Assembly (NCBI RefSeq): GCF_032854445.1
Contig: NC_088295.1
Coordinates: 24,663,385-24,727,384 of the forward strand
Length of the DNA stretch: 64,000 nucleotides
Direction of reading: 5' to 3'
From: Liolophura sinensis
Lineage: Eukaryota; Mollusca; Polyplacophora; Chitonida; Chitonidae
The notes below the pieces were generated by a model, which was not told the origin of the DNA, ran no database searches, and was given only the letters and a program-made list of their open reading frames with translations. Of this stretch, positions 1-64,000 are shown in pieces; positions within the stretch are counted from its first letter, which is position 1, and each line of letters starts with the position of its first letter. The translations under genes and the position numbers were made by a program.

Positions 1-154
1 CCAGCTCATGCTGACTTCCTCTAAGGTCATACATGGGAAGGTCTGCTGGCAAGGTTGTGGATTCCATCTTGCTGGCCGCTTTGGTATAAGTGAAATAATC
101 TTGAGTACAGTGTAAAAACCTATTCAAATAAATGAATAAATAAATGAATCTTCT
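1..154 (+). repeat. 5'-truncated tRNA-derived SINE (family A) fragment
   Basis: The start of the window is the 3' half of a SINE seen about a dozen times here. It has the recognisable body (GGAAGGTCTGC, TGCTGGCCGC, GTATAAGTGAAATA, CTTGAGTA) and ends in AATAAATAAATGAA. The coordinates of the left end are limited by the window. It lies in the intron just before the first visible exon of the first gene. Compare the full-length copy at 59,456-59,704. Confidence 0.8.
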
Positions 155-165
155 CTTTATTGTAG

Positions 166-3100
166 CTTACCTGAAGCAGGCTATGCAGTTACCTGGTGTT
201 TCCCAGCAGTCATATGTATTTGCCCAGCGGAAGCATAATTCCTGTGTAATGAAGTACCGCAGTCTGGTGAAGCATTCTCCTGTTAACCAAGATGGATATG
301 TTTCCTCAGCTAGTTCTGAAACACTGACTAGTTCATCGGCTAATAGGTATTATAAAATGCTTTATTGGAATGTCATCATTCAGTCTCGACCTAACTTACT
401 TATACCAGAACAAAATAAGGTGTTTCTAGATAAACTATAGTTTATGCAGTACTTTGTGTGGCAAAGAAGGATTTTTACTTGAAAAATAAAGCAGCCATGA
501 AGCATTGTGATTTTAGTTGAAAAGTCATCATGTGTTTGGCTTTATCTATGTTTGCCTGCATTCTGCTCCTTACCAGAATTTAAATTGCTGTGTTGTTAAT
601 TTCAGATCCAGTATGACCAGCACCGATTCCGATGGAAGCCACAGAGATCTAATCCAACTGGAGGCTCAGGGCAAGACACCAAAAGATGTATTTAAGGAGA
701 AGTTACAGGACTTATACCAGCAAGGGATGAGAACTGGTCCTGCTCAGTCAACAGAGAAGCGACCAACCAGTGGAAGGCAACCCGGTGTTAAGCCTCCCCC
801 TCCACAGAGAGGAGTCAGCATTGGCAGCAGATCCATTCCTGTTAAACACAGTAGTCCCCCTTGTCGGAACTCTACTCCGGTGTGCAACAATCAGATTTTG
901 AACAAAGACAACGTTAATGGTGATCATTGCCCACTCATCAAAAGCAATCCTAATGTCCAGAAGTCTGAGTCACCAAACTCAGATAGTAATGCTAGTTCTA
1001 AAGATGTAGAACTGTATCAAACATATGTGAATCGTCAGAAGAATATAGCAGCAGGAGTGAAGTACCCAGTGTATCAGAGTTCATCAGGGGCGAGTACCCC
1101 AACATCATCACTAGACGGACGAGATAGCGACAGCAGTCGGGAAAACATGCCTGTAGCAGGGCACTTGAGCAAGTCCTACAGTAAAGCGGAAATCAGACAT
1201 TTATTACAGCAGAATATGATGCACAAGCAGAACCCACAAGTTGTGGCACCTGTAAGGGCTCCACAGCAACAGGCTCCCCAGGGCTACACGAATGGGGGTG
1301 GCCTCAGACCTACAGGGCAACCTCACGCTCCAACTGGTAACCCGGTGAGAACAGGGCCTAACCTTGTCAGGTCGAATATATCTGCTAATGATTGCAGAGG
1401 TCCTAAGCCTCAAGTAGCATGCAAGCCTGTTGTCCATGGTGATTGTCCCCCTCATTCTATGCATCCCACTAGTGTGTCTGCTCGCATGACGTCCAGTGAT
1501 TACCAGGGTCGGGAGAACGTGTACGGTTCCCAATCCAGACATGTTGAAAGAGGTGCCTGTCAACCTGATCACAACAACCTCTACCAACAGCAACATCAAC
1601 ACAGAGCATGCACTTCAGGTACTAACCTCTCTGCTGCCTTCATTTATTGTTCTTTGTAACAAGTGTGTTCGTGACTGTCATGTCTGTTTGTGAATTTGAC
1701 CAGTTGTGCTAACGTGTACAGACATTTTGTAGTCAAATCTTTGATTTGAAGCATGCACACAACTTGTTTTTGAAGCTAGTCGTGTGTGGTGCCACACAAT
1801 TGTAGGCTTAAGTTGGCCTCTGTCTTGCATTACTTTGACATATGCCGAGTTGTTTTGTGATGTTTAGTTGCCTGTGGCTATCAGTGGAGACACAGCACTG
1901 TGGCCTTTTAGTTGGTCTATTAGGAAACAGATTTTGATCAGCTGCAGTAATGCACAGCTTTAAAGATAAGTTGAATTTCATGTGATAATATTTGATCCTT
2001 GGGTTTTGGACACATGTACAAACATGGAACTAATGAATGGCTCTCTCTCTTCTCTCCTCCCATCTTTTACCCTCCCCCCAGCAGAGCACACTTATTTAAC
2101 TTCTTCAGCTCATTTGGGTCGTGACAAGAACACCAGGTCTACTTATAGTGTAAGTATCTCTACATTATTGCATGATGTGTTGATTAGCTCTAAGTTGTTC
2201 TCAATTGTCATTGAATCCAAGCCTTGGCCTGGCCTATGTCACCTATCATCAAAGGCGTACACATGTATATGTTAGTGACTGTAGGGTTCTGTTGTTAAAG
2301 TCCTAGTGTATGTGCTTTCACTGGTTTGATTTTGTTGTCTTTCATCCTTCAAATGTTGCATTTGATTTGGATCTTCTTGATCATTATTCATCTGATCAGC
2401 CCACATGTTAGTGCTAATCAATAGCTCTGTGACATATGAACAGGATCTGTGGTGCTTTGTTCTTGTCTTGATATGAAATGTTTTGTGTGAAACGTTTTCT
2501 GTGGTGTTTAGTACACGCACATGTACAGCAGTTTTTGTCGAATTGAATCCCTTGACTGTTGATTTAGTAGATCCCCACACATTCACTATTCCTTTTTCTG
2601 GCCAACATCTAGTAGTATTGAAGCTAAGTTCTTAAAGTTTTCCATGATACATTATAAATCTGGTTCAGATAGCTCAATCAGTCAATTTGTTCAGTTTCTG
2701 CCTCCTCATTTGTCCTTGACATTTGCCAGTAAGCAGAGGTAAAAATTTAACCCATGGGTGACCTTCATATATAAAACCCTAGGCTAACTGAGGCAAATTG
2801 ACAAGAAATTAGCTGATCTGTTTTAGCTCTCCATGTGGCATTCTTTTATATCGCATGTTCATGTTTTTAGTACGTTCATGTTCGTTTCTGTCAGTATTTA
2901 TCATATCAAGCTTGTAGCTTAGCATATTATCTTTGCACTAACATCATTATCTAATCAAACTTCAATGCTTCTCTATTCATTTTCATAACATTTTTTATGT
3001 TTCACTTTATGGGATTCAAAGGTGTTTTGATTTTAATAATATGGTCTCTTCAGTTAACATAATAGCTCGTTTTTTGTTGTGTATACTTATATTCTTACTT

Positions 3101-3877
3101 TTTTCTTAGATGTTTGTTTTTTTTCTTTTGTATCTAACAATCTAGTATATTTGTGTTTAGATGATAAAGTCTGTGAAGTTTGTATGTTTTTTTGTCAATC
3201 TGCAGAGCCAACCTGACTTGTCCAGCAGTGGAGTTGAGGAGGATTACCTGGAGTTCCCTCCCCCTGCCTCACTAAGCGCACCAAGCACACCGGCCCACAG
3301 CTCTGAGAACCTTCAGGATATTGATTTTAAACCCAGTGTTAAAGACATTGCCTCCAGGTTTGAGGCCACCACCATCACATCCAAAGAGAGGCAGACGGGT
3401 CGACGACATGGCTCTAGAACGGCCCAACCTTACCGTCAGCGAAGCAAGTCTGAATCTAGCTCTGGGCCTAAACCAGTGCTGAAGAAGAAGAGAAAGCCTA
3501 AAGCACGAGGACCGAGGAAGTCTGTGACTTTCTCCGATAGCATTGCGTTAATTGCAGCTGCGGAAGAGCTACCACCAGGACCAGCCCCACCCCCATACGA
3601 GGAAGCAATCAGCTCACGGTGTCAAGATCGTATGGGCTGGGATGATACAGACACATACTATGGTTATGACAGTGATGATGACATTGTGAAGGTGGTACCC
3701 GCTGGGTACATGCCAGATGAGGACAGTTGTGATAAGGACAGCTGTGCCAGCACTGAATCTCCTGTGGAACCTGTCGAGGTTTTGTGTTCGTTGTGTGGTA
3801 AGAAAGGCACGGAACCAGGGACACCGTACTGTGATAACTGCTGTTATTACATGAGTAGATTCCAACCTAGCAGGTAG
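166..3877 (+). CDS. 3' four coding exons of a Ser/Pro-rich scaffold-like protein (partial, 5' end outside window)
   Basis: Exons are 166-346, 606-1618, 2082-2149 and 3206-3877. All junctions are GT-AG and the phases join (1 in, 2, 1, 0), giving about 644 C-terminal residues ending at TAG 3875-3877. The encoded protein is mostly disordered: Ser-, Pro- and Gln-rich, with a short charged segment (KTPKDVFKEKLQDLYQQ) that could be helical. The last exon has an SVKDIASRFE motif, a Lys/Arg-rich stretch, the conserved-looking SVTFSDSIALIAAAEE, a PPPYEEAI sequence (a PPxY WW-domain ligand) and a terminal LCSLCGKK...PYCDNCC module with two CxxC pairs that could bind zinc. I do not recognise the family. 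The architecture suggests an adaptor or cytoskeletal/signalling scaffold, which is inference. Low CpG in its introns fits a transcribed, methylated gene body. Confidence 0.75.
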
Positions 3878-4500
3878 TCCATGCTCCTTTGTTCTTTCCT
3901 TACCGGACAGGAACATCCCCAGACTTCTCACAGTGCTAAACTGCTATACCAAACTGCTGTCCAGAGAGGAATTCTGCCCTTTAATGTGGTTGTGACTTTT
4001 TTTTTCAATGTCCGAAAATGTGTTATGAATATTGTTTGACATTTTTATACCAAAGTTTTTTCTTGGGGAATTTTTGTCATGCTTATGTGTTATTTTGGGG
4101 CTGGACTGTGTTTCATGCTAAAATCATTGTTCTGTTTGTATGTGGAAAACACGTAATGATCTCAGCCTTTTGTAGCTTCTAGGTTGTTTTTTCCATGATA
4201 TACATGGCAAAAGATGTTATCAAAGTTGGCATATTTTGTCCTGAGTGATGTGAATACTTGTATTTAAATTTATTTTGTTTTCTTGGTTTTCATTCAGTTG
4301 ATCAAACGTGTGCTGGGCACATGTTAGGAATGCCTTTATTTATGATTTATTTGTTGATTTAAAGGAAAATTTTTAAGCTTAGGTTGTGAAATGATTTTGT
4401 TGTAAATATAGTAAAGTATGTTTAAAAGATTTCTTTCAACACTGCCAAATTCAATCTGCAAGCATTTTCAAAAATAAATTTTCATCTTCCCAATGCATTG
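3878..4500 (+). other. Probable 3' UTR and polyadenylation region of the first gene
   Basis: T-rich, CpG-poor sequence follows the TAG stop. A canonical AATAAA at about 4473-4478 is the first good polyadenylation signal. Another AATAAA-like site follows near 4605. No coding potential is seen. The end of the transcript is inferred, not shown. Confidence 0.5.
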
Positions 4501-7500
4501 TGTGTATACATACATGTATATGACTGTTATGCTATGGTTATCAATATAGACCAAATATCTGGTACTAAGTACAGGGAAGTCCAGATTAATCTCTCACATA
4601 TAAAATAAATGTAACTTCTTTGAAAGGCTTGCATGAAAATGCCGCTATCATTCTACTCCTTCTGTTTTGTTCAGATTATCAGCTCCAGAGTTAGTGTGAA
4701 AAGTTAGCACCCCATTTCATCAGCCATGTGCTAAGTGCATATTATCATTGTAAACAATACAAGAGCAATAAGTATATTTAATCTAAATTCATCGAATATA
4801 TATAGATTATACTATTTTACTTCATTTGTGTGTGTACCCTTGAAGGAACTTTGAGGCAGCCGTATCATAAATTCAGTCTTGTTCATGTTGCCTTGTTTAA
4901 TTCAAACGTCCACATTGTTCATCATATGCAAGTTGTTAAACATTTATACACAGTGGCTTTAAAACTGCATCCTGTAAATTTGTTATTGCATGTATCCTTA
5001 ACTCTTCTCGCTGGCTGAAAATATGTGCTTGCCTTCTTAGAGTTTCGTGAATGCCTCAGACAGTGGCAAGCAGTCTTCTAGGAAGAATTTTTCGCTTCAC
5101 CCACGAGAAGGAATCCTTTGAGGGATACTCATCAAGTCGTGTGTTTCTAACATTAACACATCTCTTGAGTCCCGAATTTCCATGTACATATGCAATCGTT
5201 TTCGCATAAACTGTTTCTAATATATACACATATATAGAGCTATGCCGGATATATTTTTGTGTCATTTTGACAACTTGTTGAAAGCTGTTTTCATCACTAC
5301 ATGTTATATTAGCCAGTATCATTCATTTTCATTTGTTCTTTCCAAATATAAGCGGTAAATTTTGTTTGTATTGCCCACAGATTTTTATGTAAATAAATGT
5401 ACAATATACACGTATCAATAGATGGGCTGTTTATTGAAGCTGAAAGTGCTTTTGAGTCAGATTTTCCTCTTTCGTGTCGTTTCTGCTGTCATGTTATCTT
5501 TGCAGATGTCACTCATATCATGTCTAGTTTATGAAGGATTTTGGTGCTCGCATCACGCAGTGGTAATTCCACGAAGTACACTTGTCATTGAGCATGCATT
5601 CCATGAAATCTGGCCAAAACCTATTCAGTTGTATCATGTTTTCATGAAGATACAAAAGCATATCAGCTTTGACAGCTGAAAATAAAAGATGTCAAACCTT
5701 TCCCGTTGTTAGTTTACTTTCTATATTTGCAGAAGTGTATGTTTTTTCCTGTGTTCAGATGTCTCCTTGAGAGATTTCAAAGGGGATGTCATTTGAATCT
5801 GAAAGTAATTAAAAACGAAGTGTGCAGAGCTCGCGAAGGAATGGGTCGTGGTCTTGCCGTAAAAGATGCTTGTTGTTAAATGGAACAGGAGAGATAACAA
5901 GGGTCCATGTACTGGATTAGTCAATTTCTTGGACTCTTGGTTTAATTCCAGTATCAAATTTGGACACGATTTTTCGAGTTTTCTCTTCCTCCCATCATTA
6001 CTGTAGAGACTTCCATGGCAGTAAACGTGGCTGGTGAGGTCGCCTTTCATGAGGCTCCTTTCGGATCACTTTTATCAAATCAATATTTGCGTAGGTGGGA
6101 GAGGACGGGATCCAGGGGCCGATATGGATAAAAAACAAACGGCCGGACAGGCATCTTCTGTTTGAACCTGTTAGTTTCTGCGGTTCCATCCACCCGGTTT
6201 GCATATTGGTGCTGTTCAGTCTACGACGACCAGAAGGTCACCACATCAACATCAAAACCAGTGACTGCGTCTCTTGAGCTTGGCATTCTCGATAGCTCAA
6301 GACTCAACTCAACCCCGTCCTACGAAATTAATGTCTCTCTGACGGACACGTGCGACTTTGCACACGTCCGTAACGAATAGCCCTGGGATCATGAAGCTGT
6401 CTTACACTAAATTCAGACTTTGCCTTGTTGTATATTTCTTGAACTTAGATTTAATTTTTGAACACTTATTTTGTGACGTAGGAAAACTACAAGAAAGAAA
6501 ATGAAAATTACATTGGTAGGTTGCATGTTTAAACTGTTCTGAAGTTAAACTTTAAGATAACTTCATGATCCTGGAACCAGGAGACCTGAACCCATATTCA
6601 GCAAAGGTAAAATGTTCGTAATTTTCGCTCTGGATCTCTGTCTCATGATTGTGTCCAATTCCGCTTAACCCGGGACTAGGGGCTGTATATTCGTCGAATT
6701 GAATTAGATCGCCACGTTGGATATATGAACAGTTGTTATAGCAGCGCCACCACCACAGACATAAACTTCCGTTGATTTACAAGTCGTGTAATATTCAACG
6801 ACGGTATCACAGATTATGTCAGACATTACCGTACCGTCTCGGACCAAACCGCATTCATCTTCCAGTAGACCCTAGGCCTACTTAGTCACGCTGTTCAAAG
6901 TTTACATATACATTTTTGTCGTTCATTTTACCGTCTAGTCAGCAGTTTCTAAATAGCCAATTCCAGAGTCAGTGAAAAATTCACGTGGGATGCCGAAGGT
7001 TAATGGGAACGGCATCTTACCGGACTGCTTAAAATGAATTAAATCTTGTGATATAATGTTTTATTTTTCTCAAAGTTTATGACAAATGAAGAATTTAAAT
7101 GTTGCTCCATGGTCTTTCTTGCATACAAGGGATGATTTTTTGTTTACTTTCATAAAATTAAAAAATTTACAGTAAAATTATTGAAACGCCGCGTTCAAGC
7201 CGAGGTGCTTTCTCTTACGTCCGCGATAACTAGGTCAGCACTGCTTTCGTCTTAGAAACATAAAATTCAGCGACATTCGAATGCCTAGATCAGCCTCAGT
7301 GGTGCCTAGATTTTTTTCCATTTCTTCCAGAAATGAGCGTGAATCTAGTTGTAAAACAATCCTATTGTAATTTTGTAAATGTTTATTAAGGGTCAAATTC
7401 ACCAGCACCACCTCTCCGGAGGCTACGGCCTGAACCAGGAATACCCCGGCCGTGCATCTTCAGGCTACTTAACTTTGGAAACCATGCAAGACATAACAAC

Positions 7501-7758
7501 CTTTTCGGCAGATGTGGTTATATCAGTATCGATGTTTTTTCCACATTTTACAACAACAATAATCCATTAAGTTACATGGAACAAACAATAGAACAGTTGC
7601 AGAGTGGGTTGTTCTCATCCAACAACACAGTTCCTGGCAGTGAAACAGCTTCAATGTCGGATTCACGGTAAACAACCTTTACCGCTGTTCGTACGTACAT
7701 AAAAACTCCCTTGCATATATCGACGTCAACCGTTTAATTAGGCCCAAACTAGCTAACC
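4501..7758. other. Intergenic stretch, no convincing gene
   Basis: Only short open frames without family resemblance are present. The best looking is about 6162-6380 (+), a 72-codon frame of fairly normal composition (CSVYDDQKVTTSTSK, ending VRNE), flanked by a second short frame at 6095-6277. It has no clear splice sites or start and is not called. CpG frequency rises after about 5.05 kb compared with the preceding gene. Confidence 0.4.
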
Positions 7759-7761
7759 TGT

Positions 7762-7925
7762 TGTATTTATTTACTTATTTGATTGTTGTTTTGCGCCGTA
7801 CTCAAGATATGTCATTTATACGACGGCGGCCAGCATTATAGTGGGAGGAAACCGAGCAGAGCCCAGAGGAAATCCACGACCATCCACTGGCTGCGAACAG
7901 ACCTTCCCACTTACGGAACCTGTTG
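7762..7925 (-). repeat. SINE family A, 5'-truncated, reverse orientation
   Basis: Read on the minus strand this has the family A body (ACGACCATCC complement, GTGGGAGGAAACC complement, CGGCCAGCATTATA complement) and a 3' tail that appears on the plus strand as TATTTATTTACTTATTTGATTG. The tRNA-like head is missing. Confidence 0.8.
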
Positions 7926-10437
7926 TACGACTCGCAAAACAAAAAGGATCCATGGCAGTCACGTCTGTTCATGAAAGATAATCACATTTACCGTAGTCCG
8001 ACATTGCTCTGACGTTAGGTTTGGCAGAACCAAAGCGAATGATTAATTGATTAGATTGACTGGTTGGTCTTTAACATTGTGTTCAAGAATTTATCACTAA
8101 CGCCTGCGTGGTTCATAGATGGAAGTCTTCTTGACTGAAAGCTGCAGTCGAAACGTCGATCGCTGGATACACGAAACCTTACCGGCCAAAGGCCTGATAG
8201 TACTTCTACCGGTGAGCCCGAGACTTTTAACCATGCATCTGAGGGCGCGAGGTTCCCAAAACCAAACGAGCATTTCCTGTAAGTACAAATATTTTGCAAA
8301 TGCTTGGTCTTCAACTTCATACAGAAAGCTTCATTTCGTTCTTCTGGTTTTGCTCTCTACGCTATACGTCTTCAATTATATTTATCATGTAGAAGACGTT
8401 AATATTTGAGATAGTCAACAATCTTACTCCTTACAGGTCTTAAGTTATAGCTCTTTAGTTACATAGCCTTATCTAGTTAAGGTATTAACTGCTGAATGAA
8501 TTTGCCAAATCTCCCTCCTTAAACATTTGGACACTTAGCACGTCTTTAAATAATTGACAGGTGTCCAACTTACAAAAGTTACCCTCACTGGATGCTTGAT
8601 GTTCTAAAAAACCAAGTCTGAGGTAAAAGTGAGCCATAACACAAAGGTCGATCGGACTAGCAGGACGGGGCGATTACTCCGAGTTTTGAAAACTATATGA
8701 CCAAAACTATATCACTATTATACCTGAAGTAAGCTGGGCCAGAGGTTAAAGGAGTCGCTTCAAACACATGGACTTCATGCTTGGTTTGAAACTCCAGTAT
8801 TGAAATCCCATGGTCTTGACACCCCCGCCCCCGCACACAGTATGCTGAGCCACCAGATCTACACAATATATATTCCTCAGCAAAGGAGTTCTTAAGATTG
8901 GCACATACGGGCAATTAAATGGTTTTGTTCCCAGTATCAACAACTGAACTTGGAGAGATCAGACATTTTTCTAAATACAATCCATTTGGCTCTCAGATCA
9001 TAATTGACTGAACAGAACAAAGTACTGAAAAAGTCAGCATCAATAGTCCTCTGTGCCGCCACGAGATCAGCAACACCAATTCAGCGAGCGAAAATTTTCG
9101 GCAAACTACGCAGACGATGTGCTAAAGACGCTATTCAGTGACAAGCATCAGCTCCCAATATACTTTCTTCAGGTTGTCGTTATACAGTGTATGCCGAAAG
9201 CTGCTTGTTCATTCAATGCCTATACACATGTATTGTACGATCACGTTATTACTTTTAGAACGTAAAGAAACTGTTTCGTATGGCCGCCAATTGTTGGACA
9301 TACAGTCACAGCATTCCTGCACAATGCAGGCCAAGCAGCGCCTAGCACCATGGACATAACCTGTATATGCAAGGTAAAATTCTTTTGGCAGATGACATAA
9401 CCCGTAAATGCAGGGCATTCTATTTTTAAATTATCTTTGCTTGACAAGATTCGAGACTCCAGACTGACCAGCACTTGGCATACCCTCCTATACATGGAGA
9501 GCGAACAGAAGAAGTATAAGGTACAATCCGACTCGGAATTAAATTGTCTCTTCAATCACCAATTTGACGCCCTGACCAGTTGGCCAGCTTCGTGCAACCA
9601 TCAGCATCTGACTAGAAACGGCATAGCTATTTCGATAAAAATATTGTCATACACGTTCTGAATTGTCCATTATTTTGGGCCTGCCGACGCTTCCGTGAGG
9701 GCATACATTTATAGGCCTGTCTCAAACCACAGAGACCGGACATGACACCACAGTGTACTGACACCAGGTTTCTCATGCAGTTGATGACCTTTTCGTCATG
9801 GAAAGACGTTCTGGAGATAGTGTGAACGCAGCAAAGTTGGTTGCCACACATCTGAAAACAAGAATTCACGACTTTTTATGAGTAAACCTTGTATACCAAA
9901 TGACAAACTATGTACGCCAGTATCATACCATTCCGCGTCAGGTGTTTCAGAATGAAACAATAACCAAAACTCAACCGATGAGCACCCAGTGCGATGTAGA
10001 AAACAAGTTACTAACACTAATACATGTATACATGTGGACAGGAAGATGCTGGAAGCGAAAATTCGAGATTTTTTCAAGACTCCCTCCAATATTCATGATT
10101 TTTTATGACAATTCAGGGTTGGGGCGTATATTCAGGGCTATTTGTGCTATTGTTATGACAACCTTTGTTACCGACGGACAACGCCATGCCATGCATATAA
10201 TCACAGATGTTTCACATTTGTTGTATACAAAATCCAGGTCTAGTGTGTGTTAAAGAATCTGCCTTTTTTCCAGGAATTTATAAACAAAAAAAAATTAAGT
10301 GGAAATTCTTTTTTGATGCGTATTTCATTTGTAAGGTCCCATTCGCCAATGTTATACTAAGGGATCAGCTACTAGTCTTTGTCCAGTGTTTCTGTTATTA
10401 GCACTGCTCCATGAAACAATATCCTCGTTTCTAAACT
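7926..10437. other. Intergenic stretch downstream of the DUF6589-like gene
   Basis: No gene is supported. Short frames at 8119-8409 (+) and 9900-10253 (+) show no domain and no splice structure. The sequence CTGCAGTCGAAACGTCGATCG near 8141 resembles the GAAACGTCG signature often seen near the 3' end of retroelement coding regions, but nothing else supports an element. The 3' UTR of the minus-strand gene should lie just below 10,438, but I see no canonical AATAAA there. Confidence 0.35.
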
Positions 10438-13400
10438 CTACGTAAATCGTATACTATCAAGCCTTTTTGCTAACCGAACTAACTCAAAGCCAAATTTTCC
10501 CTCAGGTTTAGGACTGGAATCGTATTTAAACATGGGGAAGGCCTTGTACTGTCTGCCCGGGACTACCTTAAATAAATCCTCTCCTCTTAAACTCTTCACT
10601 ATCATACGGACGTTTTTGTCAATGTCTGCATTTCGTCTTGTGTGTAATTTCACTTCACGCTGAATCTTTTTTGGATCAAATACAACATCTATAGAATCCT
10701 CACAAAGATCCAGAGAGGGATTGGCGTCATCTGATATTTTGGACACGAAACAATCTCTCCGACTCTTTGGTAAGTCATTAAAAAGTCTGTTTAAAATGTC
10801 GTTCATCAGGTCAGCTGGTATATTTCGGCCACTGCCACCGGTGAAATTAACTGTCCTGTTCCAGCGTAGGTCATGTCCAATCTTTTCTGGTAACCATCCG
10901 TTAACTGAAGACAGGAGCCGATGTGCTGATGTCACCGATTCAAATTTACCGGTCCGATAGAAATCCACAAGGTCCATGACCCAATAGGACAACATAGCAT
11001 CACCATCCCCTTCCCTTACAGCATCCCGACGACATAGAAGATTGAGGCCCCTCCAAGCTAGTGCTGTATTGTACCTGAATTTGAAGTCAGGTAAGTAAGT
11101 TGTGTTTGTCCTTCTTTTCTTCACCAGTCGAGAGCTTTGTCGCACAGATTCATCTTCATACAACAGTTTACATTCTTCAGTACAGTACCATTCACAGGAT
11201 GGAAGCTCTTCCTCAGAAAAGCCGATACACTCAAGGTGATACCATTCCTTCAATAAACAGTCATCCTGTGCCGCGCATCCAACCATGGCCACATCACCCA
11301 TGTCTTGTGAACACATACAATACTTAAAAGTCTTTTTGGATTTTTGTTCACATTCTTCACTGCAGTACCACTCATCTAGTTGTTGGTGTAATGTAACCCC
11401 AGCACAGGAGTAATGAAACAACTCTCCCTTGATACAGCCCCTTCCACTTTTACATCTCACCACACCTTCATCTCTGTCCTCATTACAACAGTAATCCGCA
11501 ACACCTTCTGACGGGGATATTGTTAGCGCATCTGTGTCCATCTCATGCCAAATTGACTGAACAATCTGTTTACTGACAGCATCCAGAAATGACCGTCTCT
11601 TTTGGAGAGAACATGCTTCTAGCGCCTTCACTGCGGAAGGAGGGCGATCACTTGTCGTTTTCAAGCCCATGACCTCCATTGCTGAGAGGATGACAAACGC
11701 CTCCGTTGCTTCACACATGAGATCCCATCGTTGTAAAAAACTGTTCAACTTGTCATCTGAAAAATTTATCATGTTCATGATTTGACGTAGAGTGCCTTTT
11801 TCTTCAAAGCTAGTCTCTTTCAGGAAGTCGTTGTAATAGTCTTCCAGGAGCAAGATCTCTTTTCGAAACTCCTGAGCATCCGAAATTAAAGTTTCTACCC
11901 TAAGCACATCATTGTCTCGACTATCACACCCAAAGTTTGAACTATCTCTGAATATAACAGCAGGTACAGAGTGATCACTGCCTTTCGCAATGTACTTTTG
12001 AACACAGTTAATGACATCTGTGTTTGCATCAGTCGAGCTCTCGTCCAGTGCCCCGAGATTCATTAAAAGGCTCCTTTGCACAGACTCCAGTGAGTGATTA
12101 TGACTTACATGTTCCACAGTACAGTCATCAAAGAACTCACTGAACCACTGCAAGTGTCTTGTCAAAATGCGTGACACAATTACTGTCATTCTGGACTGTA
12201 GCTCATGAAAGTCTCTAACCGAGGGTGTAAATACTGTAAATGGAATATCAGAAGCTGAAATAGTTGTCCGGTCAGAATTATCTAGACGGACCGTTGGAAT
12301 ACGATTTACTGCTAAATATCCAAGAGAATACTTTACTTTTGCATTTTGCTGGTCTACATGTGGATGACTTGCTATCATTCGATTGCAGACATTATCCCAG
12401 GAAAGTGTAAAACCAGGGTCAAGAGATTCTTCTCTTGACTGTTCAAAGTCATAACCTGATCCACGGTATTCTTCAGTCGACATATTCACGGGTATTTTGT
12501 CAGAAATATGACCATTTTCCGTGCAAGGTTCATCATCATCAGTATATATTTCATCCTCGTCGGAAGATATATCCGTTTCTGAAATATCTGTTTCGAATTC
12601 TGGTTCATTTTCCCCTAACATCATATTGACATCTGGCTCTATATGACCTGGAGGCGATAAAGCTGATGTTACTTCCTCGTCGTTAACAAATGATGAGTCT
12701 AAGGATGCATCTTCAACACTGTTAAGAACCTGTGAGTCCAAACACTCCTCCTCAGTGCCATTCAGAGTTGGTGAATACCTCTCGCCTTCTACAACATTTT
12801 CATCTCCAATAGGGCAGTCGGACATTGCCAAATCAAACTCCTCTTTTAACCTTTTAAAGCAAACATCTGTGCCGTGTGGACCAAAACACAAACCTAATTT
12901 ACTTAGCAGACTGATAGTCTTTTGTTTGGACCGCTTTCTTCTCAGAAGTAATGAAATTGTGGTGGGCAAATAATTTGCTTTGACAGGGTATTTTGCATAT
13001 AGCAGGATGGAAAGGGCAGTACCAATCATAGGCTTCAGGTCAACTTGTCTGTTATGGCCTCGACGTAGGTCATGCTCAGTTTTTCCAGCAGATACAGCAC
13101 CTATGAGCACAGTATGTAACAGTGGAGCTTTATCTCGAAGCTCCTCAATCACTTCATCCCATGGAATATCTTCCGGTGTGCTCATCAGATTAGCCTTTTG
13201 ACAGAGGCAGATATCACTGAGGAAGAGTGATTTAACCTCCCTACGTACTTCCTTCTTGACCACATTCAGAAACTGTCTTTTTGATCCGGCCGTGGCACGA
13301 TAAATCCCGCGCACGGCAAGTGGATAACGACGCTTTTGAATATAGCCTGCTATTGTATTCCACTTAGACGACTTCTTTGGTTTCTTATTCAAAAATGATC

Positions 13401-16400
13401 GTGGATACGGCTTTCTGTTTGCATCCTAAAAGACAGAAAAAAAAAACGAAGCCAAAGATATATCACACTGCAGAATTCACATTATGAACATGTTCGATTA
13501 CATTGTACATTCCTCATTCAAACTTTTTGGAATATTTATCACATGATGACTTTTTGGATAAATTATTATTTGCGCGTGAAAAACTAATTGCTTCTGTTTA
13601 CAGACCACATAAAACAGTTAAAAAACCATCATTAATTTGTAAATATTAAATCCCTAATCAGAAAAGCTCCAGCTTCACTTTCAACATTATTTAGGCCGTT
13701 CCACTAGTCTCTCCTATTGGCAGGGTAGTCTAAATGCAAACACAGTGCTCTTATGTTCATAGAATTCCATGCCAGATCTCGGGGTGAATATTATGCTTTA
13801 CATGTGTGCACAACCTGAGCTCAAGTACTTGAAGTACTTTTTACGATACCTAGCTTAACACTGATTCTAATAAACAAGACACTATGTCCTGCATTTAGAC
13901 ATTTATGATAGAGAGCACCAACGGTGGAACATCCTCTCCGTGTTATGGGTCTTTTTAATATATGTATGTAAAGCCTGAGCTCAATGCATGAGGTACTTTT
14001 TGAGATACCACCACATTTACCCTGAGATTTAAGATAGACACAGGATTACTTCAACATAAATTCTAATACGCAATAGTGTAACATAAAAACAAAACCCAGC
14101 AACAACCATCTCAGCCTGACAATGCTTTGGGTCCTGGAGCACAACGGTGTTAAAATCCAGAGCTGTCGGGTCATCCATAAGGTAAATATCCATCCATAGT
14201 CCATCAAACTGAAGTTCTCCACTCATTTCAACAACCGGTATATAAAATGGGTTAGGCCTACACATTCCCGATGTTTGCAAAGAAGAGGCCTCGGAACTAC
14301 CAAATTATAAGACTAGATTTTTCAGGGTTCGGCCCTCTGGGCGATACCCTCTTGAAATGGTCAGACTATTAACCATAAATTTGTGCTCCAACTACAGAGA
14401 AAACCGCCACACCTAACTTTACACGATGCTTGCGTATCGTCTCAAGTGAAGCATATCAAAGACGTGTCGCAGTTTGTCGCATGCTTTGGCGGCCATATTG
14501 TATTTATTTACATTCTATATGAATCCCTTAAAGAATCATCTTTTCTAGAACCACCAAACCGATTTCGTCAAATTCGGCACACCTGATTACATTTGGGTGG
14601 CAATTAAAACTTCTTAATATGAATCCTTGCCGTATGTAAACTAGGCTTGGGCTCAACAATGAATATAGCGCAAAAGTAGGTCAACTGTAAAAAGTGCACA
14701 ACTGGATCGAGCAAATGCTTTTCTGAAACTTGTTTGACGTCACGATTTTGAATTTCAAAGAATTAATTCCGCTATGGTTTTCATCTAATCGCCGAACATT
14801 TCTTTTTCTTCTGTTTTCCTTAGTAACTGTTACCAGTATAATTTATGCATAGTCTACAGAGCCGATCCCAGGAATTGCTGTTCACGACACCTACATTTTT
14901 TCCTATAATTTTAAATCAGAGGAGAGGTTGAACTTGATGAAATATGACTGCATACAAACTTCTGGGAGGAATCTGGTGCTCTAGGACACTAAGCATTGTA
15001 AAGCACTGGTACAACAGGCCAAGGAATGTTTACTGAAACTTTACTTGAATTTAGGAGTTGAATTGGAGAGTAAATAAGAGAGCAATCAAAACATAAATAA
15101 GTCAACTAGTCATCCATGGCAAACAGTGTTCCGACTCTCCTATTTCATGGGCTATGGATGAAGATCTACAGAAAGCTCACAAAGTCGTCTGGGCACTAGT
15201 AAGTCAGCTGTGTGGACACAGAAACCCACCAAATTGCCTCAGTTTGGAATAGACTGGACTCGCATCATGTCACTCTTTAGGTCTCCATTCATCAGGATAT
15301 ACATGTAGAGCTGCAGTAGTCTATGGCCTAAAAGCCAGTCTAAAGCATGACCTATAAACTGATGTGAATGACAGTCCAGTGATCTGAGATTGGTAGAGTT
15401 TTCACAAATAAGTAGACTAGCTGCAAGAATATGTCCAGTTTAGCTTCAGATGTCTATCACTAAAGGGTACAAGAACATTACAAGGCCTATTGCCTAGCAG
15501 GTTCTAATTAGTTAATAGTTGTTAATTAATTGGTGGCATGGCTAAATTGTAATTCCAAAATCTGAATCTGCCATCTCTGTGTGAGAATGGTTTCGTGATA
15601 TGAGGCCTCGGCTATTCATGAAACAGTCTGAATTCATATTATATTGTTGCAATACAGAAAATATAACCGGGTCAGCTTTGCTTTCTCTCTTTACCTAATG
15701 TATAGAGTACAAGACAATACCTATACACCTGATATTATAACCCTTTTTTTGTGATATTATATCTTATGTGACAAAAGTCTTTTCAAAAAATATATTGCAC
15801 TACATGTAATGTAACCTGAGCTTCCTGTTAATTATCTTATGTACATTGTTACACAGAATACAAGGCAAATGTTTGATAGAGAATGATTGATTTGAGGAAA
15901 TATAGATGTTTCTGTGTATTGCTAAGTGACATGTTATTTGTATGAATTTAATGTGTAACTGTCACAAAAGTCACCGGCCCCAATAGCACATTTGGCAGAA
16001 CGCCCTCTTTGGGAGCGGTAGATCCAGGGTCAATCCTGGGCCGAGTCACAATAAAGACCTTAGTTATGACTTCCTCGCTTGGCATTCAGCATGAAGGGGA
16101 TAGTGCAATGAATGGTTGACCCATATCAGTATAATGGATCAGGCGGGGCGGCTTACTTGCTTCGGTAAGGCGTCTCCGCCAAGCAGCACTAGATAAAACA
16201 GCGGTGGAAATCCTCAAATCCGCCCTGCAACAAGGAGGCACATTACATGCTCTCTAAGAACTCTTTCCTCATCATATGACTGAAAAATTGTTAAGTACGA
16301 TGTTAAACCCCAAGCACTCACTCACTCAAAGTCAACACTGTTAAGACCCCCTGGGGGCTTGCGTGAAGCCTCTCAGCCTCTGTAAGTTCAACTCCATCTC

Positions 16401-17630
16401 ATGTTGGCATCCCCTCCGGCCATAAATGGGAAGGTCTGCCAGCAACCTATGGATGGTCATGGGTTTCCACCGGGCTCTGCCCGGGTTCCTCCCATTATAA
16501 TGCTGGCCGCAGTCGTATAAGTGAAACGTTCTTGAGTAAGGCGTAAAACAGCAATCAAATAAATAAATCAAATAAGACCCCCTGTTGACAGAGCAGTTCA
16601 TGCCTCAGGAGTTGGCAGAACCACCATAATTAATTTAATTAGTTTTAAAAAAAATCGTGGTTTTCTGACCATTTCTTATTTGACAAAACATGTTTTTGCC
16701 TCCTGTGCAGTCCAACATCTCAAAATATTTCAGCTTATGTTGTCATTTTTTTTTCCTTATCAGTCCAGAATGCCATCATGATAAATTATTCTAGGACTAA
16801 AGAAAAAAGATAAAAACAAGACATCTTTAAAATTGTACATTACACACATTAATCCAAAGATGTGCTACTGGAGCTTTTCTGAGGTATATCATAAATTGTT
16901 ATTGTCCGTTTTCGAGTATTTTGCAAGTTACGGATCCCAGCAGGGGCGCCATCTTGGAAAGACACTTTCCGGTCACAGATGTGCTTTACTCTTCACATAT
17001 TGTACACCGTTGCACGGTATGGTTTTATTCGATACTCAATGAAGCTAACATACTGGTACTAATAAAAAAAACTAATTTCTCGGCAAAAGGCTAAACATCA
17101 CCTATACTTAAGTACTTAGTGTGTTATACCGTTGACGGTGCTGGCATTGTCATATCCTCTCTAAAAGAAGCACCGGACTGGAGTTCATGCAGATAATCCT
17201 GCGACAAACAATGCATCAAGTAACTATCCTCAGATGTCAGCCTCCAAAACTCGTTCATTGCACAGCAACATCGATAACCAAACTTGAGAAGACCCAGACA
17301 TCTAAGACATAAAAATTCACCCTGTCGTTTGCTGTTTCCAAATGTCACAAACGACAGCCCAGTCATATTTTCAAGCGCTTGTCGCGCGGTGACTTGCATA
17401 GGTTCACTCGGCGGCTGACCCTGGCTACCCACAAAGCCGATTTGCACATTCGTATCCAAGTTCCATCTATCGTAACCGTGCGGTCTTCTTTTGAACTGCT
17501 CACCGCAATTTGCACATCCGTCCATACTGATGATAACAAATGCCTTCTTTGGGAAACGACTTGCAACTTTCCAATAGCACGCGCGTAGTGCGAATTTCCG
17601 CTTTCCTGGGGTTTGGAAGAGTGACGTCAT
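10438..17630 (-). CDS. Two-exon PHD-finger / DUF6589-family protein
   Basis: Exon 1 is 17,630-17,130 and exon 2 is 13,425-10,438 (stop TAG at 10,440-10,438), joined in phase 0. The intron has a GT donor at 17,129-17,128 and a strong polypyrimidine-AG acceptor ending at 13,426. The product is 1162 residues from the first ATG, or 1127 from Met36 (ATG 17,525-17,523). Exon 1 encodes paired CxxC motifs (Cys39/Cys42 and Cys108/Cys111), a likely zinc module. Exon 2 has a basic N-terminal segment, an acidic linker, and two PHD-type cysteine/histidine clusters near residues 811-918. The second cluster is canonical. The first starts with CC instead of CxC. The C-terminal part (AVREGDGDAM, then DLRWNRTVNFTGGSGRNIP) matches the conserved end of DUF6589 proteins, a large, poorly understood and expanded invertebrate family possibly derived from mobile elements. 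Nuclear chromatin or DNA binding is inferred from the PHD fingers. Confidence 0.75.
14145..14238. repeat. Dispersed repeat-like segment, copy 1
   Basis: The sequence from GTTAAAATCCAGAG to CTCCACTCATTTC aligns by eye, with small gaps, to 21,467-21,562. Both copies are in the same orientation and share GTTAAAATC, GTCATCC.TAAGG.AAATAT and a final TCTCC.CTCA. The element type is unknown. The minus-strand frame through it could be remnant coding sequence. Confidence 0.35.
15973..16326 (+). repeat. tRNA-derived SINE (family B), near full length
   Basis: The 5' end looks like a degenerate tRNA: a GGCCCCAATAGCACATTTGGCAG A-box-like segment, then a GATCCAGGGTCAATCCTGG B-box-like segment about 45 bases on. 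A roughly 270-bp body follows, ending in GTTAAACCCC and a CACTCACTCACTCA tail. A second copy lies in reverse orientation at 19,048-19,372. Confidence 0.75.
16378..16578 (+). repeat. SINE family A copy
   Basis: This copy starts within the B-box region (TGTAAGTTCAACTCC), continues through GGAAGGTCTGCCAGCAACC and TGCTGGCCGCAGTCGTATAAGTG (short stretches quoted), and ends CAATCAAATAAATAAATCAAAT. It lies about 50 bp downstream of the family B copy in the same intron. Confidence 0.85.
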
Positions 17631-17684
17631 TGAGGTAAGGCAAAAAGTAAATCTGTAGCCTAAATACGGAAAGTCATGACGTCA
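17622..17684. promoter_or_regulatory. Two perfect CRE palindromes at the 5' end of the DUF6589-like gene
   Basis: TGACGTCA occurs at 17,622-17,629 and again at 17,677-17,684, 55 bp apart. The first overlaps the most upstream in-frame ATG (17,630-17,628). CREB/ATF sites usually lie just upstream of transcription starts, so this placement favours a transcription start below 17,620 and translation from Met36 (17,525), the residue directly before the first zinc-binding cysteine. The site identity is seen; the function is inferred. Confidence 0.45.
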
Positions 17685-18263
17685 AACCCTGCACATAACG
17701 TTTCTTAAATAATCGATCCGATTCTTTGAACATGAACATGAACATGAACGAATTATAATCCATGCGTTGCTCAGAAACATGACCACCTTTTCAAAGTAAT
17801 ATTTGAGTTTCTCGTCTCTGCTCTTGGGACCTGTCAATACTGCATATATGCCAAGGCATGCCTACGACGTCAATATTGTTACAGCAATATAACCTGAAAT
17901 TTTACTAGAACAACTCGACACAACACAAACCAGTCATTTTGGGTAATTTAAAGATTTGCTAATAAAAAATAACGCTAGTGGCGCCCAAACCTAGGCTATA
18001 TTGTGTACAAAACAGAGCAGTTTCGAGCGCAGGTGAAAATTAAAAGAAATCCTATTGTACCATGCGACCTATCAGAAATGTTAAGTCTGTTTCTGAAAAC
18101 TGTTACTGAAAGCCAGACAAATTGTTAAAGAAATAATAGCTGTTTAACTTCGATGAATATCCGGTAACTTTGAAACAAATCGTTCTCCGGAATATTTCAC
18201 TTATTTCATATTTCACCGGAGAAACCCACGATCGACCATCCGCAAGTTCACGTACCGGTAATG

Positions 18264-18338
18264 TTATTTATTTATTTATTTGATTGGTGTTTAACGCCGT
18301 ACTCAAGAATATTTCACTTATACGACGGCGGCCAGCAT
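18264..18338 (-). repeat. Severely 5'-truncated SINE A with 9-bp target-site duplication
   Basis: Only the 3' 75 bp of the element is present, read in reverse (TTATTTATTTATTTATTTGATTGG on the plus strand, then to the GCCAGCAT block). CCGGTAATG occurs immediately on both sides (18,255-18,263 and 18,339-18,347), a perfect direct repeat expected from target-primed reverse transcription. Confidence 0.85.
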
Positions 18339-19047
18339 CCGGTAATGCTAAAGTATGATCTTAATTACACGGTTTAAAACCTTGCTTACATTTTGTTATA
18401 TTTTATTTGCTAATGACTGGTGCTGTTATTGTATTTCTAACTTTCTCTACTGTATATTCTCGTCTATGCTACTATTAATGCATTGTGCAAAGTCGCCACG
18501 ATATGGCTGAAATATTGCCGATGTGGCGTTAAGCCATAATCATTCATCCATTCATTGTGCAAAGTTAAGAGCATGGGGGGGTATCCACATACGTTCTTTG
18601 ATGTAAGGGAGACAACTTTGCAGTTGAAGCGGTCTTTTTGTGGACGAGAGTAAATGCCCTTGTACTGCATAATAACAATGTTGCCAAAGGCGATCACTGA
18701 CAATTCTGAATCACAAAGAGTTTAACTTTGATTTAAGATGAAGTGTCTCCACCTTTAACCGCTAGGCAAGTCGCATATAGGGCAAACTTGTAGCACTCAA
18801 TCTATTGGATATGTAATTAGACAGCGGAATAAATAGCGCTGTAATAAATTTGTATATATCATGTTGAAATACTCACAGAACCGTGCACTACATGTACAAT
18901 CAACGAGCTAGGATACACATCCAGTCACATTATTCTGACACCAGGCCAACCAATTATGTTTCCTTGCTCTAGCCCCTCAGTGCTCAGCACCAAATGAGAC
19001 AGCAACAAGTGAAATTTTTAAAAAGTCTTTGACTCAAAATATCGACA

Positions 19048-19372
19048 ATGAATGAGTGAGTGCGTAGGGTTTAACGTCGCACTTAACAATTTTTCAGTTA
19101 TATGACGACGAAGAAATCCATAGAATGTATGTACGTGTAATATGCCCCCTTCTTGCAGGGCGGATTCCCTCTGCTCTTTTATTTAGTGCTGCTTCCCTGA
19201 GACGACTTGCCAAAGGTAAGTAAGATGCTTAACCCTTGCCATTATACTGATACGGGTCAACCAGTCCTTGCACTACAACTTCTTCTTTTAAAGTCTTAGG
19301 TGACCCTGGATCTACTGCAACGGAAGCAAGACGTCCTATACAAACTGAGCCATCGGGGCCTGTGTGAAACCG
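19048..19372 (-). repeat. SINE family B, reverse orientation
   Basis: The minus strand reads like the 15,973-16,326 element: a tRNA-like head near 19,372 (TGGATCTACTGCAACGGAAG side on the plus strand), a shared body including GCAGGGCGGATT, and a tail of GAGTGAGTG repeats at 19,051 on the plus strand. Confidence 0.7.
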
Positions 19373-19690
19373 TTTATACTAATAAAACCATGACACCAAC
19401 TGATTATTCAATTTTATTTCATTGATTTCCAATGCCTAATTACAGTCAATAGTTTTAACATATATGACGGCGGTCGTATAGGTGGAGGAAACCGGAATGC
19501 ACAACGTAACCCCCCGCTATTCGCCCTGCGGGCACCTGACAAACGTCCTGACTTGACGATCGAGGCAGCTATAGAGTAGGAATCGCCCCATCCTAAAACT
19601 TGTGCCAGATGCAACGTAATATTGTTTTCCATGTGACTGCACCATACATCTATAATGTTAGGGCTACGTACGTTATGTCAACACAATACC

Positions 19691-19932
19691 CGATAGCGCA
19701 GCGTAATGACCCAGAAGCCTCTTACCAATGCGGTCGCTGTGAGTTCAAGTCCAGCTCATGCTGGCTTCCTCTCCGGCCGTAAGTTGGAAGGTCTTCCAGC
19801 AACCTGCGGATGGTCGTGGGTTTCACCCGGGTTCTGGCTGGTTTCCTCCCACCACAATGCTGGCCGCCGTCGTATAAGTGAAATATTCTTGAGTAAGGCA
19901 TAAAACAGCAATCAAATAAATAAATTAAAAAA
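19691..19932 (+). repeat. SINE family A, nearly full length, with imperfect target-site duplication
   Basis: Includes most of the tRNA-like head (GATAGCGCAGCGTAATGACC), a B box (GTGAGTTCAAGTCCAGC), the body and an AAATAAATAAATT tail. AACACAATACC (19,680-19,690) and AACACTATACC (19,933-19,943) flank it, an 11-bp duplication with one mismatch. Confidence 0.85.
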
Positions 19933-20870
19933 AACACTATACCTATAACCCGTTACGCCAACAAAAATATTCTCTTCATCTGAAATTACAAAACAAGCAA
20001 GTCTGTAGTATATGGGGACTCTATAATAGCTTGCAGTAGGCCTTTATTAACACAATCCGTCCCGCCTGGCGTCACGAACAAATTATAGGCTCTAATACAG
20101 TCGACTTAACAGATTATCTCAGCCAGCTGAGCATGCATCCGGCCAATAAAACTCCAAACAAATAAAAACAAAGGCATTTTGAGTGACACCAATAGCACAT
20201 CTTGTATATAGGCCTGTGCATGGTTAGCTCAAGCCAACCGAAACGCTACTATTCTTGCTACGTTAGCTGTGTCTCAGGTACACGTACATGACGTGTAATT
20301 GGCCACGTACACATTTAGGTCAAGTATATACCCGTGTATGCAGGACCATGTGGAGTATGTACATGTATACGATGGCTATAGACAGCATTTCTGTGCTCAC
20401 ACTAAGAAACTATTTGACTTTAAATACAACTAGCTGCCCATGTAATTTTCATTTTATATTTCAAAGGCGCATGAGGTACAGTACCTTTAAATCTACAAAA
20501 ATTATGTACTAAATGTGTAATTTCTAGTTTTCTGAAACGAATGTCCCGTTCAAACTAAACTATATATTAGCTTTCACTTATTCTCTTTTGTCTCCCTATA
20601 ATGTTTGTGTATCATCTATATATAGCGCCTATAGTTCTTGTTTTACATTAAACGGCGTCATCACAAACATACGAATATATATCATTGTATTAAGAATTTG
20701 AATTTGCAGTTGCACATATGGCTAAAGACATATATGGCTGAGAAAAATAATGTTTGATTTTAAAATTAAACCAAATCAAGCTTAGACGTTTAAATCGCGC
20801 GCTACATCAGTATGTTCTACGTGTAACGTACTAATAACACAGGTGCATGTCATTAAGTTCATAGTTGAGA

Positions 20871-21151
20871 GCGCCCCCAAGTGGCATACAGTAAAATCAG
20901 AGAAGGAGAGCGCCTGTTTACAAGACCTTTGTAAAGCTGTAAGTTCAAGCTATGTCTGATGATCAGTTTTCTTCTTCTTTTTTTTTTTTAGGAGAGTAGA
21001 GTATGCAAGCTTAAAGCTAACAATCAGAAAGCGCTCTTACGAGGAATGCAACTTATAACAGTACCATTATCCGATCTGGCGATTTGTTAACGTTGATACG
21101 TGTCTTTCAACACTGACTGTTGTTGTTGTTGCAGTTTTTGAGAGGTGACTG
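20871..21151 (+). promoter_or_regulatory. Candidate promoter / first-exon region of the NDST gene
   Basis: A CpG-containing stretch lies at the upstream edge of the NDST domain. It has a CTCF-like core (minus strand CCACTTGGGGGCGC, 20,884-20,871) and two good splice-donor-like sites, GTAAGT at 20,939 and GTGAGT at 21,152. No TATA box is obvious. The association with NDST rests on position and on the change in CpG content downstream, not on transcript evidence. Confidence 0.2.
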
Positions 21152-21466
21152 TGAGTATCCTCATATGATACTGTCGTTAACTGGAGGTATCACGGTACGG
21201 TGTCATGTAAATTTACATATTTCCGAACTGAATAAGGTAGTGATGTCTGTTATTCATCATTTAAGTTGAACTGTTATTGGCCAACCGAACATTTATGTCC
21301 ATTCCTTCCAAATTGAAGGACAACTCTTAGGGTTTCAGTAGCCCTGGACGACTACGCCAAACTCTTTTTTATTTGTTCTGACGCTTGCGTAGTTATGACT
21401 GGGTCCCTTCGACACGGTGGGCAGATTTGTAAAATTTCGGACCAGTCACTCTTTTATGGCACCTGA

Positions 21467-21562
21467 CTGTTAAAATCACGAGATGTTGGTCATCCCTAAG
21501 GGAAATATTTATCCACGTTTGTTGAAGTCCAGCATCTCCCCTCACTTGTCATTTACGAAGTG
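21467..21562. repeat. Dispersed repeat-like segment, copy 2
   Basis: Aligns with 14,145-14,238 in the same orientation (see that entry). The copies are diverged, with small indels. No open frame survives through this copy. Confidence 0.35.
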
Positions 21563-22788
21563 GCCGCCATCTACAGAGCGCACATCTTTGCCAAGATCTG
21601 GATTCTTTGTATTCTTATTTTCTTTTATTCTATTTTTATTTTTGTTTTTACATTTATATTAATGAATTTTTTCTGCACTAACATCATTGAGCAATATATA
21701 TATGTAATATATAATAACTGCTGTAATATGTAAGCATTGATCAGTTATTAGATTTATTTATTTAAACATCATACTTACAGTTAAATAATAAAAATAGGGT
21801 AAAAAAACAGTGCATCTGAACTGGATTAGCATTATAAAAATATAAGCCCCTATAACTGTTTTCAGTTTATGAACTACGTGTATGGTGGACATAATTCTAA
21901 TTATTACATATTTAATTACTGTATTGTTAGAATCATTGATCCTTTTCTTGTATTCTTAGCATCCACATGGGCTGAAATAATTAAGGATAGACCTTAAACA
22001 CTGGGTGTAATCAAACCAGTGCAACCTATGAGCTAACCTATGATTATTTCTCAATGTGGTGCACCAACTTATAAACTAGGCACCTTATAGACTGATTCAA
22101 ACTACTAATGTTTGGGAAAAGTACGCATATCTGTCTGTTACTAATCACCCACTAATAGCAATTATCGCAACATTTTTTTTTTTTACTCCTGTGATGTGAT
22201 GCAAGTGCGAAGCAGGACATTGTTATGTCAGAAATGGAATGTAGCACAATGTCTACAATGTTACCATGTATCAGTTTCTAGTTTAACGTTGTACTGTGAT
22301 GTCCTTATGATAATCTTTGAATGGAACATTTAGTTAACGTTAAAGTCCTGCTGCTGATTTTAAAAATATGCTAATTAAAACTGTACTGATGGCGACATAA
22401 TGTATTGGATAATTAGATTCATACTTTAAGCTGCAGAATGCAACATAAGTGTAATGGTGATTATGACGCTGTCAGTTTATTACAAGAGTTATGATTTTAA
22501 TGGAAAAAACAACATAAGGACATAACATTGATCATTTCTTACATATGTCTTTCATTTATCAATACTGAAAATTATAAAGTTGGTGTTATAAACCTTTTCC
22601 TAGTGAGTTGACTGAGAATTTTATAGTTTAAAAGTGTGCTTTACTTTGCTGATTAACTTTATTCCTTTAAAAGATGTTTTATATGGAAGGTTTAATGTTA
22701 TTCAACAGAACCAAAATTCGTATATTGTTTCTGTAAATATATATTACCATCAGTGTTATGTTATCTGATGTTGTTATGTTCCTTACAG

Positions 22789-22912
22789 TCATGGACCTTA
22801 AAATCAGAAACTCTGAAGACTATCTGAACCAAAGTATACACAGCATTTTGTTGTGATGATAAGTTATGAATAATTCAGACCTCACGAGAAATCAACTCTG
22901 ATACATGTACCT
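22789..22912 (+). other. Candidate non-coding 5'-UTR exon of NDST
   Basis: The segment is bounded by CCTTACAG on the left and a perfect GTAAGT donor on the right. It has stops in the forward frames and contains a 21-codon upstream ORF starting at ATG 22,791 (MDLKIRNSEDY...SILL). NDST genes typically have untranslated upstream exons, which makes this plausible, but the acceptor pyrimidine tract is weak. Confidence 0.25.
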
Positions 22913-25900
22913 GTAAGTAAAAAGAAATGTATTAATTTAAATTACACGGATGAAATCAGTAATTGTTGTACCTCCTTGACATTCTTGTTATTTAGAATGT
23001 GTGAGGGAAAAGTTCATTATTCTGAGTACCGTGTCATTTTAAAATAGACACCTTCAATTTCTAAATTTGATCCTCACAAACGTATAGGTCGTTTTATTCC
23101 GAATAAAAATGCCACCGGCAGGACTGCCTTTGCAGACGAATCGATTATCTCCCCTGTTTGTCTGACCAATATGGCTTCCGAGCTAACACTTTTGGTTGTG
23201 TTTATCTGCTGTCCGGTCCAGGATTTGGAGCTGAAAACAAAGTAAACCATGACATGTTATACATCTCTGCATAGCCTGAAATGTGCTCTCTCTGAATCGG
23301 GCTTATTTATGGGTGTCCACTCAGTATTTTCCATGTTACGGCAACTTATATGCAGCTGACCCTCCTCTAGCCTGGTCTTTACACTAGTCCGATCTGTTAT
23401 TCCAGTCTTCAGGCCGGCCCTGTTTGACGGTATTAACAGTATATTAAATAATAATTTGAAACATTTGAGATGGCAGACATCTGAACCTTTGCTATTTTTT
23501 TCACTTCAGCTCGCTTTACTCTTGCTGACATGGCAGTTAAAAAAACATGGGTGTTGAAAAGAAACTGCTTCATGGCCTCATAAGTTTAAAACCAGGGGCT
23601 GTCATTCAGAATTTACACATACTGTGCAGATTGTTCTGTTGGCTAACAGGCTATAATTTGCAGTCATGAACAGTTGTAGTTCTTGGAATGTCATTTCTGT
23701 TATTCATTTCCCTCAGGGTACTTTCCTATGTTGTCTTTAATCTCGTCTGCTTGCTGCTGCCTTATATGAGGGAAGTGCCCAGATGGGTGCAGTCTCCAAT
23801 ACATGCATGTTGGATGTACATTACTATATATGCCTTTTTTCTGTCTCTCATCCATGCAGCCTGAAAATCGGGAAATGAATTGGATGTTTCTTTATGGCCT
23901 CCAAGCCCTTGAATTCATTAAGAACTTTGTCTTGTTTGGATGCTTGTTATGGTATCGGTTCACGTGTAAAATGGTTCATATATTTACAGGGACATTCATC
24001 AAAGGAGATAAATCTGGTTGTATTGAACATGTAACATGGACTAACCTCCCTTTGAAAATTTAATGTTTCCACTTTTTCAGTTTTTAAAAATGAACTAGTT
24101 GAGTACATGTGCATACATTGGTGTCAAAAGTCAGTAAAAAGACTGGTTTCTCCACCGATGCCTGTACATACTGTGTTGCTTTAAGCTATTGATCACATGG
24201 CTGCATTTTATAGCACCACATCTGAAACTTGATAGACAGGTTTGGAATTTGAATCTTTAGATTTGGACCACAAATGTTAGGAAGCAGTTATGTGGACTGG
24301 TAATGGCAAAAAGTGGCAGGTGGAAATTCTGTTCGCCTGTCAGCAGACGGTTAGGGTGCTTGAAACTTTTCCAGCCCTCACCAGCTAATCTAACGTACTG
24401 GTTTGGGGAGGCACAGAGAGTGAGAGGCGTCTTCATCACTTGTTTGTGCCATATCCTTTCTCGCAGAATACTGGTATGTGAAAATATGGATTGGATTAGG
24501 AATTGGTAAAGCAGATGCATTTTTGTTAACATTTGATGGCAAACACCAAAAGAGAACAAGGAGATCATTCGTACATGTAAGTACATTTTTCAGGTTGTAA
24601 CAGGCTTACCTCAATTCTTGCTCTACTTTACCGATTGGTGCATATTGGGCATACCAGTATTATCATTTGGCGGTCATTGTACTGAGGAACTTTTGCAACA
24701 GAAATGAGCACACAGCTCAAAAACCTTTTATAGATACTAATGTCCTCAGCTCCAACAGCAGTAAAATGTACAGGAAGCAATCCTGTATTGGAGGTTCATA
24801 GACCTCACACTGTTAACTACACTATCAGAAGTATTCATGTTTATCTGCGGTCATTTTAAGTCTCGTTTATTATTAATAAAGCCATATGAAGGTTTTAAAT
24901 AATTTATAATTACTTTGAATGTATCAAACAGTTATTAAATTGTATTTTGGACTGGTTGGGCAGAATGTATTGGGGAGGAATACTTATTATGGAATGCTTG
25001 TATTTGTTGTTGTAAATTTTAAGTTATGTGTAAATATGATACTATTACCAGCCAGTTTTATTTGTGGTGAAGACACTGTTAATACAGGGTTATTGGTGGA
25101 ATGTTGGTCAGCAATGACAGAATGTATGAACTCATACCAAAGTGATATATTGTGCTTGATTTCACAAAAAGGGTATGATGCCTTCAGGCTGTTACCTGTG
25201 CAGATGTGTGTGGTCACATAAGGAAAACGCCGTATTACATGAACAGGAAGCATTGTTTACAGGAAAGGATCATTGTTAAAGTTTTATTTGAAGTTGAGTT
25301 TTGAAACAATCAGCTAAAAGGATCTGACTTTTGCACATGTGCAAGGATCCAAGTTTAATTTTTTCAAGGTGGATATTGCAATTTGAGACCTGTGAAAATC
25401 CAAATATACTGGTACATGTACCAGTACATCTGTTCTTACAGAATTGGTATTTGGTCATCATCTGATTACATATTGTGTCACTGTGTCTTGTTTGTAATAA
25501 TGCATGCATTAATTCTGCTTTATATGAGATGCACATACATGGGTGATGATGAGATATACATATACCAGCATTGATATGATATGTAACCTCTCGCATAGTG
25601 GTGCTGGCAGTACTTAGAGAGCTCAGCACCCAGCAGCTGGTGAACTGGCCTATCAGTATATTATTGCTCCTAATTGGGCAATAAAAATCAATGATGGTTC
25701 TGCTGGGTTGTTCTCATTTGTTGCTTCAGGAGGTGGCCGAGAGGCCGAGAAGGCATAGTGCCAGGGATGTGCTGGAGACATGCAAATGAGTAAAGTGATC
25801 AAAACTTTTAAGGTTGAGTACGGGTTATGAATAAAGATAGAATTAGCAAGTTCTCCCTGGAGAGAGATGCTGGGTTTTGGATGAACTCCACCATATTTGT

Positions 25901-28795
25901 GAACAAAAGTGTGTAGTGTGCTATTACAGTAAGGTTGGTCGGCGTTCATTTACAGCTATATGTAATGTTGGTAAGTGAACTATATGTGTACATGTTATGC
26001 ATGCTCTGTATTGTGATCCAAAGATTCACATTGTTTACTGGCACCAGAATCACTTGATTGCCTATGCCTTGTACACTGGTGTTGCTGTGGTTTACATGTA
26101 CAGTATGTCCACTTGTAGGGGAAAGGATGCAACAGCATGCCTTGGGCAGATATTCATGTACATGTGTCACGTGCTTGTAAGAATGTATCTTTAAGAGCCA
26201 ACATTAGGATATAGAAGGACAGAATTATTGTTCATACATGTAAATACATGGTGCCAAAAACCTATGAATTGCTACTTATTCAAATGCTTTTGAAATCCAA
26301 TTTTGCTTAGACTACATGTAAATGGAGTGTAACGTGGAATTAGCATAAACGTGAAATTAATGCATAGGTAATGTTGGTTTAGTCCTTGTTCGAAGAAGTT
26401 GTTTCTTTAAATTGGGTTTGCTGATAGACAAGAATGTACCAAATAATGGTTTGTTAGATCTTGTAATTTGGAAGCTTAAACTGTTTTCAATGTCTGTGTC
26501 TGTCTCATAGGATCAAAAATACATGAGTTAATGGAGTCATTTTTTTGGTTGTTTGATGAGATTGGAGTGCAGGGATCAACCTGAGGCTGATGTTGATGTT
26601 AATTTGTTATGTCAGCTGTAAGGCTGCAAGGGTCAGAAGGGCTGCAGGGATTGAGGAATGTGGCCTGACAAGGCAATGGGCTATGTCAGACCAGCCACAC
26701 ATAAAGGCGCCATAACTAGAGTACATGTGTAAACCAGATTCTGTGAAGCAGGCTTCCTGCTGTCTTTACCAGTCTCTCATTGAAGAAACAGCATGTGATT
26801 CATTAGGACTGCTGCACTGCTACCCCTGTGTAGCTTAGATGTGTCACTTTGCAGTGGAGAGCAAAAAGAAAGGTAGTTGATGCACAGTGGCACATGTGAA
26901 GGAAAGCCCTGACAAATCAAGTTTTCTGAGGTAAGCTCTCAAGCTTGATGATCTCTGCAGTTTGAGGTGGAAAACTGTGTACTTGCCAGGCAAATTGGGG
27001 TAATCTGATATAGTTGTGTATCAGTGGGATGTACATGTAAGTACCTGTTTATTGACTGATGTTAAAGGATACATGAAAAGGAAATATAAATCAAAAAAAT
27101 TTCATTTGGGGGTAGTTTTATACCTGTTAATTACCTCTATATATCATGCATATTTTCCGTCAACAGTCAGATTTTTTCAGAAATTACATTTGATCTTGCT
27201 AGGAACTCGGTGAACACCCTCAAAGTGCACGAGCCTGGTGAACTGTGTCGCCACAGTTCGGAGAAGATGAAATGTACATAGACACTGCATTGGTTCTTCG
27301 GGCCAGCTTAGCGTCCCTTCCATGCCCCTATACCTGCCCCCATTCAGTCTATTCTCCCACACCCTGCTTCCATTGGGCCAGACCTGTTTGGTCTGTACCC
27401 CACAGAGTTCTTTTTAAACATTGACCATCGTTGACGTCATCGCTACCAGCTACTTAATTATTGGACTGTCTGCTGATGCTTTAAGAAAACTTTGAAGCCA
27501 TTTTTATGCCCCCCACCCAAGAGAAAGTTGAAAAATTTGTCTATCTACTCAATGTCCCTGTGAGGTTGACTTGTGAAAACCCAACCTACATCGTCATGTA
27601 CTATCCTTTATACTATTAATGGAAGCAGCTGTATGAACAGTCCTGAAACATTTAATGGCACAAACATATACCTGAGCATCAGCAAAGTGTGTGAAGAATA
27701 AATATCTTTGATCTTACATCTTAACTATAAAGGAAGCAGCCTTTATGTCCTGTGTGTGTGTATGTGCGACTGTTTTTGTTTTTCTCCACAACTGATCAAC
27801 TTTATTCTTGCCAGGTGTATTGCCTAAAATCTAAGGAAGTGCAGTGTCTGGTATCAGAAAGATTCCTAAAATGAGGGCCTACTTGCAGGTATTGATGACA
27901 TCACAAATCTTTGGTTTTACAAGTATACATGTCCTTAGCCATGGAAGGAATTCTACACAAAGTACAATGTACATTTACATCGTGAAGCAGATATGAGTTG
28001 TTTTCACTGCAGTCACTGCATTATTTAGTGTCGTTTGATGTATCATACCCCATACAAGTTGCGGTAAGTTATGCCGATGTACATGTACCAGTGGATATGT
28101 TACAGTGTCTGTGTATTTTGCCAGAATGTTCATTTGGACAATCTGCACAGAGAAGTGTACATGTACAGTATCTCATTCATCTAGCAGAGAGGTGTTACAA
28201 TGGCTATTTTAGGCCAGACATGATTGATACAGGCAGAGCAATTGACCACATCCCAGGCCAGCCAGTGGCTGTCTTCAATCTCCTCAATTTTTCAGGCAAA
28301 TTGTCACCTCCAGGAACCGATAATGGATTTTTCACCTGTTACTCAATGTTTTATGTGTAGTCTTTAACCCTTTTATGGCTCACTGATAAAAGACAGGAAA
28401 CTGTTTTGAGCTGTAATGATGGCCACTTCTCCATGACTCATGGCCTAGTAGTAATGTACAGTTACATGTTTGTGTATAATGATGAGTATATGATGCACGT
28501 CTAAATGTCTCTAGTGAAAACTTACGTCCTGTACTATTCAGAAGATTTGAAATACATACTGTAAGTTCATGTACATGTATGTACATGAACATGCATGGTG
28601 ATTTATGCCTTTGGAGTGTATTGTCACAGACTATAAAGTGTACCATATACAGTTGGAAAAATATCAAATCAGGTTAACAGCTGAAATTCCAGCAAATGTT
28701 AAGAAAGAAGAAAATGTTATTCTTTAGAGACTTGAGGACAGCATTGAAAATATCAACTTTTATAGCAATGAACTGTGTATTAACTAACAAATTCC

Positions 28796-28948
28796 TGCCG
28801 TATGTGGGAAGGTCTGTCAGCAACCTGCTGATGGTCGTGAGTTTCCCCTCAGGCTCTGCCTGGTTTCCTCTCATTATAATGCTGGTTGCATTGTAGAAGT
28901 GAAATATTCTTGAGTTTGGTGTACAACACCAATTAAATAAATAAATAT
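28796..28948 (+). repeat. SINE family A, 5'-truncated and diverged
   Basis: Retains GGGAAGGTCTGTCAGCAACC, TGCTGGTTGC, GTGAAATATTCTTGAGT and the tail CCAATTAAATAAATAAATAT. The CpG sites of the family consensus are decayed to TpG/CpA, fitting a methylated intronic location. Confidence 0.8.
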
Positions 28949-31112
28949 ATAATATATTCCTGTGAATCCAGCATGAAAGAAAATGACGTAGTTCTCAGGT
29001 AGGTAAATTAAGGAGGTAGAATCATAAAGTATACTTGGTTTTGGCAGATGAAGCTGTCTGTTGGATGGCAGCATTGTAACTTTGTTCCATGAGAAACAGT
29101 ATACATATAGTACTGATTTAGTGAATTAGTATACATTATGTTATAATATACATGTAAGCTTCCTAATAGAAGTGGTCCATGGGACTTTCCTGCCCTTACA
29201 TTTTCTAATTTTTTACATGCTGTGAAGCATATTTGAATACACCTCAATGCATCTTTGTAGAGCGTGTTTCAGTTTTTGGATGTTACATTTAATTAAACTA
29301 GCTAACTACATGACTCCACAAATTATAGATTGAGTAGGGGCCTCTAATGTGCATAACAATTAAATTAATTGTACATACATGTACTGGTATCATCTATACA
29401 TTAATGGCAATAATGACAACATGCTCACATCATAACCAAAAGGATGATTATTTGATTGGTTGTGCAAAGTTCGTGTACATTATACTTATAATATTAACTA
29501 TGCCTTGATTTTCTAAGGTGCAGCTGTACATTGTATTGTGAACGTGAGGGGACACACTGTAAAAAAAAAAATGTGAAGACCCAACTGTTTTATTTTGTCT
29601 GATTCTAGATGGCTTTTTTAATGGTTTTCTGGATCATACTATTTCCTTGTGCTATCATGTTCTCATAACAATATGGCTGTAATGGTGCCAATACAGTGTT
29701 AAAACCCAATCACCTATGAATTAATTCATTCATTATTGGACTGTTAGCTGATTTCATGAAAACATGCACAATTTATGTACTTGTACATGCATGTGTTAAT
29801 TGTCTGAGTCTCCTTAAGGCACGTAAGACTGCTGTACTGATGATGGCTACCCTGTTGTCAGTGTCAGTGGAGAGTTGAGCTAGGGACATGGGAGGGGTGG
29901 TGGGTAGATACACTGTAGAAGCTAGTAACAGCTGGAAGCTGGTGGGACCAGATAAGGGATTAATGCTGAGCTGGTTAAGTACAGACCTGAACGCTGATGT
30001 CAAGATGATGTCTTAATCCATTCTCTATGGACAGACCTTGCATTAGGCTGGGTAATATTGTCCGTTCTAATCAGATTATCTTACAATACAGTGTATTACC
30101 TGTCAAATGTAGGAATAATCTTTAGAGCACTGCCATGTTCAGTACATGTATGTATTCATATTATTATAGGAGACAAAGAGAGGGAAACCTACAGCTAGTT
30201 GTTGCAGTAATTTAGTAATTTGATTGGCTGTGTTATGACCTACTGAAGAATGTCACTCAAGAATGGAGCTAACTCTAACTAAGAAATGTTCCTGGCATAA
30301 ACTATGGTCCATCCAGCAGAAGCTGAATTTGAACCCTGATGCGACCCTGTTTGTTCTCAGCAACATTGCAGCAGCTTTAGACTGACTGGTCGGCCAGCTG
30401 GGGCGAATGCTACATTCTTCATTTGGTCAGAATCCCAATTTGGATGAGACTCCACTTGAGGCTTATCAGTGAGTCATGATTTACTGTTGATTGTGGGAAG
30501 ATCTATGTAAGCTGGCATCTCCTGGTCCCAAAGATGGCTGGCTGAGGCTAGGGATAATCACTCGCTCTGGACTGTAAATCTCTATCCTATTTATCCAGGT
30601 CTGAAACCTTTATGACAGGTCAGTCACTGGCTAAGGGACAGCAGATTATTCTGATTTGTGAAAACTGGGCTCTTCAGATTGTGATCAGATGTTTCTCATC
30701 ATCAGATATCTGATATTAATTTAGGCACGAGATGCGGTTTGAAACCTTTCTTGGGACAGAGAAGTTGAATTGATGGATTCTCTCACATCTACTGTTCAAG
30801 AGGCCTTGTTGAGAAAATGCTGTCCAAAATGCTTGTGTTGATGTATTTTGAAGACCAGGCTGTTTTCCCTCAAGATGGTGACAGTACATGTGGTAAAGTT
30901 GGCGAAAGATTTGTGGTTTACCATGGGCACTCCTATGTCCACATCCAATGATTTAACTGACAGCCATTGAAAACGTTTGAAGGATAAATTCCTGTGTAAG
31001 GTTTTGAAACAAAAATTAGGTAAACAAATACTTTGAAGATTAGGCTTTATGAACAATTGTATAAAATGAAACAAAGTTTTTTTTCATAGGTGTATACAAA
31101 ATGTTGAAGTGT

Positions 31113-31160
31113 GTAAGGGAAATATTCTTGAGTAAAACACCAGTCAAATAAATAAATATA
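31113..31160 (+). repeat. Short SINE family A 3'-end fragment
   Basis: Only GGGAAATATTCTTGAGTAAA, then ACACCAGTCAAATAAATAAATA, remain. It is directly adjacent to the 3' end of the antisense LINE. Confidence 0.6.
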
Positions 31161-31732
31161 TACAATGTCTTGATTATAAAGGGGAAATTGTTACAGTATT
31201 ATTTATAATGTTGCTTTGCTTAGACATTTAAACATACATGTGTAGACATACATATCTCTTGTATTAATTGTATAATAATAATATCTTTATTTATTGAAGG
31301 TGTTCTTCTCCAAGGCCTTCACAGAGAAAACAATGTGTAGGAAACTTATACTTCAGAGTCAAATCAAAAAATACATCAATATATATATACAAAACAAGAT
31401 AAGGCATAGTGTAGTTTGAAAAGTGAAGGTAAATACATTCATATATACAAAAAGGAACACACAAAACCTATAGTGTTGTCCCCACAACTGTCCCAACCAG
31501 CAGAAGTAGGGTAGTGGGAGACGGCCCATTAGCGACCCCTTCCTGCCCTTCTGTTTGCTGTAATCCCCTACGCACATGTACAGAGAACAAACCAAGTGAG
31601 TGGGAGATGGCGTCTTTCCCATCCCCTGTTTGGCATGAACAATGCAGTGTGTGCAAGAGTGTTAGAGGGACCTATCCTGATGACCAGGTTTGCTATAATA
31701 ATACATCTAAGTATAAACTAAAAAAAAAGTAT

Positions 31733-31816
31733 TTTGTTTATTTGATTGGTGTTTTATACCGTACTTAAGAATATTTAACTTATACAACTGCGGCCAGCAT
31801 TATGGTGGGAGGAAAC
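31733..31816 (-). repeat. SINE family A fragment within the LINE 3' region
   Basis: Plus-strand TTTATTTGATTGGTGTTTTA through GCCAGCATTATGGTGGGAGG. It lies between the LINE ORF2 end and the LINE 3' tail, so it was probably inserted into the LINE 3' UTR. Confidence 0.75.
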
Positions 31817-31964
31817 CCAGACCAAAGGTTTTAACATATCACATTTAGATTCTGAACAAGAAAAGTTATGAGAAATGGGATATTATCTAGATGGTTGATA
31901 CAATGAAAGCATACATGCATACATATACATTTCAGTTGTTGTCTTCAGATAGGTGTACTTATAA

Positions 31965-34450
31965 GTAGCGTGACTGAAAGCTTGATAGGGAAGGGGCTTC
32001 TTTTATGTTGATTGGGAGGCAGTTGTATAGTTTGATGCATATATATGTAAAACTTACTGTCATGTAATTTGCCCTTGCTTTGTTGATATAAGAACAATAT
32101 TGTGCAGCTGTTTGTTTGGAGGGAAAAGTTGATTTATATAATTTGGACAGAGAGTATGTAATGCTTTATAGATGATACAGAGAATATTGTAGTTTACCCT
32201 TTTATTTAAATGCATTCATTTTAGTCTTGGAAGTCAAGTTTTCCAGGTGTGTTTATGCTTTCTGGAAGAACTAAACAAGCAGCCCTTCTCTGTATCTTGA
32301 CCATATTTCTCTGTTTGTAACTACATCATGAGTGCCACTACAGTGACGTGTTAGAAGAGCTTTCTTCCTTCGTAGAATCCCTAACAATTTAGAAAAATTT
32401 TTACACACATTATTGATTGTAGTGTTGCAGGAAAGATGTGCATCAATATAAGTACCAACCAGTTTAGCATTACTGACTTGTTCGAGTTTATTTCCATCAA
32501 GTACAACAGAGAAAGGAACATGTTTGATTAACTGCAGCCTTTGCCTGGAACCCAGTATCATGTACATGTATTTAGATTTTGGGGGATTAGTGAACATGAG
32601 GTTTTTGTCGCACCAGTCTTTAATGCAATCCATACTTCTGTTTAGATTGCGCTTAGTGTCAGACATATTGCCTGAGGAGCAGTATATGGTTTTGTCATCA
32701 GCAAAGTTGTCAGTAGAATTGTCTATTGCCACTGTCTTTTATAAATAATGGTAGATCATTTATATATGGTATAAAAAGTAAAGGCCCCAATATGGAGCCT
32801 TGGAGGATACTGGCCTTTATATCCATAGCATCAGACATTTCTCCAACATCAAACTTTTGTTGTCTGTTAGGTAGGCAGGACTGGATGAAAGTAAGAGCAT
32901 TTGAGTGAAATTTGTATGCTTTAAGATTTTTAAGTAATTTACTTGTATCATGATTGACAGTATCAAATGCCTTCTTGAAGTCTACAAGTAAGGTTCCAGT
33001 AACTTCCCCATTATCGGTTGCCCTATCCCAGGGTTCAACCATTTTAAGCAGTGCAGTTTCACAAGAGTGTAAGGAATGAAAACTAGATCTATTTTCATGC
33101 AATAATTTAAAATTTGGGAGATACTCATATAAACTGTTATGAACATGTCATTCAATGATTTTTAAAACAATAGTTTTTCAAGACTTTGACCAAAAGTGTC
33201 CTTGTTTATGTATATTAATATCCATCAAATGTTGGGCTACATTTGAGTTAAAAATATGGCTAATTATAGCAGGATCATTTATTAAATTGCCATCCTCATC
33301 AGTGATAGCATCAGGCTGTAGACTCTTTTTCTCAGGATTATGCTTTCTCAAGATCTCCCAGATTCTGTTTGGAGAAGATGCGTTTTCTTTTAAGTCATTT
33401 GAGAATTGCTGCTTCTTTGCACAAGCAATTTTATTGTTCACTTTTTTTTTCCAATGCCTGTGATTTGCCTCATGTCCCTTTCGTTTGTGCCTATCTCGTT
33501 GATGCATAGAATTTATAATTTCTTCTGTAATCCAAGATGGTTTTGAAAGGTATTTGGCTCTTCTTGTTTTCAAAGGAGCATGTTTATTTAGAACATCTTA
33601 GAATAGATTTGACGATTAGCTCACAGCAGCTTTGGGATTTATAATGTAGTCTATAGTTTCCCAGGACACATCCATTAGTGTTGACGGAAAAGATTGTAGT
33701 TGGAATCTTTACATGCTTTATACTGGATTGTAACATGTTTAAGCTTCATACTGTAGTTAATCTTTGATTTGAGGGTAACACAAAGTGGAAAATGATCACT
33801 TATGGCTGGACAGATACAACTTCCTTAGTTGAGGTCATATATATGATCGATGAGAGTTGATGTGGATGAAGTCATTCGGGTGGGGGACTTAACAAATTGA
33901 GTCAAAATTTAAAGAATCTGTCATACCAGTCCACCTTTCATTAGGAGTGATTTTACTCAAATCCACATTAAAATCACCCAGGAGAACTAGCTCTTTTTGT
34001 TCATGATATACATTTTCTAAGTTTGTTTCTAATTCTTGCATCCATGCTGAAAGAGAGTTTGTGGGTCTGTACACATAGGAGGTTAAGAATGGCTTTGACT
34101 TTGCTTTTGCTGGCTTGATATCAAGCAGTAGTACATGTACTTCTAAATTACTGTCTTTAAGATCACACCAAAATGCAGACAATCTTATATATGTACTGCT
34201 GTCCCACCACCCCCTTTATTGTCCCTATCTCTATGTTTACAGCTATATTCATTGATGCTTATTTCAGCATCAAAAATATCTATAAAGTTTCAGTGAATCC
34301 TATTATTTCTATTTCTCTTTTTGGTTTAGATAGCAAAACTTTATTTTAATCAAGTTTTGGTGTAATGTGACAAACATTTAGGTGGCCTAGATTAATTCCT
34401 TTAGTTGGTAGATTTAAGGATGGGCCAGGAATTGGAGAACAAGTCGGAGA
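31965..34450 (-). pseudogene. LINE ORF2 remnant: endonuclease and reverse transcriptase
   Basis: This is the coding part of the LINE described in the enclosing entry. The catalytic landmarks of APE endonuclease (GDFN) and of RT (the DFKKAFD aspartate and the ADD of motif C) are still legible. At least three frame changes and several stops separate the endonuclease, linker, RT and C-terminal blocks. Motif B has Leu where Pro is usual before QGS. Confidence 0.8.
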
Positions 34451-35520
34451 CATGCTGTTGGACTTATGGGGAACATTGTGGTGACATAGGCTTTGTGGGA
34501 GGAGAAATGTCTGATCAGAGGTACCTAAGCTGTCCCCAGTAAATGATAAAAGGTTAAAATAATGGAAAAAATTTACATTAATATAACTTTATAGGTATAA
34601 ATATGACAGACGTGATCGAAGTAATACACCAGTGAGACTTGAGGAAAGTACTACTGCATTATTAAAGTGTTGGGTAGAACATGAGAATAACATGTCAACA
34701 TTTGAAGACAAATAGATAAAGTTTCCGTAATTATGATAATTGTCCGTCTCCACAGGTCTTAGTTTGATGTGGACTTTTCACATTGACTTGTCTTATTGTT
34801 GTCCTGTATGTCATCACAGTTATCACAAGATACAATATTTAAAATAAAGTTAGCACTGTTTTAGATTCCTCAGCACACATACATATAAGTAAAGGAAAAT
34901 CACAGTCATTACAACAGTTTGATGCACACAGTGAGGAGAAAATCTTGTTTTGATAAGCACTTGGCCATCATCCTATTGTGGGCAATGCTTTCATTTATGA
35001 CCGAGTCTGTTACATTTCGCACATCAGATTTGATCCTGGTGCCAGCATGAGACATCAAGATGTCCAGTCTCGCCGCATCTGTATCATCTTCCCCTGAAAG
35101 TAGATGTCTGGGATTATTATTTCCCATAATCACAGGAATGTGGTGCACAATAGATGTATTTACCTTTTCAACTGGACTGGTGGAATGAGAGACTTCTCCT
35201 GGCTTACATGTAGGCTGATCTGTCTGATTGGCTTTTGCTTTTGCTTCATACTTACATGTATCTCTCTGCAGATTTTCTCGTAATACTCTTATTTAACCTT
35301 GTAAGAACTTTACTTCTTTTACAAGAGAAGTTTTGCACTTCAGGAGATTTTCAAACCAGGTTCTACATGAGCAGTCCTTGTCAGTTTCAGTGCATTCCTC
35401 AGGGCTCTTTTGACTCTGTGTTCTCTGTTTTTCCTGGTGTCTCTTTGAAAGCATCATCAAGCCTTCCTCCTGTGTTAAGTCTGATGACGATGCTGTAGAT
35501 GAATCTGTCCTCTGTTCCAG

Positions 35521-38142
35521 TAGAGTTTACTGGAAACATTGGACTCTATATACTTTTACAGCTGGTCTGTTGACCCAAGTATGCTGAAGTTTGTATTTTC
35601 CTCTTGAATAGTTATATATTTTGTTTATGCTTGAGATTTTATTATTGAGTTGACATTTGGTGCCAGTTTGTACGTCTACATTCTATACATGCAGCCTCCA
35701 TGTACTTACTAAGGAAATTGTTCCTGTATTAGTTTTTCTGGTGAATGTGATGTGTACATATAGGTTTACCCATAAGAACAGCGTTGACTGTGGGAACAGA
35801 ATGTCCAAATTAGTACACGTTTATATGACAGATGTTTATGATGTACAGTCATGATGATCTTACAACATAATTTCATGCTGAGCACAACATTCTGTGTACA
35901 ATACAGTTTTCATATAGTTTCACAAGGGGATCTTAAGCCTAAGTTAACTATGAATCACTTAGATCACAATCGTAGCTGTAATTTACAGTTGACACTCTCT
36001 CGCACAAAGGAATTGTAAGTTATGGTAGTTATAATTCACAATCAAAAATTACAATCGCGGTTGACCCTGTTGTAAATAATTTATATGAATATATGCCTTA
36101 TATGTAGCTTTAGGTTAACTATCAGGTAGTAATTTTCGACTTGGTTAGCAAAGATGTGCAATTTAATTAAAAAAAAATGATTAAAGAATATTTCAATAAG
36201 TTGTTATAATATAGAACTCTGTTGAAAATGAAGTGACGAAAAAGTTATTGACTGGTACATTTTCCATTTCCCCAGACCACAGCATCCGATCTGGGGCATG
36301 ATCACGATCATAACTAAGAAAAATTACTGTCTTCTTGTAAGTCCTTTGTGGAAGCAGCATAACTTATTTTTACAAACTTAGTTGTAGGACTTACGTTTGA
36401 TTGTAGACACGATCAAGGGGGCCCTGATGCTCATTATGTTTGTAATTCAGGAATCATTCAGTAATGCAATTTTTAATTCATTTGTGTGTGTCTGCATGAT
36501 CATATATTCGTATGTTACTGGAAAGATTGTTTACTTGTGGCTGTAGAAATGCAGGCATGAATGCACACAGTGTATGTATGTTATGTTATAATTTGTTGGT
36601 AAATTTGCAATTGTGGCCGAATGATTGATGTTGATAACACTATTTGCAGCTTTGATGCTATGTTATGATGATCGTTGTATATAATAATACTGCGAGTGGG
36701 TTAACATGCAACTTTCACAACATCATACAAGTACATGTATACATGTATCCTCACACCACTCTTCACCAGGTACAGGCAGGAAACCTAGTTTTTAGACATT
36801 AGGATATCATAAATAATCAGGTGACAGTGGCACTCTGAACTGCAGTCAAAAAAACTGCTGTATTGTCTGTAGGGCGTCAGTGAGGTCACGCATGCCCAAC
36901 ATCAATGTGGCCCTGTGTAAGGTCCTTGGTGTCAACGCTCATTGAAACAGATTCAGATTCTGGGTTTGTTTTAGCTATGCAGTTAATAAACAGGAAATGA
37001 AGAACCACAAAATATGAACTGAAGCAGAGGTATACATGTACTCGATATGTATTCTGTGAAATTTAGTGCTTAAAAGAAGTGAACATTGTAGTTAATCATT
37101 GAAATTGGTACACAAAGTTGCCTAATGATGCACCCTGGCCTTACGTGGGAAGGTCTGCCAGCGACCTGTGGATGGTAGTGGGTTTCCCCAGGGTTCTGCC
37201 TGGCTTCCTCCCATCATAATGCTGGTCGCTGTCATATAAGTGAAATACTCCTTGAGTACGACAAAGAACACAAATCAAATAAATAAATATAGTGATGCAA
37301 CCCACCATATGTGTTGTGGGTGGTAGGCTACTTTTCCAGGCTGTGCTGACCCTCCCACTGTTCACTTTTCATTTACATTTCCTACAGTTTTAGGTTTGTG
37401 TGGAAAACAAACATTTTCAGCTGTGTAATGACCTACATGTACATGTGTGGATAGACTGCACAGTGACCTGGATTGGCAGGTTTAACTTGTGTATGTAGGA
37501 TAAGCTTTTAATACCATTGGGAAAGTTTGATTACTGCATGAGGTTTACATGGAGACATATTTCTACTGTTTCCTTCTCTGTTCTTGTTTTGTAGATGTGT
37601 GGAATAGGTGCTGAGATGTGATCAATAATGTGAGCATTGGTACCCACACTTCCTAAAAGAAGTCCACCCTCAACCCAAGGGCTGCAGGCATGTGACAGAC
37701 GATGGGAGCATAACAAGCATGCATACATGTACATGAAGAGTTGTCACTTACGTGTATGTGTAGTCCTCTTCAAAGTGCAATAGCGACCAACTTTGCTGGA
37801 CAAGGCATTGAAACAAACGACCTCGGGAAGTTGTCAGTGTACATCTGATGTGTTTCATGATGAGATGCTTGGTGGCAAAATTTCACTCAGACATGTACAG
37901 CATTGTTGTAGAGAACACCGTTAACTTGTAGCATATTCCAGAGCAAAATGGGTTTATATGAAGTGGGATGATTAACCTTTTGTTGCAATCATTCTGAACA
38001 TTTTTTTTTAGTCAGTAGGAATATATGGATGATAGACAGTGCATACGAAGTATGTGAAATGTGATAGTTTTGTATTTTCATGTCTTTTTTTGTTTGTTTT
38101 TGTTTGTTTTACAATTCCTCTGAGAATTTTAACTGAATGCAG
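35521..38142 (+). other. Non-coding stretch upstream of the NDST start exon
   Basis: CpG-poor intronic sequence with no coding frame I can support. One SINE (37,133-37,292) is present. TACATGTA-like palindromes are frequent. Confidence 0.4.
37133..37292 (+). repeat. SINE family A, 5'-truncated
   Basis: Contains CCTTACGTGGGAAGGTCTGC, CAGCGACCTGTGGATGG, AATGCTGGTCGC, TATAAGTGAAATACTCCTTG and a CAAATCAAATAAATAAATA tail. No clean target-site duplication was seen. Confidence 0.85.
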
Positions 38143-38174
38143 TAGACCTGGTCAGTCTGATATTATTCTTGACC
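38143..38174 (+). other. NDST: 5' UTR part of the NDST start exon
   Basis: An AG at 38,141-38,142 (AACTGAATGCAG) lies 32 bases before the start codon and is preceded at some distance by a T-rich tract. It is a plausible acceptor joining upstream untranslated exons. An in-frame TTG ACC precedes the ATG but no upstream in-frame ATG exists, so 38,175 is the start. Confidence 0.4.
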
Positions 38175-41100
38175 ATGTTGTGCCGTAGAGAGTGTGCAAG
38201 ACTGAACAATTGGGTGTTTTCACTGTTCCATAAGCGTGCGACTTTTGGAAGGTGCACTATTAAGAAAGTGTTAATACTGGCATTGTTGGTGACAGTCTCC
38301 TCACTGGTTTTTCTGGCCTATTATGTGGTCAACTTCAGATTTAGTCTGGTGGAGAGACAGCCCCCAGTGCCCAGTGTAAAATGTAATGATCTGACACATC
38401 AGAGCAGGCTGTCTCGCACTGGGCCACGGGACCACTCCAGTAAAGCTGGACTTCGCATTGACAGTCGTGTCTTGGTCCTGGTAGAGACCCAGTATTCCCG
38501 TTTGGGCACTGAGATTATCCACACGCTAGAGGCCAACAGAATGAAGTACAAGGTAGAGCCTGTGGGCAAATCCCTACCCTACCTCACCCACGTTGACAAG
38601 GGCAAGTATGCTGTCATCATCTTTGAGAACCTCAATTCCTACGTGAACATGGACAAGTGGAATCGGCAGTTACTGGACAAGTACTGTAAGGATTATCGTG
38701 TGGGCATGGTAGCCTTTGTACCCTCGACGGACGACACAGTGATGTCAGTCACGCTGGATGATCTACAGCTCTCGCTACAGTTCAACCTGGCCATAAAGGA
38801 CTACATGTTGAATTCATATTCAGAAATCTGGCGATTGACTCGACCCGGGGAATTATTTGAAGGAGAAATACCAGGTGATGATTGGACAGTGTTCCACACC
38901 AATCATAGCACACATCAGCCGCTGGCATATGCTCGACGTAGAGAGCCAGATTTTGCAGACTCGCCAGTGAAGGATCATGGGATGTATGTGACAGCAGTAC
39001 AAGACTTGGGATTCCTAGACGACATTAACAGAGTCATCCTTGGGAACGGTTTCCGTTTCTGGTTGCATCGTCTCATTTTCTTGGACAGCCTGTCATTCCT
39101 GTCTCATGGAAGGTTAAGTGTGTCGCTGGATCGGTATGTGCAGATTGATGTGGATGATGTGTTTGTGGGACAGTCTGGCTTGAGAATGACTCCAGGTGAT
39201 GCGGAGGTAAATGTAGATACAGTGTACTACTCACTCATCCAGTTTGGAATACAGCATGTGAAGGGTTAAAATGTGATACATTTTATTATTGTACAATGCA
39301 TCTGTAGCACAGATGTACATGTAACTGATCAAACAAATATGATATGCCTTCATTTCTGATTATGTCAGTCAGATCATACATTTCATTGAATATACACATA
39401 CAGTGTTGTAACATCTTAGTGACATTATGCATTTAAATAATATTCTCCTCTGTTCAGAGAAAATTCCATTGATTTAATGGGTTGAAATGTCTAACATACA
39501 TAAAATTGGAGAAGGAGGTCAAGAGTTCAAAAGTAGGCAGCTGAATTGATTGTTTAACAATTACTGTTGAATATTCTTAGTAGGCGGCCATGGGGGCTGC
39601 AGTAGATAGCTGTTTGTAGCCTGCAACTCGCCTTTTTGAACACCCTGCTGTATATGACAAGATTTTGGGCTGTATCTGTTTCCACATATCCCTGGAGTCA
39701 AGGCGACACGTGCAGATGCGAAAATGTAAACAGAAAGGCACACAGTTTTGTTCTGACTTTTGTCATCTCATTATGACGGACATTGGAAAAAACAATTCAT
39801 GTCTCTAACTGATAAAAAGGTTGCCGTCAAAAAGGCAATTGTTATTCAAGAAGATATGAAAAAATCTGAGTGTAAAATAAAAAAGACAGAGGAGAAATTA
39901 CAATGAAGACAGTTAAATATATTGACATAAAAAATGCCACTATTTCTAAGTTTGAAAAATGTAGCTTTATAATAGGTGGAAAATATAAGTTACATCACAA
40001 TTGTAATGTGTCCTTTTTATGTGCTTTAGGCAATGGTTGCTTCACAAGAAAGATTACAACAGCACATCCGTGGCTTCCATTTCAATCTAGGCTTCTCCGG
40101 GAAGTTCTATCAGCGTGGCACTCCACTGGAAAATGCTGGAGACACCAGACTTTTAGGTGAGCCTGACTCTGTCCTTTTATACGATTTCATTAAAGATTTA
40201 TGTTTATGACAGTATTAGAAAAAAGCAAGTATGTTTCATATTGTTTAGTCTTTCACTGTGTCCTAAAGATGTTTATTTACCAGTGAGTTCACTTCAGTTT
40301 GGTAAAGTGTTTATTTTGGACCTTTTCCTTGTGAGAGTGCCTTGGTGAGCAAGTAATCACACACATGGATTTCTATCATTATGTGATACTCCAGCTCACT
40401 CTCCTAGCTGGTGAGAGCTTGTCTTGGTATCCATATTGTTTACTGAGGTAAGGTGTTAAAGTGAGATTTGACTGGCCTTCACAAAGGAAGCAGTTGACCA
40501 AGGTTTGCACATGAACTATACCGTACTATACATAGAAAAAGGAAGGAAAAAAAATTGAAAACCCTGCTGTGTTGTAGAGAATGTGAACAAATTGTGACAT
40601 CTAGATAGATATGTGAGTTGTGTGTGGTGGATTGGCATGAACTCTGCAATTATCAGCTTGAACAGCAAAAACTGCTTGAGCATCCGTTTCCATATTCAGG
40701 ATTACCTTGCTACTAAAGTGAACATTAAGGTTGCTCTCTGCCTGTATCAGGAATCATAATAAATGGCTTTGGCTGGCCAGTACCCTGCTGTGGCTAGCTC
40801 AGTTTTCTGCTCATTACCAGCCTTTAGTAGATCCTATCTCTGTGCCAAGATAAACCAGGAATAAGCCATGTATAGCTTTGTTTCCACCCACTGCATTTCT
40901 GCTGGACTTGTTTTCTACCAGCTAGGAACAGTTGTAATTTATCATAGTCGTATAATGGAGGAATGGATGAAAAAGTTGCCTGCTAATCGGTAATAACTGA
41001 GATGGTGTATTGAGAATGTCTGATCAGGCTAGTGAGCCATTCATCACTGCTGGGCTGGCAGCTCTTACTCTGCTGCTGTGCAACCAGATTTTCACTACAC

Positions 41101-44100
41101 AGCCTCTCTGACAAACCAGACCGCTCAGCCCACACAAGTATCTCCATTCTTGTGAAAGGGCAATATGTTTTATACACAGTCCAGTAAATCACCAGGAAAC
41201 ATATCGATATCACATACTTCTGATTCATGTTTGCCCATATACCACATGTGCAAAGGAAATAAAAATCATGTCTGGACTGCTCGCCATTGATGATTGTGTC
41301 AGGCACACTTTAGACAGTGTACATGTATTACTCTCTCATAATAACATACGTGTAGTAGGCTTTTTGTGCTGAGATATTCATCAATTTGCAACAGTGAGCA
41401 TGGGACTCACGCATACCCTAAATGACCTTGAATTACCTCCACAAAAGTGCATTTTTAGAGGAAATAAATGTCAAAAAATTTATATTTGGTGCAGAAACTT
41501 ACCGTTTTTCCAGTAGAATGTCATCCAATTTTCCAAGCAAATCTCAAAACACTTTTCTAAAAATAAATAGAACTCTCAGAATCGGGAATAGTGGGCAAGT
41601 TAGTCATGGACAAAATGTATGGTCATTTAGGGTATCTAAAATTCTCTGGATACAATACATACATGTATATCTGTTCCTCTGAAGTGGATTTAACTGTGCT
41701 TGTTGTCCATCTGCTTTTCTGATTTGGGTGCCATAAGCCTGTGTTAAGTCACATTCTGTTTTAAATGTCTTCTCTTGTTACCATCCTTACCCTCCAACAT
41801 ATCCCATTATCTCAAAATGATATTGTATACATGTGTGTGCCCTGCTGCATTCATACACTTACACTTGACAGACATGTACATCTGAATGTGAGCGCCCAGT
41901 GATGACCAGGAAGTTTGGTCCTTTGAGAAACTGACAAATTGAATGGTGTGCTAAGTGAAAACTGTATAAGGAATGGCAGTTCAGCATGTGGGATTGATTA
42001 TACCTGATGTAAGATTTTGGGGAATAAGGCAAACTCTATCTCCTGTTTACTGACAGCACTTCACAACCAGGTCTTCTCTCTGCTTTATACCATCCTTTGA
42101 TGTAGATATCGGTTTAGCTATACTGTTACTTCACCTGGGACAAGCGAACTGCTCTATCAGTTTAGCCTGTCTGTAAATCTCGTTTTCTCTGCTGTTAATT
42201 ATCTGTCAGTTTTTATGAGTACACTGTGTAGATGTTGTTACTGTGTTTGTATGCATTCTGTGAGCCCACCATTTCATCTATCATGCCTCTAGTGAATTGC
42301 CATATACCCTGACATATATCCTTACCTATTTACTCTCTGGTTTGTGGTTGCGTATGACGTGACTGCTCATAGGAATGTGTGTACACACATGGTTTTTAAG
42401 TTGGTCTGAAAGTATGTGTAATCACCAGGCATCTGGGGTAATACAAGTAGATAACAAAATTCTTATGTTTGTGTTCTTGTACATTGTAGCTATTAATGTA
42501 GGGACTCATTTTAATTACCACTGGCAAAAAAAAACAAAAAACAAAAACACATACCAGGTATCCTTTAAATAAGAAAAAAGCTAATATTAAAAAGCAAATG
42601 TAAGTGGGAAAGGCTGTACAATTATAACTGTGAAGAGCACTCCATGCACAGCCATGTGTTCCCACTTCATCCTTGTGTCAAGATATGTTGAATGTAAGGT
42701 TTAACTTTTTTTTATGGCTTGGTTGTGGAAAACCCCACAGGATCTGCATGGTTTCCTCCCTCCTTAATGCTGGCAACCATTGTACTTGTATAAGTGAAAT
42801 AATATTATGAAATGAATAAATCTTTATGTCAGTGGTGAATCATGTCAGCAGGTGATGTTTTAACAGGTTAGAAAATAATGTAGTAATTTTTTTCTCCTTT
42901 TGTTAGTAATACAGTGTATAAATGTGAAATAATACTCAACTTGTATCTACATGTACTGTACAGTTTGATACTTAGAAGTCACATGTGCTAGGACTATGGA
43001 TGGTTGACTGTTGAGTCACATAACATCAACATATACTTTATATACTTGTATATTGCATATTCCTGTCCCATTTGCTTTCCTGTGACCAGCCTGGCATGTA
43101 AATGTAGTTGCTTACGCCTTTATAGAAGATCTTTTGTATAATAAAATATTTTACAATACATATTGTTTACATACAGTATATGTATGTGTGTATGTCATAC
43201 CTGTATACATGTAAGTAGGTGCATTGATTAGCACTCACCACTCCCAGCTTTGTAAAGGTTTCATAACTTGCTATACATCAGGCACGAAGAGTACATGTAT
43301 GTGATAATCTATCCCACATCAGACAAAATACCCTGCTTTTCATTGGAGAGCAACAGTCACCAGCATTGGGAACATGTATTTACATGTACATGTATTTTCA
43401 TATTGGTCAAATATATCCTTTGACCAGGTCATCTTCCTTTCTCACCCCGGCAATGATGCCTTTCGCTGAATTGATGGGTCTCTTTTGCTGGATAATTTCG
43501 TTGCACATCTGCTTAGTGACAAAATCTGCATATATTTGTCAAATTCAGTAAATCTCATTCTCTCATAGAGCTTGACAACCTTAATTTGCTGAACCGTATA
43601 TTCTGTATCCTGTCATTGAATAACAGTGTAACTATTAGTGGCAGTGGGAGGCTGTGTAACTTAATGGAAGGTATAATAATTTACACATATGCATGTACAT
43701 GTGTACATCATCATGTATGTGTAGGGTCGATCCTTGTTTTTGACTTTAGTAGGTTTTCTTCTGAAACTGTTTTGTGCCATTGCACAGTGTGTGCATATGT
43801 GTATTGTCTTGATGAACGTTAGATTGAACATCATCCCTGCTGCAAATGTTCTCATGTGTATATTACATGAACACGTATGTGTATGAAAACACTGTATGTG
43901 GTGTATCCAATACAATTTCACATGGTCATAAAAATGTACGTTCTAATTTTCCTAAATTGGGAAGTGTACTTTATAATTTTATTTGCTTGTAACTGTATGC
44001 CATGAAATGCATAAACATGTAGATGAAATGTCACACTTAAATCTTATGCAAAGCTTCTTTAGTGTGTGGCTGTGCATATTTATTGTTAGATCAGCTGTAG

Positions 44101-46924
44101 GAGAGGCCCACAGGCGTGTATGATCAGGTAAGCCATCTTCACTCTTACCTCAGAGAGGTGGGACTCTATGGGCAAGGCTCCACTCCAGGTTGGTCAGGTT
44201 ATATAAGACATCAGCATTTTAGGGAACTGAAAACATCATTGTCAGAGCCATAATATCCTGTGCCACATCAACTTGTTGCATGTAGAATTATCTTTGAATA
44301 TGTTCCTAACTTGCTTGTGGGAATGCAGCAACTGAAAAATTACTAACAAAAAACTGTGACAATAACTCTCAGTAAGCTTTTTGTTTCCTGTAATTGGAAT
44401 TTCACTGTTGATCGTGCGCGGCTATTAATAGATGCTTGTGATCTTCTTACCTCTGTCCTCTGCTGTGTTTCAGGAGTAATGCATTAGCATGGGAATAACA
44501 ATAGTTGGCTTGGCAAAGTACATACATTGCACCCACCTGTCATTCTCTGTCTTAAGTAGGTTATAAAACATGGCGAAGGGCAGGTAACTACCTGTAGGTA
44601 TCATGCATTCATGTGATTACCAGAACATGTTGCAGTGCTGAAGTTCCTAATCTATTCTAAGCTTTGACAGCCTGAAGAGCAAATAACGAAGAAAACACTA
44701 ACATGAATTATATGTCAGAGTAAGACTGTTGAGCATTGTCCAGGAAAGTAGTTTTGATTTATTGTTTTTAGAATTTTTTCAACTGAGTAAGATGCATTTG
44801 AAACATTGGTTTCCAGTATGACCTTTTCCAATCACATTGTGACACACAATGTTTAACTATTCAGAAGACATATTCATATAGATCTTTGAATGCATTTGTC
44901 ACATAAACCTTCAACTATTTCAAGCAAGAGACATTTAGGTGATACCCATTGGATCATTTACTTGGTTAAAATTCTAAATATAAAGGAAATGAGACTATTT
45001 TCCTAGGCAATTTTGAGAGGCCTTTCATCTGATATATACTGAAACAAAGTTTCTTTTCTTTTAAGGCACATAAAATATTGTTATGGTGATTTGAAATCCA
45101 TTTATCCCTTCTCAAGTGGATTTGGAATGGTGTTAAAAATGAGAAATGTATCAAGTCTACATTTGAAATTTATCCCTTGTTGTTTTGCAGAACTGAAGGA
45201 TAAATTTTGGTGGTTTTGCCACATGTGGCGTCATGAACAACCACACAAATTTACCCAGTCCGCCAAGTTGGAGCGGTCCCTACTGCAGAACTACCAGTTT
45301 GCCAAGGTAACTGATGTGTGGACCAGACATGTACTACACAGATATTGTTAGACCTGTACATGTATGAATCAAGATCTACGTTTGCAGACATAACTGCCTG
45401 GTGTTCTCAGAAGTGGTAGGGTTATATTGGAATGGAGCATGGAGATTTCTCAAAGAACTCTTACACACAACTGTCTTCTCAGTCTTTGTTTTGTGGTCAT
45501 GAACATTTTGGTGAAGCATTTTCAAACTAACTGTAATTTCTTAAAACTGAAAATCTAGGTGCATTTTGTCTCATTGAGCTGCATTTATGAAGAAATGCAG
45601 AAGCATGTGCTATGATTATGAAGATGTAGGGTAAATGTAGTAAAAGTTGGTTGTTCTCCATATTTGATAATTCTGGATGAGTAATGCAGTTATTTCTTGT
45701 TGTTATCAACTCCATGCTCTTCACTTCATTGCTTCCTATGACACTCAGGTAAGACATTATTTATATGGAGGTGTAATCTGGAGCAACCAGGTGAGTTGAC
45801 GGTAGGTGTATTCCTCGATGACAGAGTTACCCCCTCTTCCCATTTCTTCTTGCCAGCTGGATGGGTTGTCTGCACTTGGAAGGTCTGCATCTTTTATAAT
45901 GATTATCTGATGGCCATTTCTTATTGCGCAGAACTCCAGAAGCATTTTCACTGGTTTGACCACACATGGAGCCATGTACAGCCTCATTTAATAGGGAACA
46001 GCTCTCTATTGATGGAGGATATGAGAATCAATGCTAACTTTGCTAAGGTATATAATCCTATTTGTTTTGTATTATTGCTTCCAAATTAACATTGGTTGAT
46101 GCACAGATATCAAATTGTGGCTACTCATGGACATATTAACATTTTAATGCTTTAATCAGTTGCCATGTATTCTGTAAAATGTAAAATATAATTTACCAAC
46201 TTACAGTACTGTTTGAATTTGGAAAATCTGATAATCAACTAATGGGTACAGTAACAGTGCTATTTCAGTATTTGGGGTATATGATTCAAGGCAAATGAGA
46301 TATAATTTACCAGGTTTCGGTACTATAGGAATTTGAAAAATCTGATACTGTAATTGTTCAACCTTTACGCATGTTTGAAAGGTGTTCATTCAAGCATATT
46401 CTGAATGTATTTTTCTGAGTTGACTAATAAAATATATACTTTTTGTAAAGCCCTGAACCTGGACAACCAAAGTACTTTTGTCTCCAAAATCAATTTGAAA
46501 ATGTGCATAATTTACACTAGAAGTTGCTCTTTTATATGCGAAAAGGTCGAGGAAATAGGGCAATCAGCTAATGAGTACAGCAGAATTGCTGTCTCAGTAT
46601 TTGAGGTGTATGATTCAAGGAAAACGAGAAAGTAATATTTTGCGAAAACAAGTCATGCTTAATGAATTATGTAAAGGTAAGTAGACGTTTGCCAACAAAA
46701 CTCATTGTTGTTCAGGTATTGGTATTCATGTTCATAGAATGATTTCAGTGTAGTGTCATGTAGCAGCTCAAATCTTGTATTTTAGTCATGTAACCAATGA
46801 TCCGTTTAAGTCAAGTAACTGGTTTCTCCCACTGTAATGCTGTGTTTTGTTATATATGTAAAATATCCCTGAGTATGTCTTTAAAATACCAATCAAATCA
46901 ATTCATCATTCAAACCAATACATG

Positions 46925-46982
<58 letters not shown>

Positions 46983-49900
46983 GTATGTAGTGTGTGTGTG
47001 TGTGTGTGTTGATTTGATTGGTATTTTAAGACACTCACAATCAATAATATGGATATCCAGATAACAAAGTTTTCATAGGTACATACAAATCAATAATATA
47101 CCTTTCTTCTTCTCATAAATTATATGTCGTGCCATTGATGTATTGTGTACAGGACTGGGACCTGCCAGTGGATAACCAGTATGCCATTGCCCCGCATCAT
47201 TCAGGCGTTTACCCAGTCCATGAGCCTCTGTATGAGGCATGGAAAAAGGTGTGGAATATCCGAGTGACCAGCACAGAGGAATACCTCCACCTGCGCCCAG
47301 CTCGCCGGCGACAGGGCTTTATACACAAGGGCATAATGGTACGTGATGTAATCTGCATGTTGTACTATACATGTACATCTGTGCTGATAGCTGTTTATAT
47401 GTGTGAAGATTCAACAGATTTCTGTTATGTTTTTTTCAGCGTTATTATCTAAGGGAATTGTGTTTTACATGTGATTAAACTTGTGTTTTATAGGTTCTAC
47501 CTCGTCAAACCTGTGGTCTTTTTACTCACACTGTTTTCCTGGACAAGTATCCTGGTGGTCGAGAGAGACTGGATGACAGCATCAGGGGCGGAGAACTCTT
47601 CCAGACATTTCTCAGTAACCCTGTAAGTTTTCACATCTTTATGCAAATAATAAGATTAATAACATTCGGTTTTTTTGATGCATGTACATCTGTTGCATGA
47701 TGAATGCCATATTAATTCTGCTCCCACACTATTCCCTGTTTGTTTTCTGTTCAGATCAATATCTTCATGACCCATATGCCAAATTATGGCAGTGACAGGC
47801 TGGCATTGTACACGTTTGAGAGTGTTGTCAAGTTCATAAAGTGTTGGACAAACCTTCGACTGCTGTCTGTCTCGCCATTAGAACTTGCCAAAAAGTACTT
47901 CAACATGTACCCTGAGGAGGAGGACCCAGTCTGGCAGGTGAGTGGTCCTACACTCTCTGCATTTCACACAATCCCACTCAGCCTTGTGGGCTCCAGAGTT
48001 TGTGCCATGATTTGCACTGTTACATCTTCATTTAATCAAGCTAGTGATGTTCATAGCACTGCTTGTTGCTTTATAATGTTGTGTCAAAGAAAAAATAAGA
48101 TCCAAATGTACAAGCAACAGACAATCAATGATTGGCTGAAAATTCCCCAGCAGAAGTTCACGGGACGCAATGCCATTGGCTGTCAAAAGAGTAGGTTTCT
48201 GAAGTCTTTTATAGGTACAGTGAAAGAAGGGTGATTATGAATCCTATCTTGCTGGTGGGAAGAGGGCACAGTTGTGGCTCAGTATCCTGCTGACACTCCC
48301 TACATCCCCACACAATGTTCCCTGTATCACCCTGCTGGCTCAAGAGTTTATACCATGCTCAGTACATGTGTGTGTTAGTATCCCCTGATAGTCCCTACAT
48401 TCTCACACAATGTTCCCTGTATCACCCTGCTGGCTGAAGAGTTTATACCATGCTCAGTACATGTGTGTGTTTGTATCCCCTGATAGTCCCTACAGTCTCA
48501 CACAATGTTCCCTGTATCACCCTGCTGGCTCCACAGTTTAAACCATGCTCAGTACATCTGTGCGTTAGTATCCTGCTGACAGCTCCCACATTCCCACACA
48601 ATTTTTATGTGCAGGAATTTATGAACTTGACAATTCCCCACACAATTTTCCCTGTATCATCCTGCAAGGCCCCAGAGTTTAAACCATGCTCAGTACATCT
48701 GTGAGCTAGCATCCTGGTGATAGTCCCCATATTCCCACACAATGTTCCATGTATCATCCTGCTGGCTGAAGAGTTTAAACCATGTTCAGTACATCTATGG
48801 GTTAGTATACTGCTGATAGTCCCCACATTCCCACACAATGTTCCATGTATCACCCTGCTGACTCAAGAGTTTAAACCATGTTCAGTACATCTATGGGTTA
48901 GTAAACTGCTGATAGTCCCCACATTCCCACACAATGTTCCATGTATCACCCTGCTGACTCAAGAGTTTAAACCATGTTCAGTACATCTATGGGTTAGTAA
49001 ACTGTTGATAGTCCCTACATTCCCACTCAATGTTCCATGTATTATCCTGCTGGCTCAAGAGTTTAAACCATGTTCAGTACATCTATGGGTTAGTAAACTG
49101 CTGATAGTCCCCACATTCCCACACAATGTTCCATGTATCACCCTGCTGACTCAAGAGTTTATACCATGCTCTGTACATGTGTGTGTTTGTATCCCCTGAT
49201 AGTCCCCACATTCTCACACAATGTTCCCTGTATCACCCTGCTGGCTCAAGAGTTTAAACCATGTTCAGTACATATATGGGTTAGTAAACTGCTGATAGTC
49301 CCCACATTCCCACACAATGTTCCATGTATCATCCTGCTGGCTCAAGAGTTTATACCATGCTCTGTACATGTGTGTGTTTGTATCCCCTGATAGTCCCTAC
49401 ATTCTCACACAATGTTCCCTGTATCACCCTGCTGGCTCAAGAGTTCAAACCATGTTCAGTACATCTGTGGGTTAGTATCCTGCTGACAATTCCCACATTC
49501 CCACACAATTTTTATGTGCGGGAATTTATGAACTTGACAATTCCCCAAACAATTTTCCCTGTATCATCCTGCAGGCCCCAGAGTTTAAACCATGCTCAGT
49601 ACATCTGTGGGCTAGCATCCTGCTGACAGTCCCCATATTCCCACACAATGTTCCATGTATCACCCTGCTGACTCAAGAGTTTAAACCATGCTGAGTACAT
49701 CTGTAGGTTAGTAAACTGCTGATAGTCCCCATATTCCCACACAATGTTCCATGTATCATCCTGCTGGCTCAAGAGCTTAAACCATGTTCAGTACATCTAT
49801 GGGTTAGTATACTGCTGAAAGTTCCCACATTCCCACACAATGTTCCATGTATCACCCTGTTGACTCTAGAGTTTAAACCATCTATGGGTTAGTAAACTGT

Positions 49901-52900
49901 TGATAGTCCCCACATTCCCACACAATGTTCCATGTATTATCCTGCTGGCTCAAGAGTTTAAACCATGTTCAGTACATCTATGGGTTAGTAAACTGCTGAT
50001 AGTCCCCACAATCCCACACAGTGTTCCATGTATCATCCTGCTGGCTCAAGAGTTTATACCATGCTCAGTACATGTGTGTGTTTGTATCCCCTCATAGTCC
50101 CTACATCCTCACACAATGTTCCCTGTATCACCCTGCTGGCTGAAGAGTTTAAACCATGCTCAGTACATCTGTGGTTTAGTATCCTGCTAACAGTTCCCAC
50201 ATCCCCACACAATTTTTATGTGCAGGAATTTATGAACTTGACAATTCCCCACACAATTTTCCCTGTATCATCCTGCAGGCCCCAGAGTTTAAACCATGCT
50301 CAGTACATCTGTGGGCTAGCATCCTGGTGATAGTCCCCATATTCCCACACAATGTTCCATGTATCATCCTGCTGACTCAAGAGTTTAAACCATGTTCAGT
50401 ACATCTATGGGTTAGTAAACTGCTGATAGTCCCCACATTCCCACACAATGTTCCATGTATCACCCTGCTGGCTCAAGAGTTTAAACCATGTTCAGTACAT
50501 CTATGGGTTAGTATACTGCTGAAAATTCCCACATTCCCACACAATGTTCCGTGTATCACCCTGCTGGCTCAAGAGTTTAAACCATGTTCAGTACATCTGT
50601 AGGTTAGTAAACTGCTGATAGTCCCCACATTCCCACACAATGTTCCATGTATCACCCTGCTGGCTCAAGAGTTTAAACCATGTTCAGTACATCTATGGGT
50701 TAGTAAACTGCTGATAGTCCCCACATTCCCACACAATGTTCCATGTATCACCCTGCTGGCTCAAGAGTTTAAACCATGTTCAGTACATCTATGGGTTAGT
50801 AAACTGCTGATAGTCCCCACATTCCCACACAATGTTCCATGTATCACCCTGCTGGCTCAAGAGTTTAAACCATGTTCAGTACATCTATGGGTTAGTAAAC
50901 TGCTGATAGTCCCCACATTCCCACACAATGTTCCATGTATCACCCTGCTGGCTCAAGAGTTTAAACCATGTTCAGTACATCTATGGGTTAGTAAACTGCT
51001 GATAGTCCCCACATTCCCACACAATGTTCCATGTATCACCCTGCTGGCTCAAGAGTTTAAACCATGTTCAGTACATCTATGGGTTAGTAAACTGCTGATA
51101 GTCCCCACATTCCCACACAATGTTCCATGTGTCACCCTGCTGGCTGAAGAGTTCAAACCATGCTCAACACAGTTGTGGCTCAGGATCCCCTGATAGTCAC
51201 CACATCCCCACACAAGGTTCCACATATCTCCGTGCTGGCTCAAGAGTTTAAACCACACTTAGTACATCTGTGGCTCAGTATCCTCCTAACAGTTGACAAT
51301 AATGTTATGTTTTAATGCATTCATTCAAAATAAAGGAATGGATGATCTTATGAGGAAAATGAAAGTGTTCTGTTTATAATTATGAATTGCAGTACTTAGT
51401 GTTAATGGTGTGCTATAATATTGCAGATTTTGATTCTTTTCAGAATCCCTGTGATGACAAACGTCATATGGAGATCTGGTCTGTGAATAAAACTTGTGAT
51501 AAACTACCACGTTTTCTAGTCATAGGCCCACAGAAAACAGGTATGTTTTGTTGAACATTCTCTTGATGAGTAGAATAAGTTGATGATATCCCTTTTTATG
51601 TTGTGTGCATCAAGTTTGTTTGATGTGAATAGCATACAGTAAAATTGAAGACCCATTTGTTGTCTTAGTCAAAGAAAAGGCATCTGGATGAAAATTCTAA
51701 CTGCCCTATGGGAATTTGTTCTTTGATCGTGAAATGTAACCATTCAATGGTGATTGTCAAGTGTTTAAGTGAATAATATAGAAATGGAAAAAAGTTTCAT
51801 TTTGGGGGCATTTTTGCTACTATTTTGCATATTTTCCATTTAGCAATTGTGAGTTTTCAAAGGTTATGTCAGACGTGAATTGGTATGACCATTGCTACAA
51901 GTCTGGTACAGGGCCTGTACATAGGCCTATTCCCCACTTCCCTGTTCTTCACGTAAATTGTGTAGATTTACGCAAACTAACATTGGAGTACAGAAAACAA
52001 TAATAAGAAATATATCTGCCATGCTGCAGATGTGCTTAATGTATTATGTTTTGATTTACTTTTTCAGGCACTACAGCATTATATACATTCCTTGCCATGC
52101 ATCCAGCCATCCTCAGCAATTACAAAAGCCCAGAAACATTTGAGGAAGTTCAGTTTTTTAATGGGAAGAACTATTACAAAGGCCTTGACTGGTAAGACAT
52201 GTCAGATTGAAACGAATCTTCCTGTGGTTTAATAGCATTTCGTTTGTTTGGAGCACTGTGATCTATTGAAGAAATGTGTCCTAATAAAAATGTTACAACT
52301 TGACTACTTTGAATTTGATTTTTTCCTTTTTTAAATACTTCGTATCAGATTGCAATTTTGGTAATGTAACATGAAACTCTTGAAGCAAAGTAAGTGTGAT
52401 GTGATAAAGCGTGCCCTGCCCTGGCTGATGTACATGTGTAGCTTTACTCAGAAACGAAAATAGAAGAATATCTTTGTTGGGTGGTACATAAATGACAATA
52501 CAGGTGCATACGTAGGTGTGCACAGTTGAGCACCACTTTTTTGTGCTTATTTTATTTAATATCTGCATGTAATATTTAAATTTTCAGGTACATGAACTTT
52601 TTCCCAGTCCCAGAGAATGCTTCTGCCAAATTTTTGTTTGAAAAAAGTGCAACTTATTTTGACAACGATGTTGTTCCATTTCGGGCATACTCGCTGTTAC
52701 CAAAAGCAAAGCTGATAACTATTTTGATCAGCCCGGCCAAGCGTGCCTACTCTTGGTACCAGGTGAGATTATTCTCCTTGTGAGTCTCCATGCTGAATGC
52801 ATTATCATCAGGTTATGAAATGTGTGTTTTCATCACTGTAGATATTAATCAAAGTTGATTTGGAAAATGTTTTTCTTCACTAAGTCTTATAAATGCCTTA

Positions 52901-55290
52901 TACTGTAGATGAAATGGAAATTGGAAGGGCAACCATAAATGCATGGTTATTGGGCTAAACTAGCACTTTGTCAACTTTGAAGAAGGAATTTAATATTGAG
53001 TGTCATATTGCAGTTGACTTACGGTTTGGTAAACGAGGGTTTTATTGCTTTCATTCATGGCCAAGTCTAGCTGTCTGATCAGACACTGTCAATATTTGTC
53101 TATTCTTTCAGCTGTCAATCACATCTAATCAACACAGGTGTGAAAAAAGGGGACAAATAAGATTAAAATCGTTTAATTTTTTTAGAGTGTGCTTTCCACG
53201 GAAATAGAGTGATGTGCCCGAGAAGTTTGTTTTACATAAATATCTGATATAACATAATGGGACTTGATATGTTTGACATATTAAAGCACTTTTACTCTGA
53301 TCCACATCATACATTGATTTATGGAGTCATATTTTACATTTCTACATTTAATTTCTTCGCAGCATATGAGAGCACATGAAGACCCGACTGCTCTGAATTA
53401 CACATTCTATGAGATAATCACTGCCAATGACTTGTCGCCACGAGGCATGAGGGAACTCAAACACCGCTGTCTAAACCCTGGCATGTACGCGCATCACCTT
53501 GAGAAATGGCTGGATTATTACCCGGCCCGACAGGTCAGTTGTTAACTGTTCAAACTGTGATAACTCAGTGCACCTGTGACATACGGACACAGTTCATGTC
53601 TGGTGGATAGTTAACTCAGTCTCAGCTGGTGGTAAATCTAGATCAGGGACTGACAGCAGTATTAAAACTGACACTCAGTCCAACATATCTTGAGTAATGA
53701 GTTAATATTGAAAGTGGCATGTGAAAGTCAATACCAAAAGTGACATGTGTCTGATTAATCAATCCATTGCAGATTTTCATCATTGACGGGGAAATGTTGA
53801 AGAGAGACCCGGCACAAGTGATGACCAAAGTACAACGCTATCTTCACATCGAACCATTTGTAGATTACACTAGGAATTTAAGGTGAGATCAAGTTCGAGT
53901 TAAGTGGTCTCCAGCATGAATTGCTGATAGGCAATGCTTATTCTTATTCAATATCATGTGGATATTTCTCTCTCCAAATAGACTCCACAGTCTAATCGTC
54001 ATAATGAACTTATTGACCCAAATATGGATTATATCACATGTTATTAATATCCAGCAATGTAATGAAGGATTCCTTACGTCACATGGATTCCTCACAGATT
54101 ACATGGGTGCCACACCCATCCCTTGGGTTCCTCCCACACCACAAGGGTGCCTCACTTATTACATGGATTACTCACACGTCACATGGATTCTTCACACATC
54201 ATATCAATGCCTCACACATCACATGGATTCCTCACACATCACATGGATTCCTCACACATCACATGGATTCTTCACACATCATATCAATGCCTCACACATC
54301 ACATGGATTCCTCACCCATCACATGGATTCCTCACACATCACATGGATTCCTCACACATCACATGGATTCCTCACACATCAATGCCTCACACATCACATG
54401 GATTCCTCACCCATCACATGGATTCCTCACACATCACATGGATTCCTCACACATCACATGGATTCCTCACACATCATATCAATGCCTCACACATCACATG
54501 GATTCCTCACACATCATATAAATGCCTCACACGTCACATGGATGCCTCACACATCTCATGAGTTCCTGACACAACACATGTTTTTTTTATACATCATATG
54601 GATTCCTCACTACAAGCATACCTTATCTCAAATAACCATTCCTCACTTCTGATATAATTCGTTTATATGTACCCCTAACTTTTATTTGTCACTTCAGACA
54701 TTTTCATGTACATTATTTCAAAAGGCATATTACGGTAATATTTATGAATTGTATGGTAATGATTTATCTTTGCAGAAAAACAATGCCAAATTTTGTGTTT
54801 TTGCCAGCCATTGAGTTAACTTATATTAGTGTTAGTAGAATCAATTCCATTATGCATTTATAAGGCCACAAGGAAGCCTAATTAGCTATTAAGAAGCCTG
54901 ACTACCCTAGGTGACTGGGACTTTAGGGTTTGTGAACAGTTTTCAGCTTTCTTCTTGGCTGAGAAGAGACGCAGGTAGTGGTGACTTTCTCTTTTATAAC
55001 TATATGCCTTATGAACCAGGAAGGACAATATTATTTGAATGACCTGACGGAGTGTGGCTTTCTATTACAGGTATGATGCTTCCAAAGGCTTCTTCTGCCA
55101 GATTGTGAATGAAGACAAGACAAAATGTTTGGGTCGCAGCAAAGGTCGCTCTTACCCGCCAATGGATGGCCGAGCCGAAACCTTTCTCCAGCGCTTCTAC
55201 AGACGCCACAATGTTGTACTGTCTAAACTCCTGTCTCATTTGAACCAGCCTATACCACAGTGGCTTCGAGAGGACTTGAACCAAGTATAG
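38175..55290 (+). CDS. NDST: Heparan sulfate N-deacetylase/N-sulfotransferase (bifunctional, Golgi)
   Basis: Exons: 38175-39206, 40030-40156, one of 45191-45306 or 45932-46047, then 47153-47338, 47494-47622, 47755-47937, 51444-51540, 52068-52191, 52588-52762, 53363-53533, 53773-53882 and 55071-55290. All are GT-AG with matching phases, giving 889 residues (vertebrate NDST1 is 882). ATG 38,175 has A at -3. The enzyme removes acetyl from GlcNAc of heparan sulfate and N-sulfates it with PAPS. Visible: an N-terminal type II anchor (residues about 31-52), CE4-like DVDD (325-328), HxxxH (397/401 in either alternative exon), the PAPS 5'-binding loop GPQKTGTTAL with Lys622, Glu650, the 3'-phosphate segment [14 protein letters not shown], and the Cys826/Cys836 pair near the C terminus. 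By position these match the catalytic Lys, the catalytic Glu and the disulfide of NDST1. Both activities look intact. Confidence 0.95.
39207..40029 (+). other. NDST intron 1 (after first coding exon)
   Basis: Phase-0 intron with GTAAAT donor and TGCTTTAG acceptor. Nothing else is recognisable. Confidence 0.7.
41443..41630 (+). repeat. Unclassified interspersed repeat, copy 1
   Basis: AAGTGCATTTTTAGAGG, TTTTTCCAGTAG, and AGAACTCTCAGAATC followed by TTAGTCATGGA occur in the same order as in 55,965-56,310. No terminal inverted repeats or coding capacity were seen. Confidence 0.6.
42712..42830 (+). repeat. Diverged SINE family A fragment
   Basis: Recognisable by TGGTTTCCTCCCTCCTTAAT, GCTGGCAACCATTG, TATAAGTGAAATAATATT and a terminal AATGAATAAAT. 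It is strongly decayed. Confidence 0.55.
45191..45306 (+). CDS. NDST: NDST alternative exon 3a (N-deacetylase HxxxH segment)
   Basis: 116 bp, preceded by TTGTTTTGCAG and followed by GTAACT, phase 1 in and phase 0 out. It encodes 39 residues (387-425, counting the split Glu codon), starting [20 protein letters not shown] and ending QFAK. The HMWRH (HxxxH) pair matches the family segment F-x-H-M-W-x-H-x-Q-P-H. It is a paralogue of exon 3b 626 bp downstream: same length, same phases, 17 of 39 residues identical. It has Phe-Trp-Trp-Phe and Met after the first His, as in other NDSTs. Confidence 0.9.
45932..46047 (+). CDS. NDST: NDST alternative exon 3b (N-deacetylase HxxxH segment)
   Basis: 116 bp, preceded by TTCTTATTGCGCAG and followed by GTATAT, phase 1 in and phase 0 out. 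It encodes [20 protein letters not shown] onward to ANFAK. It keeps the HxxxH pair (DHTWSH) and the QPHL found in other NDSTs, while the flanking residues differ from exon 3a (Phe-His-Trp-Phe-Asp against Phe-Trp-Trp-Phe-Cys). No stop or damaged splice site is present, so it appears functional. Splicing 3a to 3b directly puts 3b in the wrong frame and meets TAA after 19 codons. Confidence 0.88.
46817..46910 (+). repeat. Decayed SINE family A 3' end
   Basis: CTGGTTTCTCCCACTGTAAT, then GTAAAATATCCCTGAGTATG and ACCAATCAAATCAATTC are recognisable family blocks. It is immediately followed by the TA/TG microsatellite. Confidence 0.55.
46922..47011. repeat. Compound (TA)n-(TG)n microsatellite
   Basis: A pure alternating TA tract of about 50 bp followed, after ATGTATGTAG, by a TG tract of about 20 bp. 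Such tracts are length-polymorphic and assembly-sensitive. Confidence 0.9.
48265..51292. repeat. 96-bp minisatellite, about 30 units, inside an NDST intron
   Basis: The unit runs TAGTCCCCACATTCCCACAC, AATGTTCCATGTATCACCCT, GCTGGCTCAAGAGTTTAAAC, CATGTTCAGTACATCTATGG, GTTAGTAAACTGCTGA. The period is 96 bp, measured between TAGTAAACTG at 50,701 and at 50,797. The last half-dozen units (about 50,560-51,130) are almost identical and the 5' units are more varied. Three units carry an extra block of about 45 bp (TTATGTGCAGGAATTTATG) near 48.6, 49.5 and 50.2 kb. Because 96 is divisible by 3 and the unit lacks stops in some frames, long open frames arise on both strands. They are not genes. The array lies in the phase-0 intron between 47,938 and 51,443. 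Confidence 0.95.
54060..54612. repeat. 20-bp minisatellite, about 25 units, in the last NDST intron
   Basis: The unit is ACATGGATTCCTCACACATC, with variants that insert ATCAATGCCTCACAC or ATATCAATGCC. It lies between exons ending 53,882 and starting 55,071. The 20-bp unit is open in all three forward frames and each frame cycles through the same 20-residue repeat, producing three overlapping frames (53,956-54,561, 54,038-54,652, 54,123-54,521) that are artefacts. Confidence 0.93.
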
Positions 55291-55890
55291 TGTATGTGTG
55301 AACATTGTATCAAGAACAGGCCATCATTTGTGTGTGTGTTACTGAGTGGCTAGTCTGGTTGCTATGATGTACATGTACATATTGATGGAGTATATGTGTG
55401 AACAGTGTACCAAGAACAGGCCATCATTGGTGTGTGTACTACTGAGTGGATAGCCTGGGTGCTATGATGTACATGTACATATTGATGGAGTATATGTGTG
55501 AAGTGTACCAAGAACAGGCCATCATTTGTGTGTGTGCTACTGAGTGGATAGCCTGGGTGCTATGATGTACATGTACATATTGATGGAGTATATGTGTGAA
55601 CAGTGTACCAAGAACAGGCCATCATTGGTGTGTGTGCTACTGAGTGGATAGCCTGGGTGCTATGATGTACATGTACATATTGATGGAGTATATGTGTGAA
55701 CAGTGTACCAAGAACAGGCCATCATTTGTGTGTGTGCTACTGAGTGGATAGCCTGGGTGCTATGATGTACATGTACATATTGATGGAGTATATGTGTGAA
55801 CAGTGTACCAAGAACAGGCCATCATTGGTGTGTGTGCTACTGAGTGGGTAGTCTGGGTGCTATGATGTACATGTACATGTTGATGGAGTG
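55286..55890. repeat. 100-bp minisatellite starting at the NDST stop codon (3' UTR)
   Basis: About six units. ATTGATGGAG recurs at 55,381, 55,481, 55,579, 55,679 and 55,779, with GTTGATGGAG at 55,879, so the period is 100 bp (one unit is 98). Each unit has GTGTACCAAGAACAGGCCATC, CTACTGAGTGGATAGCC (approximate) and the palindrome ATGTACATGTACAT. The first, most diverged unit begins at the terminal Val-stop codons of NDST (GTATAG). The array therefore probably lies in the mature 3' UTR. Confidence 0.9.
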
Positions 55891-55964
55891 TATGTGTCTA
55901 TATGTGTTACTGGTGGAATGTGATGCTGTCCAATGAACACACTCATTGTGTTTGCTCTAAAAAC

Positions 55965-56310
55965 TCGCCAGAAGAAGTGCATTTTTAGAGGTAAATAAGC
56001 ATCATAAAATGATACGTTTTATTTTTCCAGTAGGTCTGCCAGCAACCTGTGGATGGTCGTTGGTTTCGCTTGGGCTCTGCCCATATTTTACCCACCATAA
56101 TGCTGGCTACTGTCATATAAATGAAATATACTTGAACATAGCATAAAACACCAATCAAACAGTTAAATAAAAAATATTCCAGTAGGATACATGTACCTCT
56201 ATCGTACCTTCCAAAGATATCTGAAAGCACCTTCCTAAAGAGTATTAAGCAGAACTCTCAGAATCAGGCCAAAATGAGTATCTTAGTCATGGAGAAAGGT
56301 TTAGGTCATA
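55965..56310 (+). repeat. Unclassified interspersed repeat, copy 2, split by a SINE
   Basis: Shares AAGTGCATTTTTAGAGG, TTTTTCCAGTAGG, AGAACTCTCAGAATC and TTAGTCATGGA with 41,443-41,630 in the same order. A SINE at 56,035-56,176 interrupts it. The left and right parts together correspond to the uninterrupted copy. Confidence 0.6.
56035..56176 (+). repeat. 5'-truncated SINE A nested in another repeat, with 10-bp target-site duplication
   Basis: The SINE body starts at TCTGCCAGCAACCTGTGG and ends in ACACCAATCAAACAGTTAAA plus an A-rich tail. TTCCAGTAGG flanks it perfectly at 56,025-56,034 and 56,177-56,186. The other copy of the host repeat (41,443-41,630) has this site once, so the empty site is known. 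Confidence 0.88.
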
Positions 56311-57299
56311 TACAGTATGTGTACCAGGGGTGGCCTTTGCTGTTCACATTTGTTGAATGTATCATACATTTGTTACGCTACCTGAGTAAGTGTATGTATC
56401 TGGGTACACATGTCTCATCTTGTTGTGTTTACAGCTCACAGTGGGTGCCACTCTGTGACAACTGCTGTAAACATCAGCTTTCTACTAAATCTTTATCGAT
56501 TTATGTGAGTTGGGGTCTTACAAGAACTGTTGCTGCACTGATTTTATGAATGTACAGATTCTGCATTTCGAACATTAACCATCTCATGTGAAGGTCATGG
56601 AGCATGAAGTTTTCTCTTAGTATGAAATTGGTGGGGAATTTTGAGCTGACTGCAGGCCTGAGAGTGCTTTGAAAATTGAATACTGTAGTGTTGCCAAATT
56701 GAAATACACAAAAACTCATCAAATCAATCTGATGGTTTCACAGTTCTCCTAACAATTTCTTAATCACTTATTGACATGGCTGCCAGTACTGTATGTATGA
56801 CGTTAGACTACATGTACATGTAGTCAGTTATTTTTGAAATCGTCATGGTTTAAGTTATGTTTTTCTCAGGGTTGATCGACAATGTTTCGCCCTCCTATTG
56901 AAGACATTGACGTGTTACTGTGACTTACAGTTGTACAAAAAATCAAAAATTATTTAACTACGCTGTATCTTTAAAATTTATTAAAATCTGTACTAAAGTG
57001 TTCTCAGGGCCGAATCCCTCTTACTGTCAGGCCAGTTATAGACTTGTAGATAGGCCTAAATTATTAATACTGCCAGCTTTGACCAAATAACCTTATGACG
57101 TGAACTCCTAAACATATATCAAGAGCGAACACTCTGTCAACCCAAGTAAAAGACTGTATGTATATGATTCTGACTAAACCCTGGTTGGCAGAGAGAAAAG
57201 GATTGATCCAGTGCTAACTGTAACACAGTGTAGTGCAGTTAGTCATTGATGCACTAGTACATGTACACCAAATGGTTCCAGCAGATATGTACATGTATG
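56311..57299. other. Non-coding stretch downstream of NDST
   Basis: CpG-poor sequence without a gene. It may belong to a long NDST 3' UTR. I see no clear polyadenylation signal that settles where the transcript ends. Confidence 0.35.
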
Positions 57300-57305
57300 C
57301 ATTGT

Positions 57306-58770
57306 AGGAACTCAATCACCCAGTGGTTGTCCATGCCACAGTGGAATTCACTTGTGACTATAAAATACATGTATGTTACATGTACAACTATGGCTGAATG
57401 ATATCTGAATGTTGGGTATGTAAGTGAATAATAAAAGCAATTTTAGTTTATAAAAATCAAACTACAGATTTGTTCAAAATATATATGTATGTGTATATTT
57501 GTTTTAAAATGTACACATTACATGTATTACAAAACTTCAGACTGACATACAACTTTATCCCTCAGGTGACAGAGGGGTATTTCTGTGTGTGAACAGTACT
57601 TCTTTTGTATAACTCAATGTGGTTTATGTTTTGTGATGAATTTTCAAATCTTGATGTACAAATGTCCATAGCTGCCTCAAACCTCCATGACTTCTTATTA
57701 GCAAGCGATATTGTAACTCCGGTCATAGCTGCTGGTTACATTTTCAGAAGATCAGAACAGCAGTTTACCTGGAAAAACATAGTTCTCCATTTTCTTTACT
57801 AATATTCATGTTAGACTGATGCATGTGAGTTGCAGTAAATGTTTAAATATCACATTGGTGACTGGAGCATGTAATTCTATTTGATTCAGGCCCTGTTTAG
57901 TCGCCTCACAACTGTTTCATATTCAAGGCTACACAGTCAGTGAAGAAGAATTAATAGCAATGCAAATATTTGCTTTAGAAGATGGGCAACTTTCACAAAA
58001 CTTCGTATGTCTCATTTATCGTAACTTTTTTTGCAAAATACGTCAATGTTATAGTTCATTAAAGCGACACTATTTACAAGAAAAGTTACAAAAAATTGAC
58101 TTACAAAGTTTCGTGAAAGTATTCCCAGAGTTTTTTGCAAAACATTTTGAAATCATCTTGTCTCTCACAGAACGGTTTTACACTCAATAACACTAAAGCA
58201 AATGATAGCAATATTAGAAAAGTTGTCGATCTAGAAATGATCAGAAGTTGTCATCAGTGGTGGTCGATATATTTTCACTACCTTTTAGCTCAGTTTGAAC
58301 GGGATTGTAGGAACTCAATCACCCAGTGGTTGTCCATGCCACAGTGGAATTCACTTGTGACTATAAAATACATGTATGTTACATGTACAACTATGGCTGA
58401 ATGATATCTGAATGTTGGGCATGTAAGTGAATAATTAAAGCATTTTTAGTTTATAAAAATCAAACTACAGATTTGTTCAAAATATATATGTATGTGTATA
58501 TTTGTTTTAAAATGTACACATAACATGCATTACAAAACTTCAGACTGACACAACTTTATCAACAAAGTTTTGTGGAAGTATTCCCAGAGTTCTTAGCACA
58601 ACATGTTGAAATTATCTTGTCTCTCACAGAATGGTTTTACTTTCAGTAACACTAAAGCAAATGAGAGCAATATTAGAAAAGTTGTCAATCTAGAAATGGT
58701 CACAAGTTGTCATCAGTGGTGGGCGATATATTTTCACTACCTTTTAGCTCAGTTTGAACGGTGGAAATGC
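57306..58770 (+). repeat. Local segmental duplication (A1-X-B1-A2-B2)
   Basis: Block A (AGGAACTCAATCACCCAGTG through to CAAAACTTCAGACTGACA) occurs at about 57,306-57,556 and 58,309-58,554. Block B (AAGTATTCCCAGAGTT through AGCTCAGTTTGAACGG) occurs at about 58,100-58,303 and 58,565-58,764. Between A1 and B1 is about 530 bp of X (57,560-58,090) that is missing between A2 and B2. Copies are over 90% alike by eye. Either X was inserted in the first copy or deleted from the second. Confidence 0.85.
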
Positions 58771-59442
58771 CTGTTGTAACATTCAGAATTGTCAGGAATA
58801 ATTTAGCCATTTGAAGACCATGTTTATAAATTTTGGCATAAATTTACATGAACAAAATCGTGTGTATTAGATTGTGGTGGAAGAAACATAAAAAATTTTT
58901 GAAATAGAATAATGGGGAATTTCTGTTCATTCTCCAGTGGTTAATATTTGTATATTGGGAATAATTTCGTAACAAATTAAACTAATATAGTTTCACTAGT
59001 GCCAGCCTTTACTTTTATATCTTGTCTCCTACACTAGTGTTGTTGACTGTAGCTGTCACATATTATACAAGTATATTTATGTTCCTAAACCAAAATAAAC
59101 TATTTTCAACTCTAGCACCCTGTATTTTATTCGTTGATTGATTCTGAAAGAGTTACCCAAGTATACATGGTCATAGTTATTCAACTCATTATAGGTCTAC
59201 CATCCCAATAACTCACAGAGAATTTTTTTTTTTTTTTTTTGATTCTTCAGTACATCAACTGCGTACATGTATTACCATGTCACTTAGTGGTTGACAGCTC
59301 TTGCATAGCTTTTTTGGTGGTCATTTTCTCCGGGCATTCCGGTTTCTGCCTCCCATAAACCTGTCACACGCCTTCTACATGTACCTATATGGGAAGAATA
59401 CTTGATCACGACGTTAAACACCAATCAGTAAATCAGGTGAAC
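58771..59442. other. Non-coding stretch with poly-T tract
   Basis: Contains AATAAA at about 59,093, one possible distal end for NDST transcripts, and a poly-T run at about 59,223-59,240. A short GACGTTAAACACCAATCAGT near 59,411 resembles a SINE tail. No gene is seen. Confidence 0.4.
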
Positions 59443-59455
59443 GTCTTGAAGTTCG

Positions 59456-59704
59456 GCTCAGTTGGTTAGCGCGCTAGCGCAGCGTAATGATCCAGGAGAC
59501 TCTCACCAATGCGGCCGCTGTGAGTTCAAGTCTAGCTCATGCTGGCTTCCTCTCCAGCCGTACGTGGGAAAGTCTGCCAGCAACCTGCGGGTGGTCGTAG
59601 GTTTCCCCCGGGTTCTACCCGGTTTCCTCCCACCACAATGCTGGCCGCCGTGGTATAAGTGAAATATTTTTGAGTACGGCGTAAAACACCAATCAAATAA
59701 ATAA
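59456..59704 (+). repeat. Full-length tRNA-derived SINE A with 13-bp target-site duplication
   Basis: Best-preserved copy here. The tRNA-like head starts GCTCAGTTGGTTAGCGCGC (A box) with B box GTGAGTTCAAGTCTAG about 55 bp on, then a body including GGCCGCCGTGGTATAAGTG and tail CAATCAAATAAATA. GTCTTGAAGTTCG (59,443-59,455) and GTCTTGAGGTTCG (59,705-59,717) flank it with one mismatch. Its CpGs are largely intact, consistent with youth or an unmethylated location. Confidence 0.92.
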
Positions 59705-59717
59705 GTCTTGAGGTTCG

Positions 59718-60914
59718 TTGGCGATAACTTGCCTTCTGCCAATATGGCTTACGCACGGATCTCGTCCCGCCGCTGAAAAGGTGGACTTACCAAGTGATGG
59801 GAAAGTTAGTCACTTGCTGTAGACCGGCGGGCGATTTACTCTGGGCATTTCGCTTCGCAGCACCCTGAAACTGATCGAAGTGTTATCGTCAAAGAGGAAT
59901 ATTCAGCAGTTGGCTTTAAGCACCAATAATCAATCATTAGGCTAAGCTAATACCAGTAGTTTGTAGTAGGTGACCCTTGTTTAGCTGTATAGTTAAGACA
60001 GGCTCAAAACTCAATACCGATCAAGGCCTCCCACAAAGTAAATGGCACTTCAGTCTGGGCCAGAGTTAATACTGGGCTTTATTGTGCCATAATAAAGGTA
60101 TGAACATATGGCTCACGTTCTTCAAAGAGACAAGTATATGACTCCAGTCTTACACCGTGGCTTATTTCCATATTTACTGAGTAACTTTCGGTTATTGAGG
60201 TAAAACTAGATTTACTAGCTCGGCAAACATAATTCCAATGCGGTTAAATGCCCTGAAGATGTGTCCACATAGACTATATATATAAACATGCGATAAGGTT
60301 GTGGAACAGCAGTATCGTGATTTTTAAGGTGATTACAACTGTTAACCATTTGCTGGTGAATGAGTCTCTGCCACAGCCACTCTTGTCTATACAGAGTATA
60401 ACAACACACATGTATACATGCGCATTACTTGAGGCATGGAGGAGCGGATTTACAAATATCTCCACACAAACACACAGTAGTGTTAGATTCGTGCAAACGC
60501 TTAACCAAGAAGTCCATGGACAGTTGGACACTCGCCACGATATGGCTGAAAAACTGCCAGTGTTAGTCCAATGTTAGTCCAAAATATTCATTTATAGTTG
60601 GACAGCGTGAGAAATAGATATATGTAACTGCAAGTGACACGACATAGCACACGGCGATCGCCAGCGAACAATTACTTCTCTCTCGCAGCCAGCAAAAAGC
60701 TGGAATGCACATGTATAACTTCTCAGAAATATCATCTTCGTTTATATTGAATCGTGTGCCAGCGGCCAATGAAAGGTTATATTAAAGTGCTACATTACAG
60801 CTTAACTGGTGGTTAGATTTATACAAAGTTGGCTTAACATGTACCTTAATTATTTTTTTCTGCTTTTAGAGCATGACCTAATATAACGATTTGCATACGA
60901 TATTCCATCAGCCG
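59718..60914. other. Intergenic stretch, no gene seen
   Basis: CpG-richer than the NDST body. A segment at about 59,760-59,940 ends in AAGCACCAATAATCAATCAT and may be the 3' part of another SINE-like element. No coding sequence is supported. Confidence 0.4.
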
Positions 60915-61050
60915 TGAAGCGTCATTTGGTGGACGTCATTAAAACCGCTGTGTAAGATATACCATCATCTAGTGGACGTCATTAACGTCGCCGTATATAT
61001 GTCATCATCTGGTGTATGTCATTAAAACCGTCGTGTATGATATATCATCA
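60915..61050. repeat. Short degenerate tandem repeat, about 45-55 bp unit, 3 copies
   Basis: GTCATTTGGTGGACGTCATT, ATCATCTAGTGGACGTCATT and GTCATCATCTGGTGTATGTC start successive units, each followed by AA.(A)CCG..GTGTA.GATATA-like sequence. The units contain partial CRE (GACGTCA) cores. Confidence 0.65.
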
Positions 61051-61292
61051 TTATATCAAATATGTTGGTTGTAAGGCGGGCTTTATGGACCATATTCGTA
61101 ATATATGTGGCAACCTATATATAATATATAAGACAATAAATGAAGGTATTTTCAGATCTAAAGGGGTTTTGTGGTCTTCTCTAAATGTTTTGTCAGTTGA
61201 GCGAAAGTAAGTTATCTTGAACAAGAAACAGATTTCAGTGATGTGGGAAAGAGATTTGTTCTCTGAAAACGACCAGGCTGATCGTAATGTCA

Positions 61293-61455
61293 GAATTATT
61301 TATTTATTTATTTATTTATTTTGATTGGTGTTTTACGCCGTACTCAAGAATATTTCACTTATACGACGGCGACCAGCATTATGAAGGAAGGAAACCGGGC
61401 AGAGCCCGGGGGAAACCCACGACCATCCGCAGGCTGCTGTCAGACCTTCAATGTA
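61293..61455 (-). repeat. SINE family A, reverse orientation
   Basis: Plus strand reads (TTTA)n, TTGATTGGTGTTTTACGCCG, TACGACGGCGACCAGCATT, GGGGGAAACCCACGACCATC and ends GGCTGCTGTCAGACCTT. The tRNA-like head is absent. CpGs are preserved. Confidence 0.88.
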
Positions 61456-61734
61456 TATTGAGATCCAGCTCACAAATGGAAGAAAGCAGATTGTCTGGAA
61501 CAAACCATCAGGCATTGCGGGGTATCTAACAAACGTAACTGACTTAAGGCCACAGTTAGGGCCGATTTCGAACACGTAACCGCCTTGGTCAAGAGCCTGA
61601 GTTGCAGCGAGCCAGCGTTTTAACTGTTTGAGCCAGCGAACTCCGCAATAACATAAGTTCAGTATATTAATAAAATCGTAGTAGAATGTCGAAATGATCA
61701 GAGGGCGATACCACTACTGTATGGATGATCGGAG

Positions 61735-62405
61735 CGTGTCATAATTTCTGGGGTTGAAGGTGATTATTGTACAGACGCTAATAGCCTGCCGCTATTGTTC
61801 ACTATGACAGTTGTATACGTGAATGTAGCGCGTTTTAATGGCCGGATTTTCAGCATAATTATTGTGCAAAAGTTAGTAACGTTTGCGATGAATGTAGTTC
61901 ATTGTGTTAATAAAACGGTACATGTTTTTGCGTGTCGTAATAATGACCGGCGCATAATAGGCCTGTTGTAAGGATGGTTGTAGCAGGACCTTATGACCGT
62001 GGTTTAGTAAGACTGTTGTACATATGGTAGAAGCATGCTTTAATTAATGGCTGAAGTTAAATATGACTGTTGTACAGATAGAAGTAGCGTGCTGTAATTT
62101 ATGACTGAAATTCAATATGACTGTTGCACAGATGTTGTAATAACCGGGGTCGTAAACAAATACAACGTACATGTTTATATAGCTACAACGGTGATTGTAG
62201 CGAGTGGAATTAACGGCAATTCATCATGGTTACTGCTGTATACATGAATTGCTGTTACATGGACGGTTGTAGCATGCTGGTTGCGCTTCAGCGTTCCTAC
62301 TCCTCTGTACACGTTTATGTAGCATGTCGTGATGACCGGGCTTAAGTGTATGAGTGTTGTGTACATGGTTGTAGCGAGTCGCGATGACCATGGTCCAGTA
62401 TTGCT
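61735..62405. repeat. Degenerate minisatellite, roughly 55-65 bp units
   Basis: Irregular repetition of TGTTGTACA.AT, then GTAGCGTG.T.TAAT, then GACCGG/GACTG. Clear anchors are GACTGTTGTACATATGG (62,011), GACTGTTGTACAGATAG (62,065) and GACTGTTGCACAGATG (62,118), with weaker ones to about 62,395. Units are too diverged to count precisely. Confidence 0.6.
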
Positions 62406-63704
62406 ACTGGAGCGTACAAGCACGGTGCCTGTAGGTACATCGAACTCACCGCTGTTTTCTGACCGGCTTCAGCACTCAACACGGTCGTTGCATTCAATAA
62501 TAAAGGAATTTGACAAATTAAGATCAGCACGCATACTTGTAAAAGGATATTCATGGCTCCACCATTGTTATACAAGGAAGGCATAGTGATCCTGATAAAT
62601 TACAGATACACATGTCGTCTGGCATATACCCGCAGTTTACTTGACAAGCCATGTTGTTTCTGTTATTGCTACTATATATAGTTACAAACAGAATTCAATG
62701 AAAATTCGATACATCCGCTTACGATGATTACAACCGGACTTCACAATACTTTAATTCTTGATAATTCTACTCTCATATATAAATGTTGCGTCAGAAATTA
62801 CCGTACATTTACATGCACCCGATTTTTACCATTGGTTATAGTTGGGATGCCGCAAACTTCAGTCAGTATCTACGTGCATAGTTAAATCCATTTGACATGA
62901 GATTGAAATCGACGATTATTCTTTTGTCATGTGACTTTAAATGCAATTTTTTTACTGATATTCACCAGATGAAAGTTTTAAAGTTTGATTTTTATTTTTT
63001 GGGGTTGTGTATTTCGAAAATACAAAAATGAACAAAAAAGCTTCTCAGCTTTCTTCTTGGGGTGCAAAATAACTTTGAACTACAGTTTTCCTAAGGTCAA
63101 TTCGAAAATTAAGTAGCTTGCTGTGGTGACGTCAATGGTGATAGGTGCCAAAATAACAGTGGGTGATGAATGTGTGGTGTGTGTGTGAGGGGGGTGGGGG
63201 GGGGGGGGGTTATATTGCTAGGCTTGCCCTTCAAATCTCAGTATGTTAATCGATGCATGTTGCCATTTCCGAAAATGTCCGATCAAACGTTTAAGGAAAA
63301 AAGTTTTCCTAAAACCATGATGTTCGTTTTGCAGTTCCCTTTCACGTATTCTGTAAGTATACATAGGTTTTGTTCATTCGCCACCCCCACGCATTTTCTT
63401 TAAATTCATATGCATGTATCTTCATAATTATATGAATGCATGAAAATCGATAAGTGAAAATACCATATTAAACCATCTAAGGCGACCTGTAAATATTTGG
63501 AGATTAAATGTTGGTGTTAATCAGATTATCGTATAATGATTTGCTGACAGCAATCTTAAAGTTATATACGTTCATGACAAAATACTTAGACAGAATTTGT
63601 AGGTTTCCCCCACTCTCACTACGCGTGGGGCCTAAGCAGTCGACGGTGCTCGTGAAGCTGTTTGAACAGTCTAACTGTCTTCCATCAATATGGTGTGCAT
63701 TTGT
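62406..63704. other. Intergenic stretch with poly-G tract
   Basis: No gene is supported. It includes a G-rich run at 63,189-63,209 following (TG)n, capable of G-quadruplex formation. Confidence 0.4.
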
Positions 63705-63840
63705 CTATATCACACATGGGAAAGTTCGTCAGAAACTTGCAAAATGTCTCTCCGCTTTTCTCCACCGGTAGAATGACTGCCACCGTATAAGCGTAAAATT
63801 CTCGAGTATGGTGATAAGCAACAACCAAATAAATGATTGC
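63705..63840 (+). repeat. Old, diverged SINE family A fragment
   Basis: CACATGGGAAAGTTCGTCAG, GACTGCCACCGTATAAGCG, ATTCTCGAGTATGGTGATAA and CAACCAAATAAATGA correspond in order to the family A body and tail with many substitutions. Confidence 0.65.
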
Positions 63841-64000
63841 ATAAACAATTAAATAAACAGCAGTGGCAAATCATTACCAACTCCTAACACTGCCATCCCT
63901 TGCACAGGAAAGAGCCCCCGTCTCATCCTATAGCTTCACAGCGCACGCCCATTCCCAACCGTAACGAATCCATATGATGGTGAGGCCAGACAGTGACACA

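What the first reader, a model, noticed from the sequence alone, without database searches (positions are those of the whole stretch)
45191..46047. Mutually exclusive exon pair swapping the HxxxH active-site segment of NDST
Two tandem exons of identical length (116 bp) and identical phases encode alternative versions of the same 39-residue segment of the N-deacetylase domain. Both keep the HxxxH pair (HMWRH and HTWSH), which with the upstream DVDD resembles the metal-binding motifs of CE4-type deacetylases. The flanking residues differ (17/39 identical), which indicates an old, maintained duplication. Switching exons would alter the catalytic pocket without touching the sulfotransferase domain, so one gene could give NDST isoforms with different deacetylation activity or substrate preference. 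Vertebrates reach NDST diversity through separate genes. I know of no description of this arrangement.
Basis: partly seen in the sequence, partly recalled or inferred. Interest (0 to 1): 0.88.

Follow-up and report, generated by a model that had tools for sequence, protein, structure and literature searches.

The report
Swappable active-site exons in chiton NDST
The one detected gene for the enzyme that starts sulfation of heparan sulfate in what is probably a chiton carries two interchangeable exons for the heart of its deacetylase active site, so a single gene could make two enzyme versions; no RNA evidence was available here.

Summary
Exons A (45191-45306) and B (45932-46047) are both 116 bp, have AG/GT borders and the same phase, and each completes an 889-residue NDST. 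They encode the same 39 residues, 17 identical, and both keep the histidines that bind the catalytic metal in human NDST1 (H389, H393). Taking both exons, or neither, shifts the frame to an early stop, so only one-exon messages are productive. No other coding exon of this gene has a second copy in the window, and NDST has one detected locus in the 609-Mb genome, probably the chiton Liolophura sinensis. Simulations exclude long neglect of either copy. Both match the Pfam deacetylase profile about equally. B keeps the N-glycosylation site equivalent to N401 of NDST1; A loses it and has charged residues at positions 392, 394 and 398, where B and human are uncharged. The likely reading is a mutually exclusive exon pair giving two active NDST forms with altered deacetylase clefts, as in coq-2. 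Transcripts, age, conservation in other species and enzymatic difference are untested. It is a new member of a known kind.

The parts
38175..39206 (+). NDST coding exon 1: start codon, membrane anchor (by eye), N-terminal domain, and the DVDD metal/base aspartates
   Evidence: alignment to NDST1
40030..40156 (+). Coding exon 2 (127 bp), shared upstream neighbour of A and B
45191..45306 (+). Alternative exon 3A (116 bp): [39 protein letters not shown] (first residue split with exon 2)
45307..45931 (+). 625-bp intron between the alternatives; canonical GT/AG; no pairing to flanking introns above shuffles found
45932..46047 (+). Alternative exon 3B (116 bp): [39 protein letters not shown]; carries an NSS sequon at the N401-equivalent position
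47153..47338 (+). Coding exon 4 (186 bp), shared downstream neighbour of A and B
47494..47622 (+). Coding exon 5 with LPRQTC
47755..47937 (+). Coding exon 6 with MTH (H529 equivalent, proposed general acid)
   Evidence: role from PMC10864358
51444..51540 (+). Coding exon 7, GPQKTG of the sulfotransferase domain
52068..52191 (+). Coding exon 8, sulfotransferase
52588..52762 (+). Coding exon 9, sulfotransferase
53363..53533 (+). Coding exon 10, sulfotransferase
53773..53882 (+). Coding exon 11, sulfotransferase
55071..55290 (+). Coding exon 12 and stop codon

Best explanation
The gene encodes an invertebrate NDST. Exons A and B are a tandem duplicate maintained as mutually exclusive alternatives. 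Shown: same length, phase and splice borders; both homologous to the deacetylase segment; both intact and not long free of selection; including both or skipping both gives an early stop. Inferred: the spliceosome picks one exon per transcript, and messages with both or none are removed by nonsense-mediated decay. The two enzymes share the metal triad and the sulfotransferase domain but differ in the residues around the metal histidines. B is somewhat more human-like and can be glycosylated at the N401 equivalent; A lacks that site and has R, E and K where human has S392, M394 and L398. I think this tunes which stretches of the heparan sulfate chain are N-deacetylated, and how fast, rather than turning deacetylation on or off.
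For: Gene model and frame test. Homology and chance control. Only A/B is repeated among the 12 coding exon positions. Neutral test from the most favourable start, the human segment itself, 5,000 runs per distance: at 0.5 substitutions per site 184 runs keep A's score to human and 20 keep B's, with an open frame and both histidines in 15 and 4; at 0.75, 1.0 and 1.5 none of 5,000. Metal-binding histidines identical in A, B and human; alanine mutants of H389, H393 and D320 abolish NDST1 activity (PMC10864358). Sequon in B and human, not A, and glycan density at N401 (PMC10864358). Both alternative donors lack G at +5 against 1 of 10 other donors (Fisher p 0.045). Precedent: coq-2, two 134-nt mutually exclusive exons that switch the enzyme core, found also in molluscs (PMC7434440, passages).
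Against: No transcript evidence. No related species could be compared. No pairing of intron elements above shuffles, and the 625-nt intron argues against steric exclusion (general knowledge), so the device enforcing exclusivity is unknown beyond the frame. The donor comparison is small and post hoc, and by U1 pairing energy the A and B donors (-6.5, -5.7) lie inside the range of the other ten (-4.4 to -11.7). A recent loss of constraint on either copy is not excluded: at 0.25 substitutions per site, 349 (A) and 297 (B) of 5,000 neutral runs keep score, frame and histidines.
Confidence: 0.8

Rival explanations
1. One copy is a dying duplicate: it still looks intact but is no longer used, or is used only at noise level.
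For: No RNA data. A copy released from selection for about 0.1 substitutions per site would often still look sound (score, open frame and both histidines in 1,522 of 5,000 runs from the human segment; A from a B-like start: open frame in 61% of runs, A's score reached in 24.5%). In this assembly one of two homologous exons of a probable coq-2 gene measures 132 nt against 134 for the other and its reading breaks between frames, showing that such a pair can look damaged.
Against: Both NDST exons have intact borders, length, phase and frame, and match the Pfam profile about equally well (47.4 and 44.9 bits). Only a fairly recent loss fits.
Confidence: 0.1
2. The pair works mainly as a level control: unproductive messages (both or none) are made on purpose and decayed to set NDST amount, and the two proteins are equivalent.
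For: Both and none each give early stops (codons 445 and 394).
Against: Equivalence does not need 22 of 39 residues to differ, or two constrained versions; skipping a single exon would suffice.
Confidence: 0.06
3. The swap is an on/off switch: one isoform is a poor or dead deacetylase that acts mostly as sulfotransferase or as a competitor.
For: Large changes next to the metal histidines relative to human in A (P388C, S392R, M394E, L398K) and in B (W385H, P388D, M390T).
Against: The two residues of this exon shown to be essential in NDST1 (H389, H393; PMC10864358) are kept by both; 13 of 39 positions are identical in A, B and human.
Confidence: 0.15

Closest known systems
coq-2 mutually exclusive exons 6a/6e (C. 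elegans and parasitic helminths, annelids, molluscs; PMC7434440, passages read)
   Same: Single-gene enzyme; two tandem homologous exons of equal non-triplet length (134 nt in C. elegans) remodel the enzyme core and switch the product; reported in molluscs.
   Different: Backed there by RNA data and, in C. elegans, by exon removal; different enzyme; here only sequence evidence.
Vertebrate NDST1-4 paralogues (PMC4359090, PMC10864358, passages read)
   Same: Same enzyme, same domains and metal ligands; a means to have several NDST forms.
   Different: Separate genes; here one gene and one 39-residue segment.
Tandem duplicated exon substitution events (human catalogue, PMC9741552, abstract and passages read)
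   Same: Homologous tandem exons swapped to tune one region; described as mostly ancient.
   Different: The term NDST does not occur in that paper's main text.

Membership tests
NDST (bifunctional N-deacetylase/N-sulfotransferase) | HSNSD-CE deacetylase domain | tested here: met
   PF12062 matches over the cut-off in five places, all in this gene; A and B separately
NDST (bifunctional N-deacetylase/N-sulfotransferase) | Deacetylase active-site residues D319, D320, H389, H393, H529 (human numbers) | tested here: met
   All present in both isoforms
NDST (bifunctional N-deacetylase/N-sulfotransferase) | C-terminal sulfotransferase domain with GPQK | tested here: met
   GPQKTG and the following exons; PF00685 match at G000 C1:24715448-24716263, inside this gene, E 4.1e-5, spanning introns and so with stops
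NDST (bifunctional N-deacetylase/N-sulfotransferase) | Enzyme activity | not testable with these tools
   Needs protein
Mutually exclusive homologous exon pair | Tandem homologous exons, same phase, coding the same segment | tested here: met
Mutually exclusive homologous exon pair | Messages with both or neither exon are unproductive (common, not universal) | tested here: met
   Stops at codons 445 and 394
Mutually exclusive homologous exon pair | Both exons used in transcripts, one at a time | not testable with these tools
   No RNA reads held
Mutually exclusive homologous exon pair | Cis device enforcing exclusivity (short intron, minor-class splice sites, competing RNA pairing) | tested here: inconclusive
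   Intron 625 nt, GT/AG borders, pairing no better than shuffles in the stretches tested
Mutually exclusive homologous exon pair | Conserved in related species | not testable with these tools
   No animal genome other than G000 is held; viral and prokaryote collections gave no relative

The most novel reading that the evidence does not exclude
Chitons, and perhaps other lophotrochozoans, write two heparan sulfate patterns from one NDST gene by swapping the metal-binding exon: form B, glycosylatable at the N401 equivalent and more human-like, begins N-sulfated clusters on plain chain, while form A, without that glycan and with extra cationic charge near the metal, prefers or extends already sulfated stretches. 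The splice ratio would then set cluster length, doing in one gene what vertebrates do with NDST1-4.
Probability: 0.25. Interest if true: 0.78.

Novelty: new member of a known kind. Interest (0 to 1): 0.57.

Why it matters
NDST sets where heparan sulfate becomes sulfated, and the invertebrates surveyed have one NDST gene (PMC4359090). If splicing swaps the deacetylase active-site segment, one gene can give two patterns, and two natural enzymes differing in 22 residues become a clean test of what sets NDST cluster length and substrate choice, which is hard to separate among vertebrate paralogues.

Tried and rejected
Other copies of the exon elsewhere: none found; the B peptide has two matches in G000 at E up to 10, and PF12062 has one locus.

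Relatives in viral and prokaryote contigs: none (one scan each).

RNA pairing as the exclusivity device: a whole-stretch duplex test (40 shuffles per pair; 20, 29 and 8 as good or better) and a 36-nt local test (20 shuffles per pair; 7, 5 and 19 as good or better) show nothing. One search forced near-global duplexes and is a poor test; one search is the better one, but it used only about 660 nt upstream of A, 588 nt of the middle intron and 647 nt downstream of B. A TGCATG scan of 300 nt upstream of A, the middle intron and 300 nt downstream of B found none.

Neutral simulations: my first version evolved each copy from the other one. Its result for B (0 of 30,000 runs reach B's score) is biased, because A starts with a lower score to human than B has, so I do not rely on it. 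One search starts both from the human segment.

dN/dS between A and B: NG86 gave dN 0.65 and dS 2.96, which is saturated and not used; LWL85 and YN00 failed.

Recent segmental duplication or haplotype artefact: rejected, since A and B share 59 of 116 bases. Leaving out the self-overlap, a comparison of the two neighbourhoods gave one 59-bp match, which is the 5' half of the two exons themselves (E 0.032), and otherwise only 10-29 bp matches with E of 0.4 or more.

A same-length exon-pair scan was useless as a control: the 12 rows printed for the NDST region were all satellite pairs, and the rows printed for L004 had negative scores. The coq-2 pair was found instead by tblastn. One search prints 133 for the second coq-2 exon because I cut its donor one base early; one search gives 134.

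Exon length comparison with zebrafish: skipping ndst1b exon 6 removes 186 bp (1292 to 1106; PMC4359090), the size of exon 4 here, but that paper puts the critical cysteine in exon 6 and here it lies in the next exon, so I draw nothing from it.

Other heparan sulfate enzymes: PF06662 has one match and PF03016 eight; no two of these cover the same profile stretch as close neighbours, but the searches can miss short exons, so this is no firm control.

Full report
What is there. The window is G000 C1:24663385-24727384. A gene on the + strand, 38175-55290, encodes an 889-residue NDST from 12 coding exons per message. The model was built from the sequence, with GT/AG at every intron and no internal stop. 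A 278-residue deacetylase stretch of each isoform aligns with human NDST1 over residues 2-278 (A 397.8 bits, B 405.8 bits). PF12062 finds five matches in 609 Mb, all exons of this gene.

The pair. Exon 3A (45191-45306) and exon 3B (45932-46047) are each 116 bp with the same phase. They encode 39 residues at the same place, human 379-417, the first codon being split with exon 2. Identities: A-B 17/39, A-human 16/39, B-human 20/39; the rest of the aligned stretch is 149/238 identical to human. None of 200,000 shuffles reached the A-B score. Among the 12 coding exon positions only this one has a second homologous match in the window at E up to 5, apart from one chance hit of 11 residues at E 4.0.

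Frame logic. 116 is not a multiple of three. With both exons the frame runs into a stop at codon 445; with neither, at codon 394. Only a message with exactly one of them can make NDST. Removal of the others by nonsense-mediated decay is inferred.

Is either copy dead? I let a sequence evolve without constraint from the most favourable start, the human segment itself, and asked how often it would still resemble human NDST1 as well as A or B do. At 0.25 substitutions per site, 4,015 and 2,474 of 5,000 runs keep A's and B's score, but only 349 and 297 also keep an open frame and both histidines. At 0.5 these are 184 and 20, and 15 and 4. At 0.75, 1.0 and 1.5 none. So long neglect is excluded for both under this simple model; a fairly recent loss is not. 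An earlier version agrees for A but is biased for B. The Pfam profile rates the two alike (47.4 and 44.9 bits), so neither is clearly the standard form by that measure, although B shares more residues with human.

What changes. H389 and H393 bind the catalytic Ca2+ with D320; D319 and H529 are the proposed base and acid; alanine mutants of all five lose activity (PMC10864358, passages). D319, D320 and H529 lie in shared exons and both histidines are in both alternatives. Thirteen of 39 positions are the same in A, B and human, and 22 differ between A and B. A has R, E and K where human has S392, M394 and L398, and B has S, V and L; B in turn has D at 388, just before the first histidine, where A has C and human P. 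A has 7 K/R and 4 D/E, B 3 and 4, human 3 and 2. B and human have an N-glycosylation sequon at 401 and A has none; the cryo-EM paper saw density for the first GlcNAc at N401, not good enough to model. [quoted passage not shown] this step is inference, and I had no coordinates to place these side chains.

Splicing signals. Both acceptors resemble those of the other exons. Both alternative donors lack G at +5, against 1 of 10 other donors (Fisher p 0.045), which would suit regulated exons but is a small post hoc comparison; U1 pairing energies are within the range of the others. No intron pairing above shuffles. The 625-nt intron is too long for simple steric exclusion (general knowledge).

Organism. 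Size and scaffold number (609,464,459 bases, 632 contigs) nearly equal the chiton assembly published as Liolophura japonica, 609,495,693 bp in 632 scaffolds (PMC11068029, passages), later corrected to L. sinensis (PMC12441733, whole text). The mitochondrial order nad3-nad2-cox1-cox2-atp6 read (gene names by eye) fits chitons and some other lophotrochozoans from recall. The small difference in total length is unexplained, so this is probable, not proven.

Precedent and control. coq-2 has two mutually exclusive exons, 134 nt each in C. elegans, that remodel the enzyme core; the same arrangement is reported for parasitic helminths, annelids and molluscs (PMC7434440, passages). In G000 a UbiA-family gene that I take to be coq-2 (named by recall) shows two neighbouring homologous exons, one 134 nt and one 132 nt whose reading breaks between frames. 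So this genome probably holds a known pair of this kind, and the NDST pair is the better preserved of the two.

Literature. Nine searches were answered. Five sought the arrangement or NDST splice forms. One search required two of three terms ('mutually exclusive exons', 'N-deacetylase', 'heparan sulfate'); papers with more terms rank first and all 20 rows listed of 453 show no 'mutually exclusive exons', so none held all three. One search listed 6 papers, one, 20 of 52, and three. By title and start of abstract none of those listed describes alternative NDST exons; of them I opened only PMC4359090 and PMC10864358, as passages and one section of the latter. The library lacks most subscription journals and preprints, and public gene models of other molluscs may already list the two forms.

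Verdict. Real, precise and probably functional; a new member of a known kind at a striking place in an enzyme with one detected gene. The missing piece is RNA, for which tissue data exist.

Noticed in passing
L004:2464-2595 and 2944-3077 (G000 C7:53966000-53972500): Two tandem homologous exons of a UbiA-family gene, probably coq-2; one is 134 nt, the other 132 nt and its reading breaks between frames near G and C homopolymers, so it is either damaged or misassembled. It resembles the form tied to rhodoquinone synthesis (recalled).
   Followed up: partly
window 48281-51280: About 3 kb of mostly 95-96-bp tandem repeats inside the intron between NDST exons 6 and 7.
   Followed up: no
window 55289-55897: A 100-bp tandem repeat, about six copies at 95% match, begins at the NDST stop codon and would form the start of the 3' untranslated region.
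   Followed up: no
window 54079-54610: A 20-bp tandem repeat of about 27 copies in the intron before the last NDST exon.
   Followed up: no
window 46881-47029: Perfect 21-bp inverted repeat (arms 46881-46901 and 47009-47029) around AT and GT repeats, in the intron just before exon 4; it could form a hairpin in the transcript.
   Followed up: no
window 46186-46629: Two families of direct repeats (77 nt at 79%, 48 nt at 83%) in the intron after exon B.
   Followed up: no
G000 C99 and C632: Mitochondrial genomes assembled head to tail: seven cox1 matches on C99 about 15.5 kb apart (one of them shorter), and one on C632.
   Followed up: no
window 10441-13425, - strand: Open frame of 995 codons with cysteine-rich, PHD-finger-like stretches by eye; Pfam gives only a sub-threshold match to DUF6589 (18.3 bits, cut-off 27). 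Perhaps a mobile-element protein.
   Followed up: partly
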